Below are positions 1-64,000 of a stretch of 64,000 nt of DNA, piece after piece. The position numbers and the translations under genes are program-made. Position 1 is the first letter of the stretch. Each line of letters starts with the position of its first letter. The stretch comes from Pseudomonas sp. S35 (GTDB lineage: Bacteria; Pseudomonadota; Gammaproteobacteria; Pseudomonadales; Pseudomonadaceae), in assembly GCF_009866765.1 (NCBI RefSeq), contig NZ_CP019431.1:2046001-2110000 (forward strand), read 5' to 3'. The notes beneath the pieces were generated by a model, which searched no databases, was not told the DNA's origin, and saw only the letters and a program-made list of their open reading frames with translations.

Positions 1-545
1 AACGTAAACAGCAGGGCAAACAGCGCGAGGATACCGGCCTTGAACAGAATCTCTTGCTGTCGCTGGCTGAACGCGTCGTTGGACATGCCGACGATCACCC
101 GGCCCAGGTAGTCGGCGCGAGGGGCCTTGGCGTCATTGAGGTTGTCCTGGAAAAAGTCATTGCCCAGCTGGATATGTTGCAGGCGGATCGGTGCCTGGAA
201 CACTTTTACCGACAGTGAACGATCGTGCTTTTCCGACGGTTGTTCGACGTACACCAGTATGTTTTCGGTGCTGTCCTGAATTTCCAGAAAGCGTACGTGA
301 GGAGTCGCCAGCGTGGCGCGCAGCAGGCTTTCGAGCACGTCGTTGTTACCGGAAATCACCCCGTATTCAGTGGCGGGAGCCAGTTGGTTGGCAATCAGTT
401 GACCGGTATGGTCCAGTTCTTGGCGCAGGTCCTGAATCCGCACGAAGGTAAAGAAGCTGATCAGCAGCAACGTCAGCAAAAGTGCCGGGCCCAGGGTAAT
501 GAGTTGGGTACGGGTGTTGATGTCCCAACGACGGCGCAAGGTCAT
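1..545 (-). CDS. Hybrid sensor histidine kinase, N-terminal part (PA1611-like)
   Basis: Only the first ~181 codons are in the window; the gene runs off the left edge. The protein starts MTLRRRWDINTRTQL, has a membrane helix at about residues 17-37 (LITLGPALLLTLLLISFF), then a periplasmic loop containing QLAPATEYGVISGNNDVL, and reaches a second helix (ILFKAGILALFALLFT) at the window edge. This layout resembles the N-terminus of BarA/GacS-type sensor kinases. No kinase domain is visible, so the class is inferred from this domain and from gene order: in P. aeruginosa a GacS-like hybrid kinase (PA1611) lies close to gpsA. Its ATG overlaps the stop of the upstream binding-protein gene (ATGA), indicating translational coupling. 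A GGDEF or EAL output domain cannot be excluded. Confidence 0.6.
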   Translation of the reverse strand, partial: MTLRRRWDINTRTQLITLGPALLLTLLLISFFTFVRIQDLRQELDHTGQLIANQLAPATEYGVISGNNDVLESLLRATLATPHVRFLEIQDSTENILVYVEQPSEKHDRSLSVKVFQAPIRLQHIQLGNDFFQDNLNDAKAPRADYLGRVIVGMSNDAFSQRQQEILFKAGILALFALLFT

Positions 546-1471
546 GGGCGTTTTTCTCCTTCGGCCAATCGGGCAGCGACGCTGGCTTCGTCAACCTGTT
601 CGATCCCCAGTGAGCGCGCGACTTGCGGGTTGCTCACGACTTGGAAGTGTTCCGGGTACAGCGCGTGCGGCCAATGGGCAGGCGGCTGGTCCAGCAGGCG
701 GTCGAGCACCGCCAGCCAGTCGGCTTGGTCGCTGTAGGTGCTGGCCAGGCTGCCCGCGCGGACAAACCCTGCATTCGGGCCGACCAGCGGCAATTGCTGG
801 GCGTAGCTGCTCAGCAACAGGTTCTTTGCGGTTTTCGGGTTATACAGTTGCGGGTCATCCAGGCCGAGCAAGACGTCACTGTTCCTGAACAGCGATTGCA
901 GCGGGCGACTGTCGTTAATGTTGTCCCAGCGCTGGGGCACAATCTGCAGCGCCAATGCCGCCGCATACTGGCGCAGTTCGGGCAGCAGGAATTCACTGTC
1001 GACCCCGTAGAGCACGCCGATGCGCCGTGCCTGGGGCAAGACGCTGGCGATCAGCTGCAGTTGCCGCTCCAGCGGTGGGTCGCTCCACAGCAGGCTGATC
1101 CGCGCATGCCGTGAGGCCTCCGGGCGCTGATGAGCCTGTAGTCGACTAATGCGCAGGACCAACGTCGGCGGGCCTTGGGGGTCTTGCAGGCGCCAGTCGA
1201 GGCCAGGCAGGTCGAGCAGGATCAGGCGCGTGCCGGCGGGCAGGTGGCTTGGCGCTGGCAGATCTTGAAGGGGTGTAAAGGTGACACGGTCTTCAGGGCG
1301 TTGCCCGGCCAGTGCCTGGGTAAAGGCTTGCACGCCCGCTCCGTCTTCGGCGGCGGTCAGCAAGATATCGGCACTCCATGCCGGGGTGGCCAGCAGCAGG
1401 CACACCAGCAGCGCGCCGCGCATCCAGAGCTTATAGATAAAGAAGAAGGTCATCCGTGACGAGTCGCCCAT
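542..1471 (-). CDS. Periplasmic ABC-type substrate-binding protein
   Basis: 309 residues from the ATG one base after the TonB receptor stop codon. The N-terminus has a signal peptide after a short charged stretch (MRGALLVCLLLATPAWSA, cleavage near ATPAWSA), so the mature protein is periplasmic. The body has the alternating beta/alpha pattern of a Rossmann-like binding protein (RRIGVLYGVDSEFLL, SDVLLGLDDPQLYN, QLPLVGPNAGFVRAGSLASTYSD) resembling ABC substrate-binding proteins of the YtrF/TrpX sort. It lies between a TonB receptor and a sensor kinase, with 1-bp spacing and ATGA overlap respectively, so the three form one operon. An inferred role is supplying ligand information to the kinase. 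No permease or ATPase gene is adjacent. Internal starts at M7 or M17 are possible and would give a cleaner signal peptide. Confidence 0.65.
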   Translation of the reverse strand: MGDSSRMTFFFIYKLWMRGALLVCLLLATPAWSADILLTAAEDGAGVQAFTQALAGQRPEDRVTFTPLQDLPAPSHLPAGTRLILLDLPGLDWRLQDPQGPPTLVLRISRLQAHQRPEASRHARISLLWSDPPLERQLQLIASVLPQARRIGVLYGVDSEFLLPELRQYAAALALQIVPQRWDNINDSRPLQSLFRNSDVLLGLDDPQLYNPKTAKNLLLSSYAQQLPLVGPNAGFVRAGSLASTYSDQADWLAVLDRLLDQPPAHWPHALYPEHFQVVSNPQVARSLGIEQVDEASVAARLAEGEKRP

Positions 1472-1472
1472 G

Positions 1473-3593
1473 CTAGAACTCTAGCTCCGCGCTGAAGTAG
1501 AGCACGTGACGATGGTCGTACGTGTTATCGGCCCAGGTGGTGGGCTGGTTGTCGAGGCGTTGTTGCAACATGCCGGCCAGCTCCACGTTGGCTTTGCCCA
1601 GGGCAATGCGCTTGGCCACCCGCAGGTCGACCCGTTCGAAGCGATATTGGTTAAGTGCGTCGTCGCCGTAGTAGAACAGCGCGCTGGACCACCCTTGGCC
1701 CCACTCGCGCAACCAGCCAGCCGAGCCACTGTTACGCGCGGTCTGCGCTTTGTCCAGCGGATTGCTGGTAGTGGCGTCGACATAAGCGTAGGTCAGCCGC
1801 AGGCGGTCGGCATTGCTTACGCGCCAGTCGAACTGCGACTCGACGCCGGTGAACCGTGAGCTGTTGGCGTTGCTGGCAATGTACTGATTGTTGCGCAGGG
1901 GCGAACTGATCATGTCGGTGATTTCGTCGTAGAACAGTTTCACGTCCATGTTCAGCCCGATGTCGGTAAAGAACCCGTTGTAGCCCAGTTCCCGCGAGCG
2001 CATCAGCTCTTTGTCGAGGTTGCCCGGGCCGCGGGTCTTCACGAAGTACTGGCCGGAATTTTGCCCGTAGGTCGGGGAGTTTAGGTTGGTGACGCGGTAG
2101 CTCCAATTGACGTTGTTCTCGAACATGTCCGGTGAGCGGATGGCTTCGGAGTACACCGCGCGCAGGCCGTGGCGTGGGTTGATCAGGTAGTTGACGGCCA
2201 CCCTTGGCGTCAGCGAGTGGCCGCTCAGGCGCGTGTCTTCAAACATGGCGCCGCCTTGCAGCAACCAATGCTCGCTGGCACGCCATTCCAGCTGGCCGAA
2301 CAAGCGCCAGGTGGTGTCGTCCAGGGTGCCATTGAAGTAGGTGTCGGAGTCGGCGCGGTCATAGCGATAGTTCATGCCGCTGACGAGGCGCAGGCTGTCT
2401 GACAGGCTGAGCGTGTCTTGAATCTCCAGGTCGTAGCGGCTTTCGCGGGTGCTTTGGCTGATGTCGCCGCACACGCTCTGGTTGGCGCCGTTGCGCCATT
2501 GGTCAAGCACTTGGTTGGCCAAGGCTTGTTCGGCGGCGCTGCCGGGTGGCGCGGTGCCCTGGCTGTAGGTGTCCATATGCCGGGCCAACTGTTCGGCGTA
2601 GTTGGGGTTGAGCTGCCACAGTTGAGTCAGCTCGGGGCTGAACGAAACCTTGGCATCACAGGCCTTCCAGATTTGCCGGCGGTCCCACTGCTGGGCCGAG
2701 CCTTGTACATAGAGGCTGTGCTCAGGGTTGAAGTCGACGTTCCAGCGTAGGGAGCCAGCGTAGTCCTTGGCCGTCACGTCGGAGTTGTCGCCACCTTCGG
2801 TAATCCCGGCGAATACTGGGCTGTAGGTATACGGGCGCTGGTTGGTACCTTCCTTGGCGTCCAATTGCCAATCGAGGCTCTGCTGCGCGTTCAAGGTTTG
2901 GCTTACGGCCAGGCTGAAGCGGTTAAGACGGCGACTGTCACGGCGGTCGGCGCCGCTGGCATCGCTGTCAAAGCCATCATCCTGTTGCCCGGACAGGGAC
3001 AGGCGCAAATCACCGGTTTCCCAGCCCACGCCCTGGCTGGCATAAAAGTCGTTGATCCCACGTTCGCCGCGGATGACCTTCACCCGTGTGCCGTGGCTGT
3101 TGGCCGGGGAACGGGTGAGGATATTGACCACGGCCATCAAGGCATTGGCGCCGTAGCTGACGGTGTTGGGGCCGCGGAATACCTCGATGCGTTCGATGTC
3201 TTCCATGGCCACCGGAATATCGCTCCAGTCCACGGTGGCCAGGCCGGCGCGGTAGACCGAGCGTCCGTCGATCAATACCTGCATGCGCCGCGCATCATTG
3301 GCGCTGGTGCCGTGGTAGTTCACCGCAGATTGGTTGCCGGTGGTGTATCCGACCATCATTCCCGGCACCAGGCGCAACAGTTCGCTGATGTCCCGCGCAC
3401 CGCTGGCCTTGATCAACTCGCTGTCGATCACGGTCATGCTGCCGGGCACGGCGGCGGCCGATTGCTTGAGGCGCGTGGCGGTCAATACCTGGGGCAGCGG
3501 CTCGTTGTCGAGGAACAGGTCATCGGCCAGTGCAGCGCTGCTGCACAACAGTATCAACAACAGAGATGAGCGGGGAGGAGGGCCAAAATACAC
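1473..3593 (-). CDS. TonB-dependent outer membrane receptor
   Basis: About 706 residues. I prefer the GTG at 3593, preceded by AAGG, because a normal signal peptide follows (LLLILLCSSAALA); the longest frame reaches 3647. After the signal comes a TonB-box-like segment (LPQVLTATR) and a plug domain of about 120 residues with the diagnostic EDIERIEVFRGPNTVSYGAN motif. A 22-strand-type barrel follows, ending in a terminal phenylalanine (AELEF), the usual outer-membrane insertion signal. Such receptors import siderophores, cobalamin, metals or similar ligands using TonB energy. The ligand cannot be read from the sequence. It is the first gene of the operon with the binding protein and sensor kinase, an arrangement suggesting ligand uptake or sensing. 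Confidence 0.85.
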   Translation of the reverse strand: MYFGPPPRSSLLLILLCSSAALADDLFLDNEPLPQVLTATRLKQSAAAVPGSMTVIDSELIKASGARDISELLRLVPGMMVGYTTGNQSAVNYHGTSANDARRMQVLIDGRSVYRAGLATVDWSDIPVAMEDIERIEVFRGPNTVSYGANALMAVVNILTRSPANSHGTRVKVIRGERGINDFYASQGVGWETGDLRLSLSGQQDDGFDSDASGADRRDSRRLNRFSLAVSQTLNAQQSLDWQLDAKEGTNQRPYTYSPVFAGITEGGDNSDVTAKDYAGSLRWNVDFNPEHSLYVQGSAQQWDRRQIWKACDAKVSFSPELTQLWQLNPNYAEQLARHMDTYSQGTAPPGSAAEQALANQVLDQWRNGANQSVCGDISQSTRESRYDLEIQDTLSLSDSLRLVSGMNYRYDRADSDTYFNGTLDDTTWRLFGQLEWRASEHWLLQGGAMFEDTRLSGHSLTPRVAVNYLINPRHGLRAVYSEAIRSPDMFENNVNWSYRVTNLNSPTYGQNSGQYFVKTRGPGNLDKELMRSRELGYNGFFTDIGLNMDVKLFYDEITDMISSPLRNNQYIASNANSSRFTGVESQFDWRVSNADRLRLTYAYVDATTSNPLDKAQTARNSGSAGWLREWGQGWSSALFYYGDDALNQYRFERVDLRVAKRIALGKANVELAGMLQQRLDNQPTTWADNTYDHRHVLYFSAELEF

Positions 3594-3788
3594 GGCACGG
3601 CCTTGATAATTACGGATAGCCGCCCATGTTAACTGAGGCGGGGCCATTTGCCAGTCGTCGCCCTTGCAATTACTTCACACAGGCATGGCATTTTCCGACA
3701 GGCGCACGAATTGATACGGGGGCTGGCCGCAAGCGGGCTGCTCCGTATAATGCCGCCATCGCCACTGGTATGGATTAACGGATTGCAT

Positions 3789-4814
3789 ATGACTGAACAG
3801 CACCCAATTGCGGTCCTGGGAGGCGGAAGTTTTGGTACCGCCGTGGCTAACCTGTTGGCCGAGAACGGTCACGCGGTGCGCCAGTGGATGCGTGATCCCG
3901 AGCAGGCCGAGGCGATTCGCGTGCACCGGGAAAACCCCCGCTACCTTAAAGGCATCAAGATTCATCCGGCAGTCGAGCCGGTCACCGATCTGTTGGCCAC
4001 CCTGACCGACTGTGACCTGTGTTTTGTCGCGCTGCCTTCCAGCGCCTTGCGCTCGGTGCTGGCGCCCCACGCCGAATGCCTGGCCGGCAAGATGCTGGTC
4101 AGCCTGACCAAGGGTATCGAGGCGCAGACATTCAAGCTGATGAGCGAAATCCTCGAGGAGATTGCCCCTGGGGCGCGCATTGGCGTGCTGTCCGGGCCGA
4201 ATTTGGCACGGGAAGTGGCCGAGCACGCGCTGACCGCCACCGTGGTCGCCAGTGAAGATGAAGCCTTGTGCGAGCGCGTCCAGGCGGTGCTGCATGGCCG
4301 TACTTTTCGGGTGTATGCCAGTGGCGATCGTTTCGGCGTCGAGTTGGGCGGTGCGCTGAAAAACGTCTACGCCATCATCGCCGGCATGGCCGTGGCCCTG
4401 GGCATGGGCGAAAACACCAAGAGCATGCTGATCACCCGCGCATTGGCAGAAATGACCCGCTTTGCGGTGAACCAGGGCGCTAACCCGATGACCTTCCTGG
4501 GGCTGGCGGGCGTGGGCGACTTGATCGTCACCTGTTCGTCGCCGAAAAGCCGCAATTACCAGGTGGGTTTTGCCCTCGGCCAGGGCCTGAGCCTGGAGGA
4601 CGCGGTGACGCGCCTGGGCGAAGTGGCCGAAGGCGTCAACACCCTCAAGGTACTCAAGGCCAAGGCCCAGGAAGTGGGCGTGTACATGCCGCTGGTCGCC
4701 GGGCTGCACGCGATCCTGTTTGAGGGGCGCACCCTTGACCAAGTCATCGAGTTGCTGATGCGGGCCGAGCCGAAAACCGATGTCGACTTTATTTCCACCA
4801 GTGGTTTCAACTGA
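3789..4814 (+). CDS. gpsA: Glycerol-3-phosphate dehydrogenase [NAD(P)+]
   Basis: 341 residues from the ATG at 3789; the open frame extends upstream to 3648 but that stretch has no family similarity. The Rossmann motif [18 protein letters not shown] is at residues 9-26. The conserved GpsA signature [21 protein letters not shown] and the substrate-site region [21 protein letters not shown] are both present, and the length is typical. The enzyme reduces dihydroxyacetone phosphate to sn-glycerol 3-phosphate in the cytoplasm, supplying the phospholipid backbone. It is followed 10 bp later by the DUF4389 gene and then sixA, a conserved Pseudomonas order. The upstream 140 bp separate it from the divergent TonB receptor and must hold both promoters. 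Confidence 0.97.
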
Positions 4815-4824
4815 GGAACGCACG

Positions 4825-5172
4825 ATGAACGATCCGAAAGCAGCCCCCAAGTACGAATCCATTGTCCTGCGCATCCTGTGGATGCTGGTGTTTGCCGTGG
4901 TGTGGCAAGTGGCGCAGTTCCTGCTCGGCGCGCTGGTCGTGGTGCAACTGATCTATCGCCTGGTCTACGGCGCGCCGAACCTGGGCCTGATGAACTTTGG
5001 CGACAGCCTCAGCCAGTTTCTGGCGCAGATCGGCCGTTTCGGCAGCTTCCATAGCGAGCAAAAGCCTTGGCCGTTCGCTGATTGGCCAACCCCGCGGGCA
5101 CCTGAGGGCGAAGCCGCCCACAGTGTGCCACCGGCGCCGCATCCGGCGCGTGATGAAGAGCCGAAGCTATGA
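4825..5172 (+). CDS. DUF4389 family membrane protein
   Basis: 115 residues beginning MNDPKAAPKYESIVLRILW; this ATG lies 10 bp after the gpsA stop with AGGAACG as ribosome-binding site. There is one hydrophobic hairpin at about residues 15-48 (LWMLVFAVVWQVAQFLLGALVVVQLIYRLVYG), followed by a short soluble segment and a proline-rich, charged tail. The pattern fits DUF4389, a small family always found beside gpsA and sixA in pseudomonads; its function is unknown. The last codons overlap the sixA start (ATGA), so it is translationally coupled. Confidence 0.85.
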   Translation: MNDPKAAPKYESIVLRILWMLVFAVVWQVAQFLLGALVVVQLIYRLVYGAPNLGLMNFGDSLSQFLAQIGRFGSFHSEQKPWPFADWPTPRAPEGEAAHSVPPAPHPARDEEPKL

Positions 5173-5618
5173 AGTTGTGGATCTTGCGCCACGGTGAAGC
5201 CGAAGGGCATGCCCGTACCGACGCCGAGCGCAACCTCACCGAGCATGGCCGTGGCGAAGTGTTGCGCAGCGCGGTGCATCTGATTGGCCAGCCCCTCAGT
5301 GCGATTATCGCCAGCCCGTATGTGCGGGCGCAGCAGACCGCGCACCTGGTGCGCGACGTGCTGGCGTTTGCGCCTGAGATCCACACGGCGCCGTGGCTGA
5401 CCCCCGAGGGCAACCCGCTGACGGTCCTGGAAAAGCTCGACACCGATGACAACGTGCTACTGGTCAGTCATCAACCATTGGTCGGCAGCCTGATCAGCTT
5501 TTTGCAGCACGGTCATCAGCGCCAACCAGAGCCGATGTACACCGCCAGCCTGGCGGAACTGGAAGGCGACTTCCCGATGGCGGGGCTGATGAGCCTGGTA
5601 AGTGTGAAGAACCCGTAG
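5169..5618 (+). CDS. sixA: Phosphohistidine phosphatase SixA
   Basis: 149 residues with the histidine-phosphatase signature LRHGEAEGHA at residues 5-14 (catalytic His7) and the second catalytic region LLVSHQPLVG near residue 98-107. The length is that of SixA rather than the longer phosphoglycerate mutases. SixA removes phosphate from histidine residues of phosphorelay or nitrogen-PTS proteins in the cytoplasm. The start overlaps the DUF4389 stop, and the gpsA-DUF4389-sixA operon is conserved in Pseudomonas. The substrate in this strain is not deducible from sequence. Confidence 0.9.
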   Translation: MKLWILRHGEAEGHARTDAERNLTEHGRGEVLRSAVHLIGQPLSAIIASPYVRAQQTAHLVRDVLAFAPEIHTAPWLTPEGNPLTVLEKLDTDDNVLLVSHQPLVGSLISFLQHGHQRQPEPMYTASLAELEGDFPMAGLMSLVSVKNP

Positions 5619-5746
5619 GTTATTGCGCTGCGTTGGGCAAACGGTATATTCGCCGAAAGCCTGGACACTTTTCTGATGGACTGGCGCGCTCCGAGGCGGT
5701 TGTGTGGCAGGATTAGGGCCATCATAAAACCAACAAGGAAAATGGC

Positions 5747-6190
5747 ATGAGCCTGTGGCGCACTCAACCGAATATCGAACAGCTCAATGCGAGCCAGAAA
5801 AACACCATCGGTGAATTGCTGGATATCCGCTTTGAAAGCTTCGACGACGAATCCCTGACCGCCAGCATGGTGGTCGACCACCGCACTCATCAGCCCTTCG
5901 GCCTGCTGCACGGCGGTGCGTCTGTAGTGCTGGCCGAGAGCGTCGGCTCCATGGCCGCTTATTTGTGCGTCGATGCCAGCAAGTTTTATTGCGTGGGCCT
6001 GGAGGTGAACGCCAACCACCTGCGCGGTGTGCGCAGCGGGCGGGTGACTGCAGTGGCCAGGGCGATTCATATCGGTCGCACCACACAGGTGTGGGACATC
6101 CGCCTGACCACGCAAGATGGCAAGGCCAGTTGCGTGTCGCGCCTGACCATGGCCGTGGTGCCCCTGGGCGAGAACCCGCCAGCGCGATAG
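5747..6190 (+). CDS. Hotdog-fold acyl-CoA thioesterase (YdiI/PA1618-like)
   Basis: 147 residues. The motif HQPFGLLHGGASVVLAESVGS (residues 45-65) is the helix-and-glutamate signature of the 4-hydroxybenzoyl-CoA thioesterase AB/PaaI-type hotdog family; Glu61 is the expected catalytic carboxylate. The usual length of E. coli YdiI (MenI) is 136, very similar. It hydrolyses acyl- or aroyl-CoA thioesters in the cytoplasm. The position, three genes after gpsA, matches PA1618 of P. aeruginosa. Pseudomonads lack menaquinone, so a MenI role is unlikely and a general acyl-CoA housekeeping role is the better guess. A start RBS AAGGAAAA precedes the ATG. Confidence 0.88.
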   Translation: MSLWRTQPNIEQLNASQKNTIGELLDIRFESFDDESLTASMVVDHRTHQPFGLLHGGASVVLAESVGSMAAYLCVDASKFYCVGLEVNANHLRGVRSGRVTAVARAIHIGRTTQVWDIRLTTQDGKASCVSRLTMAVVPLGENPPAR

Positions 6191-6288
6191 GCGTGGCGTG
6201 AGTGTCATCATTCCTGGCAGTTACAGTCATTGCTGTAACGGCCTGGCATGGGGAACAATCCCATTCTGTTCTTTGAGATGGTTCCGGT

Positions 6289-7092
6289 ATGTCGCAGCAC
6301 GTGTTCTTTGCTCACGCCAATGGCTTCCCTTCGGCCACTTACGGCAAGTTGTTTGCCGCGCTGGCCCCGGAATACGCGGTGGCGCACTTGCCGCAGCACG
6401 GCCATGACCCCAGGTTTCCAGTGGACGATAACTGGCAAAACCTGGTGGACGAGTTGATCCACCATCTCGAACAACAGCCGGAACCTGTGTGGGGCGTGGG
6501 CCACTCCCTGGGAGGCGTGCTGCATTTGCACGCTGCCCTGCGTTGCCCGCACCTGTATCGCGGCGTGGTGATGCTCGACTCGCCCGTGCTGACCCGAGCG
6601 GACCGCTGGGTGATCCGCGCGGCCAAGCGCTTCGGTTTTATTGACCGCCTGACCCCGGCGGGGCGCACTCTGGGCCGTCGTGAAGAGTTCAGCGACCTTG
6701 ACGCCGCACGCAGTTACTTCGCCGGCAAGACCCTGTTCCGTGGTTTCGACCCGGAATGCTTCGACGCTTATCTGCAACACGGCCTGTACCAGGCGGGCGA
6801 CTGCTTGCGCCTGCGCTTCGATCCAGCGACTGAGATCAGCATCTACCGGGGCGTGCCCCACACCAGCCCTGGCCAGGTACGCCAGTTGAAGGTGCCGTTG
6901 GCGGTAGTGCGGGGGCGCCAGAGTCGGGTGGTGATGCGTCACCACGCCAGCGGGGTCGACCGCCTGCCCATGGGCGAAATGCTCACCATGCCCGGCGGCC
7001 ATATGTTCCCCCTCGAGCTCCCCCAGGACACCGCGACCTTGATCAAGACCTTGTTCACCCGCTGGCAAGCCCGCGAGCGCAGCAGCGCATGA
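6289..7092 (+). CDS. Alpha/beta hydrolase (PA1621-like)
   Basis: 267 residues. The N-terminus SQHVFFAHANGFPSATYGKLF carries the HANGFP element typical of this Pseudomonas family (HG-type oxyanion loop), and the nucleophile elbow GVGHSLGGVLHLHAAL places Ser at about residue 71. A late histidine (PGGHMFPLELP, near residue 241) completes the triad. It is a cytoplasmic serine hydrolase with unknown substrate. It overlaps the next hydrolase gene by four bases (ATGA), so the two tandem hydrolases are co-translated; this pair is conserved as PA1621-PA1622. Confidence 0.88.
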   Translation: MSQHVFFAHANGFPSATYGKLFAALAPEYAVAHLPQHGHDPRFPVDDNWQNLVDELIHHLEQQPEPVWGVGHSLGGVLHLHAALRCPHLYRGVVMLDSPVLTRADRWVIRAAKRFGFIDRLTPAGRTLGRREEFSDLDAARSYFAGKTLFRGFDPECFDAYLQHGLYQAGDCLRLRFDPATEISIYRGVPHTSPGQVRQLKVPLAVVRGRQSRVVMRHHASGVDRLPMGEMLTMPGGHMFPLELPQDTATLIKTLFTRWQARERSSA

Positions 7093-7943
7093 CTGCACCG
7101 GTCGAAGAAGTCCGCCTGAGCCTGCCCCATATCGAACTGGCCGCGCATCTGTTTGGCCCTGAAGATGGCTTGCCGGTGATCGCCCTGCATGGCTGGCTGG
7201 ACAATGCCAACAGCTTCGCGCGCCTGGCACCGAAACTTGCGGGCTTGCGCATCGTGGCGCTGGATATGGCCGGGCATGGGCATTCGGCGCATCGTCCTGC
7301 AGGGGCCGGTTATGCCTTGTGGGATTACGTCCACGATGTACTGCATGTGGCCGAACAACTGGGCTGGAAACGTTTTGCATTACTTGGCCACTCCCTCGGC
7401 GCCATCGTTTCCCTGGTGCTGGCCGGTGCCTTGCCGGAAAGGGTCACGCACCTGGGATTGATTGACGGTGTGATCCCGCCGACGGCCAGTGGCGAGAACG
7501 CGGCCGAACGTCTGGGCATGGCATTGCAGGCGCAATTGAACCTGTCGGGCAAGCGCAAGCCGGTCTACACCACCTTGGATCGGGCCGTTGAAGCGCGCAT
7601 GAAGGGCTTGGTGGCCGTCAGCCGAGAAGCCGCCGAACTGCTGGCCCAGCGCGGTCTGATGCCGGTTGCGCAGGGATACACCTGGCGTACGGACAGCCGT
7701 TTGACCCTGGCCTCGCCGATGCGTCTGACAGACGAACAAGCGATGGCTTTCGTGCGGGGCGTAGCATGCCCTACGCAATTGGTGGTGGCTGCCGACGGCA
7801 TGCTGGCGAAACATCCCGAATTGCTTTCCCAGCTACCCTTTACGGTGACAACGCTGCCAGGCGGTCATCATTTGCACCTGAATGATGAGCCGGGTGCGCT
7901 CCTTGTTGCAGACTGTTTCAATCGGTTCTTCTCCGCGCCTTGA
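7089..7943 (+). CDS. Alpha/beta hydrolase (PA1622-like)
   Basis: 284 residues, with LHGWLDNANSFARLAP at residues 35-50 (oxyanion HGW), the nucleophile motif LLGHSLGAIVSLVLAG (Ser near residue 101) and a terminal GGHHLHLNDEP histidine near residue 258. The fold is that of epoxide hydrolase/esterase relatives. It begins inside the last codon of the preceding hydrolase, so both are made from one message. Substrate unknown; the pair is part of the conserved gpsA neighbourhood. Confidence 0.88.
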   Translation: MTAPVEEVRLSLPHIELAAHLFGPEDGLPVIALHGWLDNANSFARLAPKLAGLRIVALDMAGHGHSAHRPAGAGYALWDYVHDVLHVAEQLGWKRFALLGHSLGAIVSLVLAGALPERVTHLGLIDGVIPPTASGENAAERLGMALQAQLNLSGKRKPVYTTLDRAVEARMKGLVAVSREAAELLAQRGLMPVAQGYTWRTDSRLTLASPMRLTDEQAMAFVRGVACPTQLVVAADGMLAKHPELLSQLPFTVTTLPGGHHLHLNDEPGALLVADCFNRFFSAP

Positions 7944-7992
7944 CTTGGGGCGGTCAACTGCCGAGGCTGGGCGGATTGAAAGGGAGTCAACC

Positions 7993-8049
7993 ATGAACAA
8001 TCTCAACACCGCTGTGACCTCCAATGGCCAGGGCTCGTTGATCTTATGA
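7993..8049 (+). CDS. 18-residue ORF coupled to the DUF4892 gene
   Basis: A short frame MNNLNTAVTSNGQGSLIL preceded by a strong ribosome-binding site (AAAGGGAG, about 8 bp before the ATG). Its TGA overlaps the ATG of the next gene (ATGA at 8046-8049), while that next gene has no good ribosome-binding site of its own. This looks like a leader peptide whose translation feeds the downstream gene, or the stump of a once longer gene. No known leader-peptide motif (runs of one amino acid, SecM-like stall) is evident. Confidence 0.4.
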   Translation: MNNLNTAVTSNGQGSLIL

Positions 8050-8864
8050 GCGTGCGTAACCGATCTATCCGTATCCTGGGGTTGAGCCTGATCAGCCCAT
8101 TGGTGTTCGCCGCTGATATACCGGGCAGCCTGGACCTGCCCGCCGTGGCCCGTCAGGTCGACGCGCAAATCGTCGATTACCGGCCGGCTGAAGAAAAAGA
8201 ACGCATCTACCCCATGGGCGCGATCCGCAAGATCAGCGGCCAATTGCGCTACGAAGGCCAGGCCACTGCACGAGGCCAAGCCACGGCGGTTACCTACGAA
8301 ATGCCTCCCGAACACAGCTCCGATGCGGCGTTCACCGCCACCCGCGAGGCGTTGCAGGCCAAGGGCGCGCAACTGTTGTTCTGGTGCAAGGCCCGCGATT
8401 GTGGTGAAAGCAGCCTGTGGGCCAACGAGATTTTCGGCAATGCCAAGTTGGTCGGTGCCGATGGGCAGCAGGAGTACCTGCTTCTGCGCCTGGCCGCACC
8501 GCAGGACAATTCCCTCATCGCCCTTTACGGCATTACACGTGGCAACCGCCGTGCGTACCTGCATGCGGAACAACTGGATGCGAGCGCGCCGTTGGGCAAC
8601 CTGCTGCCCACCTCCGCGACCCTGTTGCGCGAGTTGAAAAGTACCGGCGAACTGGACCTTCCTGCGCTCGGCGCTGAGCCTGACGACACGTGGTTGACCT
8701 TGATTTCCCGTGGCCTGAACCTCGATACCACCTTGCGCGTCAGCTTGACCGGCCCGACCGCCGAAGCCTGGCGCCAGGCTCTGGTCGACAAAGGCGTGCG
8801 CGCCGCGCGCCTGGAAACCGGTACCGGTGAAACCAAAGGGCTACACCTGCATCTGATACGTTGA
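8046..8864 (+). CDS. DUF4892 domain exported protein
   Basis: 272 residues with a signal peptide (MSVRNRSIRILGLSLISPLVFA, cleavage before ADIPGS), so probably periplasmic. The body includes ATREALQAKGAQLLFWCKARDCGESSLWANEIF, a segment with paired cysteines characteristic of the pseudomonad DUF4892 family next to the tandem hydrolases. The C-terminal third (LNLDTTLRVSLTGPTAEAW) looks like an OmpA/BON-like small alpha/beta domain. Function unknown. Translation appears coupled to the short ORF just upstream. A hairpin follows the stop. Confidence 0.78.
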   Translation: MSVRNRSIRILGLSLISPLVFAADIPGSLDLPAVARQVDAQIVDYRPAEEKERIYPMGAIRKISGQLRYEGQATARGQATAVTYEMPPEHSSDAAFTATREALQAKGAQLLFWCKARDCGESSLWANEIFGNAKLVGADGQQEYLLLRLAAPQDNSLIALYGITRGNRRAYLHAEQLDASAPLGNLLPTSATLLRELKSTGELDLPALGAEPDDTWLTLISRGLNLDTTLRVSLTGPTAEAWRQALVDKGVRAARLETGTGETKGLHLHLIR

Positions 8865-8872
8865 CCGATACA

Positions 8873-8906
8873 AGGCGAACGGACCCGCGCCGTTCGCCTA
8901 AGCTTT
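8873..8906 (+). terminator. Candidate rho-independent terminator
   Basis: A perfect 10-bp inverted repeat (AGGCGAACGG / CCGTTCGCCT) with a 7-base loop starts 9 bp after the DUF4892 stop codon and is followed by the weakly T-rich AAGCTTTCTT. The U-tract is poor, so termination efficiency is uncertain. Confidence 0.6.
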
Positions 8907-8936
8907 CTTCCTACAGCCTTCTTCTCGAGATACCCC

Positions 8937-9998
8937 ATGCTCAATAACGATCGCCTGCTGGTGCAAATCCTGCTGCTGGTGCTGTTTGGCGCCAGCTTCT
9001 GGGTAATGGCGCCTTTCTGGTCGGCGCTGTTCTGGGGCGCGGTGTTGGCGTTTGCCAGCTGGCCGTTGATGGTGCTGTTGACGCGTTGGTTGGGCGGACG
9101 TGAGTCTCTGGCCGCGGGCATTCTGACCCTGGGCTGGATGTTGCTGGTGGCGGTGCCGTTGGTGTGGCTCGGGTTCAACCTGGCGGACCATGTGCGCGAT
9201 GCAGTGGCGTTGATCAAGGATATCCAGGTCGATGGCCTGCCCGAGGCCCCCACCTGGCTGGGTTCGATTCCCTTTGTGGGGGAGCGATTGGTCGGGATGT
9301 GGAACAGCATCGACGAGCAGGGCGCGGCGCTGATGGTCAGCATCAAGCCGTACCTTGGGCAGGTGGGTAATTGGCTGCTGGCGCGCAGTGCGCAGATCGG
9401 CGGCGGCATCCTTGAGCTGACGCTGAGCCTGGTGTTCGTGTTCTTTTTCTATCGCGATGGGCCACGGTTGGCGATGTTCGTGCATCGCCTATTGGAGCGC
9501 CTGATCGGTGACCGCGCCGGTTATTACATCGAATTGGTCGCAGGCACCGTGCAGCGGGTCGTCAACGGCGTGATCGGTACTGCCGCTGCACAGGCCGTGC
9601 TGGCGCTGATCGGTTTCTGGATTGCCGGTGTGCCAGGCGCCTTGGTGCTGGGGATTGTGACCTTCCTGCTCAGCCTGATCCCCATGGGCCCGCCGCTGGT
9701 ATGGATCCCGGCCACGGCGTGGCTGGCCTGGAAGGGCGATTACACCTACGCGGTGTTTCTGGGGGTATGGGGGACGTTCATCATCAGCGGCGTGGACAAC
9801 GTGCTCAAGCCGTACCTGATCAGCCGTGGCGGCAATCTGCCGCTGGTGATCGTGTTGCTGGGGGTATTCGGTGGCCTGATCGCGTTTGGCTTTATCGGCC
9901 TGTTTATTGGCCCGACCTTATTGGCCGTGGCCTACAGCCTGTTGATGGACTGGAGCGCGACCCAGGCTCAAGGGCGGCGCGAAGACAAGCCTCTCTAA
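8937..9998 (+). CDS. AI-2E family membrane transporter
   Basis: 353 residues with about seven to eight hydrophobic segments; paired helices at the N-terminus (ILLLVLFGASFWVMAPFWSALFWG), a soluble middle, and the family signature GIVTFLLSLIPMGPPLVWIPA (about residues 240-260) followed by GVDNVLKPYLISRGGNLPLVIVLLG. These are hallmarks of the AI-2E/PerM (YdiK) superfamily of inner membrane permeases. Reported substrates vary (autoinducer-2, Na+/H+), so none is assigned. The stop overlaps by four bases with the convergent histidine kinase gene, leaving no room for a conventional terminator. Confidence 0.88.
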   Translation: MLNNDRLLVQILLLVLFGASFWVMAPFWSALFWGAVLAFASWPLMVLLTRWLGGRESLAAGILTLGWMLLVAVPLVWLGFNLADHVRDAVALIKDIQVDGLPEAPTWLGSIPFVGERLVGMWNSIDEQGAALMVSIKPYLGQVGNWLLARSAQIGGGILELTLSLVFVFFFYRDGPRLAMFVHRLLERLIGDRAGYYIELVAGTVQRVVNGVIGTAAAQAVLALIGFWIAGVPGALVLGIVTFLLSLIPMGPPLVWIPATAWLAWKGDYTYAVFLGVWGTFIISGVDNVLKPYLISRGGNLPLVIVLLGVFGGLIAFGFIGLFIGPTLLAVAYSLLMDWSATQAQGRREDKPL

Positions 9999-11032
9999 GC
10001 CCTGGGCAACCACATCACGGCGGTCAAGCCGCCGCCTGGTGTTTCCTCCAGGCTCAACCGCCCGCCGAGGCGTTCGGCGGCGTCCTTGGAAATCGTCATG
10101 CCCAAGCCGACGCCACCGGAATTGCGGTTGCGTGAGCCTTCCAGGCGGAAGAACGGTTCGAATACCGCCTCGCGCTTATCGGCGGCAATTCCGGGGCCAT
10201 GATCGATCACGCGGATGATCAGGGCTTCGCGGCTGTCCTGCAGTTCAACGCGCGCCGTGCCGGCATAGCGCAAGGCGTTGTCGATCAGGTTGTTCAAGCA
10301 CGAGCGCAGGGCCATCGGCTGCACCTGCAACGGTACACAGGTGCCCGCGAACTGCACATCGCAGCCTTGGTCCTGGGCGTTTTCGCTCAGTGACTCCACC
10401 AGCGCCTGCACGTCCAGCCAATGCCGGGTTTCGCTGGTGCGTTGTTCGTGCAGGTAGCTCAGGGTGGCATCGAGCATGCCGATCATGTCGTCCAGGTCCT
10501 GGCGCATCTGGCCCTGCAGTTTGGTGTCTTCGATCTGTTCCAGGCGCAGCTTGAGGCGTGACAGCGGGGTGCGCAGGTCATGGGAGACCGCGCCAAGCAT
10601 GCGTGCGCGTTGGCTGACCTGTTCGCGAATACGCTTTTGCATCAGGTTGAAGGTATAGGCGGCCTGCCGCGCTTCCCGGGGGCCGGACTCATCGAGCGGC
10701 GGGCTGTCGAGGTCCAGGCTCAAGCGTTCCGCCGCTTCGCTCAGGCGCTGGATGGGGCGGTTCAGCAGCTTGGCGCCATACCAGGCGGCAATAATCAGTG
10801 AGAAAAATTGAAAGGTCAGGGGCACCACCGGGCCGCCAAACCAGGGGCGCGTGTGTTCCTCGCGCATGGGCGCCATTCTCCCATCCGGCTGCTCGATAAA
10901 ACGCTCAGGCGGTGGCGGCGGGGGAGGGCCGTAATAGTGAAACCAGAAGAAGGCGAGCAAATGGGCCAACACGATCGCCACCAGCAACACGCCGAACAGC
11001 CGCCCGAACAGCGTATTGAAGGGGGCACGCAT
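9995..11032 (-). CDS. Sensor histidine kinase
   Basis: 345 residues. A membrane helix at about 10-30, an unusual polyproline stretch (PPPPPPP, residues 36-42) in the periplasmic loop, a second helix near 75-92, HAMP-like linker, then the H box GAVSHDLRTPLSRLK (His near residue 150), N box NNLIDNALRYAG, and G boxes DHGPGIA and GVGLGMTI. It autophosphorylates and passes phosphate to the OmpR-type regulator encoded immediately upstream (start overlaps the regulator stop). The periplasmic loop is short, so the signal may be sensed in or near the membrane. Stimulus unknown. Confidence 0.93.
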   Translation of the reverse strand: MRAPFNTLFGRLFGVLLVAIVLAHLLAFFWFHYYGPPPPPPPERFIEQPDGRMAPMREEHTRPWFGGPVVPLTFQFFSLIIAAWYGAKLLNRPIQRLSEAAERLSLDLDSPPLDESGPREARQAAYTFNLMQKRIREQVSQRARMLGAVSHDLRTPLSRLKLRLEQIEDTKLQGQMRQDLDDMIGMLDATLSYLHEQRTSETRHWLDVQALVESLSENAQDQGCDVQFAGTCVPLQVQPMALRSCLNNLIDNALRYAGTARVELQDSREALIIRVIDHGPGIAADKREAVFEPFFRLEGSRNRNSGGVGLGMTISKDAAERLGGRLSLEETPGGGLTAVMWLPRA

Positions 11033-11796
11033 CAGCCGATATCCCGCGCGTCGAACAGGTAGCCTTCGCCGCGCACGGTCTTGATCAACTGCGGAGCCTT
11101 GGGGTCATCCCCCAGTTTCTGGCGCAGGCGCGACACCAGCAAATCAATGCTGCGATCAAAGGCCTCGATAGACCGCCCACGTGCGGCGTCCAGCAATTGC
11201 TCGCGGCTGAGCACGCGGCGCGGGCGCTCGATAAACACCCACAACAGGCGGAACTCGGCGTTGGACAGCGGCACCACCAGGCCATCGTCGGCCACCAGTT
11301 GGCGCAACACGCTGTTGAGGCGCCAGTTGTCGAAGCGGATATTGGCCCGCTGCTCGGTGCGATCATCGCGCACGCGACGCAGGATAGTCTGGATGCGCGC
11401 CACCAGCTCACGCGGCTCGAACGGCTTGGACATGTAGTCGTCCGCACCCAGCTCCAGGCCGATGATGCGGTCGGTGGGTTCGCAGCGTGCGGTGAGCATC
11501 AGGATCGGGATGTCCGACTCCGAGCGCAGCCAGCGGCACAGCGACAGGCCGTCTTCGCCGGGCAGCATCAGGTCGAGCACCACCACATCAAAGGTTTCGG
11601 CTTGCATGGCCAGGCGCATTGCGGCGCCGTCGGTCACGCCAGTGGCGAGAATATTGAAGCGCGCCAGGTAGTCGATCAGCAGTTCGCGAATCGGCACGTC
11701 GTCGTCGACGATCAGCGCACGGGTGTTCCAACGCTTGTCATCGGCGGTCACCGCGCCTTTTTGTTCGTCGTTCACTGGGACAAAAGGGGTATGCAT
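11032..11796 (-). CDS. OmpR-family response regulator
   Basis: 254 residues from the ATG at 11796 (MHTPFVPVNDEQ); the frame extends further upstream to 11910 without family similarity. The receiver domain has the acidic pocket DDD near residues 29-31, the phospho-acceptor aspartate in VVVLDLMLPGEDGLSL, and K in DYMSKPFEPREL. The winged-helix domain ends with RRVLSREQLLDAARGR and VSRLRQKLGDDPKAPQLIKTVRGEGY. It is a transcription factor partnered with the adjacent kinase. An extra N-terminal extension of about 20 residues precedes the receiver. Confidence 0.93.
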   Translation of the reverse strand: MHTPFVPVNDEQKGAVTADDKRWNTRALIVDDDVPIRELLIDYLARFNILATGVTDGAAMRLAMQAETFDVVVLDLMLPGEDGLSLCRWLRSESDIPILMLTARCEPTDRIIGLELGADDYMSKPFEPRELVARIQTILRRVRDDRTEQRANIRFDNWRLNSVLRQLVADDGLVVPLSNAEFRLLWVFIERPRRVLSREQLLDAARGRSIEAFDRSIDLLVSRLRQKLGDDPKAPQLIKTVRGEGYLFDARDIG

Positions 11797-12055
11797 AGTG
11801 CGGTCATCTGCCTGGTTGTTGCGGTCAGCATAGGCGCCCAGCCCCATGGCTGGAAGTGCTGGTCGGTGGGTCGTGCGGGCGAGGCTAGCGCTGGGGCGTG
11901 TTGGGGGCATGTCGTGAATGTATCAGCTTTGAAATAATTGCCGGAAAGGCCCGCCTAATGGCGGTTGGTCAGGATTTACCGATCATCGGATCCCGCAACG
12001 GCGCCGCTTGCGCTACAATCCGCGCCGATTTCGACTTGCCTGAGAGCCCATTCCA

Positions 12056-12754
12056 ATGTCCGTCTGCCAGACTCCTATTATCGTCGCCCTGGATTATCCC
12101 ACCCGTGACGCCGCACTGAAGCTGGCTGACCAGTTGGACCCCGCGCTTTGCCGGGTCAAGGTCGGCAAGGAACTGTTCACCAGTTGCGCCGCGGAAATCG
12201 TCGGCACCCTGCGTGACAAAGGCTTCGAGGTGTTCCTCGACCTGAAATTCCACGATATCCCCAACACCACCGCCATGGCGGTCAAGGCCGCCGCCGAAAT
12301 GGGCGTGTGGATGGTCAACGTGCACTGCTCCGGTGGCCTGCGCATGATGGCCGCGTGCCGCGAAGTGCTGGAACAGCGCAGCGGACCCAAGCCCTTGCTG
12401 ATCGGCGTGACCGTGCTGACCAGCATGGAACGCGAAGACCTGGCCGCTATCGGCCTGGACATCGAGCCGCAGGAGCAGGTCTTGCGCCTGGCCGCCCTGG
12501 CCCAGAAAGCCGGCCTCGACGGTCTGGTGTGCTCGGCCCTGGAAGCCCAGGCCCTGAAGACCGCCCACCCATCGCTGCAACTGGTTACCCCAGGGATTCG
12601 TCCGGCGGGCAGCGCCCAGGATGACCAACGCCGTATCCTGACTCCGCGCCAAGCGTTGGATGCAGGTTCCGACTACCTGGTGATCGGCCGTCCGATCAGC
12701 CAGGCGGCGGATCCGGCCAAGGCGTTGGCGGCGGTAGTCGCCGAGATCGCCTGA
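12056..12754 (+). CDS. pyrF: Orotidine 5'-phosphate decarboxylase
   Basis: 232 residues. The catalytic motif [18 protein letters not shown] (about residues 59-76, with the Asp-Lys-Asp network) and the phosphate-binding VTPGIRPAG and GRPIS segments are present. It makes UMP by decarboxylating OMP, the last pyrimidine biosynthesis step, in the cytoplasm. The short version (group I, about 230 residues) is normal for gammaproteobacteria. It stands alone, with a REP-rich spacer downstream. Confidence 0.97.
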
Positions 12755-12779
12755 TTCCTGAGTCGAATGCAGTAAAAAA

Positions 12780-13004
12780 GTGGGAGGGGGCTTGCCCCCG
12801 ATGGCCATAGGTATCTATACAACTCTTAAAGGTTGACACAGAACTCTGTGGTGAGCGGGGCAAGCCCGCTCACCACAGAAGCCTAATTGCCATAGATTCA
12901 GCATCCATTGGAAGTTGTGTAGATACCCATGCCCCGATGGCAGTGGGGTCAGCTATGGATTTATCAACTGACACACCCTCATCGGGGGCAAGCTCCCTCC
13001 CACA
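12780..13004. repeat. REP/REPIN cluster downstream of pyrF
   Basis: Three related palindromic units fill the spacer. GTGGGAGGGGGCTTGCCCCC begins at 12780 and its inverted counterpart (ATCGGGGGCAAGCTCCCTCCCAC) ends at 13004; a central unit at 12851-12879 pairs GTGGTGAGCGGG with CCCGCTCACCAC. Also mirrored are GGTATCTATACAACT (12811-12825) and AGTTGTGTAGATACC near 12914-12928. This is the usual layout of Pseudomonas REP doublets, non-coding elements moved by REP-associated transposases. They may also act as a bidirectional transcription barrier between pyrF and the convergent reductase gene. Confidence 0.8.
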
Positions 13005-13021
13005 TTTTGTTCCGCTGTGTG

Positions 13022-14029
13022 TCAGCTAACTTTCAACACCAACTTCCCAAAGTTCTCGCCGTTGAACAACTTCATCAGCGTCTCCGGGAACGTCTCCAGC
13101 CCCTCGACAATATCCTCCTTGCTCTTGAGCTTGCCCTGGGCCATCCAGCCGGCCATTTCCTGCCCGGCGGCGGCGAAGTTTGCGGCGTGATCCATCACCA
13201 CAAAGCCTTCCATCCGCGCGCGATTGACCAGCAGTGACAAGTAGTTGGCCGGGCCTTTCACCGCTTCCTTGTTGTTGTACTGGCTGATGGCGCCGCAAAT
13301 CACCACCCGCGCTTTCAGCGCCAGGCGGCTGAGCACTGCGTCAAGAATGTCGCCGCCGACGTTATCGAAATACACATCCACGCCCTTGGGGCACTCGCGC
13401 TTGAGGGCGGCGGGCACGTCTTCGCTCTTGTAGTCGATGGCAGCGTCGAAGCCCAGCTCATCCACCAGGAATTTGCACTTGTCGGCGCCGCCGGCAATGC
13501 CCACCACGCGGCAGTCTTTGAGCTTGGCGATCTGCCCGGCAATGCTGCCCACCGCGCCGGCTGCGCCGGAAATCACCACGGTTTCGCCGGCCTTGGGCGC
13601 ACCGACGTCCAGCAGTGCGAAGTAGGCGGTCATGCCGGTCATGCCCAGGGCCGACAGGTAGCGTGGCAGCGGCGCTAACTTGGGGTCGACCTTATAGAAG
13701 CCGCGCGGCTCACCGAGGAAATAATCCTGCACGCCGAGGGCGCCATTCACGTAATCCCCGACGGCGAATTTCGGATTGTTCGAGGCAATCACCTTGCCCA
13801 CACCCAATGCACGCATGACTTCACCGATACCCACCGGCGGGATGTAGGACTTGCCCTCATTCATCCAGCCACGCATGGCCGGGTCGAGGGACAGGTATTC
13901 ATTGCGTACCAGCACCTGCCCGTCCTGTGGCGTGCCCACCGGCACTTCCTGATAGGTGAAGGTCTCCCGCGTGGCCGCGCCGACCGGGCGTTTGGCGAGC
14001 AGGAATTGGCGGTTGGTCTGGGCGGTCAT
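13022..14029 (-). CDS. NADP-dependent oxidoreductase, CurA/leukotriene B4 dehydrogenase-like
   Basis: 335 residues of the zinc-free MDR group. The cofactor motif VVISGAAGAVGSIAGQIAKL sits at about residues 150-169 and the family-specific GADKCKFLVDELGFDAAIDYKSED and DVYFDNVGGDILDAVL segments follow. No zinc-binding cysteines are present. Relatives such as E. coli CurA reduce double bonds of enones with NADPH. The gene is divergent from an SDR gene 227 bp away, and the intervening region should carry both promoters. Physiological substrate unknown. Confidence 0.9.
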   Translation of the reverse strand: MTAQTNRQFLLAKRPVGAATRETFTYQEVPVGTPQDGQVLVRNEYLSLDPAMRGWMNEGKSYIPPVGIGEVMRALGVGKVIASNNPKFAVGDYVNGALGVQDYFLGEPRGFYKVDPKLAPLPRYLSALGMTGMTAYFALLDVGAPKAGETVVISGAAGAVGSIAGQIAKLKDCRVVGIAGGADKCKFLVDELGFDAAIDYKSEDVPAALKRECPKGVDVYFDNVGGDILDAVLSRLALKARVVICGAISQYNNKEAVKGPANYLSLLVNRARMEGFVVMDHAANFAAAGQEMAGWMAQGKLKSKEDIVEGLETFPETLMKLFNGENFGKLVLKVS

Positions 14030-14256
14030 GGCAGCGACTCTTTAGAAGTGGAGCATGAGTGATAGACCTTGAACGGCCTGGGGGCAAGGTCGGCCGCGGG
14101 TGCGAATGCCGGTCGATAGGCGCCATTGATAGTCAGCCGGGCGGTGTTATCACTATGACTCATGCAGCACTCACTGGCCGTTTGATAGTGCTGACACGCC
14201 CGCCTCGACGTTGGCTAGACTCGGCCCACGGCTATTTCTTCCAAAGGACGCTTTCC

Positions 14257-15018
14257 ATGAGCATGACGTTTTCCGGCCAGGTTGCCCTGGTGACCGGCGC
14301 TGCCGCCGGTATTGGCCGCGCCACCGCGCTGGCGTTCGCCGCCGAAGGTTTGAAGGTCGTGGTTGCCGACCTGGATGTGGCCGGTGGTGAGGGCACGGTG
14401 GCACTGATCCACCAGGCTGGCGGCGAGGCGCTGTTTGTGCGCTGCAACGTCACCCAAGAGGCAGATGTGCAGCAGTTGATGGCGCAGACGCTCAGTGCCT
14501 ATGGCCGTTTGGACTACGCCTTTAATAACGCCGGCATCGAGATCGAGAAAGGCAAACTGGCCGACGGTAGCCTGGATGAGTTCGACGCGATCATGGGCGT
14601 CAACGTCAAGGGCGTGTGGCTGTGCATGAAGCACCAGTTACCGCTGCTGCTGGCCCAGGGCGGCGGGGCCATCGTCAACACCGCGTCGGTGGCGGGGTTG
14701 GGCGCGGCGCCGAAGATGAGCATCTATGCGGCCTCCAAGCATGCGGTGATCGGCCTGACCAAGTCGGCGGCCATTGAATACGCCAAGAAGAAAATCCGCG
14801 TCAATGCCGTGTGCCCTGCGGTGATCGATACCGACATGTTCCGCCGTGCCTATGAGGCCGACCCGCGCAAGGCCGAGTTCGCCGCCGCCATGCACCCGGT
14901 AGGGCGTATCGGCAAGGTTGAGGAGATCGCCAGCGCAGTGCTTTACCTTTGCAGTGATGGCGCGGCGTTCACGACTGGCCAGGCGTTGGCGGTGGACGGT
15001 GGCGCAACAGCGATTTAG
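14257..15018 (+). CDS. Short-chain dehydrogenase/reductase
   Basis: 253 residues starting MSMTFSGQVALVTGAA; AAAGGACG precedes this ATG, and the longer frame from 14059 lacks similarity. The glycine-rich cofactor site TGAAAGIGRA is at residues 13-22, NNAG near 90, and the catalytic Ser-Tyr-Lys is seen as TASV and YAASKHAVIGL (Tyr about 155, Lys about 159). Classical SDR length. Reaction probably oxidation or reduction of an alcohol/ketone with NAD(P)(H); an Asp after the second strand (VADLD) favours NAD. Substrate unknown. Confidence 0.92.
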   Translation: MSMTFSGQVALVTGAAAGIGRATALAFAAEGLKVVVADLDVAGGEGTVALIHQAGGEALFVRCNVTQEADVQQLMAQTLSAYGRLDYAFNNAGIEIEKGKLADGSLDEFDAIMGVNVKGVWLCMKHQLPLLLAQGGGAIVNTASVAGLGAAPKMSIYAASKHAVIGLTKSAAIEYAKKKIRVNAVCPAVIDTDMFRRAYEADPRKAEFAAAMHPVGRIGKVEEIASAVLYLCSDGAAFTTGQALAVDGGATAI

Positions 15019-15219
15019 GACCTTGCACCGCACTCTGATCGAAAACGTCTGGGGGGGCGTGGGGGTTTTCCGTAGCGGGCAAGATGCCATGAGTGAATAT
15101 GTGTCAGTAGGTAAATAACCCAATCAAATCAATATTTTAATAAATTTTCGCATCCGGTCGTTCCCTGCTTGTGTGCTTAACTCTGCGCGTTGAAATCAGA
15201 CAGTTGAAGTGAGTGGCTC

Positions 15220-16632
15220 ATGGATTTAGGGATTGATCGACAAGCCCACGTACCGGTTGTGCAGCAAATCGTCAGCGCCGTGGTGCAGTGGATTCGCGAG
15301 AGTGGGGTGAGCCCCGGAACACGCTTGCCATCCATTCGCCAACTGGCGCTTGATAACCTGCTCAGCCAATCCAGTGTGATCGAAGCATACGAGCGGATGG
15401 TCGCCCAGGGTTTGCTGGCTCCTCGTCAAGGCCCGGGATTTGTGGTGGCCCAGCCGACGACTTCCCACGAATGCAATTGGTATGAGGGCGCGGAACGCGA
15501 GTGGGGCGTCTTTGCCGATAACCCGTTGGGCGAGTTGAAGCTGGGCTGCGGCTGGTTGCCGGATGCTTGGCGCGAAAGTGATGACATCAGCTACGCCATT
15601 CGTGAAGTCACCCGCACCGACACCGCCGGTCTGTTCAATTACAGCACCCCATTGGGGTTGCCCGCGTTACGCGAGCAACTGCTCAAGCGCTTGACGCAGA
15701 TCCGCATCGACACCCGCCTGGATCAGATAATGACTACCGCCGGCGCCAGCCATGCCCAGGACTTGCTCATCCGCACGTTGCTCAAGGCCGGCGACAGCGT
15801 GGTGGTCGAAACCCCGGGGTATGGCAGCCTCTACCGGCAACTGGCGTTTCATGGCGTCCAGTTGCTGGAAGTGCCGCGCACCCGAGGCGGCCCGGACATT
15901 CCGGCGCTGGAAGCGCTATTGCTTGCGCATCGTCCCAAATGCCTGTTCATCCAGAGCCTGTATCACAACCCCACCGGCACCAGTCTGTGCCGCACGGTGG
16001 CCGAGCGTTTGCTGGAGCTGGCGCACCGCGAGAACTTCCTGATCATTGAGGAAGACGTCTACGGTGATCTGCAGCATGCCAGTTGCGTGAGGCTTTCGGC
16101 GTTGCCCCATGATGATCGGGTGATCTATGTCGCAAGTTTCTCCAAGACGCTGAGCAGTGCCTTGCGCGTGGGGTATCTGTGTGCAAGTAAGGCGATCATC
16201 ACACAGCTGGCAAGCCTCAAGACATTGACTGGATTCGGCACGTCGCGGTTTGCCGAAGCAGTGGTGGCAACGTTACTGGCCAACGGCACCTATCGTAAGT
16301 GGGTGCAGCGCCTGCGCAAGCGACTGGGCACTGAGATGACGGCAACCTTGCAAGTGCTGGAGGACGAAGAGTGGGAGGTGTTCGCAGCGCCCGCCGGTGG
16401 CATGTTCCTGTGGGCGCGGCCGGGGGCGGCTCCCTCTACGTTGTTGCAGGCGTACGCCCGGCAGTTGGAGGTGTTGGTGTCGCCAGGGCAATTGTTCAGT
16501 CCAAGTGGGGAGCACAGCGAGTGGCTGCGCATCAATGTGGCCTATGCGGCTGATCCGCGAGCCTTGGCGTTGTTCCGGGCCATGGGGCCTGCCAGATCGA
16601 CCTCGACCATTCTGAAAGCGACGAGTATGTAG
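15220..16632 (+). CDS. MocR-type transcriptional regulator (GntR-aminotransferase fusion)
   Basis: 470 residues. The winged helix of the GntR family is at about residues 10-75 (GTRLPSIRQLALDNLLSQSSVIEAYERM). It is joined to a fold-type I aminotransferase-like domain, including the PLP lysine in VASFSKTLSSALRVGY (near residue 310) and the N/D/Y pocket elements HNPTG and EEDVYGDL. MocR proteins bind DNA and use PLP as effector ligand, typically controlling amino-acid or vitamin B6 related neighbours. The upstream 200 bp are AT-rich (around 15120-15160) and contain its likely promoter. The regulated gene is not evident; the upstream SDR and downstream chemoreceptor are same-strand. Confidence 0.9.
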   Translation: MDLGIDRQAHVPVVQQIVSAVVQWIRESGVSPGTRLPSIRQLALDNLLSQSSVIEAYERMVAQGLLAPRQGPGFVVAQPTTSHECNWYEGAEREWGVFADNPLGELKLGCGWLPDAWRESDDISYAIREVTRTDTAGLFNYSTPLGLPALREQLLKRLTQIRIDTRLDQIMTTAGASHAQDLLIRTLLKAGDSVVVETPGYGSLYRQLAFHGVQLLEVPRTRGGPDIPALEALLLAHRPKCLFIQSLYHNPTGTSLCRTVAERLLELAHRENFLIIEEDVYGDLQHASCVRLSALPHDDRVIYVASFSKTLSSALRVGYLCASKAIITQLASLKTLTGFGTSRFAEAVVATLLANGTYRKWVQRLRKRLGTEMTATLQVLEDEEWEVFAAPAGGMFLWARPGAAPSTLLQAYARQLEVLVSPGQLFSPSGEHSEWLRINVAYAADPRALALFRAMGPARSTSTILKATSM

Positions 16633-16747
16633 CTTTTTGCCATTATTGCGGCGCCAACGCCTTGTGCTCGGGGCCTTGTCGTTGCGACTCTCGCTACTTG
16701 GCAATCGGGCTTGATGGCATCTGCCATTGCAAGAGGGTTCAAGTACA

Positions 16748-18715
16748 ATGATTTCGGGCGTGCAACGACGTTTCGCCAACCTCGGTATGGCGAAAAAACT
16801 GGGCTTGGGTTTCACCCTGGTACTGCTGCTGACGGCCTTGGTCGCGGCCATTGGCGTGTGGTCCCTGCAAACCGTTGGCCAGCGTTTCGAGGGGCTCAAG
16901 GCCATGTCGTCGCTTAACAGCGGCTTGCTCAAGGTGCGCCTGATCGAGCAGGACTATGCGCTGCATGCCGATCCCAAGGCAGTCGACGCCCTGCACGAGA
17001 GCGTCGAGGCCTTGGCGGCCCAGGCGGCGAGCCTCAAGGCCCGGTCTGCGGCGAATGTGCCGGCGATGACCGATGTCGAACAGGCTCTGGCGGCCTATCG
17101 CAAGGCGTTCGATGAGTTTGTCGAGCTGACCCAGACCAAAGACCTGGCCCTGGAAATGGCCAGTTGGTCAGTGTCCAGCGTGGCCAATAACCTGGACGTA
17201 TTGCAGGCCGGGTTGGCGGACGACGGCGCCTATGGCCTCAAGGAAAGCCAGGGCAGGGAGGGCGCCGAGTTTATCGAGCAGGCGGGTCAGGTCAGCCAAG
17301 TCTCACGCTTGATGCTGCAGGCCATGAACGAGGCCCATGTGCGCCTGGACCAAAGCCGCAAGGCCGATGCGGACGACGCCGAGCAAGGCAAGATCGAGCA
17401 GGCCGACCAGGCCCTGGCCCAGGTCGAGCAACTGAAAACCTCGGTCAAGGACTCCGGTTACCAGACGGTGCTCAATGAGGTCTCGGGGCATATCGCCGCC
17501 TTCAGCGAGAAGCTTGGCGAATACACCGGGCTGCTGGCACAGGAAAAGGTGGTCTACAAACAACTGCATGATCGGGCCGACCAGGTGGTCAGCCGGGTGA
17601 ACCAGGCCTATGACGCCGAAGACCAATCGGTGCAGGCACAACTGAAGAAAAGTGCGATGTTGATCATGGGGTCGTCGGCCTTGGCGCTTTTGATGGGGGT
17701 GGTGGCGGCCTGGGTGATTACGCGCCTGATCGTTGCGCCGCTGCGCAGTGTGATTGGGGTGGCCGAGCAAATTGCCGCGGGTGATTTGAGCGGGCGCATG
17801 GAGGTCAACCGTCGCGATGAAATTGGCCAACTGATGCAGGCAATGCAACAAATGGGCAATGGCTTGAGCCATATGGTCAGCGGGCTGCAAGCCGGCATCG
17901 AGCAACTGGCCGGTTCGGCGCAGACGCTGTCCAGCGTGACCGAGCAGACCAATGTCGAGGTCAGCAGCCAGAAGGAAGAAACCGAGCAGGTGGCCACGGC
18001 GATGAACCAGATGACCGCCACGGTGCATGACGTGGCGCGCAACGCTGAAGAGGCCGCGCAAGCCGCGCAGACGGCGGACGAAAAAGTCGACAGCGGCCAG
18101 CGGGTGGTGCGCCAGAGTTTGCAGCGCATCGAGTTGCTGGCCACCTCCAGCACCAGTGCCAGCGCCAGTATCGAGAGCCTCAGTGCCGAGATCCAGAATA
18201 TCGGCACCGTGCTGGGCGTGATCAAGAGCGTGGCGGAACAGACCAACCTGCTGGCCCTGAACGCGGCCATCGAAGCCGCCCGCGCAGGTGAGCAGGGCCG
18301 TGGCTTTGCGGTAGTGGCCGATGAAGTGCGCGCGCTGGCCAAGCGTACTCAGCAATCGACCGAAGAAATCGAGCGGCTGGTCAGTACCCTGCGCAGTGCG
18401 GCGCAATCATCGGTGCAGCAGATTCAGCACAGTGGCGAGTTGGTGAAGCTGGCAGTCAGCGATACGCTGGAGACCGAAAGCGCCTTGGGTAGCATTGCGG
18501 TAGCTGTGTCGTTGATCCAGCAGATGAACCAGCAGATTGCCGCTGCCGCCGAGGAGCAAAGCTCGGTGGCTGAAGAGATCAATCGCAGCGTCACCAGCAT
18601 TCGCGCCAGCGCCGATCAGTCGGCGTTGAGTATGCAGGGCAATGCGGCATCGAGCATCCAGTTGGCGCAGTTGGGCGCGGAGCTCAAGGGCATGGTGGGG
18701 CATTTTGGCCTGTGA
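16748..18715 (+). CDS. Methyl-accepting chemotaxis protein with HBM-like sensor domain
   Basis: 655 residues from the ATG at 16748, preceded by AAGAGGG; a TTG start at 16727 is possible. First membrane helix at about 20-42 ([22 protein letters not shown]), a long helical periplasmic domain to about residue 305 (size fits the bimodular HBM fold of McpS-type receptors), second helix ([20 protein letters not shown]), HAMP, and the signalling hairpin with [19 protein letters not shown]. It relays ligand binding to CheA in the inner-membrane receptor array. HBM receptors of pseudomonads often sense organic acids; that ligand is inference. A perfect hairpin overlaps the stop codon. Confidence 0.92.
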
Positions 18716-18742
18716 TCGCGGCAAAGGTGCAGCGATCACAGG
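18709..18742. terminator. Hairpin between convergent genes
   Basis: An 11-bp perfect inverted repeat (CCTGTGATCGC / GCGATCACAGG) with a 12-base loop, placed between the chemoreceptor stop and the convergent hydrolase stop. It lacks a strong T-tract on either side, so it may serve as a bidirectional mRNA end or stabiliser rather than a classic terminator. Confidence 0.55.
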
Positions 18743-18752
18743 CGTAGCACGA

Positions 18753-19565
18753 TCAGGCGTGGTTGGCGAGAAAGGTCAGCAGCGCTTCGTTGACGAAATC
18801 CGGGTTCTCACGGCTGGAGATGTGCCCGGCGTCTGGAATCAGCCTCAGGGCGCAGCCAATCCGCTCGGCCATTTCCTGGGACTCTGCGGGTGGGCGGGGT
18901 TTGTCCTGCTCGCCGCACATCACCAGGGACGTGTCGGCGTCGAGGCGCTGTAGTTGTTCCAGTATGTCCGCTCGACTGAATATCAGCCGGCCCAATGGCA
19001 CGATGCTGTCCAGCAGACGCTCCCGTGAAAACGCCTGCAGTGACTTGCGAAAGCCCTGATACAGCGTCGAGTCGCGGTCTATATCCGGGCGGAAGAAGAT
19101 CGGCGCAATCACGTCCAGTAGTGGCTCAGGGATAGCGCCGGCGTCTTCGATCATCTTGAACAGCGAGAAGTAGTATTGGCGTGTGGCTTCGGGTTCGGCA
19201 CCGAGGTAGGTGTCCATCAGCACCAGGCTGCTGATGCGCTCAGGTGCCTGCAAGGCCAGGCGAGCGCCCCACATGCCGCCAACCGAGAGCCCTACCAGAT
19301 TGACTTGCGCGATATCGAGATGGTCCAGCAGGGCCAGTGCCTGGCGTGCCAGGCCGTCCAGGGAGCCTGTCTGTTCGGGCAGAGCGCCCGATTCGCCATG
19401 CCCCCACAGCTCGGGCACGATTACGCGGTACTGTTGCGATAGGGCTTCGACCTGGGGTGCCCACATATCACTGGCCCACAGGTAGCTTGAGCCCAGCAGG
19501 ACGGCAGGGCCGGTGCCCTGGTCGAGGTAGTGCAGCGGTTTTCCATCAATGACAGCGAAAGGCAT
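18753..19565 (-). CDS. Alpha/beta hydrolase
   Basis: 270 residues. The nucleophile elbow VGLSVGGMWGARLAL places Ser near residue 94; a late DAGHISSRENP supplies the catalytic histidine (near 247). A conserved LLGSSYLWASDMWAPQ segment forms the oxyanion region in place of the usual HG. The fold resembles 3-oxoadipate enol-lactonase and related esterases, but it is not beside pca genes, so no pathway is claimed. Cytoplasmic, no signal peptide. Confidence 0.87.
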   Translation of the reverse strand: MPFAVIDGKPLHYLDQGTGPAVLLGSSYLWASDMWAPQVEALSQQYRVIVPELWGHGESGALPEQTGSLDGLARQALALLDHLDIAQVNLVGLSVGGMWGARLALQAPERISSLVLMDTYLGAEPEATRQYYFSLFKMIEDAGAIPEPLLDVIAPIFFRPDIDRDSTLYQGFRKSLQAFSRERLLDSIVPLGRLIFSRADILEQLQRLDADTSLVMCGEQDKPRPPAESQEMAERIGCALRLIPDAGHISSRENPDFVNEALLTFLANHA

Positions 19566-19651
19566 AGCAGACCCCTAACTTCGCGGAATGAGGGGCACTT
19601 TTTTACGCTAGTCGGAGGCGGGGGGATAGGCACAAAGTGATGGCATCTACA

Positions 19652-19675
19652 GGTGAGCGGGCAAGCCTGCTCACC
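19652..19675. repeat. Single REP-type palindrome
   Basis: GGTGAGCGGGCAAGCCTGCTCACC is an imperfect palindrome matching the core of the central REP unit near 12860. It lies between the hydrolase start and the end of the next minus-strand gene. Confidence 0.6.
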
Positions 19676-19691
19676 AAGTAGTTGGGGTTGA

Positions 19692-20462
19692 TCAGTCGTA
19701 GATGACTTTCTTTTTCCACTCGGCGTCGGCGTCGACTTCTTTCATGCCTTGGGTCAGTTCGTTGACCTCTTCTGCCGCCTGCTTGCTGTTAGCCAGCACG
19801 GTAGAGTTGGCGCGGGCCAGTTGGCCTTCGAGCAATTGCAGTTGGGCGCTGTAGAGCACCGGCTCCGGCTGTTTGCGCAGGTACTGCACGCCACGTTCAA
19901 AGGCCAGGCGTGCCTGGCCCGGTTGGCCTTGCTGCAGCGCGTGCTGGCCGAGGTTGTTGAAGAATTCGATGTGCAGCAGCACCAGGATATGGCGGATTTC
20001 CTTGATCCAGTGCTTGGCTTCGTTGGACGGCAGGAAACCGTCCTGGGCCGCGCGAGTGACCTGGCCGTGCAGGGCTTCGAGCAGGAAGCGCACGTCCTTG
20101 GCCTTGGCCTCGGTCTGGATCGGGGCCGGAGGGTTGTTCACCGGGATGGATTCGCCCTGGGCCACCAGCGTATTGAGCTCGGCGATCCGCGCCTTGATGG
20201 GTGCGCTGGTCTTGATGAGGTTCAACAGACGCTGGTTGACGTTGAGCTCCAGGCGGGTCAGCAACAATTTAAGCGCCGGGGTCATCAATTGGCCTGGGAA
20301 GGTCTCGGTGATTTCACCGCAACGGCGCAGGCGATCATTGAGCTCGATCTCGGTGCGCTTCTTTTCCAGCTTGTTGTTTTCCACCACGTGGTTCATGTAG
20401 CCAATGGCGATCAGTAGTACGATCCCGGCTACTACCAGCAGGGTGATCATGAGTGGTGTCAC
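19692..20462 (-). CDS. Conserved membrane-anchored protein of unknown function
   Basis: 256 residues (an ATG at 20450 is a possible alternative start). One N-terminal membrane helix (MITLLVVAGIVLLIAIGYM) is followed by a cytoplasmic, largely helical region rich in Leu, Glu and Lys, with a TPR-like stretch LGQHALQQGQPGQARLAFERG at about residues 170-190. It ends KKKVIYD. I do not recognise a catalytic motif. Homologues are, as far as I recall, widespread in Pseudomonas with no defined role. It is transcribed away from the tRNA cluster. Confidence 0.75.
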   Translation of the reverse strand: MTPLMITLLVVAGIVLLIAIGYMNHVVENNKLEKKRTEIELNDRLRRCGEITETFPGQLMTPALKLLLTRLELNVNQRLLNLIKTSAPIKARIAELNTLVAQGESIPVNNPPAPIQTEAKAKDVRFLLEALHGQVTRAAQDGFLPSNEAKHWIKEIRHILVLLHIEFFNNLGQHALQQGQPGQARLAFERGVQYLRKQPEPVLYSAQLQLLEGQLARANSTVLANSKQAAEEVNELTQGMKEVDADAEWKKKVIYD

Positions 20463-20729
20463 CGGTGTGACCTCTTTATAGGGTTTGCAGTGGAGTGTAG
20501 TGACTGAGCCAGCTGTCGGATAGGACTGATCGACCAGTTGCGCAGGTAGTTTCTTCTATATACGTAGGCATTCTGTGCATGGGTGCACATTGCCATCATT
20601 TGCCAGGGCCAACTATAACGTCTTGTCGGGTGCCAGAATATAGGCGTCAAGGTGCGCACGGGCAGAATGCCCGCAACCCCCGGTAAACACAGGCGAAGTC
20701 ATTGATTTTAATAAATTTATCCTTGGGGG
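20463..20729. other. Intergenic region upstream of the tRNA promoter
   Basis: Gene-free apart from promoters. It contains one small hairpin (CGGGCA-GAA-TGCCCG, 20659-20673) and an AT-rich stretch at 20700-20722 just before the tRNA promoter, which could be an UP element. No coding potential seen. Confidence 0.4.
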
Positions 20730-20758
20730 TTGACGATCTCCCAATCCATCCATAGAAT
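20730..20758 (+). promoter_or_regulatory. Sigma70 promoter of the tRNA operon
   Basis: TTGACG (20730-20735) and TAGAAT (20753-20758) are separated by 17 bp, an almost consensus promoter. A GC-rich discriminator (GCGCGCC) follows directly, as in stable-RNA promoters under stringent control, and an AT-rich block lies just upstream. The first tRNA starts 62 bp downstream. Confidence 0.75.
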
Positions 20759-20820
20759 GCGCGCCACTTAAAGCGTAAAGCACACAGCAAAACGCGATGA
20801 GTAGTGAATGTTGTACGTGT

Positions 20821-20896
20821 GTCCCCTTCGTCTAGTGGCCTAGGACACCGCCCTTTCACGGCGGTAACAGGGGTTCGAGTCCCCTAGGGGACGCCA
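20821..20896 (+). tRNA. tRNA-Glu (TTC), copy 1
   Basis: 76 nt with genomic CCA. Acceptor stem GTCCCCT/AGGGGAC, anticodon loop CCTTTCACG giving anticodon TTC, T-loop GGTTCGAGTCC. First gene of the tandem array. Confidence 0.97.
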
Positions 20897-20899
20897 TTT

Positions 20900-20975
<76 letters not shown>

Positions 20976-21080
20976 ATTTACAAACAGTGTGGCTTTCGGG
21001 CGGCACTGAGTGAAACCAGGACCCTATCTTCGGATGAGGCCTCTGGGCACTGGAATACACACCATGTGTTTCAGTAGCGT

Positions 21081-21156
21081 GTCCCCTTCGTCTAGTGGCC
21101 TAGGACACCGCCCTTTCACGGCGGTAACAGGGGTTCGAGTCCCCTAGGGGACGCCA
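21081..21156 (+). tRNA. tRNA-Glu (TTC), copy 2
   Basis: Identical in sequence to copy 1, exactly 260 bp downstream. Confidence 0.97.
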
Positions 21157-21159
21157 TTT

Positions 21160-21235
<76 letters not shown>

Positions 21236-21340
21236 ATTTACAAACAGTGTGGCTTTCGGGCGGCACTGAGTGAAACCAGGACCCTATCTTCGGATGAGGC
21301 CTCTGGGCACTGGAATACACACCATGTGTTTCAGTAGCGT

Positions 21341-21416
21341 GTCCCCTTCGTCTAGTGGCCTAGGACACCGCCCTTTCACGGCGGTAACAGGGGTTCGAGT
21401 CCCCTAGGGGACGCCA
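21341..21416 (+). tRNA. tRNA-Glu (TTC), copy 3
   Basis: Identical to copies 1 and 2, at the same 260-bp period. Confidence 0.97.
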
Positions 21417-21419
21417 TTT

Positions 21420-21495
<76 letters not shown>

Positions 21496-21542
21496 AATAT
21501 AGATCTACAGACTTCCACTGGCATCTGTAGGTCGTTGAAAAG

Positions 21543-21563
21543 AGGAGCTTCGGCTCCTTTTTT
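21543..21563 (+). terminator. Rho-independent terminator inside the ICE left end
   Basis: AGGAGC-TTCG-GCTCCT followed by five T and preceded by four A: a textbook tetraloop terminator, 48 bp past the tRNA-Gly. It would stop the tRNA transcript before it reads into the integrase gene, or work in the other direction thanks to the upstream A-run. Confidence 0.85.
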
Positions 21564-21720
21564 CATTCCAGCAAAAGCCACGGAAGTCCACCTACAGCCA
21601 GCGTTTTTGAGGCCAAAATTAAGGCCAAAGAATGCGGGTGGTGCCGGTTCCGGGTTGTTGCTGGGGTTGGATCGGGATGACCAGCAGCATCGAGCCTAAG
21701 TCTCATGACTTAGGAGTTTG

Positions 21721-23640
21721 ATGATGGCACTCTCTGATCTGACCGTGCGGCAAGCCAAGGCCGCCAAGAAAACCTACAACATCCCCGACACCGACGGCCT
21801 CGGCCTGGTGGTCGCCCCCACAGGCGGCAAATCGTGGCATCTGCGCTATTACTGGCTCGGCAAGCAAAAGCGCATCTCCCTGGGCAACTACCCCGAGGTC
21901 GGACTGCGTGAAGCCCGCGCCTCGCGTGATGAAGCTCGGGCGCTCGTGGCGAAGGGCATCAATCCTCATACCGACCGCAAACAGAAGCGGCACGCTGTCA
22001 AGCTGGCCTCGGACTACACGTTCAAGGCTGTCTTCAATGCCTGGGTCGAGCATCGCGCGAAGGAACTCAAGGAAGGCAGAAACAGCACGCTGTCGCAGAT
22101 CCAGAGAATCTTCGGGAAGGACGTGCTGCCCAGCCTTGAGAAAATGTCGATCTACGACATTCGCCGGCCTCAACTCCTGGGCGTCCTGGCGCGGATCGAG
22201 CGGCGCAAAGCTTTCACCACTGCCGAGAAGGTCCGCACTTGGCTGGGCCAGTTGTTCCGCTACGCCCTGGTCATTGTCGAGGGCATGGAGGCCAATCCGG
22301 CCACCGACCTCGACGTGGTGGCCGAACCCAAGCCACCGGTGAACCACAACCCCTATCTGCGTCTGCCCGAACTGCCCGACTTCCTCCAGAGGCTCAGGCT
22401 CTACAACCCGCGTGGTTGGCAAACGCAGCTTGGTATTCGCCTGCTGTTCCTGACGGGGGTGCGTACCGGCGAACTGCGGCTAGCGACCCCGGATCAGTTC
22501 GACCTCGACCGCGGTCTTTGGATTATTCCGCCGCAGATCGTCAAGCAGCTTCAGGACGAGATGCGCAAGGCGGGCAAGCGCCCGCAGGACATACCGCCTT
22601 ACATCGTGCCCCTGTCTGTCCAGGCCATCGAAATCGTGCGCTACCTCCTGCGTGTAATGCGGCCTGCCCAGAAGCACCTGCTGGCGCACCGCAGCGAACT
22701 CAAGAAGCGCATCAGTGAGAACACGCTCAACGCTGCTTTGAAACGAATGGGCTACGAGGACCAACTGACCGGCCATGGCATCCGGGGAACGATCTCGACG
22801 GCACTCAACGAGATCGGTTATCCCAAGATTTGGGTGGACGCGCAGCTTTCGCACTCCGATCCGAACAAGGTGAGTTCGGCCTACAACCACGCCAAGTATG
22901 TCGAGCCGCGCCGCCGGATGATGCAGGATTGGGCCGACCGTCTCGACCTGCTTGAACAGGGCAAAGTGGAAGCTGCCAGTGTGCATCTCACCATCCATAT
23001 CGAAGGGGTGCCAGCGATGGCGGAAGAGCCGGCGGCCATCGCCGCTGCTTCCGCTAAAGCCGCCGTGTCGTCCACGCCGATCGTTGTGGCGCCAAGTACT
23101 GAGGGAGCCACCTTCCAGCGGCTGTCGCAGGTGCCTCCGCCCCCCACTCGGACGCCGGAACCGGAAGTGTCTGCAATCCAGCGCGAGCGCGAGGAAATGC
23201 TGGCTATGTACGAGTCGCCTAGTTGTCTGCCTGTGCCGCTGTTCGGCAAGCTGGCCGGTAAGTCCAAGGACCAGATCAACCGCGAGCTGAAGGCAGGCAA
23301 GCTGCTGTCCATCAGCCTGGGTAATCGGGGGCAGCGTGTTCCTGATTGGCAACTGGTGCCACTCAAGCACAAGCTGGCCCAGGTACTCATGAATCAGTGC
23401 CCAGGAACGGACTCGTGGGACCTGTATCGAATGCTGACCCGGCCGCACCCGGATCTTGGCGATCGCGCAGCGATCGATGTAGTCACGCCGACCAATGTGG
23501 TCGCGGTCGTTCGGACCATCGTGGGCGACCAACATCATCCAGATGCCTCGGAGACCCTCTCGCCGCAGGCTATCCCAGAGAGCGTGCGGCAGAGCATTCG
23601 CCGGATGGTGGATGGCGCGGCGGTGTTCGAGGGCGTTTGA
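21721..23640 (+). CDS. int: Tyrosine site-specific integrase of the ICE
   Basis: 639 residues; ATG at 21721 follows TAGGAG (a TTG at 21718 and an ATG at 21724 are alternatives). An N-terminal arm-binding DUF4102-type domain (about 1-90) starts with LSDLTVRQAKAAKKTYN. The catalytic set is Arg248 (GVRTGE), His352 and Arg355 (GHGIRG), His378 (LSHSD) and Tyr388 (SAYNHAKY). It recombines the tRNA-Gly 3' end with the circular ICE. Unlike 400-residue P4 integrases it carries a long C-terminal extension: a low-complexity Ala/Pro linker (about 430-490), then a roughly 100-residue domain (about 498-600). That domain is clearly related to the RES antitoxin encoded at 42964-43596. Large size agrees with ICEclc-type integrases. 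Confidence 0.96.
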   Translation: MMALSDLTVRQAKAAKKTYNIPDTDGLGLVVAPTGGKSWHLRYYWLGKQKRISLGNYPEVGLREARASRDEARALVAKGINPHTDRKQKRHAVKLASDYTFKAVFNAWVEHRAKELKEGRNSTLSQIQRIFGKDVLPSLEKMSIYDIRRPQLLGVLARIERRKAFTTAEKVRTWLGQLFRYALVIVEGMEANPATDLDVVAEPKPPVNHNPYLRLPELPDFLQRLRLYNPRGWQTQLGIRLLFLTGVRTGELRLATPDQFDLDRGLWIIPPQIVKQLQDEMRKAGKRPQDIPPYIVPLSVQAIEIVRYLLRVMRPAQKHLLAHRSELKKRISENTLNAALKRMGYEDQLTGHGIRGTISTALNEIGYPKIWVDAQLSHSDPNKVSSAYNHAKYVEPRRRMMQDWADRLDLLEQGKVEAASVHLTIHIEGVPAMAEEPAAIAAASAKAAVSSTPIVVAPSTEGATFQRLSQVPPPPTRTPEPEVSAIQREREEMLAMYESPSCLPVPLFGKLAGKSKDQINRELKAGKLLSISLGNRGQRVPDWQLVPLKHKLAQVLMNQCPGTDSWDLYRMLTRPHPDLGDRAAIDVVTPTNVVAVVRTIVGDQHHPDASETLSPQAIPESVRQSIRRMVDGAAVFEGV

Positions 23641-23697
23641 AAGCCAACGCTGCGGCCTGTTGACCGGAGCGGGACTGCTTCGGTCAACAGGTATCGA

Positions 23698-24339
23698 TCA
23701 GGCTGCTCCAGCTCTGGCGATCTGCAGCGCTCTGCGTTCGAACTGCTCAGCAGCCGAGTTGGCTTGCCCGCTAGGTCGCAGCAGGTGCGTCACGATCTCG
23801 TAGGGGCCGTCGGATAACGAACGCATGTCGATCCCCAATGCATTCGCTTGCTGAACGCGCGATTGCGCGCACACCCCGATGCCATAGCCGGCCGCCACCC
23901 ATATCGCCATCATCTCGAAGGATGTCACGCACTGAATGCACGGCTCGTCTGTCGGCATGAGGGAGGACAGCCGCTCATCCAGCAAAGGACAAGCCTCTGC
24001 CGGCCAGCGAAACAAGGGATAGTCCAGCAGTTCGGCGATCGTGAGTGTTGCTTGGCTGAGCGATGGGAACTGCCACGGCACGGCAACGGCCATGTTCTCG
24101 ATCCAAAGGCGCTGGCTCTTCAGGGAGGGGTCACTCAATCCCTGAAGTAGTAGCCCTGCGTCGTAGCGATCCTCGCGAAGTCCCGCAACCAGGGCATCGC
24201 TCGTGACCTCAAAAAAAGCGATAGTGACTTCGGGCTCTTCCGCGCGCTGCAGCGCAAGCAGCGCCGAGAGATGTGAGGATGGCACACCTTGCGCGATAGC
24301 AAGCCGGAGATTGGAAACCTGACTGGTGGCGTCGTGCAT
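23698..24339 (-). CDS. LysR-type effector-binding protein lacking a DNA-binding domain
   Basis: 213 residues from the ATG at 24339. The sequence starts directly at the LysR substrate-binding domain (NLRLAIAQGVPSSHLSALL), and aligns by eye with the C-terminal two thirds of the LysR proteins at 24914 and 55093. Examples are EPEVTIAFFEVTSDALVAGLRE against EPEIEIRLSEVPLAEQLRGLRS, and the ending VTHLLRPSGQANSAAEQFERR. No helix-turn-helix is encoded upstream: the region before the start is shared with the divergent XRE promoter. It could titrate an effector or form inactive dimers with a full LysR protein; that is speculation. Convergent with int. Confidence 0.75.
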   Translation of the reverse strand: MHDATSQVSNLRLAIAQGVPSSHLSALLALQRAEEPEVTIAFFEVTSDALVAGLREDRYDAGLLLQGLSDPSLKSQRLWIENMAVAVPWQFPSLSQATLTIAELLDYPLFRWPAEACPLLDERLSSLMPTDEPCIQCVTSFEMMAIWVAAGYGIGVCAQSRVQQANALGIDMRSLSDGPYEIVTHLLRPSGQANSAAEQFERRALQIARAGAA

Positions 24340-24445
24340 TGAGAGCCCCCAAGAGGCGATCGGATTAGAAAAGGCGAGCCGATATGATAGCCAAGAGTTA
24401 ACTTTAACGTGGTTAAATTTCATTGATTGCTTGACGCTTCTGGCG

Positions 24446-24739
24446 ATGCAGAAGCGTAGCGTTCAACGGGGCCGTCCCCCTGGCACAACCACTTATGAAG
24501 CCGAGCCGGCACTGGCGTTCGGTCAAGCGGTGCGTGCCGCCCGCACAGAACAAGGAATCGCTCAGGAAGAGTTGGCTGCCTTGGCCAAGGTCGAGCGCTC
24601 GCACATGGGTAAGATCGAGCGTGGGGAGCACATGCCCACACTCGCCCTGATACTGAAGATCGCCTTGGCGCTCAGGATAAGTGCAGCCGACCTGATGGCT
24701 GCAACTGAAAGTAATCTGCGTGCCGGCGCCAATTCGTGA
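24446..24739 (+). CDS. XRE-family transcriptional regulator
   Basis: 97 residues from the ATG at 24446 (MQKRSVQRGRPPGTTTYEAE). The Cro/C1-type helix-turn-helix is at about residues 25-80: FGQAVRAARTEQGIAQEELAALAKVERSHMGKIERGEHMPTL. The basic N-terminal arm (KRSVQRGRPPG) is typical of small regulators found next to integrases of this ICE family. It is transcribed divergently from the HTH-less LysR gene with about 100 bp between starts, a layout that suggests it controls both. Longer starts up to 24326 are possible but would run into the divergent gene. Confidence 0.85.
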   Translation: MQKRSVQRGRPPGTTTYEAEPALAFGQAVRAARTEQGIAQEELAALAKVERSHMGKIERGEHMPTLALILKIALALRISAADLMAATESNLRAGANS

Positions 24740-24913
24740 GCCATCGTCACTGCCAGGCGGGCACTGGGCCGTAGGCTATGCGTCTCCTCAAGGTCTGCCG
24801 GGACCTGCCTTGGGAATACCTGTCCAGCACGCGCTGCTGAGGCCGATCGGTAACGCAGCGCAACATTGACTTCGGCGTCGATTCTCGAGATTGGTCATCT
24901 GTGGGTGGCCCCG

Positions 24914-25807
24914 CTAATCGCACGTATGGGCGCGTAGGCGAGCGATGAATCTCTCCAGCGGAGCCGACAAACTGCCGCTGCCGGGCCGAAGCAAGTAGGT
25001 GGTGATCACCGCTGACTCCGCCGCCAAGGGACGGATGACCACATCTGGCCGTTGGCAGGCTGCGGACCTGGTCTGCGTGGTGAAACCGAGGCCGAAGCCT
25101 GCGCCGACCAGGGTCAGCATCATGTCCAGCGAAGACACATGCTCAACGACATTGGGCTCACGATCCAACGGTCGAAGGACCCGCGCTAGTTCGCGGCAGT
25201 AGCCCTCGCACACCTGCGGATCGCACAAGACGAGCGGGTGGCTCCCGAGTTCGTGAAGAGGGACCTCCCTGTGGGCTAACAATTCATGCCGGGCTGGTAC
25301 CGCAATCACCAGCGAGTCCTGCCAAAGTGGTTCGGCAACAATGTCTTCATCGATCTCGGCCGTGTATGCGAACCCGGCCGCGAAGTCGCCTGACCGTAGA
25401 CCACGCAACTGCTCGGCCAAAGGAACCTCGGACAGCCTTATTTCAATCTCCGGCTCCTTTTCACGGCAATGAGCGAGGAACGCGGACAGTCGCTGGTCGA
25501 CCGCGCCATCGGATATCGCGATGCGCAGGCTACCTCGTAAGCCGGCCGCGACGGCTTTGGCATTCTCCCGGGCCTGTTCCAAGACGGTGAATAGTCTTCG
25601 AGTGTCTTGCAAGAACGCAGCGCCGGCTGCGGTAAGCCGGGTTCCTCTACGATCCCGATCGAAGAGCACTACCCCCAATTCATCCTCAAGCTCTTTGATA
25701 GTCCGCGAAAGGGGTGGCTGCTCGATATGCAGACGTTCGGCGGCCCGTGTGAAGTGCAGCTCCTCGGCCAAGACACCGAAGCAGCGAAGGTGTCGCAATT
25801 CCATCAA
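24914..25807 (-). CDS. LysR-family transcriptional regulator
   Basis: 297 residues. The HTH is MELRHLRCFGVLAEELHFTRAAERLHIEQPPLSRTIKELE at residues 2-41, followed by the linker helix and a complete effector domain. It is a close relative of the LysR protein at 55093 (nearly identical HTH) and of the HTH-less protein at 23698, so the ICE holds three members of one subfamily. The target is not evident: no divergent gene begins upstream within 580 bp. Either of the two start methionines (25807, 25804) is possible. Confidence 0.92.
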   Translation of the reverse strand: MMELRHLRCFGVLAEELHFTRAAERLHIEQPPLSRTIKELEDELGVVLFDRDRRGTRLTAAGAAFLQDTRRLFTVLEQARENAKAVAAGLRGSLRIAISDGAVDQRLSAFLAHCREKEPEIEIRLSEVPLAEQLRGLRSGDFAAGFAYTAEIDEDIVAEPLWQDSLVIAVPARHELLAHREVPLHELGSHPLVLCDPQVCEGYCRELARVLRPLDREPNVVEHVSSLDMMLTLVGAGFGLGFTTQTRSAACQRPDVVIRPLAAESAVITTYLLRPGSGSLSAPLERFIARLRAHTCD

Positions 25808-26391
25808 TAACCTGCTCCTTATGAAAATATCTAGTAATTCAAAAAATTACCCTCACGAATGCACGTTTATGAATTCGATTTATTAGGAGGTAGCAAGCTT
25901 CCCACTTTCAGGGGCGCACCTTATTGCTCAAGCCTGTGACTTGTATTTCAAGAGCTGGTTTGTTGACAGCACAAACGCTCATGGCGCTACCCGAAACCCG
26001 ATTAGCACTGTCCTTCAATAATCAGGCGATAGGCACAAGAGCCTGCTTCGGAGAGCAGGCTTTTGTGGGAGGGGCACTTCAGCCCCGACGGATTTTTCCG
26101 GCCTACTTACAGGGCCGAATCTCTCTCAGGGGATTGCTGAGGGTTCGTGCTAAACAGGACCCGAAATTGGCATACCCAAAGCCATTCCGTTCTGCCGCAA
26201 GGCGTTCATAGTCTCTGATGCAATGCCTGCACCTTCCGGAGCGACACATTGCATGACCTTGCTTTTAGTCGTTGGCACTGACAATGCCGTTCCAAGATCC
26301 ACAATACGGAAAAGATCATACTTACCACGACATATGATGCCCTTGGTTTAAAAATTACCAAGATGCATAAAGTCACAGTGCGTCCGGGCCT
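25808..26391. other. Gene-poor spacer between LysR gene and exporter
   Basis: 584 bp with no convincing gene. The LysR promoter should be in the AT-rich part at 25810-25870. A small terminator-like hairpin, GCCTGCT-TCGGAG-AGCAGGC followed by TTTT, is at 26041-26064 (plus-strand orientation), immediately followed by a REP-like GTGGGAGGGGC. An inverted repeat ATGCAATG/CATTGCAT spans 26218-26254. It looks like decayed DNA at the edge of the biosynthetic insertion. Confidence 0.4.
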
Positions 26392-27582
26392 TCAATGAGA
26401 GTTGACCCGGTTGTGCGGCGCCTGCGGGGTCCGACGCAGGTTCAGCCACTGCACCAGGACACCGAGCACGGCCACTGCGCCCGCACCACTGGCCAAGGCC
26501 CCCGCTGGCCACTGCTGGAGCAGCAACACCCCGCCCAGCGCCGCACCGATGGCGCTGCCCAAGTACAACGCCGACTCGTTGAGTGCTACGGCCAGATTGC
26601 CGTCGCCTTGGCGCTCGCGCGCGTTGATCAGCTCATTGTTCTGCGGCACCTGCAGTGCCCATCCCACCGCGCCCCAGGCAGCGATCGGAAGCATCACCAA
26701 CCAAGCACCCATCGATGCCGTCACTGGAAGTAGGAACAGCGCCGCAGCCAGGATTATCATGATCCACAGGGTCAGTACCGGACCCCTGACGCGATCCACC
26801 AACGGGCCGATGAGAAAGCTGCCGAGCACGCCACCAACACCCCATACCCACAGGTAAGGTGTCACCGATCGAGCCGCGCCCTGGCTTGCAGCCAGCAACG
26901 GTGAGATGAAGGTGTACATACCCAAGCTGGCGATTGCCGCCAGCAGCGATACCAACAGGAGCAAGGCCACGTGACCATCGGTCAACCAAGCCAGTTTGGC
27001 CCTGAGTGGCGTGGCTGCTGGGGCTGGAAACGCGGGTAGCCTCAGCGCCAGCCCCACCAGGGAGATTGCGCCCAAGGCGGTTACCAGCCACAGGGCCGAG
27101 GCCCAGCCGAGACGTTCGGCCAACAGCAGGCTCAGCGGCACACCCAGCACCGTGCCACTGGCCATACCCCCCATGATCACTGCGATCGCCTTGCCCCGCT
27201 GGTCTGGCGGCGACAGCGCAGCCGAGGCGGCAATACCCATTGCAAGATAGACGCCGGCGCCAATACCGGCCAGAGCGCGGAAGACCAGCAGCGCATTGAA
27301 GTTGGTCGCCAAGGCGCTGGCTGCGTTCGCGAGCACGAACAATCCGAGCGCGAACAGCAAACCACCTCGTTGCCGACGAGCAGGCAGCAGCGCGACGAAC
27401 AGCGGCGAGCCCAGACCGTAGGCCAGGGTGAAAGCGGTCACCAGTTGCGCCGCAAGGGCGACGGGCACCGCGAAGGCTGTTTCGATCATGGGGATCAGGC
27501 CAGCGGTAACGTACGACGCCATGCCCAAGGCGAAAGCACCGAGGGCGACAAGATAGACTGGAGATTGCGCAGAACGTGACAT
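26392..27582 (-). CDS. MFS exporter of the ALA-analogue cluster
   Basis: 396 residues from the ATG at 27582 (MSRSAQSPVYLVALG), which has TAGGAG about 8 bp before it; a longer frame exists. Twelve hydrophobic segments. DHA1-type drug/sugar efflux features: RALAGIGAGVYLAMGIAASA, GKAIAVIMGGMASGTVLGVPLSLLLAERLGW (antiporter motif C region, about residues 130-165). It is the last gene of a five-gene operon, 66 bp after asnB. Position and family fit export of, and self-resistance to, the cluster product, as proposed for the exporter of the alaremycin cluster. Resembles AraJ/PbuE-type efflux proteins. Confidence 0.85.
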   Translation of the reverse strand: MSRSAQSPVYLVALGAFALGMASYVTAGLIPMIETAFAVPVALAAQLVTAFTLAYGLGSPLFVALLPARRQRGGLLFALGLFVLANAASALATNFNALLVFRALAGIGAGVYLAMGIAASAALSPPDQRGKAIAVIMGGMASGTVLGVPLSLLLAERLGWASALWLVTALGAISLVGLALRLPAFPAPAATPLRAKLAWLTDGHVALLLLVSLLAAIASLGMYTFISPLLAASQGAARSVTPYLWVWGVGGVLGSFLIGPLVDRVRGPVLTLWIMIILAAALFLLPVTASMGAWLVMLPIAAWGAVGWALQVPQNNELINARERQGDGNLAVALNESALYLGSAIGAALGGVLLLQQWPAGALASGAGAVAVLGVLVQWLNLRRTPQAPHNRVNSH

Positions 27583-27648
27583 TGGGAGGCTCCTAAGAGA
27601 AAAGAGCGTGGAGGCGCGCCACGGTACGACGCGCTTCACAGCGATGGA

Positions 27649-29502
27649 TCAAAGAGTGAGTTCGACGCGGTATTCGGCGAGCCAGGTGTTCAAGCCGATG
27701 GCCAGCTCCATTCCCATTCGGTCGTACATGGGAGACAGATTCCCGAGGGGTTTCGCAAGGGTGTTTGCGATACGTTGCCGATCGAGCAGCGGCAACACTG
27801 GCGCTGCCGGATCGGCCAGGATCGCGACGAGCGACTCGCGCAGTCCCCGCTCATAGGCCGGATCCTGCGTCGAGGGGTATGGACTCTTGACCCGCTCGGC
27901 GATGCTGTCCGGAAGCAGGTCGCGCGTGGCGGCGCGCAGGATGCTTTTCTCCCGGCCGTCGAAGGACTTCATTTCCCAAGGGATGTTGAAGACGTACTCA
28001 ACCAGGCGGTGGTCGCAGAATGGCACGCGCACCTCCAGGCCCACCGCCATGCTCATGCGATCTTTGCGGTCGAGCAGCGTCTGTACGAAGCGTGTCAGAT
28101 TCACGTAGCTCATTTGTCGCATGCGCCGGTTGGTCGCATCTTCTCCGGACAGCACTGGGGTCTCGGCCAGTGCTTGGCTGTAGCTGTCGCGCAGGAAGGT
28201 GTCCATCTGCAAGGTGTCCAGCAGGTCTTGCGCGAACAGCGTCTTGCCGTCGAAATACTTGCCAGTCGCAGAGGTCAGCCACGGAAAAGTCTGAGCAGCG
28301 ATCGCCTCTGGATCATGAAACCAGCGATATCCGCCGAACACTTCATCGGCCGACTCGCCTGACAAGGCCACGGTCGAATGTCGGCGGATCTCCTGGAACA
28401 GGCGGTACAGCGAGGGCCACATGTCGCCCCAGAATGCAGGTGGCAGGTCCAGCGCCTGAACGATCTTGGCCCGCAGCGCCGGATCGGCCAGCTCGCTGCT
28501 GTCCAGAACGATTTCACCATGGGTAGAACCGATGCGCCTTACCAGGTCACGCACGAAGGGGGCGTCGGGGGTGCCGCGCACCGCATCGCCGGTAAAGCCT
28601 CCGCCGTGGTCGGCGAAGTCCACTGAGAACGAGCGGATGTTGTCCTTGCCATCGGCCAGCAGCTTCTTGGACGCCAGGGCGGTGATGATCGAGGAATCCA
28701 AGCCGCCGGACAGTAGGCTGCACAACGGCACGTCGGCGACGATCTGCCGATCAACGATGTCCTCCAGCAGGTCGCGGGTATGGCGGACGGTCTGTTCCAG
28801 CGTGTGCTCATGCTCATGGGCCTGCAGCGCCCAATAGCGATGGCGCGACAGGCCCGCACGGCTGATCTTGACCAGCTCGCCCGGCAGCACCTCGCGCATA
28901 CCGGCGAAGATCGCGTGGCCCGGAGTTTTGACCATCTCTAGCACTTCGCGCAGCCCATCGGCATTCACCTTGCGAGGCACTCTCGGGTTGGCGAGCAGGG
29001 CTTTGGGTTCGGAGCCGAACACCACGCCGTCGTCGGTCTGGAAGTAGTACAGCGGCTTCACGCCCATCCGGTCGCGTACCAGCAGCAGTTGCTGTGTCAG
29101 TCGATCCCAGAGGGCGAAGGCGTACATGCCGTTGAGCCGTTCAACGAAGGCCTCGCCCCATTCCAGGTAAGCACGCAGAACCACCTCGGTGTCGCTGCGG
29201 GTCTCGAAGCGGTGGCCGCGCTCCAGCAATTCGCGGCGCAACTCCGGGAAGTTATAGACCTCTCCCGTGTAGCTGATGACCGCAGCGGCACGGTGACCGC
29301 CATGCTCAGCGACCATCGGTTGGCGGCCGCCCTCCAAGTCGATGATCGACAGACGCCGGTGCCCCAGCCCGATAGGGCCGTCGATCCACACGCCCTGCGC
29401 ATCGGGGCCGCGCGGTGCCAGGGTATCGGTCATGCGCTGCAAAGTGTCGCGGTGCGTCGTCAGGTCATGGCTGAACGCAAGCCAGCCGGTCATTCCACAC
29501 AT
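27649..29502 (-). CDS. Asparagine synthetase B-type glutamine amidotransferase
   Basis: 617 residues, starting MCGMTGWLAF, so Cys2 is the glutaminase nucleophile. The Ntn domain (1-210) includes RGPDAQG, GHRRLSIIDLEGG and YNFPELR; the synthetase domain has the PP-loop SLLSGGLDSSIITAL near residue 260 and FGGYRWFHDPEA. Length exceeds E. coli AsnB (554) and is like AsnB/AsnH amide synthetases of natural product clusters. It uses ATP and glutamine to turn a carboxylate into an amide. Being inside an ALAS-like operon, I infer that it amidates the carboxyl group of the pathway acid (alaremycin to primocarcin step) rather than making asparagine. 28 bp from the preceding gene. Confidence 0.9.
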   Translation of the reverse strand: MCGMTGWLAFSHDLTTHRDTLQRMTDTLAPRGPDAQGVWIDGPIGLGHRRLSIIDLEGGRQPMVAEHGGHRAAAVISYTGEVYNFPELRRELLERGHRFETRSDTEVVLRAYLEWGEAFVERLNGMYAFALWDRLTQQLLLVRDRMGVKPLYYFQTDDGVVFGSEPKALLANPRVPRKVNADGLREVLEMVKTPGHAIFAGMREVLPGELVKISRAGLSRHRYWALQAHEHEHTLEQTVRHTRDLLEDIVDRQIVADVPLCSLLSGGLDSSIITALASKKLLADGKDNIRSFSVDFADHGGGFTGDAVRGTPDAPFVRDLVRRIGSTHGEIVLDSSELADPALRAKIVQALDLPPAFWGDMWPSLYRLFQEIRRHSTVALSGESADEVFGGYRWFHDPEAIAAQTFPWLTSATGKYFDGKTLFAQDLLDTLQMDTFLRDSYSQALAETPVLSGEDATNRRMRQMSYVNLTRFVQTLLDRKDRMSMAVGLEVRVPFCDHRLVEYVFNIPWEMKSFDGREKSILRAATRDLLPDSIAERVKSPYPSTQDPAYERGLRESLVAILADPAAPVLPLLDRQRIANTLAKPLGNLSPMYDRMGMELAIGLNTWLAEYRVELTL

Positions 29503-29530
29503 AAATCACTCCTGAAATGGTTGTTAAGCC

Positions 29531-30604
29531 TTAGCCCAAGCTCTCAAGGTCTGCGCTCTGGGGTATGAGCAACCGCGCCGCGCCGCGTACATAGCGGGCA
29601 AGCGGCAGCGTGCCGATCTGCCGGCCGATGCCGTCGAGCAGAGCCTGAAGGCGGATCGCCTCATCGAGGCCGGCGAAGGGTTGCCGAGGTGCTCCACCCA
29701 GTGCAGTCACGCGCGTAACGTCCTCGCACAGGCGCGACAGCTTGAGCAGTGTTTCGAGTCCGACCTCGCTCGGGTCGGTCCGGAAGGCATCCACCAGCAC
29801 CTCCCGTCCTTCGCTGTCGCGGGTCCAGATGCGCAACTCGTCGTGGTCCCAGGCCGGGGTGTCGTAGACGATGCGCGCGTGGAAGATCCGGCCGGCCGGA
29901 TCGGCGAAAGAGAAGTCCACGGTGCGCTGTCGTTGGATGTTGACGAAGCTGCTGTAGCCGGCCACCACCGCGTCGCCCAGGGTCGCTGTGAGCAACACGG
30001 TGTCCGGAACATCGGGGCCGGAAAGGGAAAAGTCCGAGCCGATGCCGATCGCCTGCCGTAGGCGCAACGTTTCGCCAGGCGCGCCGATCCACTGCACCAG
30101 GTCCAGAGCATGGATGACCTCGCTGCTCACGCCGCAGGTGGGTCGATAGTCGTTCAGCCGGTCTTTGCCCCAATGGAAGCTGGCGCGGATCAGCGACCAC
30201 GCCTGCTCGGCCACCCGGTCCCTCAGCCGCTGGCTGGCCTCTGAATAGCGCTCCACCAGATCCAACGCAAAGCCCTGAGCACTCGCCAGTCCGGCGCAAG
30301 CGTCTGGCCAGCCATCCCCCGGCGCGGCCAGCGGCTTCTCGCAGAGCACGAAGCCCGTGAAGCCGGCTAGGTCGCGCAGGATGCCAACGTGCGCATGATC
30401 GTTGACGCTGACCACCACCACGTCGGGGTGGAATTCGGCCAGCGCGCGACGAACGTCCGGGTAGTAGGGCAGGGCTTCGCCGATGCGCTGCTGGCGTGCC
30501 ACATAGGCTATGTCGAGCGGCAGGTCCAGCGTGCCAGCAAGATGGCGGAAGGCACGCTGGTAGCGCCTGCCGGCATAGCCCAGTCCGATGATCAGCAGCT
30601 TCAT
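29531..30604 (-). CDS. Gfo/Idh/MocA-family oxidoreductase
   Basis: 357 residues from the ATG at 30604, which overlaps the GNAT stop (ATGA). The Rossmann motif is MKLLIIGLGYAGRRYQRAF (GxGxxG variant) and the family signature EKPLAAPGDGW (normally EKPLA, with Lys near 97) is present, followed by RASFHWGKDRLNDYRP. Family enzymes use NAD(P)(H) on hydroxyl/keto substrates, sometimes through oxidation-elimination-reduction. In this operon it could remove water from the serine-derived hydroxymethyl group to make the exocyclic vinyl group, matching the role suggested for the oxidoreductase of alaremycin biosynthesis (from memory). Exact chemistry is inference. Confidence 0.85.
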   Translation of the reverse strand: MKLLIIGLGYAGRRYQRAFRHLAGTLDLPLDIAYVARQQRIGEALPYYPDVRRALAEFHPDVVVVSVNDHAHVGILRDLAGFTGFVLCEKPLAAPGDGWPDACAGLASAQGFALDLVERYSEASQRLRDRVAEQAWSLIRASFHWGKDRLNDYRPTCGVSSEVIHALDLVQWIGAPGETLRLRQAIGIGSDFSLSGPDVPDTVLLTATLGDAVVAGYSSFVNIQRQRTVDFSFADPAGRIFHARIVYDTPAWDHDELRIWTRDSEGREVLVDAFRTDPSEVGLETLLKLSRLCEDVTRVTALGGAPRQPFAGLDEAIRLQALLDGIGRQIGTLPLARYVRGAARLLIPQSADLESLG

Positions 30605-31101
30605 GGCCGGCCTCCCGACAGACTCAGTAGTCCTTCCACGCCGCGCACGAAACCCAGCTTGCGGTACAACGCCTCGGCGGCCGGGGTGGTCTCCAGCAGC
30701 ACCTTGGTCACGCCGCGCTCGGCGAACCATTGCAACAACTCGTGCATCAACCTCTCGGCGATGCCCTGGCGTCGGCACGGCGGCGACACCACCACCGACT
30801 GGACCCAGCCGCACCAGCCGCTCAGGCAGTCCGGCGCAGGCGGGCGTGAATCGATGAGGCCGGTGGCGCAGGCCACGACTTCGCCGTCCCGGTCAGCGAC
30901 GGCGATTCTCGTGTGCTCGCCACCTGCTAGCACTGGCTTCAGCCAGTCCCGATAGGCGGCCTTCCAGCGCAAGCGTTCCTCGGACGTGCGGCTCGCATAG
31001 CTTGCCGTTGACGCGCCATCCAGCAGATGAGCGCGCAGCGCTACCAGCACCTCGATATCGGATGGTGTGGCCGGGCGAATCTTCCAGGATGCGTTCGACA
31101 T
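30601..31101 (-). CDS. GNAT N-acetyltransferase
   Basis: 166 residues. Motif A of the GNAT fold is VQSVVVSPPCRRQGIAERLMHELLQWF (about residues 105-130; acetyl-CoA pyrophosphate loop RRQGIA), and motif B is LETTPAAEALYRKLGFV. It starts two bases before the ALAS-like stop and overlaps the next gene, so the three are tightly coupled. In context it would acetylate the alpha-amino group of the ALA-like intermediate, protecting the unstable aminoketone. Alternative: a resistance acetyltransferase inactivating the product. Confidence 0.9.
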   Translation of the reverse strand: MSNASWKIRPATPSDIEVLVALRAHLLDGASTASYASRTSEERLRWKAAYRDWLKPVLAGGEHTRIAVADRDGEVVACATGLIDSRPPAPDCLSGWCGWVQSVVVSPPCRRQGIAERLMHELLQWFAERGVTKVLLETTPAAEALYRKLGFVRGVEGLLSLSGGRP

Positions 31102-31102
31102 T

Positions 31103-32350
31103 TCACGACGCCTCCTGCAGGGCGTCGGCGGCGCCGTGTGCTAGCAGCGGAATGTCGAAATGCCCGAAGACCTCTTCCAGCGCCTCGGCGAGCTGGTCGA
31201 TCTGCGCATCGCTGTGGTTCGGCGTGGCATTGACGCGGAAGCGCTCGGTGCCCACTGCCACCGAGGGGAAATTGATCGGTTGCAGGTAGATGCCATGCAC
31301 ACGCAGCAGCCGCTCCGCCGCAGCCTTGCACTTGCCGGCGTCGCCGACCAGCACCGGCAGCACGTGTGTGGTGGAGCACGCCATCACCGGAATGCGCCGC
31401 TCGGCCAGTGCTTGGCGCAGGCGCCGGGTTTGTGCATGCAGCCGGTCACGCTCGGCGGTTTGCTCCTTCAGGTGTTCGACGCTGGCCAGGCAACCGGCCG
31501 CTACCGCGGGCGGCAGCGACGTGGTGAAGATGAAGCCGGTGGCGAACGATCGGATGGCGTCAACCAGCCATTGAGCGCCGACGATGTAACCACCAATCAC
31601 GCCGATCGCCTTGGCCATCGTGCCCTGGATCAAGTCCACCTGATCGGCGACCCCCAAGTGCGCCGCCAGTCCGGTGCCGCGCGGACCGTACATGCCCACC
31701 GCATGCACCTCATCGAGAAAGGTCAGCGCGTTGTGGTGGCGGGCCAGCGCCACGATCTCTGCGATAGGCGCCACATCGCCGTCCATGGAGTACACCGACT
31801 CGAACACCACGATCTTCGGCCGCTCGCGCGGGTAGCGCGCCAGTAGCTCCCCCAGGTGGGCCACATCGTTGTGACGGAACACCTGACGCTCGGCACGGGT
31901 CGCGCAAATGCCACTGATGATGGACGCATGGTTCTTCTCATCGCTGATCACCACGCAGTCGGGAATCTGCCGCAGCAGGCATTGCAACGTCGCATCGTTG
32001 GAGCTGAAGCCGGTCGGGAATACCAGCGCCGCCTCCTTGCCATGCCAGTCGGCCAAGCTGCGCTCCAGCTGGCAGTAGATCCCGTGAGTTCCGCCGATAT
32101 TGCGCGAACCGCCCGAGCCGGCGCCATAGATGTCGATCGCCTCGTGCATCGCTTTGCACACGCTCGGATGCTGTGACATCCCGAGGTAGTCATTGCTGCA
32201 CCAAATGACGACGGGACGGTTGTCTTCGCCTTCGAGCCGCGCCAGCGGATATTTTCCACGGATCCGATTCAAGGTCACGAAAGTCCGGTACTGCCCGGAA
32301 GCCTTCAATTCACTCAGTTTTTCACTCAGCAAACTTTGGTACATGCTCAT
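31103..32350 (-). CDS. 5-aminolevulinate synthase-like alpha-oxoamine synthase
   Basis: 415 residues; RBS AAGGAG 8 bp before the ATG. Full ALAS landmarks: YRTFVTLNRIRGKYP, VIWCSNDYLGMSQHP, SDEKNHASIISGI, FESVYSMDGD, FLDEVHAVGMYGPRG (Asp213 pairs with PLP), GTMAKAIGVIGGYI (PLP Lys247), FATGFIFTTSLPPAVAAG, PINFPSVAVGTERFR. It condenses an amino acid with an acyl-CoA, losing CO2. Ser82 (GAGSGGSRNI) replaces the Thr that limits ordinary ALAS (R. capsulatus Thr83) to glycine; known changes there admit bigger amino acids such as serine. Pseudomonads make ALA from glutamyl-tRNA, so this is not a haem gene. First gene of the operon; predicted product is the serine-derived, hydroxymethyl ALA homologue. 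Confidence 0.93.
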   Translation of the reverse strand: MSMYQSLLSEKLSELKASGQYRTFVTLNRIRGKYPLARLEGEDNRPVVIWCSNDYLGMSQHPSVCKAMHEAIDIYGAGSGGSRNIGGTHGIYCQLERSLADWHGKEAALVFPTGFSSNDATLQCLLRQIPDCVVISDEKNHASIISGICATRAERQVFRHNDVAHLGELLARYPRERPKIVVFESVYSMDGDVAPIAEIVALARHHNALTFLDEVHAVGMYGPRGTGLAAHLGVADQVDLIQGTMAKAIGVIGGYIVGAQWLVDAIRSFATGFIFTTSLPPAVAAGCLASVEHLKEQTAERDRLHAQTRRLRQALAERRIPVMACSTTHVLPVLVGDAGKCKAAAERLLRVHGIYLQPINFPSVAVGTERFRVNATPNHSDAQIDQLAEALEEVFGHFDIPLLAHGAADALQEAS

Positions 32351-32449
32351 TTCTCCTTATTTTTTACACCTCATATGCGTTTTGGCAGCTGTCTACTGCC
32401 GGCCAAGAACGGCCGAGATGGCGAGCCGAAGTGATTGTGTGCGGCGTTT

Positions 32450-32488
32450 TTAGCTATTACAATTTAACTGTTTATACTGTTACTAAAA
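32450..32488. promoter_or_regulatory. Divergent promoter/operator, copy 1
   Basis: An AT-rich block in otherwise GC-rich DNA between the ALAS-like operon and the MmyB-type regulator. It contains TTACAATTTAACTGTTTAT, a good -10 hexamer TATACT (32473-32478), a direct repeat ACTGTT (32467, 32476) and an inverted TAAC/GTTA pair. About 34 of 40 positions recur, in opposite orientation, at 54393-54432 before a broken regulator of the same family. Conservation at two sites suggests an autoregulatory operator. Confidence 0.65.
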
Positions 32489-32496
32489 GTGATTGG

Positions 32497-33363
32497 ATGA
32501 GTATTGTTCGCAATATGGGACGTGTCAGAAAGGAATTGGCCGAGTTCCTGCGGAGTCGGCGCGAGCGTCTAGCGCCCTCAGAGGTCGGACTTCCGTCTGG
32601 GGCGCGCCGTCGCACGCCGGGGCTGCGCCGCGAGGAGGTGGCAGCATTGGCCGGCGTCGGGCTGACCTGGTACACGTGGCTGGAGCAGGGGCGAGACATC
32701 AGTGTGTCAGCGACTTTTTTGGACAACCTTGCGCGGGTCCTAAAGCTGGATGCGGCCGAGCGACGCTATCTCTACCTTCTTACTCAGCAGCGCCCACCCG
32801 CTGAGCCCGGTAAGACGTGGTGTGTCGTCCCACAGGTGGTCCATCGGCTCATGGGGGATCTGGCATTACGCCCCGCCTATGTGATCAACCTACGATGGGA
32901 CGTGTTGGCTTGGAACCAGGCTGCCGACAAGGTGTTCCGCTTTTCCTCGCATGCGCCGGAGCGGCGCAATTTGTTGTGGATGCTGTTTGCTGATCCCTTC
33001 ACCCAAGAGCTTTTCGATCCCTGGGAGGATCAAGCACTGCAGATGCTTTCTCACTTCAGGAGAGATTTCGTCAATGCGACGCAGGAGCCCGATATCTGCG
33101 CCTTGATCAAGGACCTGGAAAAAGTCTCTCCAGACTTCAAGGAATGGTGGCAGCAGCAAGACATTCACGGCCCGGATCACGGGTGGCGACGCTTACGGAT
33201 TGAGGAGCTTGGACACGTCGCATTCGAGTATTCAAAATTGACAATAGATGAGGATCATCACCTGCGACTTTTCTATTACGCTGCAATGGAAGATGGGGAT
33301 GACAGCAAGGGCTTTTCCGGGTGGCTAAGGTCATCCGGATTTCAACAAAACACGTCCGCGTAA
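32497..33363 (+). CDS. MmyB-like helix-turn-helix transcriptional regulator
   Basis: 288 residues from 32497 (an ATG at 32515 is about as good; the frame continues upstream to 32431 through the promoter). HTH at about residues 12-75 with the family hallmark RRRTPGLRREEVAALAGVGLTWYTWLEQGRDISVS. The C-terminal ligand domain (MmyB-LBD, PAS-like) includes AYVINLRWDVLAWNQAADKVF and NLLWMLFADP, and ends with LRLFYYAAMED. Named for MmyB of methylenomycin biosynthesis; such regulators often bind small ligands such as fatty acids. It is divergent from the five-gene operon and most likely controls it and itself. Confidence 0.9.
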   Translation: MSIVRNMGRVRKELAEFLRSRRERLAPSEVGLPSGARRRTPGLRREEVAALAGVGLTWYTWLEQGRDISVSATFLDNLARVLKLDAAERRYLYLLTQQRPPAEPGKTWCVVPQVVHRLMGDLALRPAYVINLRWDVLAWNQAADKVFRFSSHAPERRNLLWMLFADPFTQELFDPWEDQALQMLSHFRRDFVNATQEPDICALIKDLEKVSPDFKEWWQQQDIHGPDHGWRRLRIEELGHVAFEYSKLTIDEDHHLRLFYYAAMEDGDDSKGFSGWLRSSGFQQNTSA

Positions 33364-33647
33364 AGCGACGGTAGTACCCAAACCCGACAGTCGCCGCACT
33401 GCGACTAATCTCCCAAGATACTCCGCCAGCGCGTAGGCGCCGAGTCCGGAGAAGCAACTTTCCAGCAGGTAGTGCCCCCCGCAATGAGAAGGTCCGTTGG
33501 ATGCTCAAGACACGGACACTGCTTAGTGGGAAATGATCTACGCATGCCCGAATCGAGAAGTCGCCCCAACACACCAAGTAGTGGCTGAAACGCGTACCGT
33601 AGGGACGCCTGACGATCAGGCGCATTCCCCAGACGGGGCGAGGACGA
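33364..33647. other. Spacer without recognised genes
   Basis: 284 bp between the MmyB-like regulator and the exported protein. I see no gene, strong hairpin or promoter hexamer pair. It probably contains the right edge of the biosynthetic insertion. Confidence 0.35.
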
Positions 33648-34085
33648 GTGATGAAACAGAAGGTGAAGATCTTGGCGATCGTGGCTGGATTCATGGTCGG
33701 CCCAGCGCTTTCAACCAGTGCAATGGCGCAGGCATGCTGTCCGAGCGATGGGCACACTATTGCTGCGACCACTGGATTGGGTCAAAGCATGCCGCCGGCG
33801 ACCAATCTTGCGGTCGATCCGGCATGGCGGGTTTATGCGTTTGAACGAGATGGCGTCCAGTATCTGCAAGTCAACGACGCAAACGGTCTGGTGCGCGCGG
33901 CCATCGGCCGCATCAGCGAAACGACGTGGGTCATGCCCATAGGAACGGACGTGAACCGCATCACGATCTCCGCTAGCGCCAATGACAGCTCGGGCACTTT
34001 GATCTATCGATCGGGTCCGATCGCCATCAGAGCCTTGCAGACAGCGCAGGGCAATGCCTGGGTATTTACGACATCCGAGAACTGA
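33648..34085 (+). CDS. Small exported protein of unknown function
   Basis: 145 residues (or 144 from the second ATG at 33651), with a signal peptide ending PALSTSAMAQA. The mature part starts with two adjacent cysteines (CCPSDGHTIAATTGL) and is beta-rich: WRVYAFERDGVQYLQVNDANGLVRAAIGRI. I do not recognise the family; two vicinal cysteines may bind metal or form a disulfide. Its last 20 bases overlap the convergent MASE1 gene. Confidence 0.6.
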   Translation: MMKQKVKILAIVAGFMVGPALSTSAMAQACCPSDGHTIAATTGLGQSMPPATNLAVDPAWRVYAFERDGVQYLQVNDANGLVRAAIGRISETTWVMPIGTDVNRITISASANDSSGTLIYRSGPIAIRALQTAQGNAWVFTTSEN

Positions 34086-35583
34086 TGAAGCGATCTTGAA
34101 GGGGTTCTGAGAGAAGGAAGCTAAGGCTCAATGCATGGCGGCGGCGAGAGACGCCGCCATGCGTTGTAAGCCGGTCCAAAAACTCACTCTCCAGCGTCTC
34201 GTCGCCGCGCGGAACCGCATCGAGCACCGATGCGTCGGCGATGACTCGGACGGCGATGCCCAGCCGTCCGCGCGACTGCCAAACTCGTGCTTTGACCAGA
34301 TGCCGTCGAGCCATCGGCAAGAACTCAACCGCGTTGAGCAGGCAACGATACGCGGCAAGCTGCAGGCCGATCGACATTCTTCGTGGGTCTCCAATCAAGC
34401 GACAGCAAAACTCGGTGTCGCACTTGTTTGCGAGGGAGACGGAGGCCAGCACGTGGTAGAGCCCGTGCGTCTCGATCTCCAACGGATAGAGCGCAGTCAC
34501 ATAGTCATCCAGCAACTTTTCCTGGATCACCCCGTTGCGGGTCATCTCCATCGCCGCCGCATAGTGACCGCGTGCGCGCAGATAAGTGATCGGGTTTCGA
34601 CGCAGCCGGTTGAACTGGATGTGGAGGTCCATGTACTCGACCACCCGGTTTCGCATCACGCGTTCTGCCGACAGATAGCCGGAATGGGCCATCTGTAGCG
34701 CCCGGTCCCTGGATCGGCTGAAACTGCGGGCGCTCTCATATGCCGCCGACAGTTGCGTACCGAAAGCCACAAGACCGATCGCCACGGCGCTGAGCAGCAA
34801 CTGGACATTGAAGACATCGACACTGAAGAACCCGTCGATGCTCACCTTGGGCAGCGACAGCGCCACAGCCACGTTGACCACCACGACACCGAGCGCCGCA
34901 CCGCGCCAGCCGTGCCGCAGCGTCAACCCGACTGCCAGCGCGATCAGCGCGAGCATGAGCAACTGCTTAAGCAGCACGTCGGTGGCTACGGTGATCCCCA
35001 CGAACAGCACGCCGGCCGCGGCGAGCGTCCAGATTCCGTGGCGCAGAAGTGCCGCTGCTTCCTTTTCGCTCCTTGGCCGACGTTGCCAGAGCAACGCCGG
35101 CAGGAGCAGCATCAACATGCCGAGAAAATCGCCCAGTGCGTACTTCACCAGCGTGTGCCACAACGCCGACACTTGAGGGCCACCGAGGACAGCATTGAAG
35201 GCCAAGCTGGCGCAAGCCCCCCAAATTGCCATGGTCAACGCGAGCACGAGGAGCCAATGGTCCTTGCGGATGAGATCGGGGATATGGCTGCGGGCGATCA
35301 AGGGCAGCAAAGAAGCGACCGGCATGAAGAAGATCGCGCTGATGTAGGCCCATGCGGCGCTGTAGCCACGCGACTCCACCAACGGAACACGGAGCATCAA
35401 GACCGCGGCCGCATCGCCGGCCAGCAGGTAAGGCCATTGGCGCCACGGCAAGAGCAGCAACGTCACCAGGCGGAGCCCTGCGGGCAGATACCACTGATCG
35501 ACGGACCAGCGTCGAAGCAGAAGAAACGCAGCGCAGTAAACGATGCTGAGCAGACACCCCCTGGCGAAATCCTTTGCAGCCAT
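34066..35583 (-). CDS. MASE1-domain membrane protein with degenerate kinase-like tail
   Basis: 505 residues from the ATG at 35583. The N-terminal 290 residues are eight to ten membrane helices of the MASE1 sensory type (WYLPAGLRLVTLLLLPWRQWPYLLAGDA). The remaining ~200 residues are helical and in the place where MASE1 proteins normally have a histidine kinase or GGDEF output, but I find no H box, DxGxG ATP-lid or GGDEF motif. Such proteins are, from memory, common in Xanthomonas and Stenotrophomonas, suggesting the donor lineage of this ICE segment. Role unknown; possibly a membrane sensor acting with an unlinked partner. Confidence 0.7.
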   Translation of the reverse strand: MAAKDFARGCLLSIVYCAAFLLLRRWSVDQWYLPAGLRLVTLLLLPWRQWPYLLAGDAAAVLMLRVPLVESRGYSAAWAYISAIFFMPVASLLPLIARSHIPDLIRKDHWLLVLALTMAIWGACASLAFNAVLGGPQVSALWHTLVKYALGDFLGMLMLLLPALLWQRRPRSEKEAAALLRHGIWTLAAAGVLFVGITVATDVLLKQLLMLALIALAVGLTLRHGWRGAALGVVVVNVAVALSLPKVSIDGFFSVDVFNVQLLLSAVAIGLVAFGTQLSAAYESARSFSRSRDRALQMAHSGYLSAERVMRNRVVEYMDLHIQFNRLRRNPITYLRARGHYAAAMEMTRNGVIQEKLLDDYVTALYPLEIETHGLYHVLASVSLANKCDTEFCCRLIGDPRRMSIGLQLAAYRCLLNAVEFLPMARRHLVKARVWQSRGRLGIAVRVIADASVLDAVPRGDETLESEFLDRLTTHGGVSRRRHALSLSFLLSEPLQDRFISSRMS

Positions 35584-35753
35584 GTGCCCCTCCCTGGTAC
35601 GGATACAGGGCAACTATAGAAGTCCATCCAACACGGGCGGTAGACAATTGCTCCCCGTACCGTCAATGGCTACAAGGCGACCACTTTAAGAGGGTGGCGG
35701 CTCGATCGCAGCACTTGTCGGGGTCAGGGATGGGCTGCTTTTATGCACGGGCG

Positions 35754-36326
35754 TCATCGTGAACGTACGAGCCGGTACTGGCGGCGATCACCGTAGGCAG
35801 GTCCCTGCGTCTCGGTATTGGCGCATAGGCGACCCTCGCATAGCGTCACGTCGGCTGCGTTGTAAGCGCGCAAAAGCTCCGCGCGTAGTTGGTTGTCGCG
35901 GATGTCTTGGCGGTACTGCATCAGTAGCCAACCGCCGCCAGCGAGCAACAGCAGCAAACTCCCAAGCGTGACGGCGGCGCTCTTCCACAGCAGCAGGCGT
36001 TGCATGCGCTCGACGTGCTTGAGTTGGGCGGCCAGCGACTGCGCGCCCCCGCTGATCAAATTGCCCGCGTGCTGCAGCCGCTTTTCAAAGCCGGCGACGG
36101 ACTCGTCAAGGCCGTTCTGCACCTGCCGGATCAAAGCATCCGGAACACGCTGCAATGTCTCCTGCACCGAACGCACGGTCACGCCCGGCAATGATTGCGT
36201 GACTTGTTCGAGGTGCTGTACGAGTCGCTGTTGTTGTCGACCAAGGTCGGCGCAGCTGCGCTCGAACTGTTCCATCAGCGCGGCGGCCTGGCTCGCCAGC
36301 GCCAGCGTTTCGGACTGGTTCATCAT
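35754..36326 (-). CDS. Coiled-coil, single-pass membrane protein
   Basis: 190 residues. Residues 1-110 are a long amphipathic helix region rich in Gln, Glu and Leu (RQQQRLVQHLEQVTQSLPGV), followed by one membrane helix (SAAVTLGSLLLLLAGGGWLLM, about 117-137) and a short C-terminal domain with two cysteines (VTLCEGRLCANTE). It starts 28 bp after the lipase gene on the same strand and is likely co-transcribed. Similar proteins, sometimes labelled relaxation proteins, accompany effector-like genes in Xanthomonadaceae (recollection only). Could be a membrane adaptor or an immunity factor. Confidence 0.6.
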   Translation of the reverse strand: MMNQSETLALASQAAALMEQFERSCADLGRQQQRLVQHLEQVTQSLPGVTVRSVQETLQRVPDALIRQVQNGLDESVAGFEKRLQHAGNLISGGAQSLAAQLKHVERMQRLLLWKSAAVTLGSLLLLLAGGGWLLMQYRQDIRDNQLRAELLRAYNAADVTLCEGRLCANTETQGPAYGDRRQYRLVRSR

Positions 36327-36353
36327 GCTTCCTAGAATAGGGCGTGTGGACGA

Positions 36354-37664
36354 TCAGAGGCTGCGCGCACCGATGCGCGGTGCTTCCTGCTGCTGCATGT
36401 CTGCTTGTTGCCGTTGTGTCTGCAACGCTTGCTGCGCCGCTTGGTGCTCTTGTCGGTTCACCGTTTCGATCGCTTCGGCGCGCAGCGTGCGACCAGGCTC
36501 CGCACTGGCCAATTCCTGCGTCATCTGCCGGAATATGTCGCGGTCGCCGTTTTGTGAGGCTGCCAGCATACGGTCGAGGAAGGCAGAGGGGTTGTCGTGC
36601 AACGTGAGGGATGCCGTGTTCTTCAGCGCGCCCGCGCCTTCCTCGTGGCCAGGCACCTTCAGTGTTGTCTGCCAGCCTTGCGGCGCGTGGCTGTGATCGC
36701 GCTCTTCGCGTAGTTGCTGCATCTGCTCCGGCCAGTTGGGTACCCCGATGATGTTTCGGCCCGCGCCCGGCGCCAACGGTCCGCGCAGTTCATCGATACC
36801 ATCAAGAATCACACCCTGCCAGCCGCGGGCGCCGAGCGTCACCCCATTCCGCAGCAACGCCACGTCGCCACGATACTTTTCGATCATTGGCGCGTGCTGC
36901 TGCACCAATTGTTGCGCGGCAGGGGCTTCCAGCACTGAACGATCCGGTTTGCCGTCGCTATCGACTGGTAGAAAGTTATGCATGCGATGCGAGTCCCCTA
37001 GGCCAACCGCAGCCGCAAGCGGATTGCGCAGGTCAAGCGCGCTGCGGCTGTTGTCGTAACCAGCCTGCTCCAGCGTGGCGATCTCCTTCGGCGCAGCGTA
37101 GACCCGCACCTCGCCGTAGTGCCGGCTGGCCGCACTGACCGGATCGCCAGCCATCACGTGATTGATCACATCGTGGCCGCCTTCTGGAATGCGACGGTCG
37201 AGGCTGACCCCCCCATACGCATTGAAGGTTTGGCCCTTTAGTCCAAAGTGGTGTGCGGTGATCTGAGTCAGGCCGCCCCCGAGGGAGTGGCCGGTGACGG
37301 TGACTTCGGGCCGATGGCCAGCACGCTTGGCTTGATGCTCCGCCATGTTCATTGCATGGCGGGTTAGTTCGATGGCGTCTGCTGCCTGCGCGTTGTGACG
37401 AGTGGCGACCATGCCACCATCCGCTAATAAACCATCTTGTATCGGCTGTCGGCCGAACTCACTGCCGCGATGGGCAACGACGATTTCGCCGGTGTCAGCT
37501 CTCCGATAAATGATGCCTTGGTAGCCTGACGGGCTATCCATGTATTCGACGCGTTTATAGGGAACACCGCCGATATTGACAGTTCGGCTGTTTTCGCCTG
37601 TTTCGAGGGGCTTGTGATAGACGTCTTCGGCAAGCGCAGCATATTGTTGACTGGTCAGGCTCAT
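36354..37664 (-). CDS. Lipase-fold effector-like protein, full length copy
   Basis: 436 residues, no signal peptide. Class 3 lipase/Mbeg1-like fold: GYQGIIYRRADTGEIVVAHRGSEF (oxyanion region, residues 48-70) and the nucleophile motif VTVTGHSLGGGLTQITAHHF (Ser127). The C-terminal ~100 residues form a separate Gln-rich helical tail (DIFRQMTQELASAEPGRTLR; QQALQTQRQQADMQQQE). Its place and composition recall the type IV secretion-signal domains (XVIPCD) of Xanthomonadaceae effectors, though I cannot see the diagnostic GLxRID motif. The start overlaps the stop of a lipoprotein gene upstream (ATGA), as in toxin-immunity pairs. Likely a phospholipase delivered to neighbour cells; delivery is inference. 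Confidence 0.7.
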   Translation of the reverse strand: MSLTSQQYAALAEDVYHKPLETGENSRTVNIGGVPYKRVEYMDSPSGYQGIIYRRADTGEIVVAHRGSEFGRQPIQDGLLADGGMVATRHNAQAADAIELTRHAMNMAEHQAKRAGHRPEVTVTGHSLGGGLTQITAHHFGLKGQTFNAYGGVSLDRRIPEGGHDVINHVMAGDPVSAASRHYGEVRVYAAPKEIATLEQAGYDNSRSALDLRNPLAAAVGLGDSHRMHNFLPVDSDGKPDRSVLEAPAAQQLVQQHAPMIEKYRGDVALLRNGVTLGARGWQGVILDGIDELRGPLAPGAGRNIIGVPNWPEQMQQLREERDHSHAPQGWQTTLKVPGHEEGAGALKNTASLTLHDNPSAFLDRMLAASQNGDRDIFRQMTQELASAEPGRTLRAEAIETVNRQEHQAAQQALQTQRQQADMQQQEAPRIGARSL

Positions 37665-38284
37665 GGCACTTCCTTGGTGGAAACCAGGGTTATCTTGAAC
37701 AACTGATTGCGCAACTCTTGCTTAAATTTGGTCGGATCAGAATTGCCCGTGTCCGGATAATTATCCATCTCATCTCTGGGGTACCCACCCGACCAAAAAT
37801 ATGTGACCTCTGGCGTGGAGCTAATAATTTTGTCTTTATATATTCCTGGCTGGAATCTTGTCTCTTTGGGGGCGCCTGTTGCCCTCAGCGAAATATCGGC
37901 ACTCGAAAGCTCCCAGTGACAAACGCCTTTGCCATAGTAGTCGGCATCGACCATCCCATCGGCATATATGGTTGCCACATATTTGGCTTCACTGATTTTT
38001 TGAAAGTGAATAGGTATTCCATCTTCCTTCGACTTGCTCCACACACCCTCGATCGGCTCCATCGGCGTACATTGCGTATGGTTGGTCATCTGATAGAACG
38101 CCATTCCCGATACATGCCCAAACGGTCCTGGCGCATCCTCGATAGTCATCGTGATCCGATACGCCTGGGTGGGATGAGGATTTTTGCGGTAGATCGGATC
38201 TCCATCGGCATCTGTCTTGCCAGGAGCAGCATTCATCGGGTTACACCCCGCTAAGAGAAAAACAAAAGATACAACTGACGCCAT
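37661..38284 (-). CDS. Lipoprotein, candidate immunity protein
   Basis: 207 residues. A short hydrophobic leader ends in a lipobox (FVFLLAGC, Cys14), so it is probably exported and acylated, facing the periplasm. The mature domain contains YRITMTIEDAPGPFGHVSGMAFYQM and four scattered cysteines. It precedes and overlaps the lipase gene, the arrangement of periplasmic inhibitors of phospholipase effectors. Oddity: no Lys/Arg precedes the hydrophobic core. An out-of-frame ATG 13 bp upstream has the better ribosome-binding site (GGAAGGG), and removing one C would give MKIMASVVS, so a small frameshift is possible. Confidence 0.6.
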   Translation of the reverse strand: MASVVSFVFLLAGCNPMNAAPGKTDADGDPIYRKNPHPTQAYRITMTIEDAPGPFGHVSGMAFYQMTNHTQCTPMEPIEGVWSKSKEDGIPIHFQKISEAKYVATIYADGMVDADYYGKGVCHWELSSADISLRATGAPKETRFQPGIYKDKIISSTPEVTYFWSGGYPRDEMDNYPDTGNSDPTKFKQELRNQLFKITLVSTKEVP

Positions 38285-38410
38285 GGATTTTCATGCACCC
38301 TTCCATGCTGAGGGCGATTGTTGTGAAGCAACCCATGTGGCCATGATGCGATTCTCCGTCAGCAATAGTTAATATTTATATTCAGCCATGCAGCACCAAG
38401 TAAAAAATAA

Positions 38411-38470
38411 CTAGAATTTCGTGCTGTACCCCAGCGCCACCATGCCGAGGCCCAGTGCGTCTTTGGCCCA
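38411..38470 (-). pseudogene. Remnant of an outer-membrane barrel protein C-terminus
   Basis: The minus strand reads AKDALGLGMVALGYSTKF then a stop (38411-38413). A terminal beta-strand ending in Phe is typical of outer membrane proteins. Nothing upstream continues the frame as a barrel, so this looks like a left-over tail in the middle of the cassette. Confidence 0.4.
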
Positions 38471-38503
38471 ACAATTAACCAAGGCGCCAGGGGTTAAATC
38501 GCA

Positions 38504-39552
38504 CTACTGGATACATCCAAAAATTCCTGCCCTTCCTTTGAAGAAGCCTTTGGGCGACAACGTAACTTTTACGGTTTGCCCGGGAGCCTTGATTTCAACA
38601 AACTTCTCAAGCACATCATCAAACATGGAGGTGAATTTCTCATTTTTATAGTAGGTCGTGAGTGTAGGCCTTCCATTGACTCCCTCGAAGCTAGTGCCCA
38701 AGTCCGTCGTTGTGCTCCCTTGAACTGCCAGCGCCATTGTCGTGAGGAGATAATATTTTCCAGGTTTGAGATTGGAGAATTGAAATTGACCTTTGTCATT
38801 GGTCATGCCATCAACACGAACCTGCATAGCGACAGGGGACACTTCAAGAGTGTCGCGCCCCTTCTTGAGCTTTGATGAAAGCTGAATTGCTTCGTTGAGG
38901 TAAGGTGTGGCCGGAAAGAGCGACACAGATTGGTTGCGCGCCAGGTAAGTGCCTCCCCATTTTCTACACGATGCACCACGCAAGCTGTACCTTTAATGGT
39001 GGAAGTGCCCAGTTCCAGAGCAGCTTGAGCAGCGCCAAGGTCGAATATTGATTTAGGCTGCAGCACGTTGAGTTTGCTAGACGTTGATGCTGTGGGCTCC
39101 GCAGCAACATCGTTCCTAGCACCCACTTCGTCAAGCCTTACTTTCGCCAACATTCCGCACATGGCGTTGCGCATGTCTTCCGGCTTCGCTTCCATTCCTG
39201 GAGGCAATGCTGCAATAACCGTCAACGTATTAAGATTTTCGTCTGCAGTGGCAAGTAACTGAAACCCGCGACACTTGTTGGTGGCTTTTTGAAAGAAATC
39301 TAACTTTACTTTGCCTTTTTCATTTCTTTTTTCGCCGATAACGAATCCTTCTTTTTCGGCGATTTGATGAAATTGCACTATAGCGTCACGTGCATTTAGT
39401 GTCTGTGACTCTCTCCATGTGCTGAACATCAAGACATTCGGCGCACTACTCGTATGAAAATTGGCTTCACAAGAGGCTGCTTCAGCTGCAGTTAGATAGC
39501 TGGCCAGGGAAAGATTAAATAGAAAAAAATAAATTATTCTTGAAGCTCGCAT
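38504..39552 (-). pseudogene. Exported protein gene broken by a frameshift
   Basis: Two frames together make one protein. The first begins at 39552 (GGAGA before the ATG) with a signal peptide (MRASRIIYFFLFNLSLASYLTAAEAA). It continues to CVVHRVENG; the second continues GTYLARNQSVSLFPATPYLNEA and later FQFSNLKPGKYYLLTTMALA, a prealbumin-like/carboxypeptidase-regulatory type fold. The join is at the four-C run 38955-38958; adding one C restores a continuous frame. The N-terminal half includes two Cys and a conserved-looking NAMCGMLAKVRLDE. Unknown function; it sits where an immunity or accessory gene of the second lipase copy would be. A sequencing error would also explain it. Confidence 0.6.
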
Positions 39553-39702
39553 CGATTTCTCCATGTCTTGTGAACTCTGAGTCTCGGTAGTTTGGGTCGC
39601 CGAGAACACGGTCTCTGGCCAGGAGATCATCAACAATCAGAAGAACTTGATCTCGTTGCCGAGGTGGTTGTTAGCCAAGTTGCCGTTGTTTCAACGGTCT
39701 GC

Positions 39703-39726
39703 CTAGTGCCAGGCGGGGGGCACTAG
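39703..39726. terminator. Hairpin at the end of the second lipase gene
   Basis: CTAGTGCC and GGCACTAG form an 8-bp perfect stem with an 8-base G-rich loop, overlapping the lipase stop codon. No U-tract in the lipase direction, so its role as terminator is uncertain. Confidence 0.35.
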
Positions 39727-40808
39727 CGGCTGCGCGCACCGACGCGCATTTCCTGCTGCTGCATGTCGGCTTGTTGCAGTTGTGTCTGCAACGCTTGCTG
39801 CGCAGCCTGGTGCTCTTGTCGGTTCACTGTTTCGATCGCCTCGGCGCGAAGCGCGCGGCCAGGCTCGGCATTGGCCAGTTCCTGCGTCATCTGCCGGAAC
39901 AGGCCCCGGTCGCCGTTCTGCGAGGCGGCCAGCATGCGGTCGAGGAACACGGCAGGATCGTTATGCAACGTGGAGGAGGGCTCGCCATTCGCCACCTGTA
40001 TCGCATTCTCGTGCCCAGGCACCCGCAGTGGGGTCTGCCAGCCCTGAGGCGCGGTACTGTGCTGTTGCGTGTCGTGCAGCTGCTGCATATGCTCGGGCCA
40101 TGTCGGTACGCCAATGGCGCTGCGTCCGGCGCCGGGCGCCAGTGGTCCGCGCAGTTCATCGATAGCATCGTCAGCCAAGCCCTGCCAGCCGCGTGCTCCG
40201 AGCGTGACGCCGCTGCGCAACGACGCCACGTCACCGCGATACTTGTCGATCATCGGCGCATAGTGCTGCGCCAATTGCCGCGCTTCCGGATCTTCCAGCA
40301 CCGAGTGGTCCGGCCTGCCGTTGCCATCCACCGGCAGGAAGTTGTGCATGCGGTGCGACCCCCCCAGTCTAACCGCCGCCGCAAGCGGATTACGTGCATC
40401 CAGCCCGCTACGGCTGTTGTCGTAACCATCCAGCTCCAACGTAGCGATCTCCTTCGGCGTGGCATACACCCGCACCTCACCGTAGTGCCGGCTGGCGGCA
40501 CTTACCGGATCGCCAGCCATCACGTGATTGATGACATCGTGGCCGCCTTCGGGAATGCGCCGGTCCAGGCTGACCGCGCCGTAGGAGTTGAAGGTCTCGC
40601 CCTTGAGGCCGAAATGATGTGCCGTGATCTGGGTCAGGCCACCGCCAAGGGAATGGCCGGTGACGGTGACTTCGGGCCGGTAACCATCTCGCTTAGCTTG
40701 GCGTTCCGCCATCTCCAGTGCATGCCGGGTCAGTTCGATGGCATCCGCCACCTGTGCGTTGTGGCGGGTGAGAACCATGCCACCGTCCGCCAACAATCCA
40801 TCTTGCAT
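39723..40808 (-). CDS. Lipase-fold effector-like protein, 5'-truncated second copy
   Basis: 361 residues. From its first codon (MQDGLLADGGMVLTRHN) it is near identical to residues 76-436 of the protein at 36354, keeping GHSLGGG (Ser53) and the Gln-rich tail. The first 75 residues, containing the HRGSE oxyanion region, are absent. In-frame homology extends only five codons upstream of the ATG (FDRQP against FGRQP) and then stops at a hairpin next to the relaxase gene. So it is a partial duplicate, probably inactive as a lipase, or a C-terminal cassette that could be recombined with the intact copy. Confidence 0.7.
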   Translation of the reverse strand: MQDGLLADGGMVLTRHNAQVADAIELTRHALEMAERQAKRDGYRPEVTVTGHSLGGGLTQITAHHFGLKGETFNSYGAVSLDRRIPEGGHDVINHVMAGDPVSAASRHYGEVRVYATPKEIATLELDGYDNSRSGLDARNPLAAAVRLGGSHRMHNFLPVDGNGRPDHSVLEDPEARQLAQHYAPMIDKYRGDVASLRSGVTLGARGWQGLADDAIDELRGPLAPGAGRSAIGVPTWPEHMQQLHDTQQHSTAPQGWQTPLRVPGHENAIQVANGEPSSTLHNDPAVFLDRMLAASQNGDRGLFRQMTQELANAEPGRALRAEAIETVNRQEHQAAQQALQTQLQQADMQQQEMRVGARSR

Positions 40809-40856
40809 GGGCTGACGATCGAACGTAAGCCCGGTCCAGAAGCCGGGCCTACGGCT

Positions 40857-42671
40857 TTAGGGGGCGCGCAGATATGGATTGTTGGGCGGTACTTCATCAA
40901 ACAGGTGTCTGGGATCCTGCAGCAGATAGCCGTGCAACTGCCGTGATTTGCGTGGCCCGATGACCTCGCAGGTCCAGATGTTCAATCCATTGTGTTGCTT
41001 GCGGTGCAGCAGCAGTTTCTCGAAGTGCTTCTGCACCCACTGCCATTCCTGCACTTTCTCCTGCTTAGCCAGCGCGGTGATTTGCGGGTGCTCTTGGGCG
41101 TAGCGCTGGAAGACGCCGGGACTGACCAGGTAAACAGTATCGGCGACTGTATGCACCAGTGCCTTGGCATCATTGATGATCAGCTTGCGTGACTCGATGC
41201 TCTGTTTTAGCCAGACGATGAAGTGTTGGGCTGAAGGCAATACCGGCGATGAAGTGCCTCCCGTTGGATTGCTTGGTTGGCTTGGCTTGGCAATGAGCTT
41301 CGCCTCGTATGCTTGTAAGTCCGCAGATGGCTCTTCTACAGCAGGCTGTGCCGAAAGAGCAGGTTCGCTGATAAGCGACAGCAAATCTTCCATCGCATTG
41401 GCTTGAGCCGGCTCGGACTCGGCGACTATTGCCGCGGATGCGTCCACAAACGAAGGGGAATCGACGGGATCGGGCGAAGGTCCAGGGGAGTCGCTGTTGT
41501 CCTCGACCACCTCGCCCGCCGAGGCTTCTTCGGTTACGGTGCCGCTGAAAGGCTGTGGGCGTTCTGCGGCTTCCCAGATCAGTGCTGGAGCCAGGCGCAG
41601 CAGCGTGAAGCTGTGCGACCAGCCGGTCTCGCTGGTGACCGTGGCTTTCCAGACGGCTTTGCCTTCGGGTGTTGCCTGGAGGATGCCGTGATCTTGCAGC
41701 ACATTGAATACGGCGGTGTTGTTTGAAGGAATGCCATCGATGCCCTGTGCCAGCAAGTGAGCGCGCAACTTGTCGGAGACGGTCTTGCTGACGAGCCACA
41801 GCGCATCGTGCGTCAGCCAGCCATCGGACGCCTGGGGCTGATTGAGCTTCAACTCTTCTTTGAGCAAATAGCGCAGGCCATCCAGCAGCTTGCGCTGCAA
41901 AGCGTGTTTCGGTGCGGCCATCGCCTTTGCCGGATCGCCTCCCAGTTCCTGGGCGACGGACGCACGGTCGGCCTTGACCACTAGTTCCCCGAGCACCCCG
42001 GCATGCTCGTACTGTCCTGCCATGACGTACAGCAGCGCAGCCCACAATGATGGGAAGCCGCTGAGCCAGTCTAGGATGAAGCGATCGATCACCTGGTGGT
42101 ACAGCAGGCCGGTAGCTGCACCGTGCAGACGATACTCGCGATCCTCCCGGTAGCGGAATCGGTAGGGTTGCTTCAGCGGACCATGCCATGGGTGCCAGAC
42201 ACTGCCGTCGGCATGCTCGACATGCAGGTCAACTGCGATCTTGCCGATGTCGTGAAGCAGCGCGGCGTAGGCGGTGGCGGCGGTCCAGGCTTCGGCTTGT
42301 GCGGCCTGGTCTTCGGGTGTTGTGCCAGCAGGTAACAGGTAGGACTGCCGCAGCTTGAGCGCGTAGGCCACGATTTCAAGCCCATGGTCGAGCATGCCAC
42401 CGTGGTAGGCATGGTGGTGGCTCTCAGAAGCGGGGAATTGCTGCACAAGCGCGGCGTAGCGCTGCAAGGGCGTGCGATACAGCGTGTCGAACTGCCGGCG
42501 AGACAGCGACGTGCGCTGCCAGATGTGTTCCAACAACTTCTGTCGGCGCGGGGTGGCGAGCAGGGACGCGGCCGTCTCCGGCCGCGTCAGCCCTTTCGGG
42601 AGGTCAGGGGCGGGTGCTGGCGACGGGGCGGCAGCGACCGAAGCCTGTTTTCGCTGGAACAGGGAGAGCAT
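40857..42671 (-). CDS. traI: MobH-family conjugative relaxase
   Basis: 604 residues from the ATG at 42671 (MLSLFQRKQASVAA); the open frame upstream to 43307 lies antisense to the antitoxin gene and is not used. The TraI_2 catalytic domain has the HD-type metal motifs FPASESHHHAYHGGMLDHGLE and YAALLHDIGKIAVDLHVEH, typical of MobH relaxases, and the C-terminal TraI_2_C winged domain covers about residues 500-604. A Pro/Ser/Glu-rich linker separates them. It nicks oriT and pilots ICE DNA into the recipient. Length is like the ICEclc relaxase. oriT is expected nearby; I could not assign it. Confidence 0.92.
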   Translation of the reverse strand: MLSLFQRKQASVAAAPSPAPAPDLPKGLTRPETAASLLATPRRQKLLEHIWQRTSLSRRQFDTLYRTPLQRYAALVQQFPASESHHHAYHGGMLDHGLEIVAYALKLRQSYLLPAGTTPEDQAAQAEAWTAATAYAALLHDIGKIAVDLHVEHADGSVWHPWHGPLKQPYRFRYREDREYRLHGAATGLLYHQVIDRFILDWLSGFPSLWAALLYVMAGQYEHAGVLGELVVKADRASVAQELGGDPAKAMAAPKHALQRKLLDGLRYLLKEELKLNQPQASDGWLTHDALWLVSKTVSDKLRAHLLAQGIDGIPSNNTAVFNVLQDHGILQATPEGKAVWKATVTSETGWSHSFTLLRLAPALIWEAAERPQPFSGTVTEEASAGEVVEDNSDSPGPSPDPVDSPSFVDASAAIVAESEPAQANAMEDLLSLISEPALSAQPAVEEPSADLQAYEAKLIAKPSQPSNPTGGTSSPVLPSAQHFIVWLKQSIESRKLIINDAKALVHTVADTVYLVSPGVFQRYAQEHPQITALAKQEKVQEWQWVQKHFEKLLLHRKQHNGLNIWTCEVIGPRKSRQLHGYLLQDPRHLFDEVPPNNPYLRAP

Positions 42672-42909
42672 GTAGGTGTCCTGGTGGTGGGCCGACCGGG
42701 AGGCCTTTTGGCCTTTTCGGGGTAGGGCCTTTCCCCTTGCACCCCATTCCCTTGCCATTTCTGCCCTTTGGCCTTTAACCGTTTCGGTATAGCGGGACGT
42801 AGATTGCGGTTCCAGCGTCAATGTGGAACCCGTTCGTGTGGATTGGGCGGTCGGCCTATGCTGCGCGGACGCCATTTCTGCCACGTGGGTTCTTGCTAGG
42901 GCGACAAAG

Positions 42910-42952
42910 TTGACAAAGGCGACTAGTGAGACTAAAGTTTGATCTACCTCAC
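42910..42952 (+). promoter_or_regulatory. Promoter and possible operator of the RES toxin-antitoxin genes
   Basis: TTGACA (42910-42915) and TAAAGT (42933-42938) with a 17-bp spacer. GACAAAG is directly repeated (42903, 42912) and GTGAG/CTCAC (42926-42930, 42948-42952) form an inverted repeat flanking the -10, suitable for autorepression. The antitoxin ATG is at 42964 with GGAG just before it. Confidence 0.55.
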
Positions 42953-42963
42953 ATCGCCTGGAG

Positions 42964-43596
42964 ATGATCATGTCCAATGCCGTCGAACTCATTGCCGACC
43001 GCCTGCCGCGCGTTACGGAGGAGGACGTGCGCCGCTTCGCCGCCATTGTCGATATCCGAGATGTCGGGGCTTTCGCGGCCGAGTTGCAGGCGTTCGTCCA
43101 CGAGCGTGTAGAGGCCGTGGAGCTTCCCGCCCGCTTGGAAATGGAGACGATGGAGCGGACCTTGGAACGCAAGGCGTCCGCGCTGCGCGCCGACACACGC
43201 TGGGCACCGAATGAAACCGAAGTCCAGCGAGGCCGTACCGTGTTGCTGGAAACCTTTAACCAGCCGCATAACGTGCCTATCCCCGAATTTGCCAAGTTGG
43301 CGGACAAGTCGCGTCAGCAGATCTACAAGGACATCCTCGCCCGTCGGTTGCTGGCACTGAACGTGGGGCCGCGCGGCCAGAAGCTGCCCGACTGGCAACT
43401 CGACCCGGTGAAGCAGCAGTTGACCCAAGCCGTGCTTCAGGAGGTAGAGGGCATCGACAACTGGACGATCTACGGTGCGCTGTCCGAACCGCTCGAAGGG
43501 TTGGGCGGGCGTTCGCCGGTGGATGCGGTGACGCCAGACTCGATCGACGTCGTAGCTGAGGCCGTGTTCAACGTGCTGGGCGTTCAGGTGCATTGA
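42964..43596 (+). CDS. Antitoxin of RES system, DUF2384/Xre-MbcA-ParS type
   Basis: 210 residues (start 42964 or 42970). N-terminal helical region, then a domain at about residues 100-205 with VPIPEFAKLADKSRQQIYKDI and GPRGQKLPDWQL, ending VDAVTPDSIDVVAEAV. This last part is the toxin-binding domain of MbcA/ParS antitoxins. The gene ends 12 bp before the RES toxin. The same ~98-residue domain is found at the C-terminus of the ICE integrase with about 40 identities by eye. It should neutralise the toxin and repress the operon. Confidence 0.85.
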   Translation: MIMSNAVELIADRLPRVTEEDVRRFAAIVDIRDVGAFAAELQAFVHERVEAVELPARLEMETMERTLERKASALRADTRWAPNETEVQRGRTVLLETFNQPHNVPIPEFAKLADKSRQQIYKDILARRLLALNVGPRGQKLPDWQLDPVKQQLTQAVLQEVEGIDNWTIYGALSEPLEGLGGRSPVDAVTPDSIDVVAEAVFNVLGVQVH

Positions 43597-43608
43597 GGCG
43601 AGGCTGCC

Positions 43609-44241
43609 ATGAGTCATGAGCTACCGTCATTCCTGATCAATGCGGGTGACCTGCTCCAACATGTGAGCCGCGTCGTCTATCGGGGCAGCCCACTGCACTA
43701 TGGCCGCAGCAGCACGAACCGCTACGACGCCCCGACGCGTGCCTACGGCGTGCTCTACCTGGGCCGCGATCTACCAACGGCGCTGATGGAATCGGTGTTC
43801 CACAAGCACCAGTGGCTTGCAGACACGAAACGCTCGATCGCGCTGAAAGAAGTCCAGGGCCGTATGGTGCGCGCCGTGGGCGTTCTGAACGATGTGCGCC
43901 TGGCCGATCTCACGGCACCGGGCGTCATGGCGGGCTACTTCGGCTTGAACCTGGAGCAATTGGCCAGTCGCGACTACACGCACACACAACAGGTGTCCGC
44001 CCAGGTGTATGCGATGCTCGGAGACGATGGCCTGCCGCTGTTCGACGGGGTGCTCTATCCGTCGCGCAACAACTATCCCGCCAAGAGCATTGCCCTGTTC
44101 GAGCGCGCGGAAGCGAAAGTCAAGGTCATCAAGGATATCGACTTGGTTGACCATGTGGACTGGCCGGGTTTCGTCGCCACCTATCGCATCGGTGTGGAGC
44201 CCGACCCTGGCCCGGTTGAACCGGATGACGAAGCGTCCTGA
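43609..44241 (+). CDS. RES-domain toxin (NAD+ degrading)
   Basis: 210 residues with the RES landmarks: Arg in VVYRGSPLHYG (near residue 25), the glutamate of LPTALMESVFH (near 61) and the serine region LYPSRNNYPAKSIALF (near 146). RES toxins are ADP-ribosyltransferase-like and degrade NAD+ when freed from the antitoxin. Located between the relaxase and conjugation genes, it probably stabilises the ICE after excision. Start shares no overlap with the antitoxin, 12-bp gap. Confidence 0.88.
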   Translation: MSHELPSFLINAGDLLQHVSRVVYRGSPLHYGRSSTNRYDAPTRAYGVLYLGRDLPTALMESVFHKHQWLADTKRSIALKEVQGRMVRAVGVLNDVRLADLTAPGVMAGYFGLNLEQLASRDYTHTQQVSAQVYAMLGDDGLPLFDGVLYPSRNNYPAKSIALFERAEAKVKVIKDIDLVDHVDWPGFVATYRIGVEPDPGPVEPDDEAS

Positions 44242-44325
44242 AGCAGCAAGAGAACACATTGAAGCTCCAAGCAGAATGAATTGGACCAAGCTGGAATAGG
44301 CATCCTCGTGTAGCAGGAGACGACC

Positions 44326-44676
44326 ATGAACACGACAACTCGCATCAGCACCGCAGAACGCCTCGGCCGTGGATGGCGCGCCTATGCGCGCGGCGAGCGA
44401 AGGTTGTCGAGTTGGCTCGCCTCCAAGGGGGTGCCGGTGGTTGGAGCTGCCTTGGCGGTGTGGGTGGTCAAGCTGGCCGTTCTCGGTGTGCTGCTGTACA
44501 CCATGTCTTGGCTAGTGTTGCTGCTGGTGTTTGCGGTAGTGGCCGCATGGGTCGCGCGCAACGCCGGACTGGCCGACGACCCGCCCGAGCCGGAGTGGCG
44601 AAACGGCTCTGCTGGATTCGGCCTGTACACCTACGACGGATTTCGCATCGATCCGCACGTCGAAGACGACGAATAA
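44326..44676 (+). CDS. DUF3742 family ICE membrane protein
   Basis: 116 residues. A basic N-terminus (STAERLGRGWRAYARGERRL) precedes two adjoining membrane helices (about 36-76) and an acidic C-terminal tail ending in EDDE. This matches DUF3742, found on PAGI-2/ICEclc-type elements at this position, convergent with the TraG-N gene. Function unknown. A GGAG precedes the ATG. Confidence 0.85.
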   Translation: MNTTTRISTAERLGRGWRAYARGERRLSSWLASKGVPVVGAALAVWVVKLAVLGVLLYTMSWLVLLLVFAVVAAWVARNAGLADDPPEPEWRNGSAGFGLYTYDGFRIDPHVEDDE

Positions 44677-44682
44677 CAGTCC

Positions 44683-46206
44683 TTATTTCTTTGACAGAGC
44701 ATTGATCGCAATGCCACCGCCCTTAGCCCCGGCAGCCTTGGCGTCCCCCGTTGCATTGGCGAGTCCTTGCAGGACGTTGCCAGCGCGGATGCCTGCCCAT
44801 GACAAGGCCATGATCCAGAATGTTGGCAACACGATGAACATCGCCCCCATGACGAAGTTCAGCAGCATGTCGCCGAACGCATTGTTCAAGCCGACCAGCG
44901 GATCGAAGTTGTTGTGCGGCCGGTTCCAGCCCCAGCCCCAGCCATAGAGCGCATCGAGGATGGTGCTGTCGATCCAGCGGGCCAACTGGAGCCAAAAATC
45001 GACGAAGAACAGCGCGAACTGCACGACGCTAACCGTGACGACCGTCTTGAGGTCGTAGGTGCCCACGACCAATACCAGCGGAATGCAGATCACCAACGCC
45101 ATCTTGAGCAGTGCGAGCACCATGGGCAGTGCTTGGCGCACCACGTCCATTGCCGGGAAGGCGGCGAGGGCACCAACCGCCAAGCCAACATCGCTGGTGG
45201 CACGGTTGACGACGTTGGGTAATGTCTTGTCAATCTGACCGCCGTAGTCCGTATAGACCGAGCCCTGATTGAGCTTCTGTTGCCGCGGCGAAGCGATTGC
45301 GCGGATCACCGAATCGTCCACTTGGTTGCGGCTCAGGAATCCAGCCCAGCCTGCCAGCCGGGTAAGCAGGTTGGGGTCCACTTGGCCCAGCAGCCGTGCC
45401 CGTAGGCCGTTGCTGCCATCGGCCCACCATTGGCGGCAGTTCGGGTAGCCGCCGCCGCTGGACACCTGCGCAAGCCCTGCATCGCGGTTGCTGTCGTAGG
45501 GCCAGTCCTCGCGCGGGGTGCTGGAGCGATAGCTGTCGTAGTAGCCGGCCGTGTCCGTGAAGAAGCGCGAGCCGATCCAGGTGACATCGTGCATCTGCTC
45601 TTCGTCGAGCTGCGGGCGCTGCATGAACAACTTGGCACGGGCCGGCCCGTAGCAGTCGTGGGTGAAATCTGCCACTTCCTGGGCCAGCACTGGATCGTCG
45701 ATGCGCGTGGCGTCGATCTCCATCCGCATCTGCCGCAGATCGGTGCCGCAGGGGATTGCCGCAACAGACGCGCCCGTGACAGCGCGCGAGAGCGCGTGCA
45801 TGAAGGCCCACCACACCGGCAACTTGGCGCTTTGGTTGTTGAGGGTCGAGAAGGACTGCGACCAGCCTGTATCGGCAGGCTGCGGCACGCTGACCTGGCA
45901 CTGCGCGGAGCGTGAGCTGTCGTACTGGATGGTGTTGAGGTCGACGTCGATGAAAGGGATGCCGGCAAACATCACCACCACGATGGCGACGAACACCCGG
46001 TTCTCGATGCGCGCAGCCGAGAGCACACCCTTGTTGCCTTCGTCGGCACCTTCCGTGCGCGCCTTGAGCCATTCCTGCAGGATGATCGCCACGAAGGGGA
46101 GGGCGAACACCCCGCTGGATACCAACACGGCCCAGATGCCGTTATTGACGATCCAGGAGACAAGGGTGAGGTAGTACTCCAGGTAGTCGGTCGTGAAAAG
46201 CGTCAT
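44683..46206 (-). CDS. traG: Conjugal transfer protein with TraG N-terminal domain
   Basis: 507 residues with membrane helices near the N-terminus (about 17-35 and 72-90) and a cluster of four to five in the C-terminal third (LPMVLALLKMALVICIPLVLVVG; FVMGAMFIVLPTFWIMALSWAG). A long periplasmic middle carries paired cysteines (CQVSVPQPADTG, GTDLRQM). The TraG-N fold is involved in mating-pair assembly/stabilisation. It is the distal gene of the minus-strand transfer operon seen here, 16 bp after its neighbour. It is not the VirD4-type coupling protein, despite the gene name. Confidence 0.88.
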   Translation of the reverse strand: MTLFTTDYLEYYLTLVSWIVNNGIWAVLVSSGVFALPFVAIILQEWLKARTEGADEGNKGVLSAARIENRVFVAIVVVMFAGIPFIDVDLNTIQYDSSRSAQCQVSVPQPADTGWSQSFSTLNNQSAKLPVWWAFMHALSRAVTGASVAAIPCGTDLRQMRMEIDATRIDDPVLAQEVADFTHDCYGPARAKLFMQRPQLDEEQMHDVTWIGSRFFTDTAGYYDSYRSSTPREDWPYDSNRDAGLAQVSSGGGYPNCRQWWADGSNGLRARLLGQVDPNLLTRLAGWAGFLSRNQVDDSVIRAIASPRQQKLNQGSVYTDYGGQIDKTLPNVVNRATSDVGLAVGALAAFPAMDVVRQALPMVLALLKMALVICIPLVLVVGTYDLKTVVTVSVVQFALFFVDFWLQLARWIDSTILDALYGWGWGWNRPHNNFDPLVGLNNAFGDMLLNFVMGAMFIVLPTFWIMALSWAGIRAGNVLQGLANATGDAKAAGAKGGGIAINALSKK

Positions 46207-46221
46207 TGCCTGACTCTCCCC

Positions 46222-46569
46222 TCAGCCCTGCATCAGCAGGCTGGTTTCCAGCGCCACGATGGCGAGCACGCCGGCGATCTCGCTGCGCACCAGACGGCGC
46301 CGCGCCTGCGCGTCTTCGTCGCGTGCCAATAGCCGGCGCCGCATCCAGACCCATCCGTAGGCTGTCGCCCCGTACAGGCACAGTCGCCACACCAGGAAAT
46401 AGCCTGCCCCGGCCGCCAGCCACTGCTCCCAACCGGCAACGCTGCCGACCAGGTAGATGCCGGCAATGTTGGTCCCCACGGCAACGACAATGATCACCAC
46501 CGTCCACAGCAGCGCCTTCGCCGCGCGCCGGCTGAACAGCCAGTGCGGCCGCAGCCAAGTCATGCTCAT
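46222..46569 (-). CDS. Small ICE membrane protein
   Basis: 115 residues with three hydrophobic helices (ALLWTVVIIVVAVGTNIAGIYLVG; WLAAGAGYFLVWRLCLYGATAYG; IAGVLAIVALETSLLMQ) and a basic cytoplasmic loop. It overlaps the stop of the TIGR03755 gene (ATGA) and lies before traG. Conserved in this position on related ICEs as far as I recall; precise role in conjugation unknown. Confidence 0.75.
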   Translation of the reverse strand: MSMTWLRPHWLFSRRAAKALLWTVVIIVVAVGTNIAGIYLVGSVAGWEQWLAAGAGYFLVWRLCLYGATAYGWVWMRRRLLARDEDAQARRRLVRSEIAGVLAIVALETSLLMQG

Positions 46570-47960
46570 GGCCGGCCTCCCGGATTACCCTTCTGCAATT
46601 GATCGAGGCGGTCTGGCACTGGGTCGCCTTCGTAGATGCCGCGCGAACCCGCCGCGCGCGTGCCGTGGCGCTGGATGATGGCCATCGGCGAGTTGTTGGC
46701 CAACTCGCGGCGCAGTTCCAGCTCGGTCTTGAGGTTCTGGATCTCCCCATTGAGCGCGTCGCTCTCGTGGTTCACGGTCTCGACCGCCAACTCGTTGGCC
46801 GCCACGTTGGGCTCCTTCTTGCCCGTCAGCAGGGTCCGCTGGAGCAGCAATGCCTTCTCCAGAACCGACGACAGCGCCACCTCGGACGCCAGGCGCCGCG
46901 CCAGCAGGTCTTGATCCGGCTCGTCGCGTAGCGCCTCGATGACGCCGCGGGTGATAGGCAGCGAGGTGCTGCCAGCTACGCGCAGGTTCTCGAACGTCGT
47001 GTTGCGCGTTCCCGAAATCAGTTCCTGCAAGGCTTCCAGCTTCGCCTCGTACTCCTCCTGAATCAGCGGCGTTAGCCCTACGCCGGGCACTGTCTCGGTC
47101 TTGATGCAAGCATCGCAAGTGCGCTGCTCCTTCTCGCCCAGGACCCGCGTAGCCCATTCGATCGCCTGTTGTGGTGAGTTCCAGGTCTGGCAGGACAGCG
47201 TGGAGCAACTCGTCTGATCTATGGATGACGTGTCGGTCACGCCGCGGCCATTGACCAGGTTGTAGCCAGCCCGAGTGACATCGCCGATCACTCGGATGGC
47301 CGGCTGGCCCGCGCCGCCGGCGTTGCTGCCACCCACCCAGGGCACGCCATCGTTGCCGCGCTTGGTTTCTGCCCGCTCGATCGCCGACACGGCGTCTGTG
47401 CTCGATACCGCATCGCGCAGCGCCATGCTTTCCGCCATCTGGCTCCATCCAAGCTGTCCTCCCGCCTTGTCGGCCATCTTTTCGGCCATGGCGCGGCACG
47501 TCAGCTTCGAGCGATCGTAGTCCAGCCGCGCCTGCAGCACGCCATTTGTGAGCAGGTTGTACAAGCCTGGATCGGCGCGCTGGATGATCAGCGCAGGCAG
47601 AGACGCCACGGCACTCGTAGCGCTCTGGATCACGTTGCTCATGATCTGTTGGAAACCGTTCGTGACACCGTTGAGCTGGTTTTTCAGCGTGGTCTGGATG
47701 CTCATGTCGCCGCAGATCAGGTTGCTGTTCCAGCCCGCACCGACGCCGATCGAACGCATGCCTGCCGCGCGGCCCATGGACACCGCGCTGCCACCGCCGA
47801 TCGAGTACATCACCTCATCGCCGATGACGGGCCCGCCGGTCTGGAAGCCAGTCTGCGCCCATGCCAGGCCGGATCCCAGGGCGAGCGCGCCGACCAGCGC
47901 CGTAGGGCGCAGCAGGCGGCGTGCCTTGGTGGAGAGGTTCATCAGTTCAGGACGCTTCAT
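46566..47960 (-). CDS. Conjugation protein, TIGR03755/PFL_4711 family
   Basis: 464 residues from the ATG at 47960 (MKRPELMNLSTKARR). Signal peptide ends GSGLAWAQ; the mature periplasmic protein has multiple cysteine pairs (SSIDQTSCSTLSCQTW; KEQRTCDACIKTE), consistent with its dependence on the Dsb-like proteins in the same cluster. The C-terminal 120 residues are helical. It is the TraH-like partner of the mating-pair complex in G-type systems; the TraH relation is inference from position beside TraG-N. Confidence 0.87.
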   Translation of the reverse strand: MKRPELMNLSTKARRLLRPTALVGALALGSGLAWAQTGFQTGGPVIGDEVMYSIGGGSAVSMGRAAGMRSIGVGAGWNSNLICGDMSIQTTLKNQLNGVTNGFQQIMSNVIQSATSAVASLPALIIQRADPGLYNLLTNGVLQARLDYDRSKLTCRAMAEKMADKAGGQLGWSQMAESMALRDAVSSTDAVSAIERAETKRGNDGVPWVGGSNAGGAGQPAIRVIGDVTRAGYNLVNGRGVTDTSSIDQTSCSTLSCQTWNSPQQAIEWATRVLGEKEQRTCDACIKTETVPGVGLTPLIQEEYEAKLEALQELISGTRNTTFENLRVAGSTSLPITRGVIEALRDEPDQDLLARRLASEVALSSVLEKALLLQRTLLTGKKEPNVAANELAVETVNHESDALNGEIQNLKTELELRRELANNSPMAIIQRHGTRAAGSRGIYEGDPVPDRLDQLQKGNPGGRP

Positions 47961-47970
47961 CGCCGTCTCC

Positions 47971-48918
47971 TCAATAGAAATCGACGCTGCCGAGGAACAC
48001 CTGGCCCCGGCGTTCGCAGCACGCATAGGGCCGCCACAGCGCCCAGGCGTAGTCGCCTTGCTGGGCTTGTGTCAGGGAACCGCCGCGCGGGAAGACCGCG
48101 CAGGACGAGGACAGGACGGGCGTGAGTTCCTGCCACTTGCCGGTCGAGGCATCACCCTCCATCAGCGCGCCGGCAGGCCAGTAGCCGGGCCACGAGTTCG
48201 CCAGCAGCGGCTGGTAGACGTGGATCTGCCCGCGACGCGTGATCACATCGCCCGCACGCTGGGCCACCACGGCACCAGTCTTGTGGTCGTCCGTCTGGTG
48301 CAGGAAGCCGCCGCGCGGATAGACATTGCCCCAGAGGTTCAACGTCGAGCGTGCGCCGACCTCACGCATCCCAGGGATCAGTGCCTCCGGGTAGGCCATC
48401 TCGGGCACGTTGTAGCGCCAGGCCAGCGTGTCCAAGGTGCTGAGCAGATACGGCATGAACGCCGTGCCCGCGCCTTCGCAGAAGTAGCCCGATGACGATA
48501 CGAACCGGTTGAACACCTCAACGCCGGGATGACCGATGACATCGGCGTTCTTGAACTTAGCGAGGTTGTTTTCGTGGTCGTCGCTGGCGGTGCCGTCGCC
48601 ACCTGCCTGGGCCGAGGGGTTGGGCATGCTCATCGCCCGTACTTCGACCCAAGGGTTTTCGCCAGTGTTGTTGTAGCTGGAGACGACCGCATCGGGGATG
48701 TAATGCCGCACTTTGACGGACGTGCGCACCGTGCAGCCGGTCACGGTGCAGTAGAGCCAGTAGCAAATGCCCACCACCCGGTACTCCAGGCAATCTGGCG
48801 ATGCCACTGAACCGACGATGGTCGCGGTATTCAGGGCATAGCTGGCGGTGGCGCTGACTAACAGCAGCGAGGCCACCGCGACACGCAGGCGGCGCAACAG
48901 GTCGAATGGGCGGATCAC
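47971..48918 (-). CDS. Conjugation protein, TIGR03756/PFL_4710 family (TraU-like)
   Basis: 315 residues from a GTG at 48918 that overlaps the upstream stop (GTGA). Signal peptide VASLLLVSATASYA; cysteine-rich mature domain (SPDCLEYRVVGICYWLYCTVTGC) resembling F-plasmid TraU, a periplasmic mating-pair protein. Ends in CCERRGQVFLGSVDFY. 10 bp before the TIGR03755 gene. Confidence 0.88.
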   Translation of the reverse strand: MIRPFDLLRRLRVAVASLLLVSATASYALNTATIVGSVASPDCLEYRVVGICYWLYCTVTGCTVRTSVKVRHYIPDAVVSSYNNTGENPWVEVRAMSMPNPSAQAGGDGTASDDHENNLAKFKNADVIGHPGVEVFNRFVSSSGYFCEGAGTAFMPYLLSTLDTLAWRYNVPEMAYPEALIPGMREVGARSTLNLWGNVYPRGGFLHQTDDHKTGAVVAQRAGDVITRRGQIHVYQPLLANSWPGYWPAGALMEGDASTGKWQELTPVLSSSCAVFPRGGSLTQAQQGDYAWALWRPYACCERRGQVFLGSVDFY

Positions 48919-49361
48919 GGCTGTGGCCTCCGATGCTGTTCGATGCGCGCGACGGCACGCGCGACGTCCGGCTCGCCATAGACCACATAGCGCCGGTCCA
49001 CCACGACGGCAGGGATGGTGGTGATGCCAAGGCTCCATGCGTCGGTGACGCCCTGGTATGCGAGGGCGATGCGGCGCTGAAGGTCGACACCGCCTTGATC
49101 CATCCGACGTTTAGCGATGGCTGTCGCCTGTTCGGGATCGGCGGGCAGTGCCGCAGAAAGCTCCGCTTCGATCCGGGGCGCTTCGTCCAGCTCAATCAGC
49201 TGCTCGCCGCCCATGGCCCTGACCGGATGACGGCTGTCGGTGATGACCAGCACATCGGCAGCAAGTGTGGCCGGGCTGAATACAGCCAGGGATACTGGTA
49301 GGACAACGCCCAGGCCAAGGGCTCGCCAGCCTGGTGCAAACCTGGGAAAAGTTGCTGGCAT
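48915..49361 (-). CDS. Conjugation protein, TIGR03757/PFL_4709 family
   Basis: 148 residues from the ATG at 49361 (MPATFPRFAPGWRAL), with a signal peptide ending FSPATLAA. The mature part is a small thioredoxin-like/TrbC-type fold (VLVITDSRHPVRAMGG; TTIPAVVVDRRYVVYGEPDVARAV) without the catalytic CxxC. Comparable to TraW/TrbC-type accessory proteins. It is the first gene of the downstream half of the transfer cluster: a 6.6-kb cargo island separates it from the DsbA-like gene that normally neighbours it. Confidence 0.85.
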   Translation of the reverse strand: MPATFPRFAPGWRALGLGVVLPVSLAVFSPATLAADVLVITDSRHPVRAMGGEQLIELDEAPRIEAELSAALPADPEQATAIAKRRMDQGGVDLQRRIALAYQGVTDAWSLGITTIPAVVVDRRYVVYGEPDVARAVARIEQHRRPQP

Positions 49362-49828
49362 GTTGCATGTCCCTGAAGTTTGATCAGGACCATAGTCAAA
49401 CGTCGAACCCGATGCGGCACCCACAAACAATGCGCATTGCGGGCACCCCGCATACCTGCCTATCTCGCCGCAAAGAAAAGCGGGAGCCGAAGCCCCGCAG
49501 TGATCAATGAAGCGCTGCGCTATAGCAGGTTGCGCTTCGCAGTTGTCAACGAACTATTCGAAGCGCGCCTTGCCTTACCCAACGGAAGCTTCCTGACGGG
49601 CCTCTGCATCGGCGTGCTAATCCGCAGGAAGCGCTATGTACTTGGGCTCGACAAAAATTGACGCTAATGCTGACGCTCGGCACATCCATTCATCGACGAC
49701 CGAGTGTGATCCACAGAGTCCGTCCCCTTAGAGCCTAACAGCCCTTTTTTGGGCCGTTAAATAAAATGCTGCGAAAGCCAAGATCCAAGGCGCAATTTGC
49801 GAGCCCTAACTCTATAAATAACATGCGT
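49362..49828. other. Spacer at the left edge of the second cargo island
   Basis: 467 bp. The promoter of the TIGR03757-traG half must lie in its left part. GCCCTTTTTTGGGC (49741-49754) is a small palindrome near the 3' end of the exporter gene and may terminate it. Composition shifts from GC-rich to AT-rich at about 49780. No gene recognised; the short plus-strand frame at 49380-49661 lacks a start context and similarity. Confidence 0.4.
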
Positions 49829-51178
49829 TCATTTTAAAAAGTTTTTCGCAAGTAAAATAGAAAGGCCAAAAGAGATTAGTACAGAAGAGGCGCTTGCGAT
49901 TAACGACCAGCGCGCACCATTCATAGGATCGAGGCCAAGAAAGACTGCGGTCACTAAGCCGCCTATCATTTGTCCTAGCAGCCTAAGAGTGGCTAGCACT
50001 CCATTGGCTCTTCCGCTTTCTTCTCTTGCGCTAAAGCTCAAAAGAAGCCTCAAGTTGGGAGTTTGGAACATGCCAAATCCGGCCCCAGCCAATGCTGAAA
50101 ATAGTGGCGCAAACCACGGCGTTGATTTAATGTTCAGAATGCTCAAAAGAGTCACACCTATGAGCATAAAAAACAAGCCCGTTACCAGCAAGTACGTGGG
50201 CTCTATTTTATCCGACCATAGTCCTGCTAAGTAGGCGAAAAATCCGGAAAGCAAAGACCAGAAGAACATCACTTTAACGGAGGCGCCCAACCCCGCAGCG
50301 TGCTCGACAAAGAAAAAGAAGGGCAGCGAGATGAGGGCGGCGCCTTGTGAAATATAGCCAAAGAAAGTTATCAAAGTTGCCGTGATAAATCCTCCTCTAT
50401 TAGAGGTTGCAGGTAGAAATTTCAGCACAGAGTGTGGACTATAGGCCAGAAGAAAAAAACCAATTACCAAAGTCAATCCACCCAGCTTTAGACGAGCCTG
50501 ATCATTTCCACCCCCTCCCACCATTGCAAGAGATGAAGACAGCAGAAGAAAGGTAGCAAAGACTACTGAAAAATCCCACCATGGAATCTTAACCCGTAGC
50601 TTCTTTGAGTCATTAGGGATAAACGATATTGAGAATAAAAAAACTGCAAGCCCGATTACAGAATTCAGAACAAAAATGACCTTCCATGAGGCAAATGTCA
50701 AAAGAAGAGAAGCAAACAAAGGCCCCGCGCAGAATGACAAAGCTACTACCAATGCGCTAATCCCAATACCTCTCCCAAAGAGATGGGGCGGGTAAATGTT
50801 TCTTATAATTGCTATGTTAACTCCAGCCAATGCACTTCCTCCTAGACCTTGAGCGCAGCGGAGCAATACTAGTGATTCAAAGGATGGAGAAATTGCGCAA
50901 CCCAATGAGGACAATGAGAATGTAACTACTCCAAATATATATACTGACTTATGACCAATAATATCACCAATGGCAGAAAAGATAAGCAGCGATGCCACCA
51001 TTGCAATCTGATATGCGCTGACTATGAAAATAGAATTAGATGCCGAAATTTCTAATTGATGTGCAATTCTCGGAAGAGCGATGCCTATCATCGAGGTATC
51101 AAGAATGGCCATAGCCACTCCTAATAGAATCGCCATCATGGCCACAGATCTTTTCTTGGCTGAAATGGGCGAATTCAT
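49829..51178 (-). CDS. MFS exporter, DHA2 (EmrB/QacA) type
   Basis: 449 residues, about 14 hydrophobic segments. N-terminal helix 1 carries the DHA2 hallmark VAMAILDTSMIGIALPRIAHQL, and helix 4-5 region has LRCAQGLGGSALAGVNIAIIRN. Proton-driven export of small molecules. AT-rich codon use (many AAA, ATT, TTT) unlike the flanking transfer genes, so it was acquired with the four upstream enzymes. It is the last gene of that operon, and probably exports their product or provides self-resistance. Confidence 0.88.
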   Translation of the reverse strand: MNSPISAKKRSVAMMAILLGVAMAILDTSMIGIALPRIAHQLEISASNSIFIVSAYQIAMVASLLIFSAIGDIIGHKSVYIFGVVTFSLSSLGCAISPSFESLVLLRCAQGLGGSALAGVNIAIIRNIYPPHLFGRGIGISALVVALSFCAGPLFASLLLTFASWKVIFVLNSVIGLAVFLFSISFIPNDSKKLRVKIPWWDFSVVFATFLLLSSSLAMVGGGGNDQARLKLGGLTLVIGFFLLAYSPHSVLKFLPATSNRGGFITATLITFFGYISQGAALISLPFFFFVEHAAGLGASVKVMFFWSLLSGFFAYLAGLWSDKIEPTYLLVTGLFFMLIGVTLLSILNIKSTPWFAPLFSALAGAGFGMFQTPNLRLLLSFSAREESGRANGVLATLRLLGQMIGGLVTAVFLGLDPMNGARWSLIASASSVLISFGLSILLAKNFLK

Positions 51179-51197
51179 GGCGCACTTACCGTGTAGA

Positions 51198-51803
51198 TTA
51201 GTGAATTTTTATTTGATAACTTAATCTTAGAATTTCGGAAATATCGTTGATCGGATTTTCGCCAGTCACCAGGTGTGCGCTCCATCCGCGGCTACTGGCG
51301 ATGAGTACGTTACTTGCCGAATCATCAAAGAAAATAATTTCCTTGCCAGCCCAGCCTGTGACTCTTTCAACCTCTTTGAAGGAGTCGGGATCTGGCTTTT
51401 TCTTTTTCATCATGAATGACAGGAATGCATGGTCGTAGGAAAATGAAAACTTGCGGATGAAATCCCAGTGCGTTTCGTTGGTATTTGAGAACAAAAAAAC
51501 TTCAATGCCGGCCTCAAGCAACTTTGAAAGCATTGCGGATGCCCCCGAGAAAGGACTGATCAATCTTTTCTCCACAAACCATTTTTCAATTGGAATGGCG
51601 TTATCGGGGTGGCCGCTGATCTTTTTTAGTTCCGCAAAAAACAGCTCGGGCGCCAACTCGCCCAAGCTGTAACTATTAAGAAGCTCCTCGAGTCTTGAAT
51701 GATCAAGGGGATCGAGCCACGATGAAATGGGCGGCCCTAATTTGACCAGAACACCACCAACGTCGAAACAAATCGCTTGTTTGTTTTTATTGACTTTCAT
51801 CAT
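51198..51803 (-). CDS. HAD-superfamily hydrolase (subfamily IA)
   Basis: 201 residues from the ATG at 51803, which overlaps the Nudix stop (ATGA). Motif I is AICFDVGGVLVKLG (nucleophile Asp; second position Gly, as in YihX-like phosphatases), motif II FLFSNTNETHW, motif III Lys in MKKKKPDPDSF, motif IV IIFFDDSASNV. It dephosphorylates a small metabolite, cytoplasmic. AT-rich like the rest of the operon. Being next to a Nudix enzyme, it may act on a nucleotide-linked or phosphorylated pathway intermediate. Confidence 0.88.
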   Translation of the reverse strand: MMKVNKNKQAICFDVGGVLVKLGPPISSWLDPLDHSRLEELLNSYSLGELAPELFFAELKKISGHPDNAIPIEKWFVEKRLISPFSGASAMLSKLLEAGIEVFLFSNTNETHWDFIRKFSFSYDHAFLSFMMKKKKPDPDSFKEVERVTGWAGKEIIFFDDSASNVLIASSRGWSAHLVTGENPINDISEILRLSYQIKIH

Positions 51804-52216
51804 GAGTGCTCTTCTTTCGAGAACGTTCTCCACACGCCTGTCTTGCCTGTGCAAGCGTCCTGAATTCTTATTCGCGTATTGTTCTTCATTGGAGAGGGGA
51901 GATTCTGGACTGGAAAGAATTCGGCGGCAGCAATTTCTGAGTCTGGTTGCCAAGCCTCTCTAGTTAATATTCTGCATGCGAAGTAAATTACTAGGTCTGA
52001 CTTAAATGGCGCAGAATAAATGCCAACGAGATTCTCAACAATAACGCGATATCCCGTTTCCTCAAGAACCTCCCGAATTACGCCCTCCTCGGGTGATTCT
52101 CCATCCTCAAGCCGCCCGCCAGGAACCGTCCACCCATAAGGTGCGTAGTTTCTCTGGACGCAAAGGATCTGTCCGTCTTCGTTGAGGATATTAGCAAATA
52201 CACCAATGGTGGTCAT
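51800..52216 (-). CDS. Nudix hydrolase
   Basis: 138 residues with a perfect Nudix box, GGRLEDGESPEEGVIREVLEETGYRV in outline: Gly34, Glu40, then REVLEETG at about 48-55. It hydrolyses nucleoside diphosphate-X compounds. N-terminal strand TTIGVFANILNEDGQILCVQR is family-typical. Two bases after the acyltransferase stop and overlapping the HAD gene, so the three are coupled. Confidence 0.92.
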   Translation of the reverse strand: MTTIGVFANILNEDGQILCVQRNYAPYGWTVPGGRLEDGESPEEGVIREVLEETGYRVIVENLVGIYSAPFKSDLVIYFACRILTREAWQPDSEIAAAEFFPVQNLPSPMKNNTRIRIQDACTGKTGVWRTFSKEEHS

Positions 52217-52218
52217 AA

Positions 52219-52881
52219 TCAGATCTCCTCTTTACTTTGGAAAAGCTGTTGACTCGCTCCAGCGAGCCACTCACCCTGGGGGCGATCGCCTTGGACGTAT
52301 GCCGGATTGCCATAGGCCAGCGTCCCTTCCGGAATACTTCGGGTTACGACAGAACCCGCGCCGATAAACGCGTTCTCTCCAATTGTCACGTGACCCAGCA
52401 ACGTAACCCCACTTCCAATTCTCGCTCCCGACAGGACTTTCGGCGCTCTTAATATTTCGCCCGCCCGCCAGCGCATTTCATTGTCATTGATGGTTACCAC
52501 TCTTGCGCCAATCTGCACGTTGTCGCCTATAAAGCAATTTCCTGTGATGTGTGTAAGTGCAGATATTCTGACATTGTTCCCAATGTTTGCGTCTCTCTCC
52601 AAGCATACGAGATGTGAAACTACACTATTGGCCCCGACATTGGCTCTGGCTCGAATTACGGTATTGTGTCCAATTATCGAATCTGCACCAATATGAACCC
52701 CTGAGCACAATAGGGCGCCTGATCTAATTATTGCCCTTTCACCGATCACGATCGGGCCGCTATTAACTCCGTCGTCCTCGCTGGCGACAAACCGGACATC
52801 AGGCGAAACTATGGCGCCTTCGCCCACTTGTAGTAGCCCATGCTGAACGGCCTGTTCGTAATTTAATGTATCCGCTACCAT
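52219..52881 (-). CDS. Hexapeptide-repeat acyltransferase
   Basis: 220 residues. At least nine imperfect hexapeptide turns of a left-handed beta helix: VGEGAIVSPDVRF, IVIGERAIIRSGALLCSGVHIGADSIIG, HVTIGENAFIGAGSVV. A C-terminal PEGTLAYGNPAYV segment is the acyl-CoA-binding end seen in WbpD/NeuD-type O- or N-acetyltransferases. It probably acylates a sugar or amine. The start overlaps the acyl-CoA dehydrogenase stop by 7 bases. Confidence 0.9.
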   Translation of the reverse strand: MVADTLNYEQAVQHGLLQVGEGAIVSPDVRFVASEDDGVNSGPIVIGERAIIRSGALLCSGVHIGADSIIGHNTVIRARANVGANSVVSHLVCLERDANIGNNVRISALTHITGNCFIGDNVQIGARVVTINDNEMRWRAGEILRAPKVLSGARIGSGVTLLGHVTIGENAFIGAGSVVTRSIPEGTLAYGNPAYVQGDRPQGEWLAGASQQLFQSKEEI

Positions 52882-54053
52882 AATTGACGCTCCCGTGCAG
52901 GTGAAAAATCATTAACATTGCGCCCTAAAGATAAGGCGTATAGCTCTTCTCCTAGAAGCCCTCTTGCGACCTGTCCACGAAGCACATCCGTGGTGCCATC
53001 TGCGATCCGGAGTCCTAACAGATCTCGTAATGTCTTCTCCAGATTCGCCTCAGACGAATAGCCAAATGCTCCATGTGCAAGCATGCCCCATTGAACTGCT
53101 GCAATTGCCGCTTCTACGCTCTCTGCTTTAGCCATGGCTGCATCGACATAACTATATTGTTTCTGCTCTATGCGATGAGCGGTGCTCTGAATCAGAAGCC
53201 AGGCCATGTGCAGCCGCGAGGCATGCTTTGCATACTCTTGCTGAAGATGTGTAAAACGCCCAATTTTTCCTGAGAATGCGTAGCGGTTTTGCAATCTATT
53301 TTTTGCGTCATTCAATGCCCCTTGCGCTGCGCCTATTGCAGCAGCAGCCATTGCGCAACGCCAAAAAGAAAAATGAATGGAAAAAATAGTAAATCCCTGA
53401 CCCTCGCCGCCAATTCTATTGTTGACCGGAACCGAAATATTGTTCAGGTCAAGTTGGCCCCAGGATATTCCCCGAAGCCCCATGGCCTCTATGTCAGTTA
53501 CCTCAATTGCCGAATCGGATCGATTGATCAAGAATGCTGTTAGGCCTTGCTCCAAGCCAACAACATTTGCGAACACGATATAAATATCTGCTTGGCGAAG
53601 TCGGGCCACGTACTTCTTTTGGCCGCTAATCTCATACCGATCATTTTTGCGTACTGCAGTCGTTTTAATGGAATGCAAATCAGTTCCTCCGCCATCTTCT
53701 GTGATGCATATGGCCGCGAAGCTTTTTGAGCTTGCAATACTTTCGAGTTGGTTTTTGAACTGATTCGTTTTTTTTGATGCAAGAAAGACTCGTCCATGTC
53801 CAAGCCCGGGGGCGTCACGTAAATCCAGGCTCACACTCCCAAAAAATCTAAAAACATCCATAAGCCTAGGAATGTTTAATGGTGCGTTTTGACCTGATTT
53901 CTCCCATTTGTAGTCCAAGGAGGCAAGCTCAGGCACTGAATTCCTCCATGCTAGTGGATCGTGCAAGCATCCTTTGCCTTTCCACTGTTGAAGGTTGGAC
54001 GTTATTTTGCTGCTGATTGCACTGCCCAAGAATTTCGGAATCGTGATGTTCAT
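52875..54053 (-). CDS. Acyl-CoA dehydrogenase-family flavoenzyme
   Basis: 392 residues from the ATG at 54053 (MNITIPKFLGSAISSKI); the frame extends upstream to 54143 without similarity. Core features are AAICITEDGGGTDLHSIKTTAV (flavin/substrate loop, TE.G.G.D), ISGQKKYVARLRQADIYIVFA, and the C-terminal helices with MLAHGAFGYSSEANLEKTLRDLLGLRIADGTTDVLRGQVARGLLG (GTxDVLR is the FAD-binding signature). The usual catalytic Glu is not obvious at its expected spot. Such proteins in small-molecule clusters oxidise acyl thioesters or aminoacyl groups. AT-rich; first gene of the five-gene operon. Substrate unknown. Confidence 0.87.
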   Translation of the reverse strand: MNITIPKFLGSAISSKITSNLQQWKGKGCLHDPLAWRNSVPELASLDYKWEKSGQNAPLNIPRLMDVFRFFGSVSLDLRDAPGLGHGRVFLASKKTNQFKNQLESIASSKSFAAICITEDGGGTDLHSIKTTAVRKNDRYEISGQKKYVARLRQADIYIVFANVVGLEQGLTAFLINRSDSAIEVTDIEAMGLRGISWGQLDLNNISVPVNNRIGGEGQGFTIFSIHFSFWRCAMAAAAIGAAQGALNDAKNRLQNRYAFSGKIGRFTHLQQEYAKHASRLHMAWLLIQSTAHRIEQKQYSYVDAAMAKAESVEAAIAAVQWGMLAHGAFGYSSEANLEKTLRDLLGLRIADGTTDVLRGQVARGLLGEELYALSLGRNVNDFSPARERQLW

Positions 54054-54267
54054 GATTACTCTATCCAAATTAAGCAATGAAAACACCGCATGATTGGGGT
54101 TGATGTATTTAAGGCATTTGCGGTAACGATACTTCCAAAACATATTGAATCGACTGCTGCCAGCCTATACGCAACTGTTCATGTCATTGTGGCCTTTTTG
54201 GTCTTTATTGGCGCTGTTTTGGTCTTAATGATTCCGCGGGTGCCGGTATGGAATCGTTCGGCGACAG

Positions 54268-54486
54268 TTATGCTCTGCGTAATCGCCTAGACAGGATCAT
54301 GTCGGCAAGCGAAAGGCGTTTGTGGTGCGCCCGCAGGGAGGCCATGAGATCGGAACACGTTCGTTCCACGGGGTTCACCGCTATCCCGTTGTTTTTAGTA
54401 ATATAATAAACAGTTAGATTGTAATTGCTTAATACGAGTTTGAGAATGAACGTGTCTTCACCGTGGATACACGCAAATGAACTCAA
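54268..54486 (-). pseudogene. Remnant of an MmyB-type regulator, with shared promoter
   Basis: The frame reads SDLMASLRAHHKRLSLADMILSRRLRR, recognisably the first 25 residues of an MmyB-family regulator (compare KELAEFLRSRRERLAPSEVGL at 32524), then stops before the helix-turn-helix. Upstream codons NYNLTVYYIT parallel YYNLTVYTVT of the 32431 frame because both lie in the conserved promoter. The rest of the gene has been lost, apparently where the acyl-CoA dehydrogenase operon begins. Confidence 0.6.
54393..54432 (-). promoter_or_regulatory. Promoter/operator, copy 2
   Basis: On the minus strand, TTACAATCTAACTGTTTAT followed by TTACTAAAA. It matches 34 of about 40 positions of the block at 32450-32488, and also directs transcription toward a (now broken) MmyB-type gene. 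It may today read into the acyl-CoA dehydrogenase operon 340 bp downstream. Confidence 0.6.
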
Positions 54487-55076
54487 ATTCGTGCGTTTCG
54501 ACGCCGCTCTTGCGCCCCGTCAATGGGCCGGCATGGCCAGCTTTGTCTGTGCTGCTGTTGTCTGGTTTCGTCACGACTCTTGATCTTTTCGTGGTCAGTG
54601 TCGCCACTCCCAACATGCAGGTCGGGCTGCGAGCGAGATTCGCGCAAATCGGTTCAATCGTGGCTGGCTACGAACTGGCCTTCGGCGTCTTGCTGGTCAT
54701 CGGAGGTCGGCTTGGCGACCTGTTCGGTCGCCGCCGGTTCTTCGTTGCCGGCCTGGCCGGTTTCACGCTTTCATCGGCCTGGTGCGGGCTGGCACCCAAT
54801 GCCGGCTTCCTGATCGCCGCACGGGTGTTGCAGGGGCTGACGGTCACCTTGTTGTTCCCGAAAGCTTGTGCCGTCATCCGTGTCAACGTCGGCGGCGACG
54901 ACAGCCGCCGCGCCTTCGGCCTCTTCGGCTCTGCACTTACGGGCGATGACGCAGCAGCGCGAACGTGCGGCTACTCCTCCGCCTCCGTGATGAGGATGGT
55001 CTACAACCTGGGGGCCGCCCTGCTGGTCTGCGTGCTGTTGCTGATGCTAGCAAAAGCACAGCGGTCGGCAGGCTGA
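54477..55076 (+). pseudogene. MFS (DHA2-type) transporter with internal deletion
   Basis: 199 codons. The first ~150 residues are the N-terminal four to five helices of a DHA2 transporter (LSGFVTTLDLFVVSVATPNMQVGLRA; RVLQGLTVTLLFPKACAVI). After RRAFGLFGSALTGDD the text jumps to MVYNLGAALLVCVLLLMLAKAQ, a single terminal helix. About eight to nine central helices are missing with the frame kept open, so the product cannot be a working transporter. GC-rich, unlike the operon to its left. A LysR gene follows 16 bp downstream. Confidence 0.7.
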
Positions 55077-55092
55077 GGCGGAGCGGCACGCG

Positions 55093-56016
55093 ATGGAGCT
55101 CCGGCATCTTCGTTGCTTCTTGGCTGTGGCCGAGGAACTCCATTTCGCGCGTGCAGCCGAACGGCTGCACATCGACCAGTCCCCACTGTCGCGCACGATC
55201 AAGGAACTGGAGGATGATCTGGGTGCACCGTTATTTGCGCGCACCACGCGCAGCACCCGACTGACCCAGGCCGGCAAGCTGTTTCTCGAACATGTGCCGC
55301 GCGTGTTCGCCGCACTGGACCAAGCCCGCGCTAGCGTGCGCGCGGCCGCAGCGGGCTATGAGGGTCAGTTGCGTATTGCGCTGTCCAATGGTATCGCCCC
55401 AGCATGCTTGTCCTCCCTCATGGTGCTGTGCCGACAAGAAGACCCGGAGATCGCCATCTACTTCGATGAAGTCCCGCTCATCCAGCAGATCAAGGGCTTG
55501 CACGATGATCTGTACGACGTGGGGTTCGCGCAGTCCGCAGATGTCGGCGACGGTATTGCTGCCGAGCCGGCCTGGCGCGATCCGCTGGTGGTTGCGATCG
55601 CGGCGGGTCATCCCTTGCTGGCGCATGCGCAAATTCCCCTGGAGGAGGTAGTGCGTTATCCGTTAGTGATGGGCGACCCCCAGGCGTGCGAAGGCTACAA
55701 CCACCAGATCGAACAGATACTGCGTGCGCTGGACAAGGACCTACTGGTGTCCAAACGGGTGATGTCCTTCGACTTGATGATGGCGCTGGTGGCGGCCGGG
55801 TTCGCCCTGGCGTTGGTGGGTGCCTCGCAGATAGTCGCCACCCGCGAGTCCAACATCGTTGCGCGACCACTGGCCGGTGGTTCGCTGATGCTCACGACCT
55901 ACCTCCTAAGGCGGGCTACCGATTCATCGGAGGCACTGGACCGTTTTGTTGCCCGCGTCGGTAGACTGAAAGTCCATACCAGTGAGTTCACTCGGGCTAT
56001 CTGGGCATGTCGCTAA
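55093..56016 (+). CDS. LysR-family transcriptional regulator
   Basis: 307 residues. HTH MELRHLRCFLAVAEELHFARAAERLHIDQSPLSRTIKELE is almost the same as in the LysR gene at 24914, and the effector domains align throughout (DPEIAIYFDEVPLIQQIKGLHDDLYDVGF). It may once have controlled the neighbouring deleted transporter. Its 3' end overlaps the convergent DsbA-like gene by 20 bp, marking the right edge of the cargo island where it joins the transfer cluster. Confidence 0.9.
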   Translation: MELRHLRCFLAVAEELHFARAAERLHIDQSPLSRTIKELEDDLGAPLFARTTRSTRLTQAGKLFLEHVPRVFAALDQARASVRAAAAGYEGQLRIALSNGIAPACLSSLMVLCRQEDPEIAIYFDEVPLIQQIKGLHDDLYDVGFAQSADVGDGIAAEPAWRDPLVVAIAAGHPLLAHAQIPLEEVVRYPLVMGDPQACEGYNHQIEQILRALDKDLLVSKRVMSFDLMMALVAAGFALALVGASQIVATRESNIVARPLAGGSLMLTTYLLRRATDSSEALDRFVARVGRLKVHTSEFTRAIWACR

Positions 56017-56761
56017 CAGTATCGGCAGGGTTCTCGGGGATGGCATTGGAGGCCGGGCCGTCAGCCGACAACATGTCCATGGCCGAGAGCAGGGAATCGC
56101 CCTCGACCGGCCCCTGCAGCAGGATTGCCTGACCGGTCTGGCGATCGTGCAGCCGGACCGACGGCGTGGCGGTTACGCCGCTCTTCGTGGCTTCGGCGGC
56201 CTGAGCGCGGATCGCTGCCTCGGGCCGCTCGCTCGCCAGGCATTGCTCCATGGCTGGCGTGAGGCCGGGATAGCGCAGGCCGTCGGGCAGGCCTTGGCCG
56301 TCGCTGCTCGTATGGGCATAGACCCATTCGACGGCCTGCCAGAAGGCAGCATGCCCACCCGACTCAGCGGCGCATTCCGCAAGACGTGCTTCGGTTGAGG
56401 CAGCTGGTTCGTGCGCGGCCAGTGGCATGTGGTGCCATCGCAAGGCCACGTCCGCGTTGTCGCCCACCCAGCGCTTCAGCAACGGGAAGTAGGACCGGCA
56501 GAATGGGCACTCGAGGTCCGCATAGAGCGTCAGCGTGAAACGGCCCTCGGGGTTGCCCAACTGCCAGGGAGGCCCAGCCACCTGTGCAGTATTGAACGGC
56601 ACGGGCGACTGCGGCGTGGATTCGCCGGACGACCTGGACCAGAGCCAGATCAGCAGTAGCGCGAGCAGCGCAGCGGCCAAGCCCCAGAGCCAGCGAGTCC
56701 GCGAGCGCCTGCGGCGGAACGCCTGCACCTGGATCGGAATGGAAGGACGGTTGGGCGTCAT
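55997..56761 (-). CDS. DsbA/DsbG-like thioredoxin-fold protein of the ICE
   Basis: 254 residues. A basic N-terminus and one membrane helix (LWGLAAALLALLLIWLW, about 24-40) anchor it with the catalytic domain in the periplasm. Active site CPFC (LTLYADLECPFCRSYFPLL, about residues 79-97) and the cis-Pro region GVTATPSVRL are present. It likely forms or isomerises disulfides in the cysteine-rich transfer proteins (TIGR03755/56). 15 bp downstream of the VirB4-like gene, same strand. Confidence 0.9.
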   Translation of the reverse strand: MTPNRPSIPIQVQAFRRRRSRTRWLWGLAAALLALLLIWLWSRSSGESTPQSPVPFNTAQVAGPPWQLGNPEGRFTLTLYADLECPFCRSYFPLLKRWVGDNADVALRWHHMPLAAHEPAASTEARLAECAAESGGHAAFWQAVEWVYAHTSSDGQGLPDGLRYPGLTPAMEQCLASERPEAAIRAQAAEATKSGVTATPSVRLHDRQTGQAILLQGPVEGDSLLSAMDMLSADGPASNAIPENPADTVSDMPR

Positions 56762-56776
56762 GGCTTTCTCCGGTGG

Positions 56777-59641
56777 CTATTGCGGCAGGTCCAGGGCCGG
56801 CGACTCGATGCCGCGCGCCTGGTCGATCTTCTCGGCCACCTTGAAGGCGGCGTGCAACTCGCTGATGCCGAACTGCTGCATGAGTTGGTAGCGCTCGGCT
56901 TTTTCCTCGGGTTCGGTTTGCGCGAGCGCGAGGTAGAGACTCGGTGGCACGGCCCGGAAAAGCACTTCCATCGACTTCGACAGAATGACGCCTTCGGTGA
57001 ACTTGCCGGCCTCTTTCCTGGCGGACAGCATCAATGCCTTCTGCGCGGGCGAGAGTTCACGGAAGCGCGCAATCTTCTCCACCTCGTCCGGCGGCATCGA
57101 CAGGCAGATCCACCACTCGATCATGTTGAGCATGGGTTCTGCGGCACGGGGTAGATCGTCAATGTTCTGCGTCGCGAGCCAGAACCACGCGCCCAACTTG
57201 CGCCACATCTTCGTAATCTTCACGACGTAAGGCGCGAGCAGCGGGTTCTTCGTGATGACGTGGCCTTCATCGGTCACGTTGATGATCGGCCGCCCGAGGT
57301 ATTGGTCGCGCTCGGCGATGTTGTTGACGGTGCTGATGAGGCTGATGTACGCGATCGACAACTGCGCGTTGTAGCCTTCGCGGGCGTAGGTTGCGAGATC
57401 GACCAGCGTGATGTCGGCCTCGGGCCACGGCGTACCGGGCCGATCGAACATCTCGCCGTCGGTGCCCTGGCAGAACATGTCCATGGCGTCGGCCATTTCC
57501 AGTAGGCGCACGCGCCGCATTTCCGGGAGCGTGGCGTCGCTGCCGCGTGCGCGCAGCGCGTCCCGTACGTCGCGCGTAAGTACCGTGCGCTCCTCGCCAA
57601 CGCAGCTTTCAGCCGCATCGAGGATGCACTGGCGGATCAGCGAGCGGTCCGCCCGCGTCATTCGTGCCTCCTCTTTGTCCTCGCCGCCGGTGATCATGAG
57701 GCGCGCGGTGATTTCCAGTTCGCCGAGCACGTCGCGCTGCTCGTCTGCCTCTATGGCGTCCTGTGGTTGTTCCTCGTCCAGCGCATCTGCATCGAGCGTC
57801 TGCATGTCGCTCGGCGTCTCGATCAGTCGGCGTGCGTCAGCAAAGGGAGCCAGGCTCACGCCCACCCCGGGCGCGAGCTTGACGCGGTGGACCGTCAGGC
57901 CGAGCTTGCGCGCGAACTCGGCGAACAGCCCGAAGCTGTTGCCAGCCTCCACGATGAACAGGCGCGGGCGGTAGATCGCCGTGACCTGGTTCAGCAGATT
58001 GTTGAGCGTGGCCGACTTGCCCGAGCCCGTCGGCCCGAACAGGAAGAGGTGGGCATTCATCTGCCTGTCCAACCTGTTGAGGGGGTCGAAGGTGATCGGC
58101 CCGCCGCCGCGATTGAACATCGTGATGCCGGGATGCCCTGTGCCCTGGCTGCGCCCCCACACCGGCGATAGGTTCGCGGCATGCTGTGCGAACATCAGTT
58201 GCGTGTACCACTTCTTCCGGTCCAGGCCAGGGTTGTAGCAACACGGCAGCCAGCGCAGATAGCTGTTGAGCGGCGCCACCTCGTCGTCCTCGCGCACCGG
58301 CTGCAGGCCGGCGTTGAGCATCACGTTCGCAAGATCGAGGCCGCGCCGGTCCAGTTCGGCTTCGTCGCGCCCGCGCAGATAGAACGCCAGGGTGCCTCTG
58401 TAGAGCTTGTGCGCGCTTCCGATCATCGAGCGCGCCTCATGCACGTCCTTGAGTGTTTGCTCGGACGCAAGAGTCTCGCCCACAGCCTTTCTCGCCAGGT
58501 GGTTCAGTTCTGATTCGAGGACGTCCTGCGGCGTGGCGACCATCGTCAGGCACATCAGCGTGTCTTCGGGCATCTGGTCGAACAGCGTGTTGATCGCATC
58601 GCCCTTGCGGGTCTCGCCGGTCAGGTGTCCCGTGCCCGGTGGCATGCGAAGCCGGTCAGTGACTAGCACGCGGTGCGGCATCCCGTCGAAATACCAAGCG
58701 CCTTGCGCGACATCGGAACGTGGTTGCCCAAAGAACAGCCGGTGGCTGAAATCCCGTCCGCTCGCCAGTTCGATCTCGCCGTCCTCAGCTTCGTCGGGGT
58801 ACCGCGCCAGCGCGTAGAAGCGCTCGCGGTCCTCGGCACCTGGCCCAAGCAACTCGGGATTCGGGTTGAACCACCGCAGTAGCCAGTCGTGAACGTCTGC
58901 TGCGACCATGCGCTGGGCCTGGATGCCAGCGTTCGCCAGTCCTCCGCACAGGCGGTCGCAGACGATGTTGAGCATCTGCTCCGGCGTCTGGCCACGGCGG
59001 CTCGCCTGCCCGGTGGAACGGCGATAGACCACCATCCGCACACGCCGGGTCTGGCCGCGCCAGCGCAGCCGCGTGACCACAGTGTCCTCGAACAGGCCGC
59101 CCGGCTTGGCTACCGCGCGCAGGTGATGGCCGAAGAAGCGCAGATAGAACTCGGTGAAAGCCGTATCGCGGGCGCGCGGCCGCACGTAGTCGCGCAGGGT
59201 CTGCATGTATTGGTCGAAGCTGGGCTCGTCCTGAGCGTAGAGCTGGAGCACCCAGGGGTTCTCATCCAGTTCATCAAAGCTGTCCTGAAGCGCATTCTCC
59301 AAAGCGTCGCGGGCGTGGGCGAGCCAGCCGGGCTCCCGGCCCTCGGTGCCCAGCGGCACCAGTTCGAAGAAGGCGGCCACGGATTGGCCGTCCTCCAGCA
59401 GCATCGACTTCGACTCAGGCAGGAACTCCACCCAGGGCAGCAGTTCCACAAAGGACGGCGCAACGTCGTACAGCGCCTGCTCGTCGGCGGCGGTCGCCGG
59501 CCTGTGACCCTGGACCGCTGCACCGGGTTCGGGCAGGCCAGCTCGATGCAAGGCCTCGACGTGGCGCAGCCAGCCGTCAGGCTGCTCGTCGTTTCGGTTT
59601 GCTGCGGCGGCCAGCTTGAGCCAGGGGAGCTTCCAACGCAT
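56777..59641 (-). CDS. VirB4-like conjugation ATPase, TIGR03744/PFL_4706 family
   Basis: 954 residues. The N-terminal third is the TraC/VirB4 assembly domain; Walker A GPTGSGKSATLNNLL is at about residue 535; Walker B-type IINVTDEGHVI at about 790; then WFWLATQNIDDLPRAAEP (arginine/glutamine finger area). It energises pilus assembly and substrate transfer at the inner membrane. Start codon shares one base with the upstream lipoprotein stop (TGATG). Size matches the family. Confidence 0.96.
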   Translation of the reverse strand: MRWKLPWLKLAAAANRNDEQPDGWLRHVEALHRAGLPEPGAAVQGHRPATAADEQALYDVAPSFVELLPWVEFLPESKSMLLEDGQSVAAFFELVPLGTEGREPGWLAHARDALENALQDSFDELDENPWVLQLYAQDEPSFDQYMQTLRDYVRPRARDTAFTEFYLRFFGHHLRAVAKPGGLFEDTVVTRLRWRGQTRRVRMVVYRRSTGQASRRGQTPEQMLNIVCDRLCGGLANAGIQAQRMVAADVHDWLLRWFNPNPELLGPGAEDRERFYALARYPDEAEDGEIELASGRDFSHRLFFGQPRSDVAQGAWYFDGMPHRVLVTDRLRMPPGTGHLTGETRKGDAINTLFDQMPEDTLMCLTMVATPQDVLESELNHLARKAVGETLASEQTLKDVHEARSMIGSAHKLYRGTLAFYLRGRDEAELDRRGLDLANVMLNAGLQPVREDDEVAPLNSYLRWLPCCYNPGLDRKKWYTQLMFAQHAANLSPVWGRSQGTGHPGITMFNRGGGPITFDPLNRLDRQMNAHLFLFGPTGSGKSATLNNLLNQVTAIYRPRLFIVEAGNSFGLFAEFARKLGLTVHRVKLAPGVGVSLAPFADARRLIETPSDMQTLDADALDEEQPQDAIEADEQRDVLGELEITARLMITGGEDKEEARMTRADRSLIRQCILDAAESCVGEERTVLTRDVRDALRARGSDATLPEMRRVRLLEMADAMDMFCQGTDGEMFDRPGTPWPEADITLVDLATYAREGYNAQLSIAYISLISTVNNIAERDQYLGRPIINVTDEGHVITKNPLLAPYVVKITKMWRKLGAWFWLATQNIDDLPRAAEPMLNMIEWWICLSMPPDEVEKIARFRELSPAQKALMLSARKEAGKFTEGVILSKSMEVLFRAVPPSLYLALAQTEPEEKAERYQLMQQFGISELHAAFKVAEKIDQARGIESPALDLPQ

Positions 59642-60084
59642 CAGTAGTCCTCCACACGCTCGCCCGGCATGGCGTACTGGATGCGCTGGTACAGGGGAAA
59701 CACGGTGCTGTAGCCGGGCACGGGCACGGGATCGGTCCCGGCGATGTGGGGGTACACGTACATCACGAGGTCGGGATTGGGCAGGCGCTGGAACTGGCGA
59801 TAGACCTCGTTGCGCGCCGTGCGGGTGTAGCGCATCTGCTCGGCGGGTGCGGCCTGCACGTCGGCGTCGGTCAGCGGCCGGCGCAGGCTCTGGCGCGCGT
59901 CGAGCAGCTGATGGCGCGCCACCTGGCCGGCACCACCAACCGCGCCGTCGCCGGTCTCCTGCTGCCAGATGTCCATCATCGAGCGGTCGCTATGGGTCAG
60001 CAGATCCTCCTTGCTGGTGGCGCAACCGCCCAGTAGCGCGAGGAGGAGGGCCAGCGTAACGCCCTTAGTCAAGTTCGAGAGCAT
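59641..60084 (-). CDS. Conjugative transfer lipoprotein, TIGR03751 family
   Basis: 147 residues from the ATG at 60084, inside the end of the upstream gene. Signal peptide with lipobox LLALLGGC (Cys21), then LPNPDLVMYVYPHIAGTDPVPVPGYSTVFPLYQRI, a family-typical segment. A VirB7/TraV-like outer membrane lipoprotein in role (inference). Confidence 0.9.
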   Translation of the reverse strand: MLSNLTKGVTLALLLALLGGCATSKEDLLTHSDRSMMDIWQQETGDGAVGGAGQVARHQLLDARQSLRRPLTDADVQAAPAEQMRYTRTARNEVYRQFQRLPNPDLVMYVYPHIAGTDPVPVPGYSTVFPLYQRIQYAMPGERVEDY

Positions 60085-61486
60085 GGTTTTCTCCTGCGCG
60101 GTGATCAACTTTGCGACCTTCGGGATCGAAGTCGATGGCGAGCGGCTTTTCGAGGTGGACGGCGACTTTGGCGCCGGGCTGGACATAGACGGCAGCGAAT
60201 GCCTGGCCGTACAGCTTGTTGACCCAGTTCGACATCTCCTGGACACCGCCCGCGAGAATCCGGCCGACCGCTTCCTGACCGCTGATGCCCACGGTGCCGA
60301 TGGAGCCGTCCGAGCCCACGTAGGACATCTGGCCACTGTCGCTTTGGATGAGCGAGGCCACGCCGGCGCCGGCTGCCGTGATGAGGGCTTGCGAGCCGAG
60401 GTACTGCTGCGCATTGCTGCTCCGCTCTCCGCTGACGCACGGGATGCCGTAGGGATCGCTGATCCAGCCCAGCCCCCCACTTTGAGCGTTCTGCTGCTGG
60501 TTGTTCTGCTGATTGCCGTCGCGGTCCTCGGGGATCGTGCGGATGGTCCCGTCGTGGAATACGAAGGTGATGCTGCGCACCTGGCCGCGCACGCATGAAA
60601 GCGTCCAGTCCCCCGAAGCCGTGCCGCTGAAGACCGCACCGGCCACGTCAGGAATGTCGATGCCGTTGGCAGTGAGATTGTCGGGGCCGACGAGGACTTT
60701 GAAGGGGTAGGGATCGTTCACGGTTCCATCGATCGGGACGCGCCCAATCAGCGCCGTCATCGCCACCGACCCCATGAGCGTCGAGTTCGTCGGCACGGTA
60801 TAGACGGGCTTGGTGCTTTTGACCTGGGCGGCGCCTTCGCCCGCCTTCGGCACGGTTTCCGCCGTGGTGTTCAGCGTGCTCTGCGCCGGGCCGAAGCTCG
60901 TCGGGAAGCTCATGGCACTGCTGGACGAGCCGCGTCCCTCAGCCTTCTTCGCGTCGTCCGGATCTACCCAGCGCATGCCGCCTTCCATCCCGGCCTCGTC
61001 GCCCTCGCGCAGCCCCAGGCCCACGGGCAGATCGGTATGGCCGCTCGCGCGTCCGCCGATGCTGTCCAGTCGACGCTGCAGGTCGGCGAGCAGGCCCTCG
61101 GTCTGCTGGCGTTCACTGGTCGCCTGTTGCTGGTCGCGGCGCAGGTTGGAGCGCTCGGCCTCCAGCGCCGAGTTGATGCGCTGGTCGATCGAGTTCTCGC
61201 GCTGGCGCAGGCGCTGGTTTTCCTCGCGCTGGGACTTGTTGTCGGACAGCGCGGTCTGAAGTTCGGTACGCAGTTGCTTCACCTGGGCGACGAGCGTTGC
61301 CACCGTATCGCGCGGGGTATCGCCCGCAATGCCCAATGCCTTCATTTCTTCGGGCGTGAGCCGGCTACCCGTGTCGGCCTGGGACGGTGCCGACGACCCG
61401 CCGCCCGAGAACAGCCGAATGCCGACGAACAGTACCAGCAGGGCGACAGGAATCATCAGCCACTTCAGGAGTCCGTTACTGCGCAT
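60065..61486 (-). CDS. Conjugation protein, TIGR03752/PFL_4705 family (TraB/VirB10-like)
   Basis: 473 residues from the ATG at 61486 (MRSNGLLKWLMIPVALLVLF). One N-terminal membrane helix, a coiled coil at about residues 65-130 (LRQRENSIDQRINSALEAERSN), then a beta-rich domain with VYTVPTNSTLMGSVAMTALIGRVPIDG and a C-terminal barrel region with KVAVHLEKPLAIDFD. It spans the periplasm connecting inner and outer membrane parts. Overlaps both neighbours. Confidence 0.93.
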   Translation of the reverse strand: MRSNGLLKWLMIPVALLVLFVGIRLFSGGGSSAPSQADTGSRLTPEEMKALGIAGDTPRDTVATLVAQVKQLRTELQTALSDNKSQREENQRLRQRENSIDQRINSALEAERSNLRRDQQQATSERQQTEGLLADLQRRLDSIGGRASGHTDLPVGLGLREGDEAGMEGGMRWVDPDDAKKAEGRGSSSSAMSFPTSFGPAQSTLNTTAETVPKAGEGAAQVKSTKPVYTVPTNSTLMGSVAMTALIGRVPIDGTVNDPYPFKVLVGPDNLTANGIDIPDVAGAVFSGTASGDWTLSCVRGQVRSITFVFHDGTIRTIPEDRDGNQQNNQQQNAQSGGLGWISDPYGIPCVSGERSSNAQQYLGSQALITAAGAGVASLIQSDSGQMSYVGSDGSIGTVGISGQEAVGRILAGGVQEMSNWVNKLYGQAFAAVYVQPGAKVAVHLEKPLAIDFDPEGRKVDHRAGENHALELD

Positions 61487-62402
61487 GGCGGGCCTCCTTG
61501 CCGTCCTTCGGGGCCTCGGCGTCGACTTCCGGCTGCGGCAGATGCGTGGCCGGGTCGAAGCGTTGGATGGCAGGCAAAAGCGACTGCGCAAGGCCGTGCC
61601 CACGCGTCACCAGGTACAGGACGGTGGTGTCCTCGGGCGTGCCGCGCGGGCCGAGTGCCTCATGCTGCAAGGTGGCGGTGAGGAAATCGCCTTGCAGCAC
61701 GCGTGGGTCGAGCGTGATCCAGCCGGTGCTGGTACTGGTGAGGCACACGGCCGTCACCCACTGATCTTCCAGCCGCCACGAGGCGAGTGCGGTGGCGCGC
61801 GCCGGCAGCGTCGGCATCAAGGTGCCGAGGTCCAGGTCACGGCGCAGGTTGACCCGCATGACGCCCGGCAGCGGCTCGACGGTGCGCAGCGGCGCGTACA
61901 GGTTCTGCGCGGCAAAACGCGTGAGCACCACCGGGATAGGCGTTTCGCGCCGGGCCGACTGCGCGTCCGCCTGGCGATTGCCGGTTGCTGGTGCCTCATC
62001 GGCATCAGCCGGCTGATCGCCGTAGCGCGCAGAGGGCGCAGCGCCCTCGACGATACGCACCGGCTCCAATGCCGGCTCGCCTTCCTTGGCCGGCTCGGCC
62101 GCGATGTCCAGCAGGATCAATGCCCCGGTGTCGGCGTCTTGCAGTTGGAGTCGCGTGGGTTCGATCGGCTCGTTCGCGCGCAGGTACACCGCGCCGCCCG
62201 CGCTCTGCACGCGCAGACGCTCGCCCACGCCCGCAGGCACGCCAACGCGGACGTTCCGGTCGATAAACACGATGCGTTCCTGGCCGACCTTCAGTGGCAC
62301 CGCCAGCGGCATGCGTTCCCAGCGCAGAATCTCCACGGCCTGGGCAACAGGAGCCGAGGCCACGGCCAGCAGTCCCAGCAGCGCGAGTACAGGGTGCTTC
62401 AT
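61476..62402 (-). CDS. Conjugation protein, TIGR03749/PFL_4704 family (TraK/VirB9-like)
   Basis: 308 residues with signal peptide MKHPVLALLGLLAVASAPVAQA. Mature start VEILRWERMPLAVPLKVGQERIVFI resembles TraK-type secretin-like proteins; the centre is a disordered Glu/Ala/Pro linker. Periplasmic/outer-membrane core component by analogy. Overlaps the TIGR03746 stop by four bases. Confidence 0.9.
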   Translation of the reverse strand: MKHPVLALLGLLAVASAPVAQAVEILRWERMPLAVPLKVGQERIVFIDRNVRVGVPAGVGERLRVQSAGGAVYLRANEPIEPTRLQLQDADTGALILLDIAAEPAKEGEPALEPVRIVEGAAPSARYGDQPADADEAPATGNRQADAQSARRETPIPVVLTRFAAQNLYAPLRTVEPLPGVMRVNLRRDLDLGTLMPTLPARATALASWRLEDQWVTAVCLTSTSTGWITLDPRVLQGDFLTATLQHEALGPRGTPEDTTVLYLVTRGHGLAQSLLPAIQRFDPATHLPQPEVDAEAPKDGKEARHAQ

Positions 62403-63088
62403 GGTGTTTCTCCTTTGGGCGCTTGCGGAGACAGGCCGCCAGCCGCTGGGCCGGTAGGCTCGGGTGCGCTGATGCGCTGGGGCGTGCCGTCGTAGCAGTC
62501 GAGCGCCAAGCCGAACGGGTTGCGCGAGGGATCGACGTCCACCCGCGTGACCTTGATGGGGTAGCGCACCAGGGCGCGCTTGACCTGCTCTGCGCCGTAA
62601 TATTCGTCGGCGCTAATGTCCAGAGTGACCACCCAGTCGCGGTCGGAGACGACCCGCACGCGGGCGGTGGGATCGTTGCCATAACCGCGGCCAGGGATTT
62701 CATAGATGCCGCGCACGCGCTGCCGCAGTTCGCCCGTGCTGCGCCGGTAATCGAAGTCGGCACGCAGAAAGGCGTGGCAGGACGGTGTGAGGTACGGCGA
62801 GAGCGCGTGCAGGTTGCGCGGGTAGTCTTCCTCGCCATTGGTCGGCCAGCGATTCAACTGCTGGAACACGTAGAATGTGAAGGCGTAGACCGACTCGGGT
62901 GGGACCTCCCACCATTTGCGAGTACTCCCCGAACGCAAGTCCGGTGGGACATGAATCGTCAGGTCGCGCGGTGCGTTCCACCAGCCGCCGCCCATCACGA
63001 CGGCGATGATCACCAGCGCGCCAGCGCCCAGCCGCAGCGTCTTAATGTGCGCCTGCAGATGGGTGATCTCGTTCTTGAAACGGCTCAT
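62399..63088 (-). CDS. Conjugation protein, TIGR03746/PFL_4703 family (VirB8/TraE-like)
   Basis: 229 residues from the ATG at 63088 (MSRFKNEITHLQAHIKTLR). One membrane helix (about 23-38) followed by a periplasmic domain with TFYVFQQLNRWPTNGEEDYPRNLHALSPYLTP, the NTF2-like arrangement of VirB8/TraE proteins. Inner-membrane scaffold of the channel. Ends with a Pro/Gly-rich tail. Confidence 0.92.
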   Translation of the reverse strand: MSRFKNEITHLQAHIKTLRLGAGALVIIAVVMGGGWWNAPRDLTIHVPPDLRSGSTRKWWEVPPESVYAFTFYVFQQLNRWPTNGEEDYPRNLHALSPYLTPSCHAFLRADFDYRRSTGELRQRVRGIYEIPGRGYGNDPTARVRVVSDRDWVVTLDISADEYYGAEQVKRALVRYPIKVTRVDVDPSRNPFGLALDCYDGTPQRISAPEPTGPAAGGLSPQAPKGETP

Positions 63089-63495
63089 TGCGCGCCCCTT
63101 GGCATGGATCTGCGGGTGGACCAGAAGCCCGAGCGCGAGATCAGCATATGGCCGCCCACCCAGCTGGCCGCGAGCGGATGGCGCGTGGCGATCCGCCACT
63201 GCAATTGCCGGTAAAGCCAGGTATCGGGCCGCCCACGCTTGAGGCGGCGGAGAATGCCCCCGCCGATGAACACGCCGAGAGCCACGCCCAGGACGACGAA
63301 CGTGGGCGCGATTGCGATCGTGCGAAACACCCAGGACAACGGCGCGCCGACCAGCAGGCCGGCGGCGCCGGACAGACCGCAGCAAATCCACAGTTCGTCG
63401 GCGGTGAGGCCGCGCACAACAACGGGATGGCGGTTGAGCCGGTGCGGAAGAAACGTCACCGTCCCGTCGGCACGGACATGCTGGTGTTCGGACAT
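63085..63495 (-). CDS. Conjugation membrane protein, TIGR03750 family (TraL/VirB3-like)
   Basis: 136 residues with two adjacent membrane helices (CGLSGAAGLLVGAPLSWVF; IAPTFVVLGVALGVFIGGGIL) and a basic C-terminal part RRLKRGRPDTWLYRQLQWRIA. VirB3/TraL-like inner-membrane component. Overlaps the next gene (ATGA). Confidence 0.9.
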   Translation of the reverse strand: MSEHQHVRADGTVTFLPHRLNRHPVVVRGLTADELWICCGLSGAAGLLVGAPLSWVFRTIAIAPTFVVLGVALGVFIGGGILRRLKRGRPDTWLYRQLQWRIATRHPLAASWVGGHMLISRSGFWSTRRSMPRGAQ

Positions 63496-63506
63496 GGCCA
63501 GCCTCC

Positions 63507-63866
63507 TTACAGGATGCCGGTGGCTTCGGTTAGGAGCCAGATGCCGATCACGAGCAGCACGGCGCCTATGGCGACCGTGAGGCCGAACTGGCCCCAGGTC
63601 TTGCGGCCGGTGTGGATTTCGGCGTAGGTCCCGTATGCGTGGTAGCAGACGCCGATGAACATCGACGCCACCACCAGCAAGGCCACGAGCATGATGATGT
63701 CGTAGCCGTAATTGCGGATGGTCTCCATGATGCCGTTGCCAGTGCCGCGCGTGGGGTTCTCCAGTTGCGGCAGTCCCTGTGCGAACGACAGCGCGGGCAG
63801 CGCGGTGGCGCCCAGGGCCACGATGGCGCGCTGGGCAAGACGGGAAGTGAGGATACGGCTTTGCAT
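63507..63866 (-). CDS. Conjugation membrane protein, TIGR03745 family (pilin-like)
   Basis: 119 residues. Signal-like N-terminus ending ALSFAQG, then LPQLENPTRGTGNGIMETIRNYGYD and two hydrophobic helices (IMLVALLVVASMFIGVCYHAYG; FGLTVAIGAVLLVIGIWLLTEA). Size and two-helix design suit a TrbC/VirB2-type pilin or its relative. Confidence 0.9.
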   Translation of the reverse strand: MQSRILTSRLAQRAIVALGATALPALSFAQGLPQLENPTRGTGNGIMETIRNYGYDIIMLVALLVVASMFIGVCYHAYGTYAEIHTGRKTWGQFGLTVAIGAVLLVIGIWLLTEATGIL

Positions 63867-63882
63867 GGTCAGTCCTTTCAGG

Positions 63883-64000
63883 TCAGGAGAGGAGGAAGAA
63901 ACTCAGGACGAGGTACATCGCGACGAAGCGGATGCACACGCCGAGGAACTGGCGCTGGTTGAGGCGGCTTTCCGTCCATCCCACGTAGGCTGTTCGGATG
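63883..64000 (-). CDS. Conjugation protein, TIGR03758 family (C-terminal part)
   Basis: Runs off the right edge; only the last 39 residues are seen, ending NQRQFLGVCIRFVAMYLVLSFFLLS before a TGA at 63883. The terminal hydrophobic helix and its place just before the TIGR03745 gene match this small two-helix family. Confidence 0.75.
   Translation of the reverse strand, partial: IRTAYVGWTESRLNQRQFLGVCIRFVAMYLVLSFFLLS

Follow-up and report, generated by a model that had tools for sequence, protein, structure and literature searches.

In a 64,000-nucleotide stretch of the Pseudomonas sp. S35 genome (NZ_CP019431.1, positions 2,046,001 to 2,110,000; hereafter the window), a homologue of 5-aminolevulinate synthase (ALAS) lies in one operon with genes for an acetyltransferase, an oxidoreductase-like protein, an amidotransferase and an exporter. 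What does such a set of enzymes make? Our preferred reading, to which we assign a probability of about 0.65, is that the operon encodes a pathway of the alaremycin type with an added amidotransferase step, that it is cargo of an ICEclc-family element, and that the AsnB-type protein makes the amide primocarcin.

Gene calls and Pfam matches bear out the single packed operon of five genes with a divergent MmyB regulator that the preliminary description had proposed; all six genes are present, their coordinates were checked in the window, and several starts were corrected. The operon occupies the minus strand. The ALAS homologue (31103..32350, 415 aa; Aminotran_1_2, 225 bits) scores 556 bits against the NCBIfam 5-aminolevulinate synthase model TIGR01821 (cut-off 339) and may start at the second ATG (413 aa), the length of close homologues. 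It is followed by a GNAT N-acetyltransferase (30601..31101, 166 aa; Acetyltransf_1, 69 bits), a Gfo/Idh/MocA-fold protein (29531..30604, 357 aa from a corrected start at ATG 30604; GFO_IDH_MocA, 31 bits, cut-off 24), an AsnB-type glutamine amidotransferase (27649..29502, 617 aa; Asn_synthase, 315 bits, and GATase_7, 156 bits, with NCBIfam matches) and an MFS protein (26392..27582; MFS_1, 119 bits), for which ATG 27582 (396 aa) is preferred over GTG 27639 upstream of it. Spacings between successive genes are 1, –4, 28 and 66 bp, and no sixth gene was found within the operon. The interval between the ALAS and regulator gene starts (32351..32496) forms a divergent control region, beyond which the MmyB-type regulator (HTH_31 and MLTR_LBD, the latter at 129 bits) is read on the plus strand (32497..33363; start corrected to ATG 32497). 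A LysR regulator gene identified by Pfam (24914..25807, minus strand) lies 3' of the exporter on the same strand, and its membership is uncertain.

The soil bacterium Streptomyces sp. A012304 is named in print as a source of alaremycin, and our genome scan retrieved from it a locus (L066, NZ_BQUN01000182.1) in which ALAS, GNAT, Gfo and MFS genes run in one direction and in the order seen in the window. Identities between the two are 68%, 43%, 48% and 49%, respectively (46–49% for the MFS protein across comparisons), in agreement with the earlier suggestion that the set corresponds to the Streptomyces alaremycin-producer genes. The loci differ in that no AsnB or MmyB-type homologue was found at L066, whereas the window has both. 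Of three ALAS matches in the A012304 genome, that of L066 is the sole one over the NCBIfam cut-off. Judging by strain name, gene content and this single qualifying ALAS, the locus is probably the published alm cluster. We take AlmA to be the name of the ALAS homologue of that cluster, and accordingly call the window protein an AlmA-like alpha-oxoamine synthase.

The gene roles in the A012304 alaremycin cluster are as we presume them, and for the window we infer the substrates, the order of the steps, the amide, the target and the role of the regulator. The ALAS homologue would condense L-serine with succinyl-CoA to give 5-amino-6-hydroxy-4-oxohexanoate, whose 5-amino group would be acetylated by the GNAT protein. 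The Gfo/Idh/MocA protein would then remove water across C5–C6, giving the 2-acetamido-enone alaremycin, and AsnB would activate the terminal carboxylate with ATP and move glutamine ammonia to it, giving primocarcin (5-acetamido-4-oxo-5-hexenamide). The product would be exported by the MFS protein, presumed to serve in self-protection as well, and the MmyB-type protein would control the divergent promoter. The Gfo/Idh fold is the usual mark of an NAD-dependent dehydrogenase, which counts against the dehydratase role proposed here. Its structure model (pLDDT 90) matches Gfo/Idh enzymes in Foldseek, and GxGxxG (G7, G9, G12), EKP89–91, H165 and D168 are invariant in 25 homologues.

Primocarcin is a Nocardia compound for which, to our knowledge, no gene cluster is known; the likeness to it lies in the predicted operon product, the terminal amide of alaremycin. 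The genome of the primocarcin producer was not found (the name Nocardia fukayae is absent from the taxonomy), and none of the 69 named loci comes from a record titled Nocardia. The amide would act as an enone electrophile or else as an uncharged form that permeates more readily. According to two reviews, the acid alaremycin is a reported inhibitor of porphobilinogen synthase. No porphobilinogen synthase gene adjoins the cluster in the window or in 74 loci, and hence target-based self-protection lends that target no support.

Could the ALAS homologue instead belong to another pathway? In our tree, 66 rows, including the window and L066, split from the reference ALAS with SH-aLRT support of 100 (95 in an earlier tree); on the other side of the branch stand six alphaproteobacterial hemA-annotated ALAS, one cyclizing ALAS (cALAS) and four actinobacterial rows. 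The window protein clusters with that of A012304 and apart from the haem type, here represented by the six alphaproteobacterial proteins, all plasmid-borne, in a tree that leaves out eukaryotic ALAS; this placement is in keeping with the preliminary description. The hemA annotation in public plasmid records would suit an additional ALA synthase that serves haem formation and whose neighbours are unrelated. We give this idea next to no weight, given the tree position and the joint presence of ALAS, GNAT and Gfo in 66 of the 69 loci; moreover, the host genome has one glutamyl-tRNA reductase over the cut-off, so ALAS is dispensable for haem. The PLP lysine is retained, and all 70 ALAS rows (window and 69 loci) keep Arg22, Lys247 and Arg372 and carry Ser in place of Thr83, among them the rows of two loci without GNAT and Gfo (L004 and L007). 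Thr occupies position 83 in six of six alphaproteobacterial hemA-annotated ALAS, as it does in both of the aligned bacterial ALAS with solved structures. Amino-acid specificity is described as being directed by Thr83 (PMC4525017), and substrate choice in ThAOS as being set by this same position, which is Ser in serine palmitoyltransferase (PMC11906848). Ser82 is no proof of serine use, however, because it is also found in a cALAS adjoining AMP-ligases, a kind reported to use glycine (PMC4525017). Indeed, cALAS is described as carrying both Thr83-to-Ser and Thr365-to-Ser changes (PMC4525017). The window ALAS has the two of them (the second is found in 42 of 66 rows), and the ALAS of actinobacterial AsnB loci clusters with a cALAS (support 99 in the earlier tree), all of which would fit a pathway to C5N (2-amino-3-hydroxycyclopentenone) with a cyclizing ALAS. 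Yet the reported triad requires an aminolevulinate-CoA ligase and an amide synthase (PMC4525017), and Pfam finds no AMP-binding domain in the operon proteins, compared to two at control locus L116. In addition, the window ALAS belongs to the opposite clade and has retained Ile149, and C5N production strikes us as highly improbable.

The remaining alternatives concern the amidotransferase, which has Cys2 and an SGGLDSS motif at 265. Among solved structures its closest relative is 7ylz, a hydroxyamidotransferase that we take to be TsnB9 (588 bits over 608 residues, versus 153 bits for E. coli AsnB). With the TsnB9 and SaHAT hydroxyamidotransferases (trichostatin A, benzohydroxamic acid) the window shares a full-length AsnB-family protein, of the kind using a free carboxylic acid; SaHAT, a TsnB9 homologue, is reported to work on the free acid with ATP (PMC13418202). 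AsnB might install a hydroxamate, with hydroxylamine derived from glutamyl hydroxamate, so that alaremycin would become a hydroxamic acid (C8H12N2O4) able to bind metals. This we consider unlikely. The reported module has an amidooxygenase and accessory subunit, TsnB6 and TsnB7, beside TsnB9 (PMC13418202), whereas the window operon has no extra gene and, by Pfam domains, no TsnB6/7-like pair was seen in it; nor does Pfam show an oxygenase among the scanned neighbours in the window, L014 and L008. It is also conceivable, if rather improbable, that the pathway ends at the acid, alaremycin, or at a relative derived from a different amino acid, and that AsnB is otherwise used, for example in self-protection by reversible amidation. 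Consistent with this, 22 of the 69 loci, including that of A012304, hold the four genes without AsnB. On the other hand, in every one of the 43 loci that have AsnB, its gene comes directly after Gfo, at most 400 bases away and on the same strand, and in comparisons of the window with three actinobacterial AsnB loci AsnB is the best conserved protein (70–71%, versus 37–54% for the others).

An MmyB homologue is present in 39 of the 43 AsnB loci, on the strand opposite to ALAS in all 39, and LysR homologues occur in 33 of the 69 loci, 30 of which are AsnB loci. Among 398 genomes of the host genus, the Gfo protein was found in 13 (E ≤ 1e-40) and ALAS in 12 (E ≤ 1e-150), and all 12 belong to the 13, an overlap beyond chance (hypergeometric P = 5e-22, relatedness ignored). 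The thirteenth, G176, shares its coordinates with locus L016, where the ALAS reading frame is disrupted.

The preliminary description had placed the operon on a conjugative element of a Pseudomonas, and both parts of that placement stand. Among six genomes compared, host hemB DNA is closest to P. salomonii (92%), followed by P. indoloxydans (82%), Stutzerimonas zhaodongensis (79%), P. oryzihabitans (78%), Halomonas (72%) and Xenorhabdus (66%). The element is integrated at the 3' end of a tRNA-Gly(gcc) gene (21420..21495, plus strand), within which repeat comparison locates an 18-bp attL (GTCTCGTTTCCCGCTCCA, 21478–21495) identical to the repeat printed for ICEclcB13 (PMC9960961). Next to it lies a tyrosine integrase of 640 aa (21718..23640, plus strand; Arm-DNA-bind_3, Phage_int_M and Phage_integrase). 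Relaxase and type IV secretion families of the ICEclc type were found (TraI_2, TraC_PFL_4706 and TIGR03755, 03756, 03749, 03746 and 03751), all on the minus strand: a TraI_2 relaxase/helicase (40857..43307; 464 bits), profile matches to a TraG_N protein, TIGR03755 and TraU/TIGR03756 (44683..49038), and a TraC_PFL_4706 ATPase with TIGR03751, TIGR03749 and PFL_4703 (56777..63391; TIGR03744, 1477 bits). An attR repeat matching at 17 of 18 bases, without a tRNA, lies at contig positions 2237842–2237859, giving an island of ∼170 kb between the att repeats. The site is empty in two relatives (G017 and G016), in which sequence past the tRNA-Gly maps to 2239402 onward; the 1.5 kb between the attR repeat and 2239402 is unmatched in this comparison. 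The element differs from the ICEclc family in its biosynthetic operon, its size and its imperfect attR.

The cluster is also plasmid-borne in other bacteria. Four-gene relatives are carried by a bacillar plasmid and a 467-kb Rahnella plasmid, and in the skin commensal Staphylococcus capitis such a relative takes up a large part of a mobilizable plasmid of 9.3 kb. A DUF3363 gene adjoins the cluster in 22 of the 69 loci, and beside such a gene the cluster would be carried by further elements of Pseudomonas, Stutzerimonas and related bacteria. Movement of hemA loci between bacilli and actinomycetes was noticed in 2015 (PMC4525017). Judging by the figure legend, the Geobacillus thermoglucosidasius hemA locus of its Figure 7 is probably of the same type as, and the very locus on, plasmid pGEOTH01, which contains ALAS, GNAT, Gfo, LysR and MFS genes; the parts of that account describing transfer with actinomycetes mention neither a function nor an AsnB form (PMC4525017). 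A small antibiotic pathway appears to move between distant bacteria. Whether the AsnB-bearing form is both the primocarcin cluster and a widely travelling antibiotic cassette (ICEclc-like cargo here, beside DUF3363 genes elsewhere, and with four-gene relatives on plasmids) is in our judgment an even call.

Collectively, these data link a five-gene Pseudomonas operon with a haem-biosynthesis inhibitor that has already been characterised, predict the exact mass of its product, and offer a candidate gene cluster for primocarcin, an old antibiotic. If the reading is correct, conjugative elements and small plasmids across Pseudomonadota, Bacillota and Actinomycetota would carry genes for making an antibiotic rather than for resisting one, and genes labelled hemA (5-aminolevulinate synthase) in C5-route genomes would need re-annotation. 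Haem-pathway inhibitors would then be a weapon common to these phyla.

The host genome is a single contig of 6.61 Mb, in which the window occupies G000:C1:2046001-2110000. We place the host in Pseudomonas because its hemB is 92% identical at the DNA level to that of Pseudomonas salomonii, and less so to those of P. indoloxydans (82%) and Stutzerimonas zhaodongensis (79%). Five genes lie on the reverse strand, their families confirmed by Pfam and NCBIfam: those for an ALAS-like enzyme (31103-32350), a GNAT acetyltransferase (30601-31101), a Gfo/Idh/MocA protein (29531-30604), an AsnB-type amidotransferase (27649-29502) and an MFS exporter (26392-27582). Successive genes are spaced by 1, -4, 28 and 66 bp, a purine-rich stretch precedes the start of all five, and the gene for an MmyB-type regulator, divergent from the operon, begins at 32497. 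The operon agrees with the one drawn in the preliminary description.

Using an alignment of the Gfo protein to scan a collection of 84,980 species genomes, we found 102 stretches that fit a pattern and confirmed 69 of them as loci. One of these, L066, comes from a record titled Streptomyces sp. A012304, the strain reportedly named in the title of the 2025 alaremycin pathway paper by Okui et al. Its ALAS, GNAT, Gfo and MFS genes all point in one direction and follow the same order as in the window, and their products are 68, 43, 48 and 49% identical, respectively, to the window proteins by blastp (70, 42, 48 and 46% by tblastn). Three ALAS matches occur in the A012304 genome, and that in L066 alone exceeds the NCBIfam cut-off. 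In the alm pathway, the ALAS homologue reportedly couples serine with succinyl-CoA and the GNAT protein acetylates, followed by the oxidoreductase-like protein and the exporter. The likeness to the Streptomyces alm locus that had been proposed is thus seen protein by protein, with four genes matching in order at 43–68% identity (blastp), whereas AsnB is present in the window and has no homologue in L066. We regard the assignment to an alaremycin-type scaffold as strong, with a probability of about 0.85. No earlier report of the operon in Pseudomonas was found in the literature searched, most subscription papers lying outside it; alaremycin is mentioned there in three papers and primocarcin in none. 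The accessible text of PMC4525017 describes hemA loci that actinomycetes have in common with Geobacillus thermoglucosidasius or Chromobacterium, and calls their function speculative.

In a tree of 77 ALAS sequences, the window protein groups with that of A012304 and not with haem-pathway ALAS, in line with the preliminary description. The 66 rows that include these two fall on one side of a branch (SH-aLRT 100), with six alphaproteobacterial ALAS annotated as hemA, one cALAS and four actinobacterial rows on the other; the rows exclude L012, L016, L068, L074 and L076, in which ALAS is split, short or missing. In another tree, which included BioF/KBL-like outgroups, this branch has an SH-aLRT of 95. 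The host encodes glutamyl-tRNA reductase and therefore does not need this ALAS for haem. The PLP lysine, Lys247, is conserved in the ALAS rows checked, as are Arg22 and Arg372. At the position of R. capsulatus Thr83, the window ALAS has Ser82; Ser is found in 70 of 70 rows (the window plus 69 loci, these including L004 and L007, plasmids without GNAT and Gfo), and Thr in 6 of 6 hemA-annotated ALAS. Thr83 directs the amino-acid specificity of ALAS, and its change to Ser also marks cyclizing ALAS, according to the accessible text of PMC4525017; that of PMC11906848 treats the same position as a selectivity site, occupied by Ser in serine palmitoyltransferase and AONS. The one cALAS in our dataset, adjoined by two AMP-ligases, carries Ser here, and a second cALAS marker, Thr365 to Ser, occurs in the window ALAS and in 42/66 rows overall. 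Given these shared changes, Ser82 fits serine use without proving it. The accessible parts of PMC3981678, PMC6148460 and PMC9239090 contain nothing on serine use by ALAS.

A PDB sequence search returned no relative of the Gfo protein. Its structure model (pLDDT 90, pTM 0.88) matches Gfo/Idh enzymes with query TM values of 0.61–0.74 and 13–17% identity in the 50 matches listed, among which are levoglucosan and inositol dehydrogenases and NAD-dependent sulfoquinovosidases. GxGxxG, Glu89-Lys90-Pro91, His165 and Asp168 are kept without exception across 25 homologues. In the proposed pathway, this protein would eliminate water from the acetylated β-hydroxy ketone, with acetylation by the GNAT protein coming first because the free 2-amino-enone would hydrolyse. 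The dehydration is the least certain step in forming the scaffold.

The full-length AsnB protein has both Cys2 and the SGGLDSS motif, and in all 43 loci that have it its gene is found no more than 400 bases after that for Gfo, on the same strand; the divergent MmyB-type gene accompanies 39 of these 43 and also two loci without AsnB. Acting on the alaremycin-type acid, the enzyme would yield the amide primocarcin, of formula C8H12N2O3 (computed [M+H]+ 185.0921). Alternatively, AsnB could install a hydroxamate on the same acid, as its nearest solved relative is a hydroxyamidotransferase, 7ylz (588 bits, versus 153 for E. coli AsnB). SaHAT, an enzyme of this kind, places hydroxylamine onto a free acid, but its module, as described in the accessible text of PMC13418202, includes two amidooxygenase genes. 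Since the operon has no amidooxygenase gene and none of the window neighbours scanned has an oxygenase assignment from Pfam, the gene content argues for the amide as the probable product, and a hydroxamate is clearly less likely. Families that recur beside the clusters, where named, are LysR, ParA, DUF3363, Xre and RES.

AsnB relatives also occur in other settings. On a Klebsiella michiganensis plasmid (L109; NZ_CP048111.1), an AsnB 60% identical to that of the window adjoins an acyl carrier protein, an AfsA-related hotdog protein and a HAD-IB phosphatase, apparently a different pathway using the same type of amidotransferase. In a 740-residue metagenome protein (P0347), the N-terminal part of ALAS is fused in frame to most of AsnB, reflecting either a deletion or an assembly error.

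Two candidate accessory functions were considered. The host has two hemB genes (G000:C1:6330368 and 2386532; proteins 44% identical), raising the idea of self-resistance via a second porphobilinogen synthase. However, of 18 further genomes searched in the same genus, 8 likewise have two hemB genes, and at 1e-5 the window and 74 loci (L003–L076) gave no match to either host protein. LysR homologues are present in 33/69 loci, 32 of them on the same strand as the Gfo gene. Their membership in the cluster, and hence a role as its specific regulator, is uncertain because Tn4371-type ICEs place a LysR gene (traR) downstream of their cargo (accessible text of PMC11448139). In L014, LysR is followed by Xre, RES and ZnuA genes, with no transfer block there.

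ALAS, GNAT and Gfo occur together in 66/69 loci and are joined by both AsnB and MFS in 42; AsnB is found in 43, and 22 have the four genes without it. In the other five, MFS is absent from the stretch (L011, L048), parts are missing (L068, L076), or the AsnB form has a broken ALAS frame and no called GNAT (L016). The AsnB loci belong to Pseudomonas, Stutzerimonas, Halomonas, Billgrantia, Brenneria, Xenorhabdus bovienii, a member of the Alcaligenaceae, three actinobacteria and several metagenome-assembled genomes, of which one carries a cyanobacterial and one an alphaproteobacterial label. Four-gene forms are found in Paenibacillus, Bacillus relatives, Streptomyces, Martelella, Rahnella and Xenorhabdus anantnagensis. 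Within 398 genomes of the host genus, 13 encode the Gfo protein and 12 the ALAS, all 12 being among the 13; when the phylum was sampled evenly, the Gfo protein appeared in 3/398 genomes, the host's own counted. Such patchy occurrence is what horizontal transfer gives. A 3.9-kb ALAS-to-AsnB DNA query found one match in 5426 complete E. coli genomes, to AsnB only (25% of the query, 67%). At the protein level, Gfo homologues with the names E. coli, Salmonella and Enterobacter are seen at 49–56%, and these could escape a DNA query.

Four actinobacterial loci (L055, L056, L057 and L061; three with AsnB) stand out in the trees. Their ALAS groups with cALAS (support 99), with a single clade for all 70 ALAS rows not rejected (AU p 0.219), and their Gfo with that of other Streptomyces (support 98, in a tree from which L059 was removed by hand and short matches were left out); the three AsnB are separate from 41 others. 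The cassette therefore seems to have undergone re-assembly at least once. The ALAS gene of these loci lies on the opposite strand and its product is 53–54% identical. Their GNAT and Gfo proteins, and AsnB in the three that have it, match those of the window cassette, suggesting that the first enzyme was swapped.

Three tRNA-Glu/tRNA-Gly pairs end at window position 21495, and the last 18 bases, GTCTCGTTTCCCGCTCCA, are identical to the ICEclcB13 attachment repeat printed in the accessible text of PMC9960961. After the tRNA array, an integrase gene starts at 21718, and transfer genes inside the window encode a TraI_2 relaxase, TraC_PFL_4706, and TIGR03755, 03756, 03749, 03746 and 03751. Five genomic copies of the 15-base core exist: the three window tRNA copies, another tRNA-Gly, and one without a tRNA at 2237845-2237859, where 17/18 bases of the repeat agree. 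In G016 and G017, two same-genus genomes without the island, the sequence following tRNA-Gly maps from 2239402 onward in the host, a junction that in G016 lies about 0.1 kb past the tRNA-Gly, and in G017 is preceded by a separate stretch of 5.7 kb; neither genome matches the 1.5 kb from the repeat to 2239402. Based on the far repeat at 2237859 and this empty site, the island measures ∼170 kb and carries the operon as cargo. An end near the ParA gene (∼2149 kb) was dropped, as no repeat occurs up to 2165 kb and the empty site puts the end near 2237859. The island is either one ICE or an accreted island, with genes at ∼2152–2239 kb sampled only. Attachment repeat, integrase, relaxase, transfer genes and the empty site in two relatives together uphold the claim of a conjugative element. 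Also on the island are a MASE1-domain protein past the regulator (34066-35613) and, among the transfer genes, a cargo block (49829-56016) of MFS, HAD hydrolase, hexapeptide acyltransferase and acyl-CoA dehydrogenase genes, with an MFS N-terminal fragment (54477-55076) and a LysR gene (55093-56016) 71–73% identical to those in L010 and L011.

Other vehicles are also seen. The cluster is adjoined by a DUF3363 gene, of a relaxase type, in 22/69 loci (in one of them only 49 residues of it) and by a ParA gene in 20/69; L008 is the closest relative, and its ParA shares 62% identity with the ParA of the host island. In L014:348-5238 and like loci, ParA and DUF3363 genes are upstream of the cluster, and Xre and RES genes follow in L014; here an element unlike the window's ICE appears to carry the same cassette. 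Among 72,556 plasmids, the Gfo query found six records: three Parageobacillus, two Staphylococcus capitis and one Rahnella. The S. capitis DSM 20326 plasmid (NZ_CP103052.1; L006:1-9275), of 9275 bp and typed as mobilizable (MOBV), has ALAS, GNAT, Gfo and LysR genes and an MFS gene that spans the record start, along with replication, mobilization and toxin genes. The cassette proteins are 31–55% identical to those of the window, and this skin commensal would harbour a mobile, alaremycin-like cassette in minimal form. On plasmid pSD607 of Macrococcoides canis (L007:6791-8857), ALAS occurs with a DMT transporter and without GNAT or Gfo, and on a Priestia megaterium plasmid (L004:7001-9484) it adjoins an IS3 transposase; these are simpler ALA-analogue systems or remnants.

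For the alaremycin/primocarcin reading advanced in the preliminary description, these data make the scaffold assignment strong and leave the terminal amide a likely but unproven product. The finding that an alaremycin-type pathway, together with an amidotransferase, resides on an ICEclc-family element in Pseudomonas stands.
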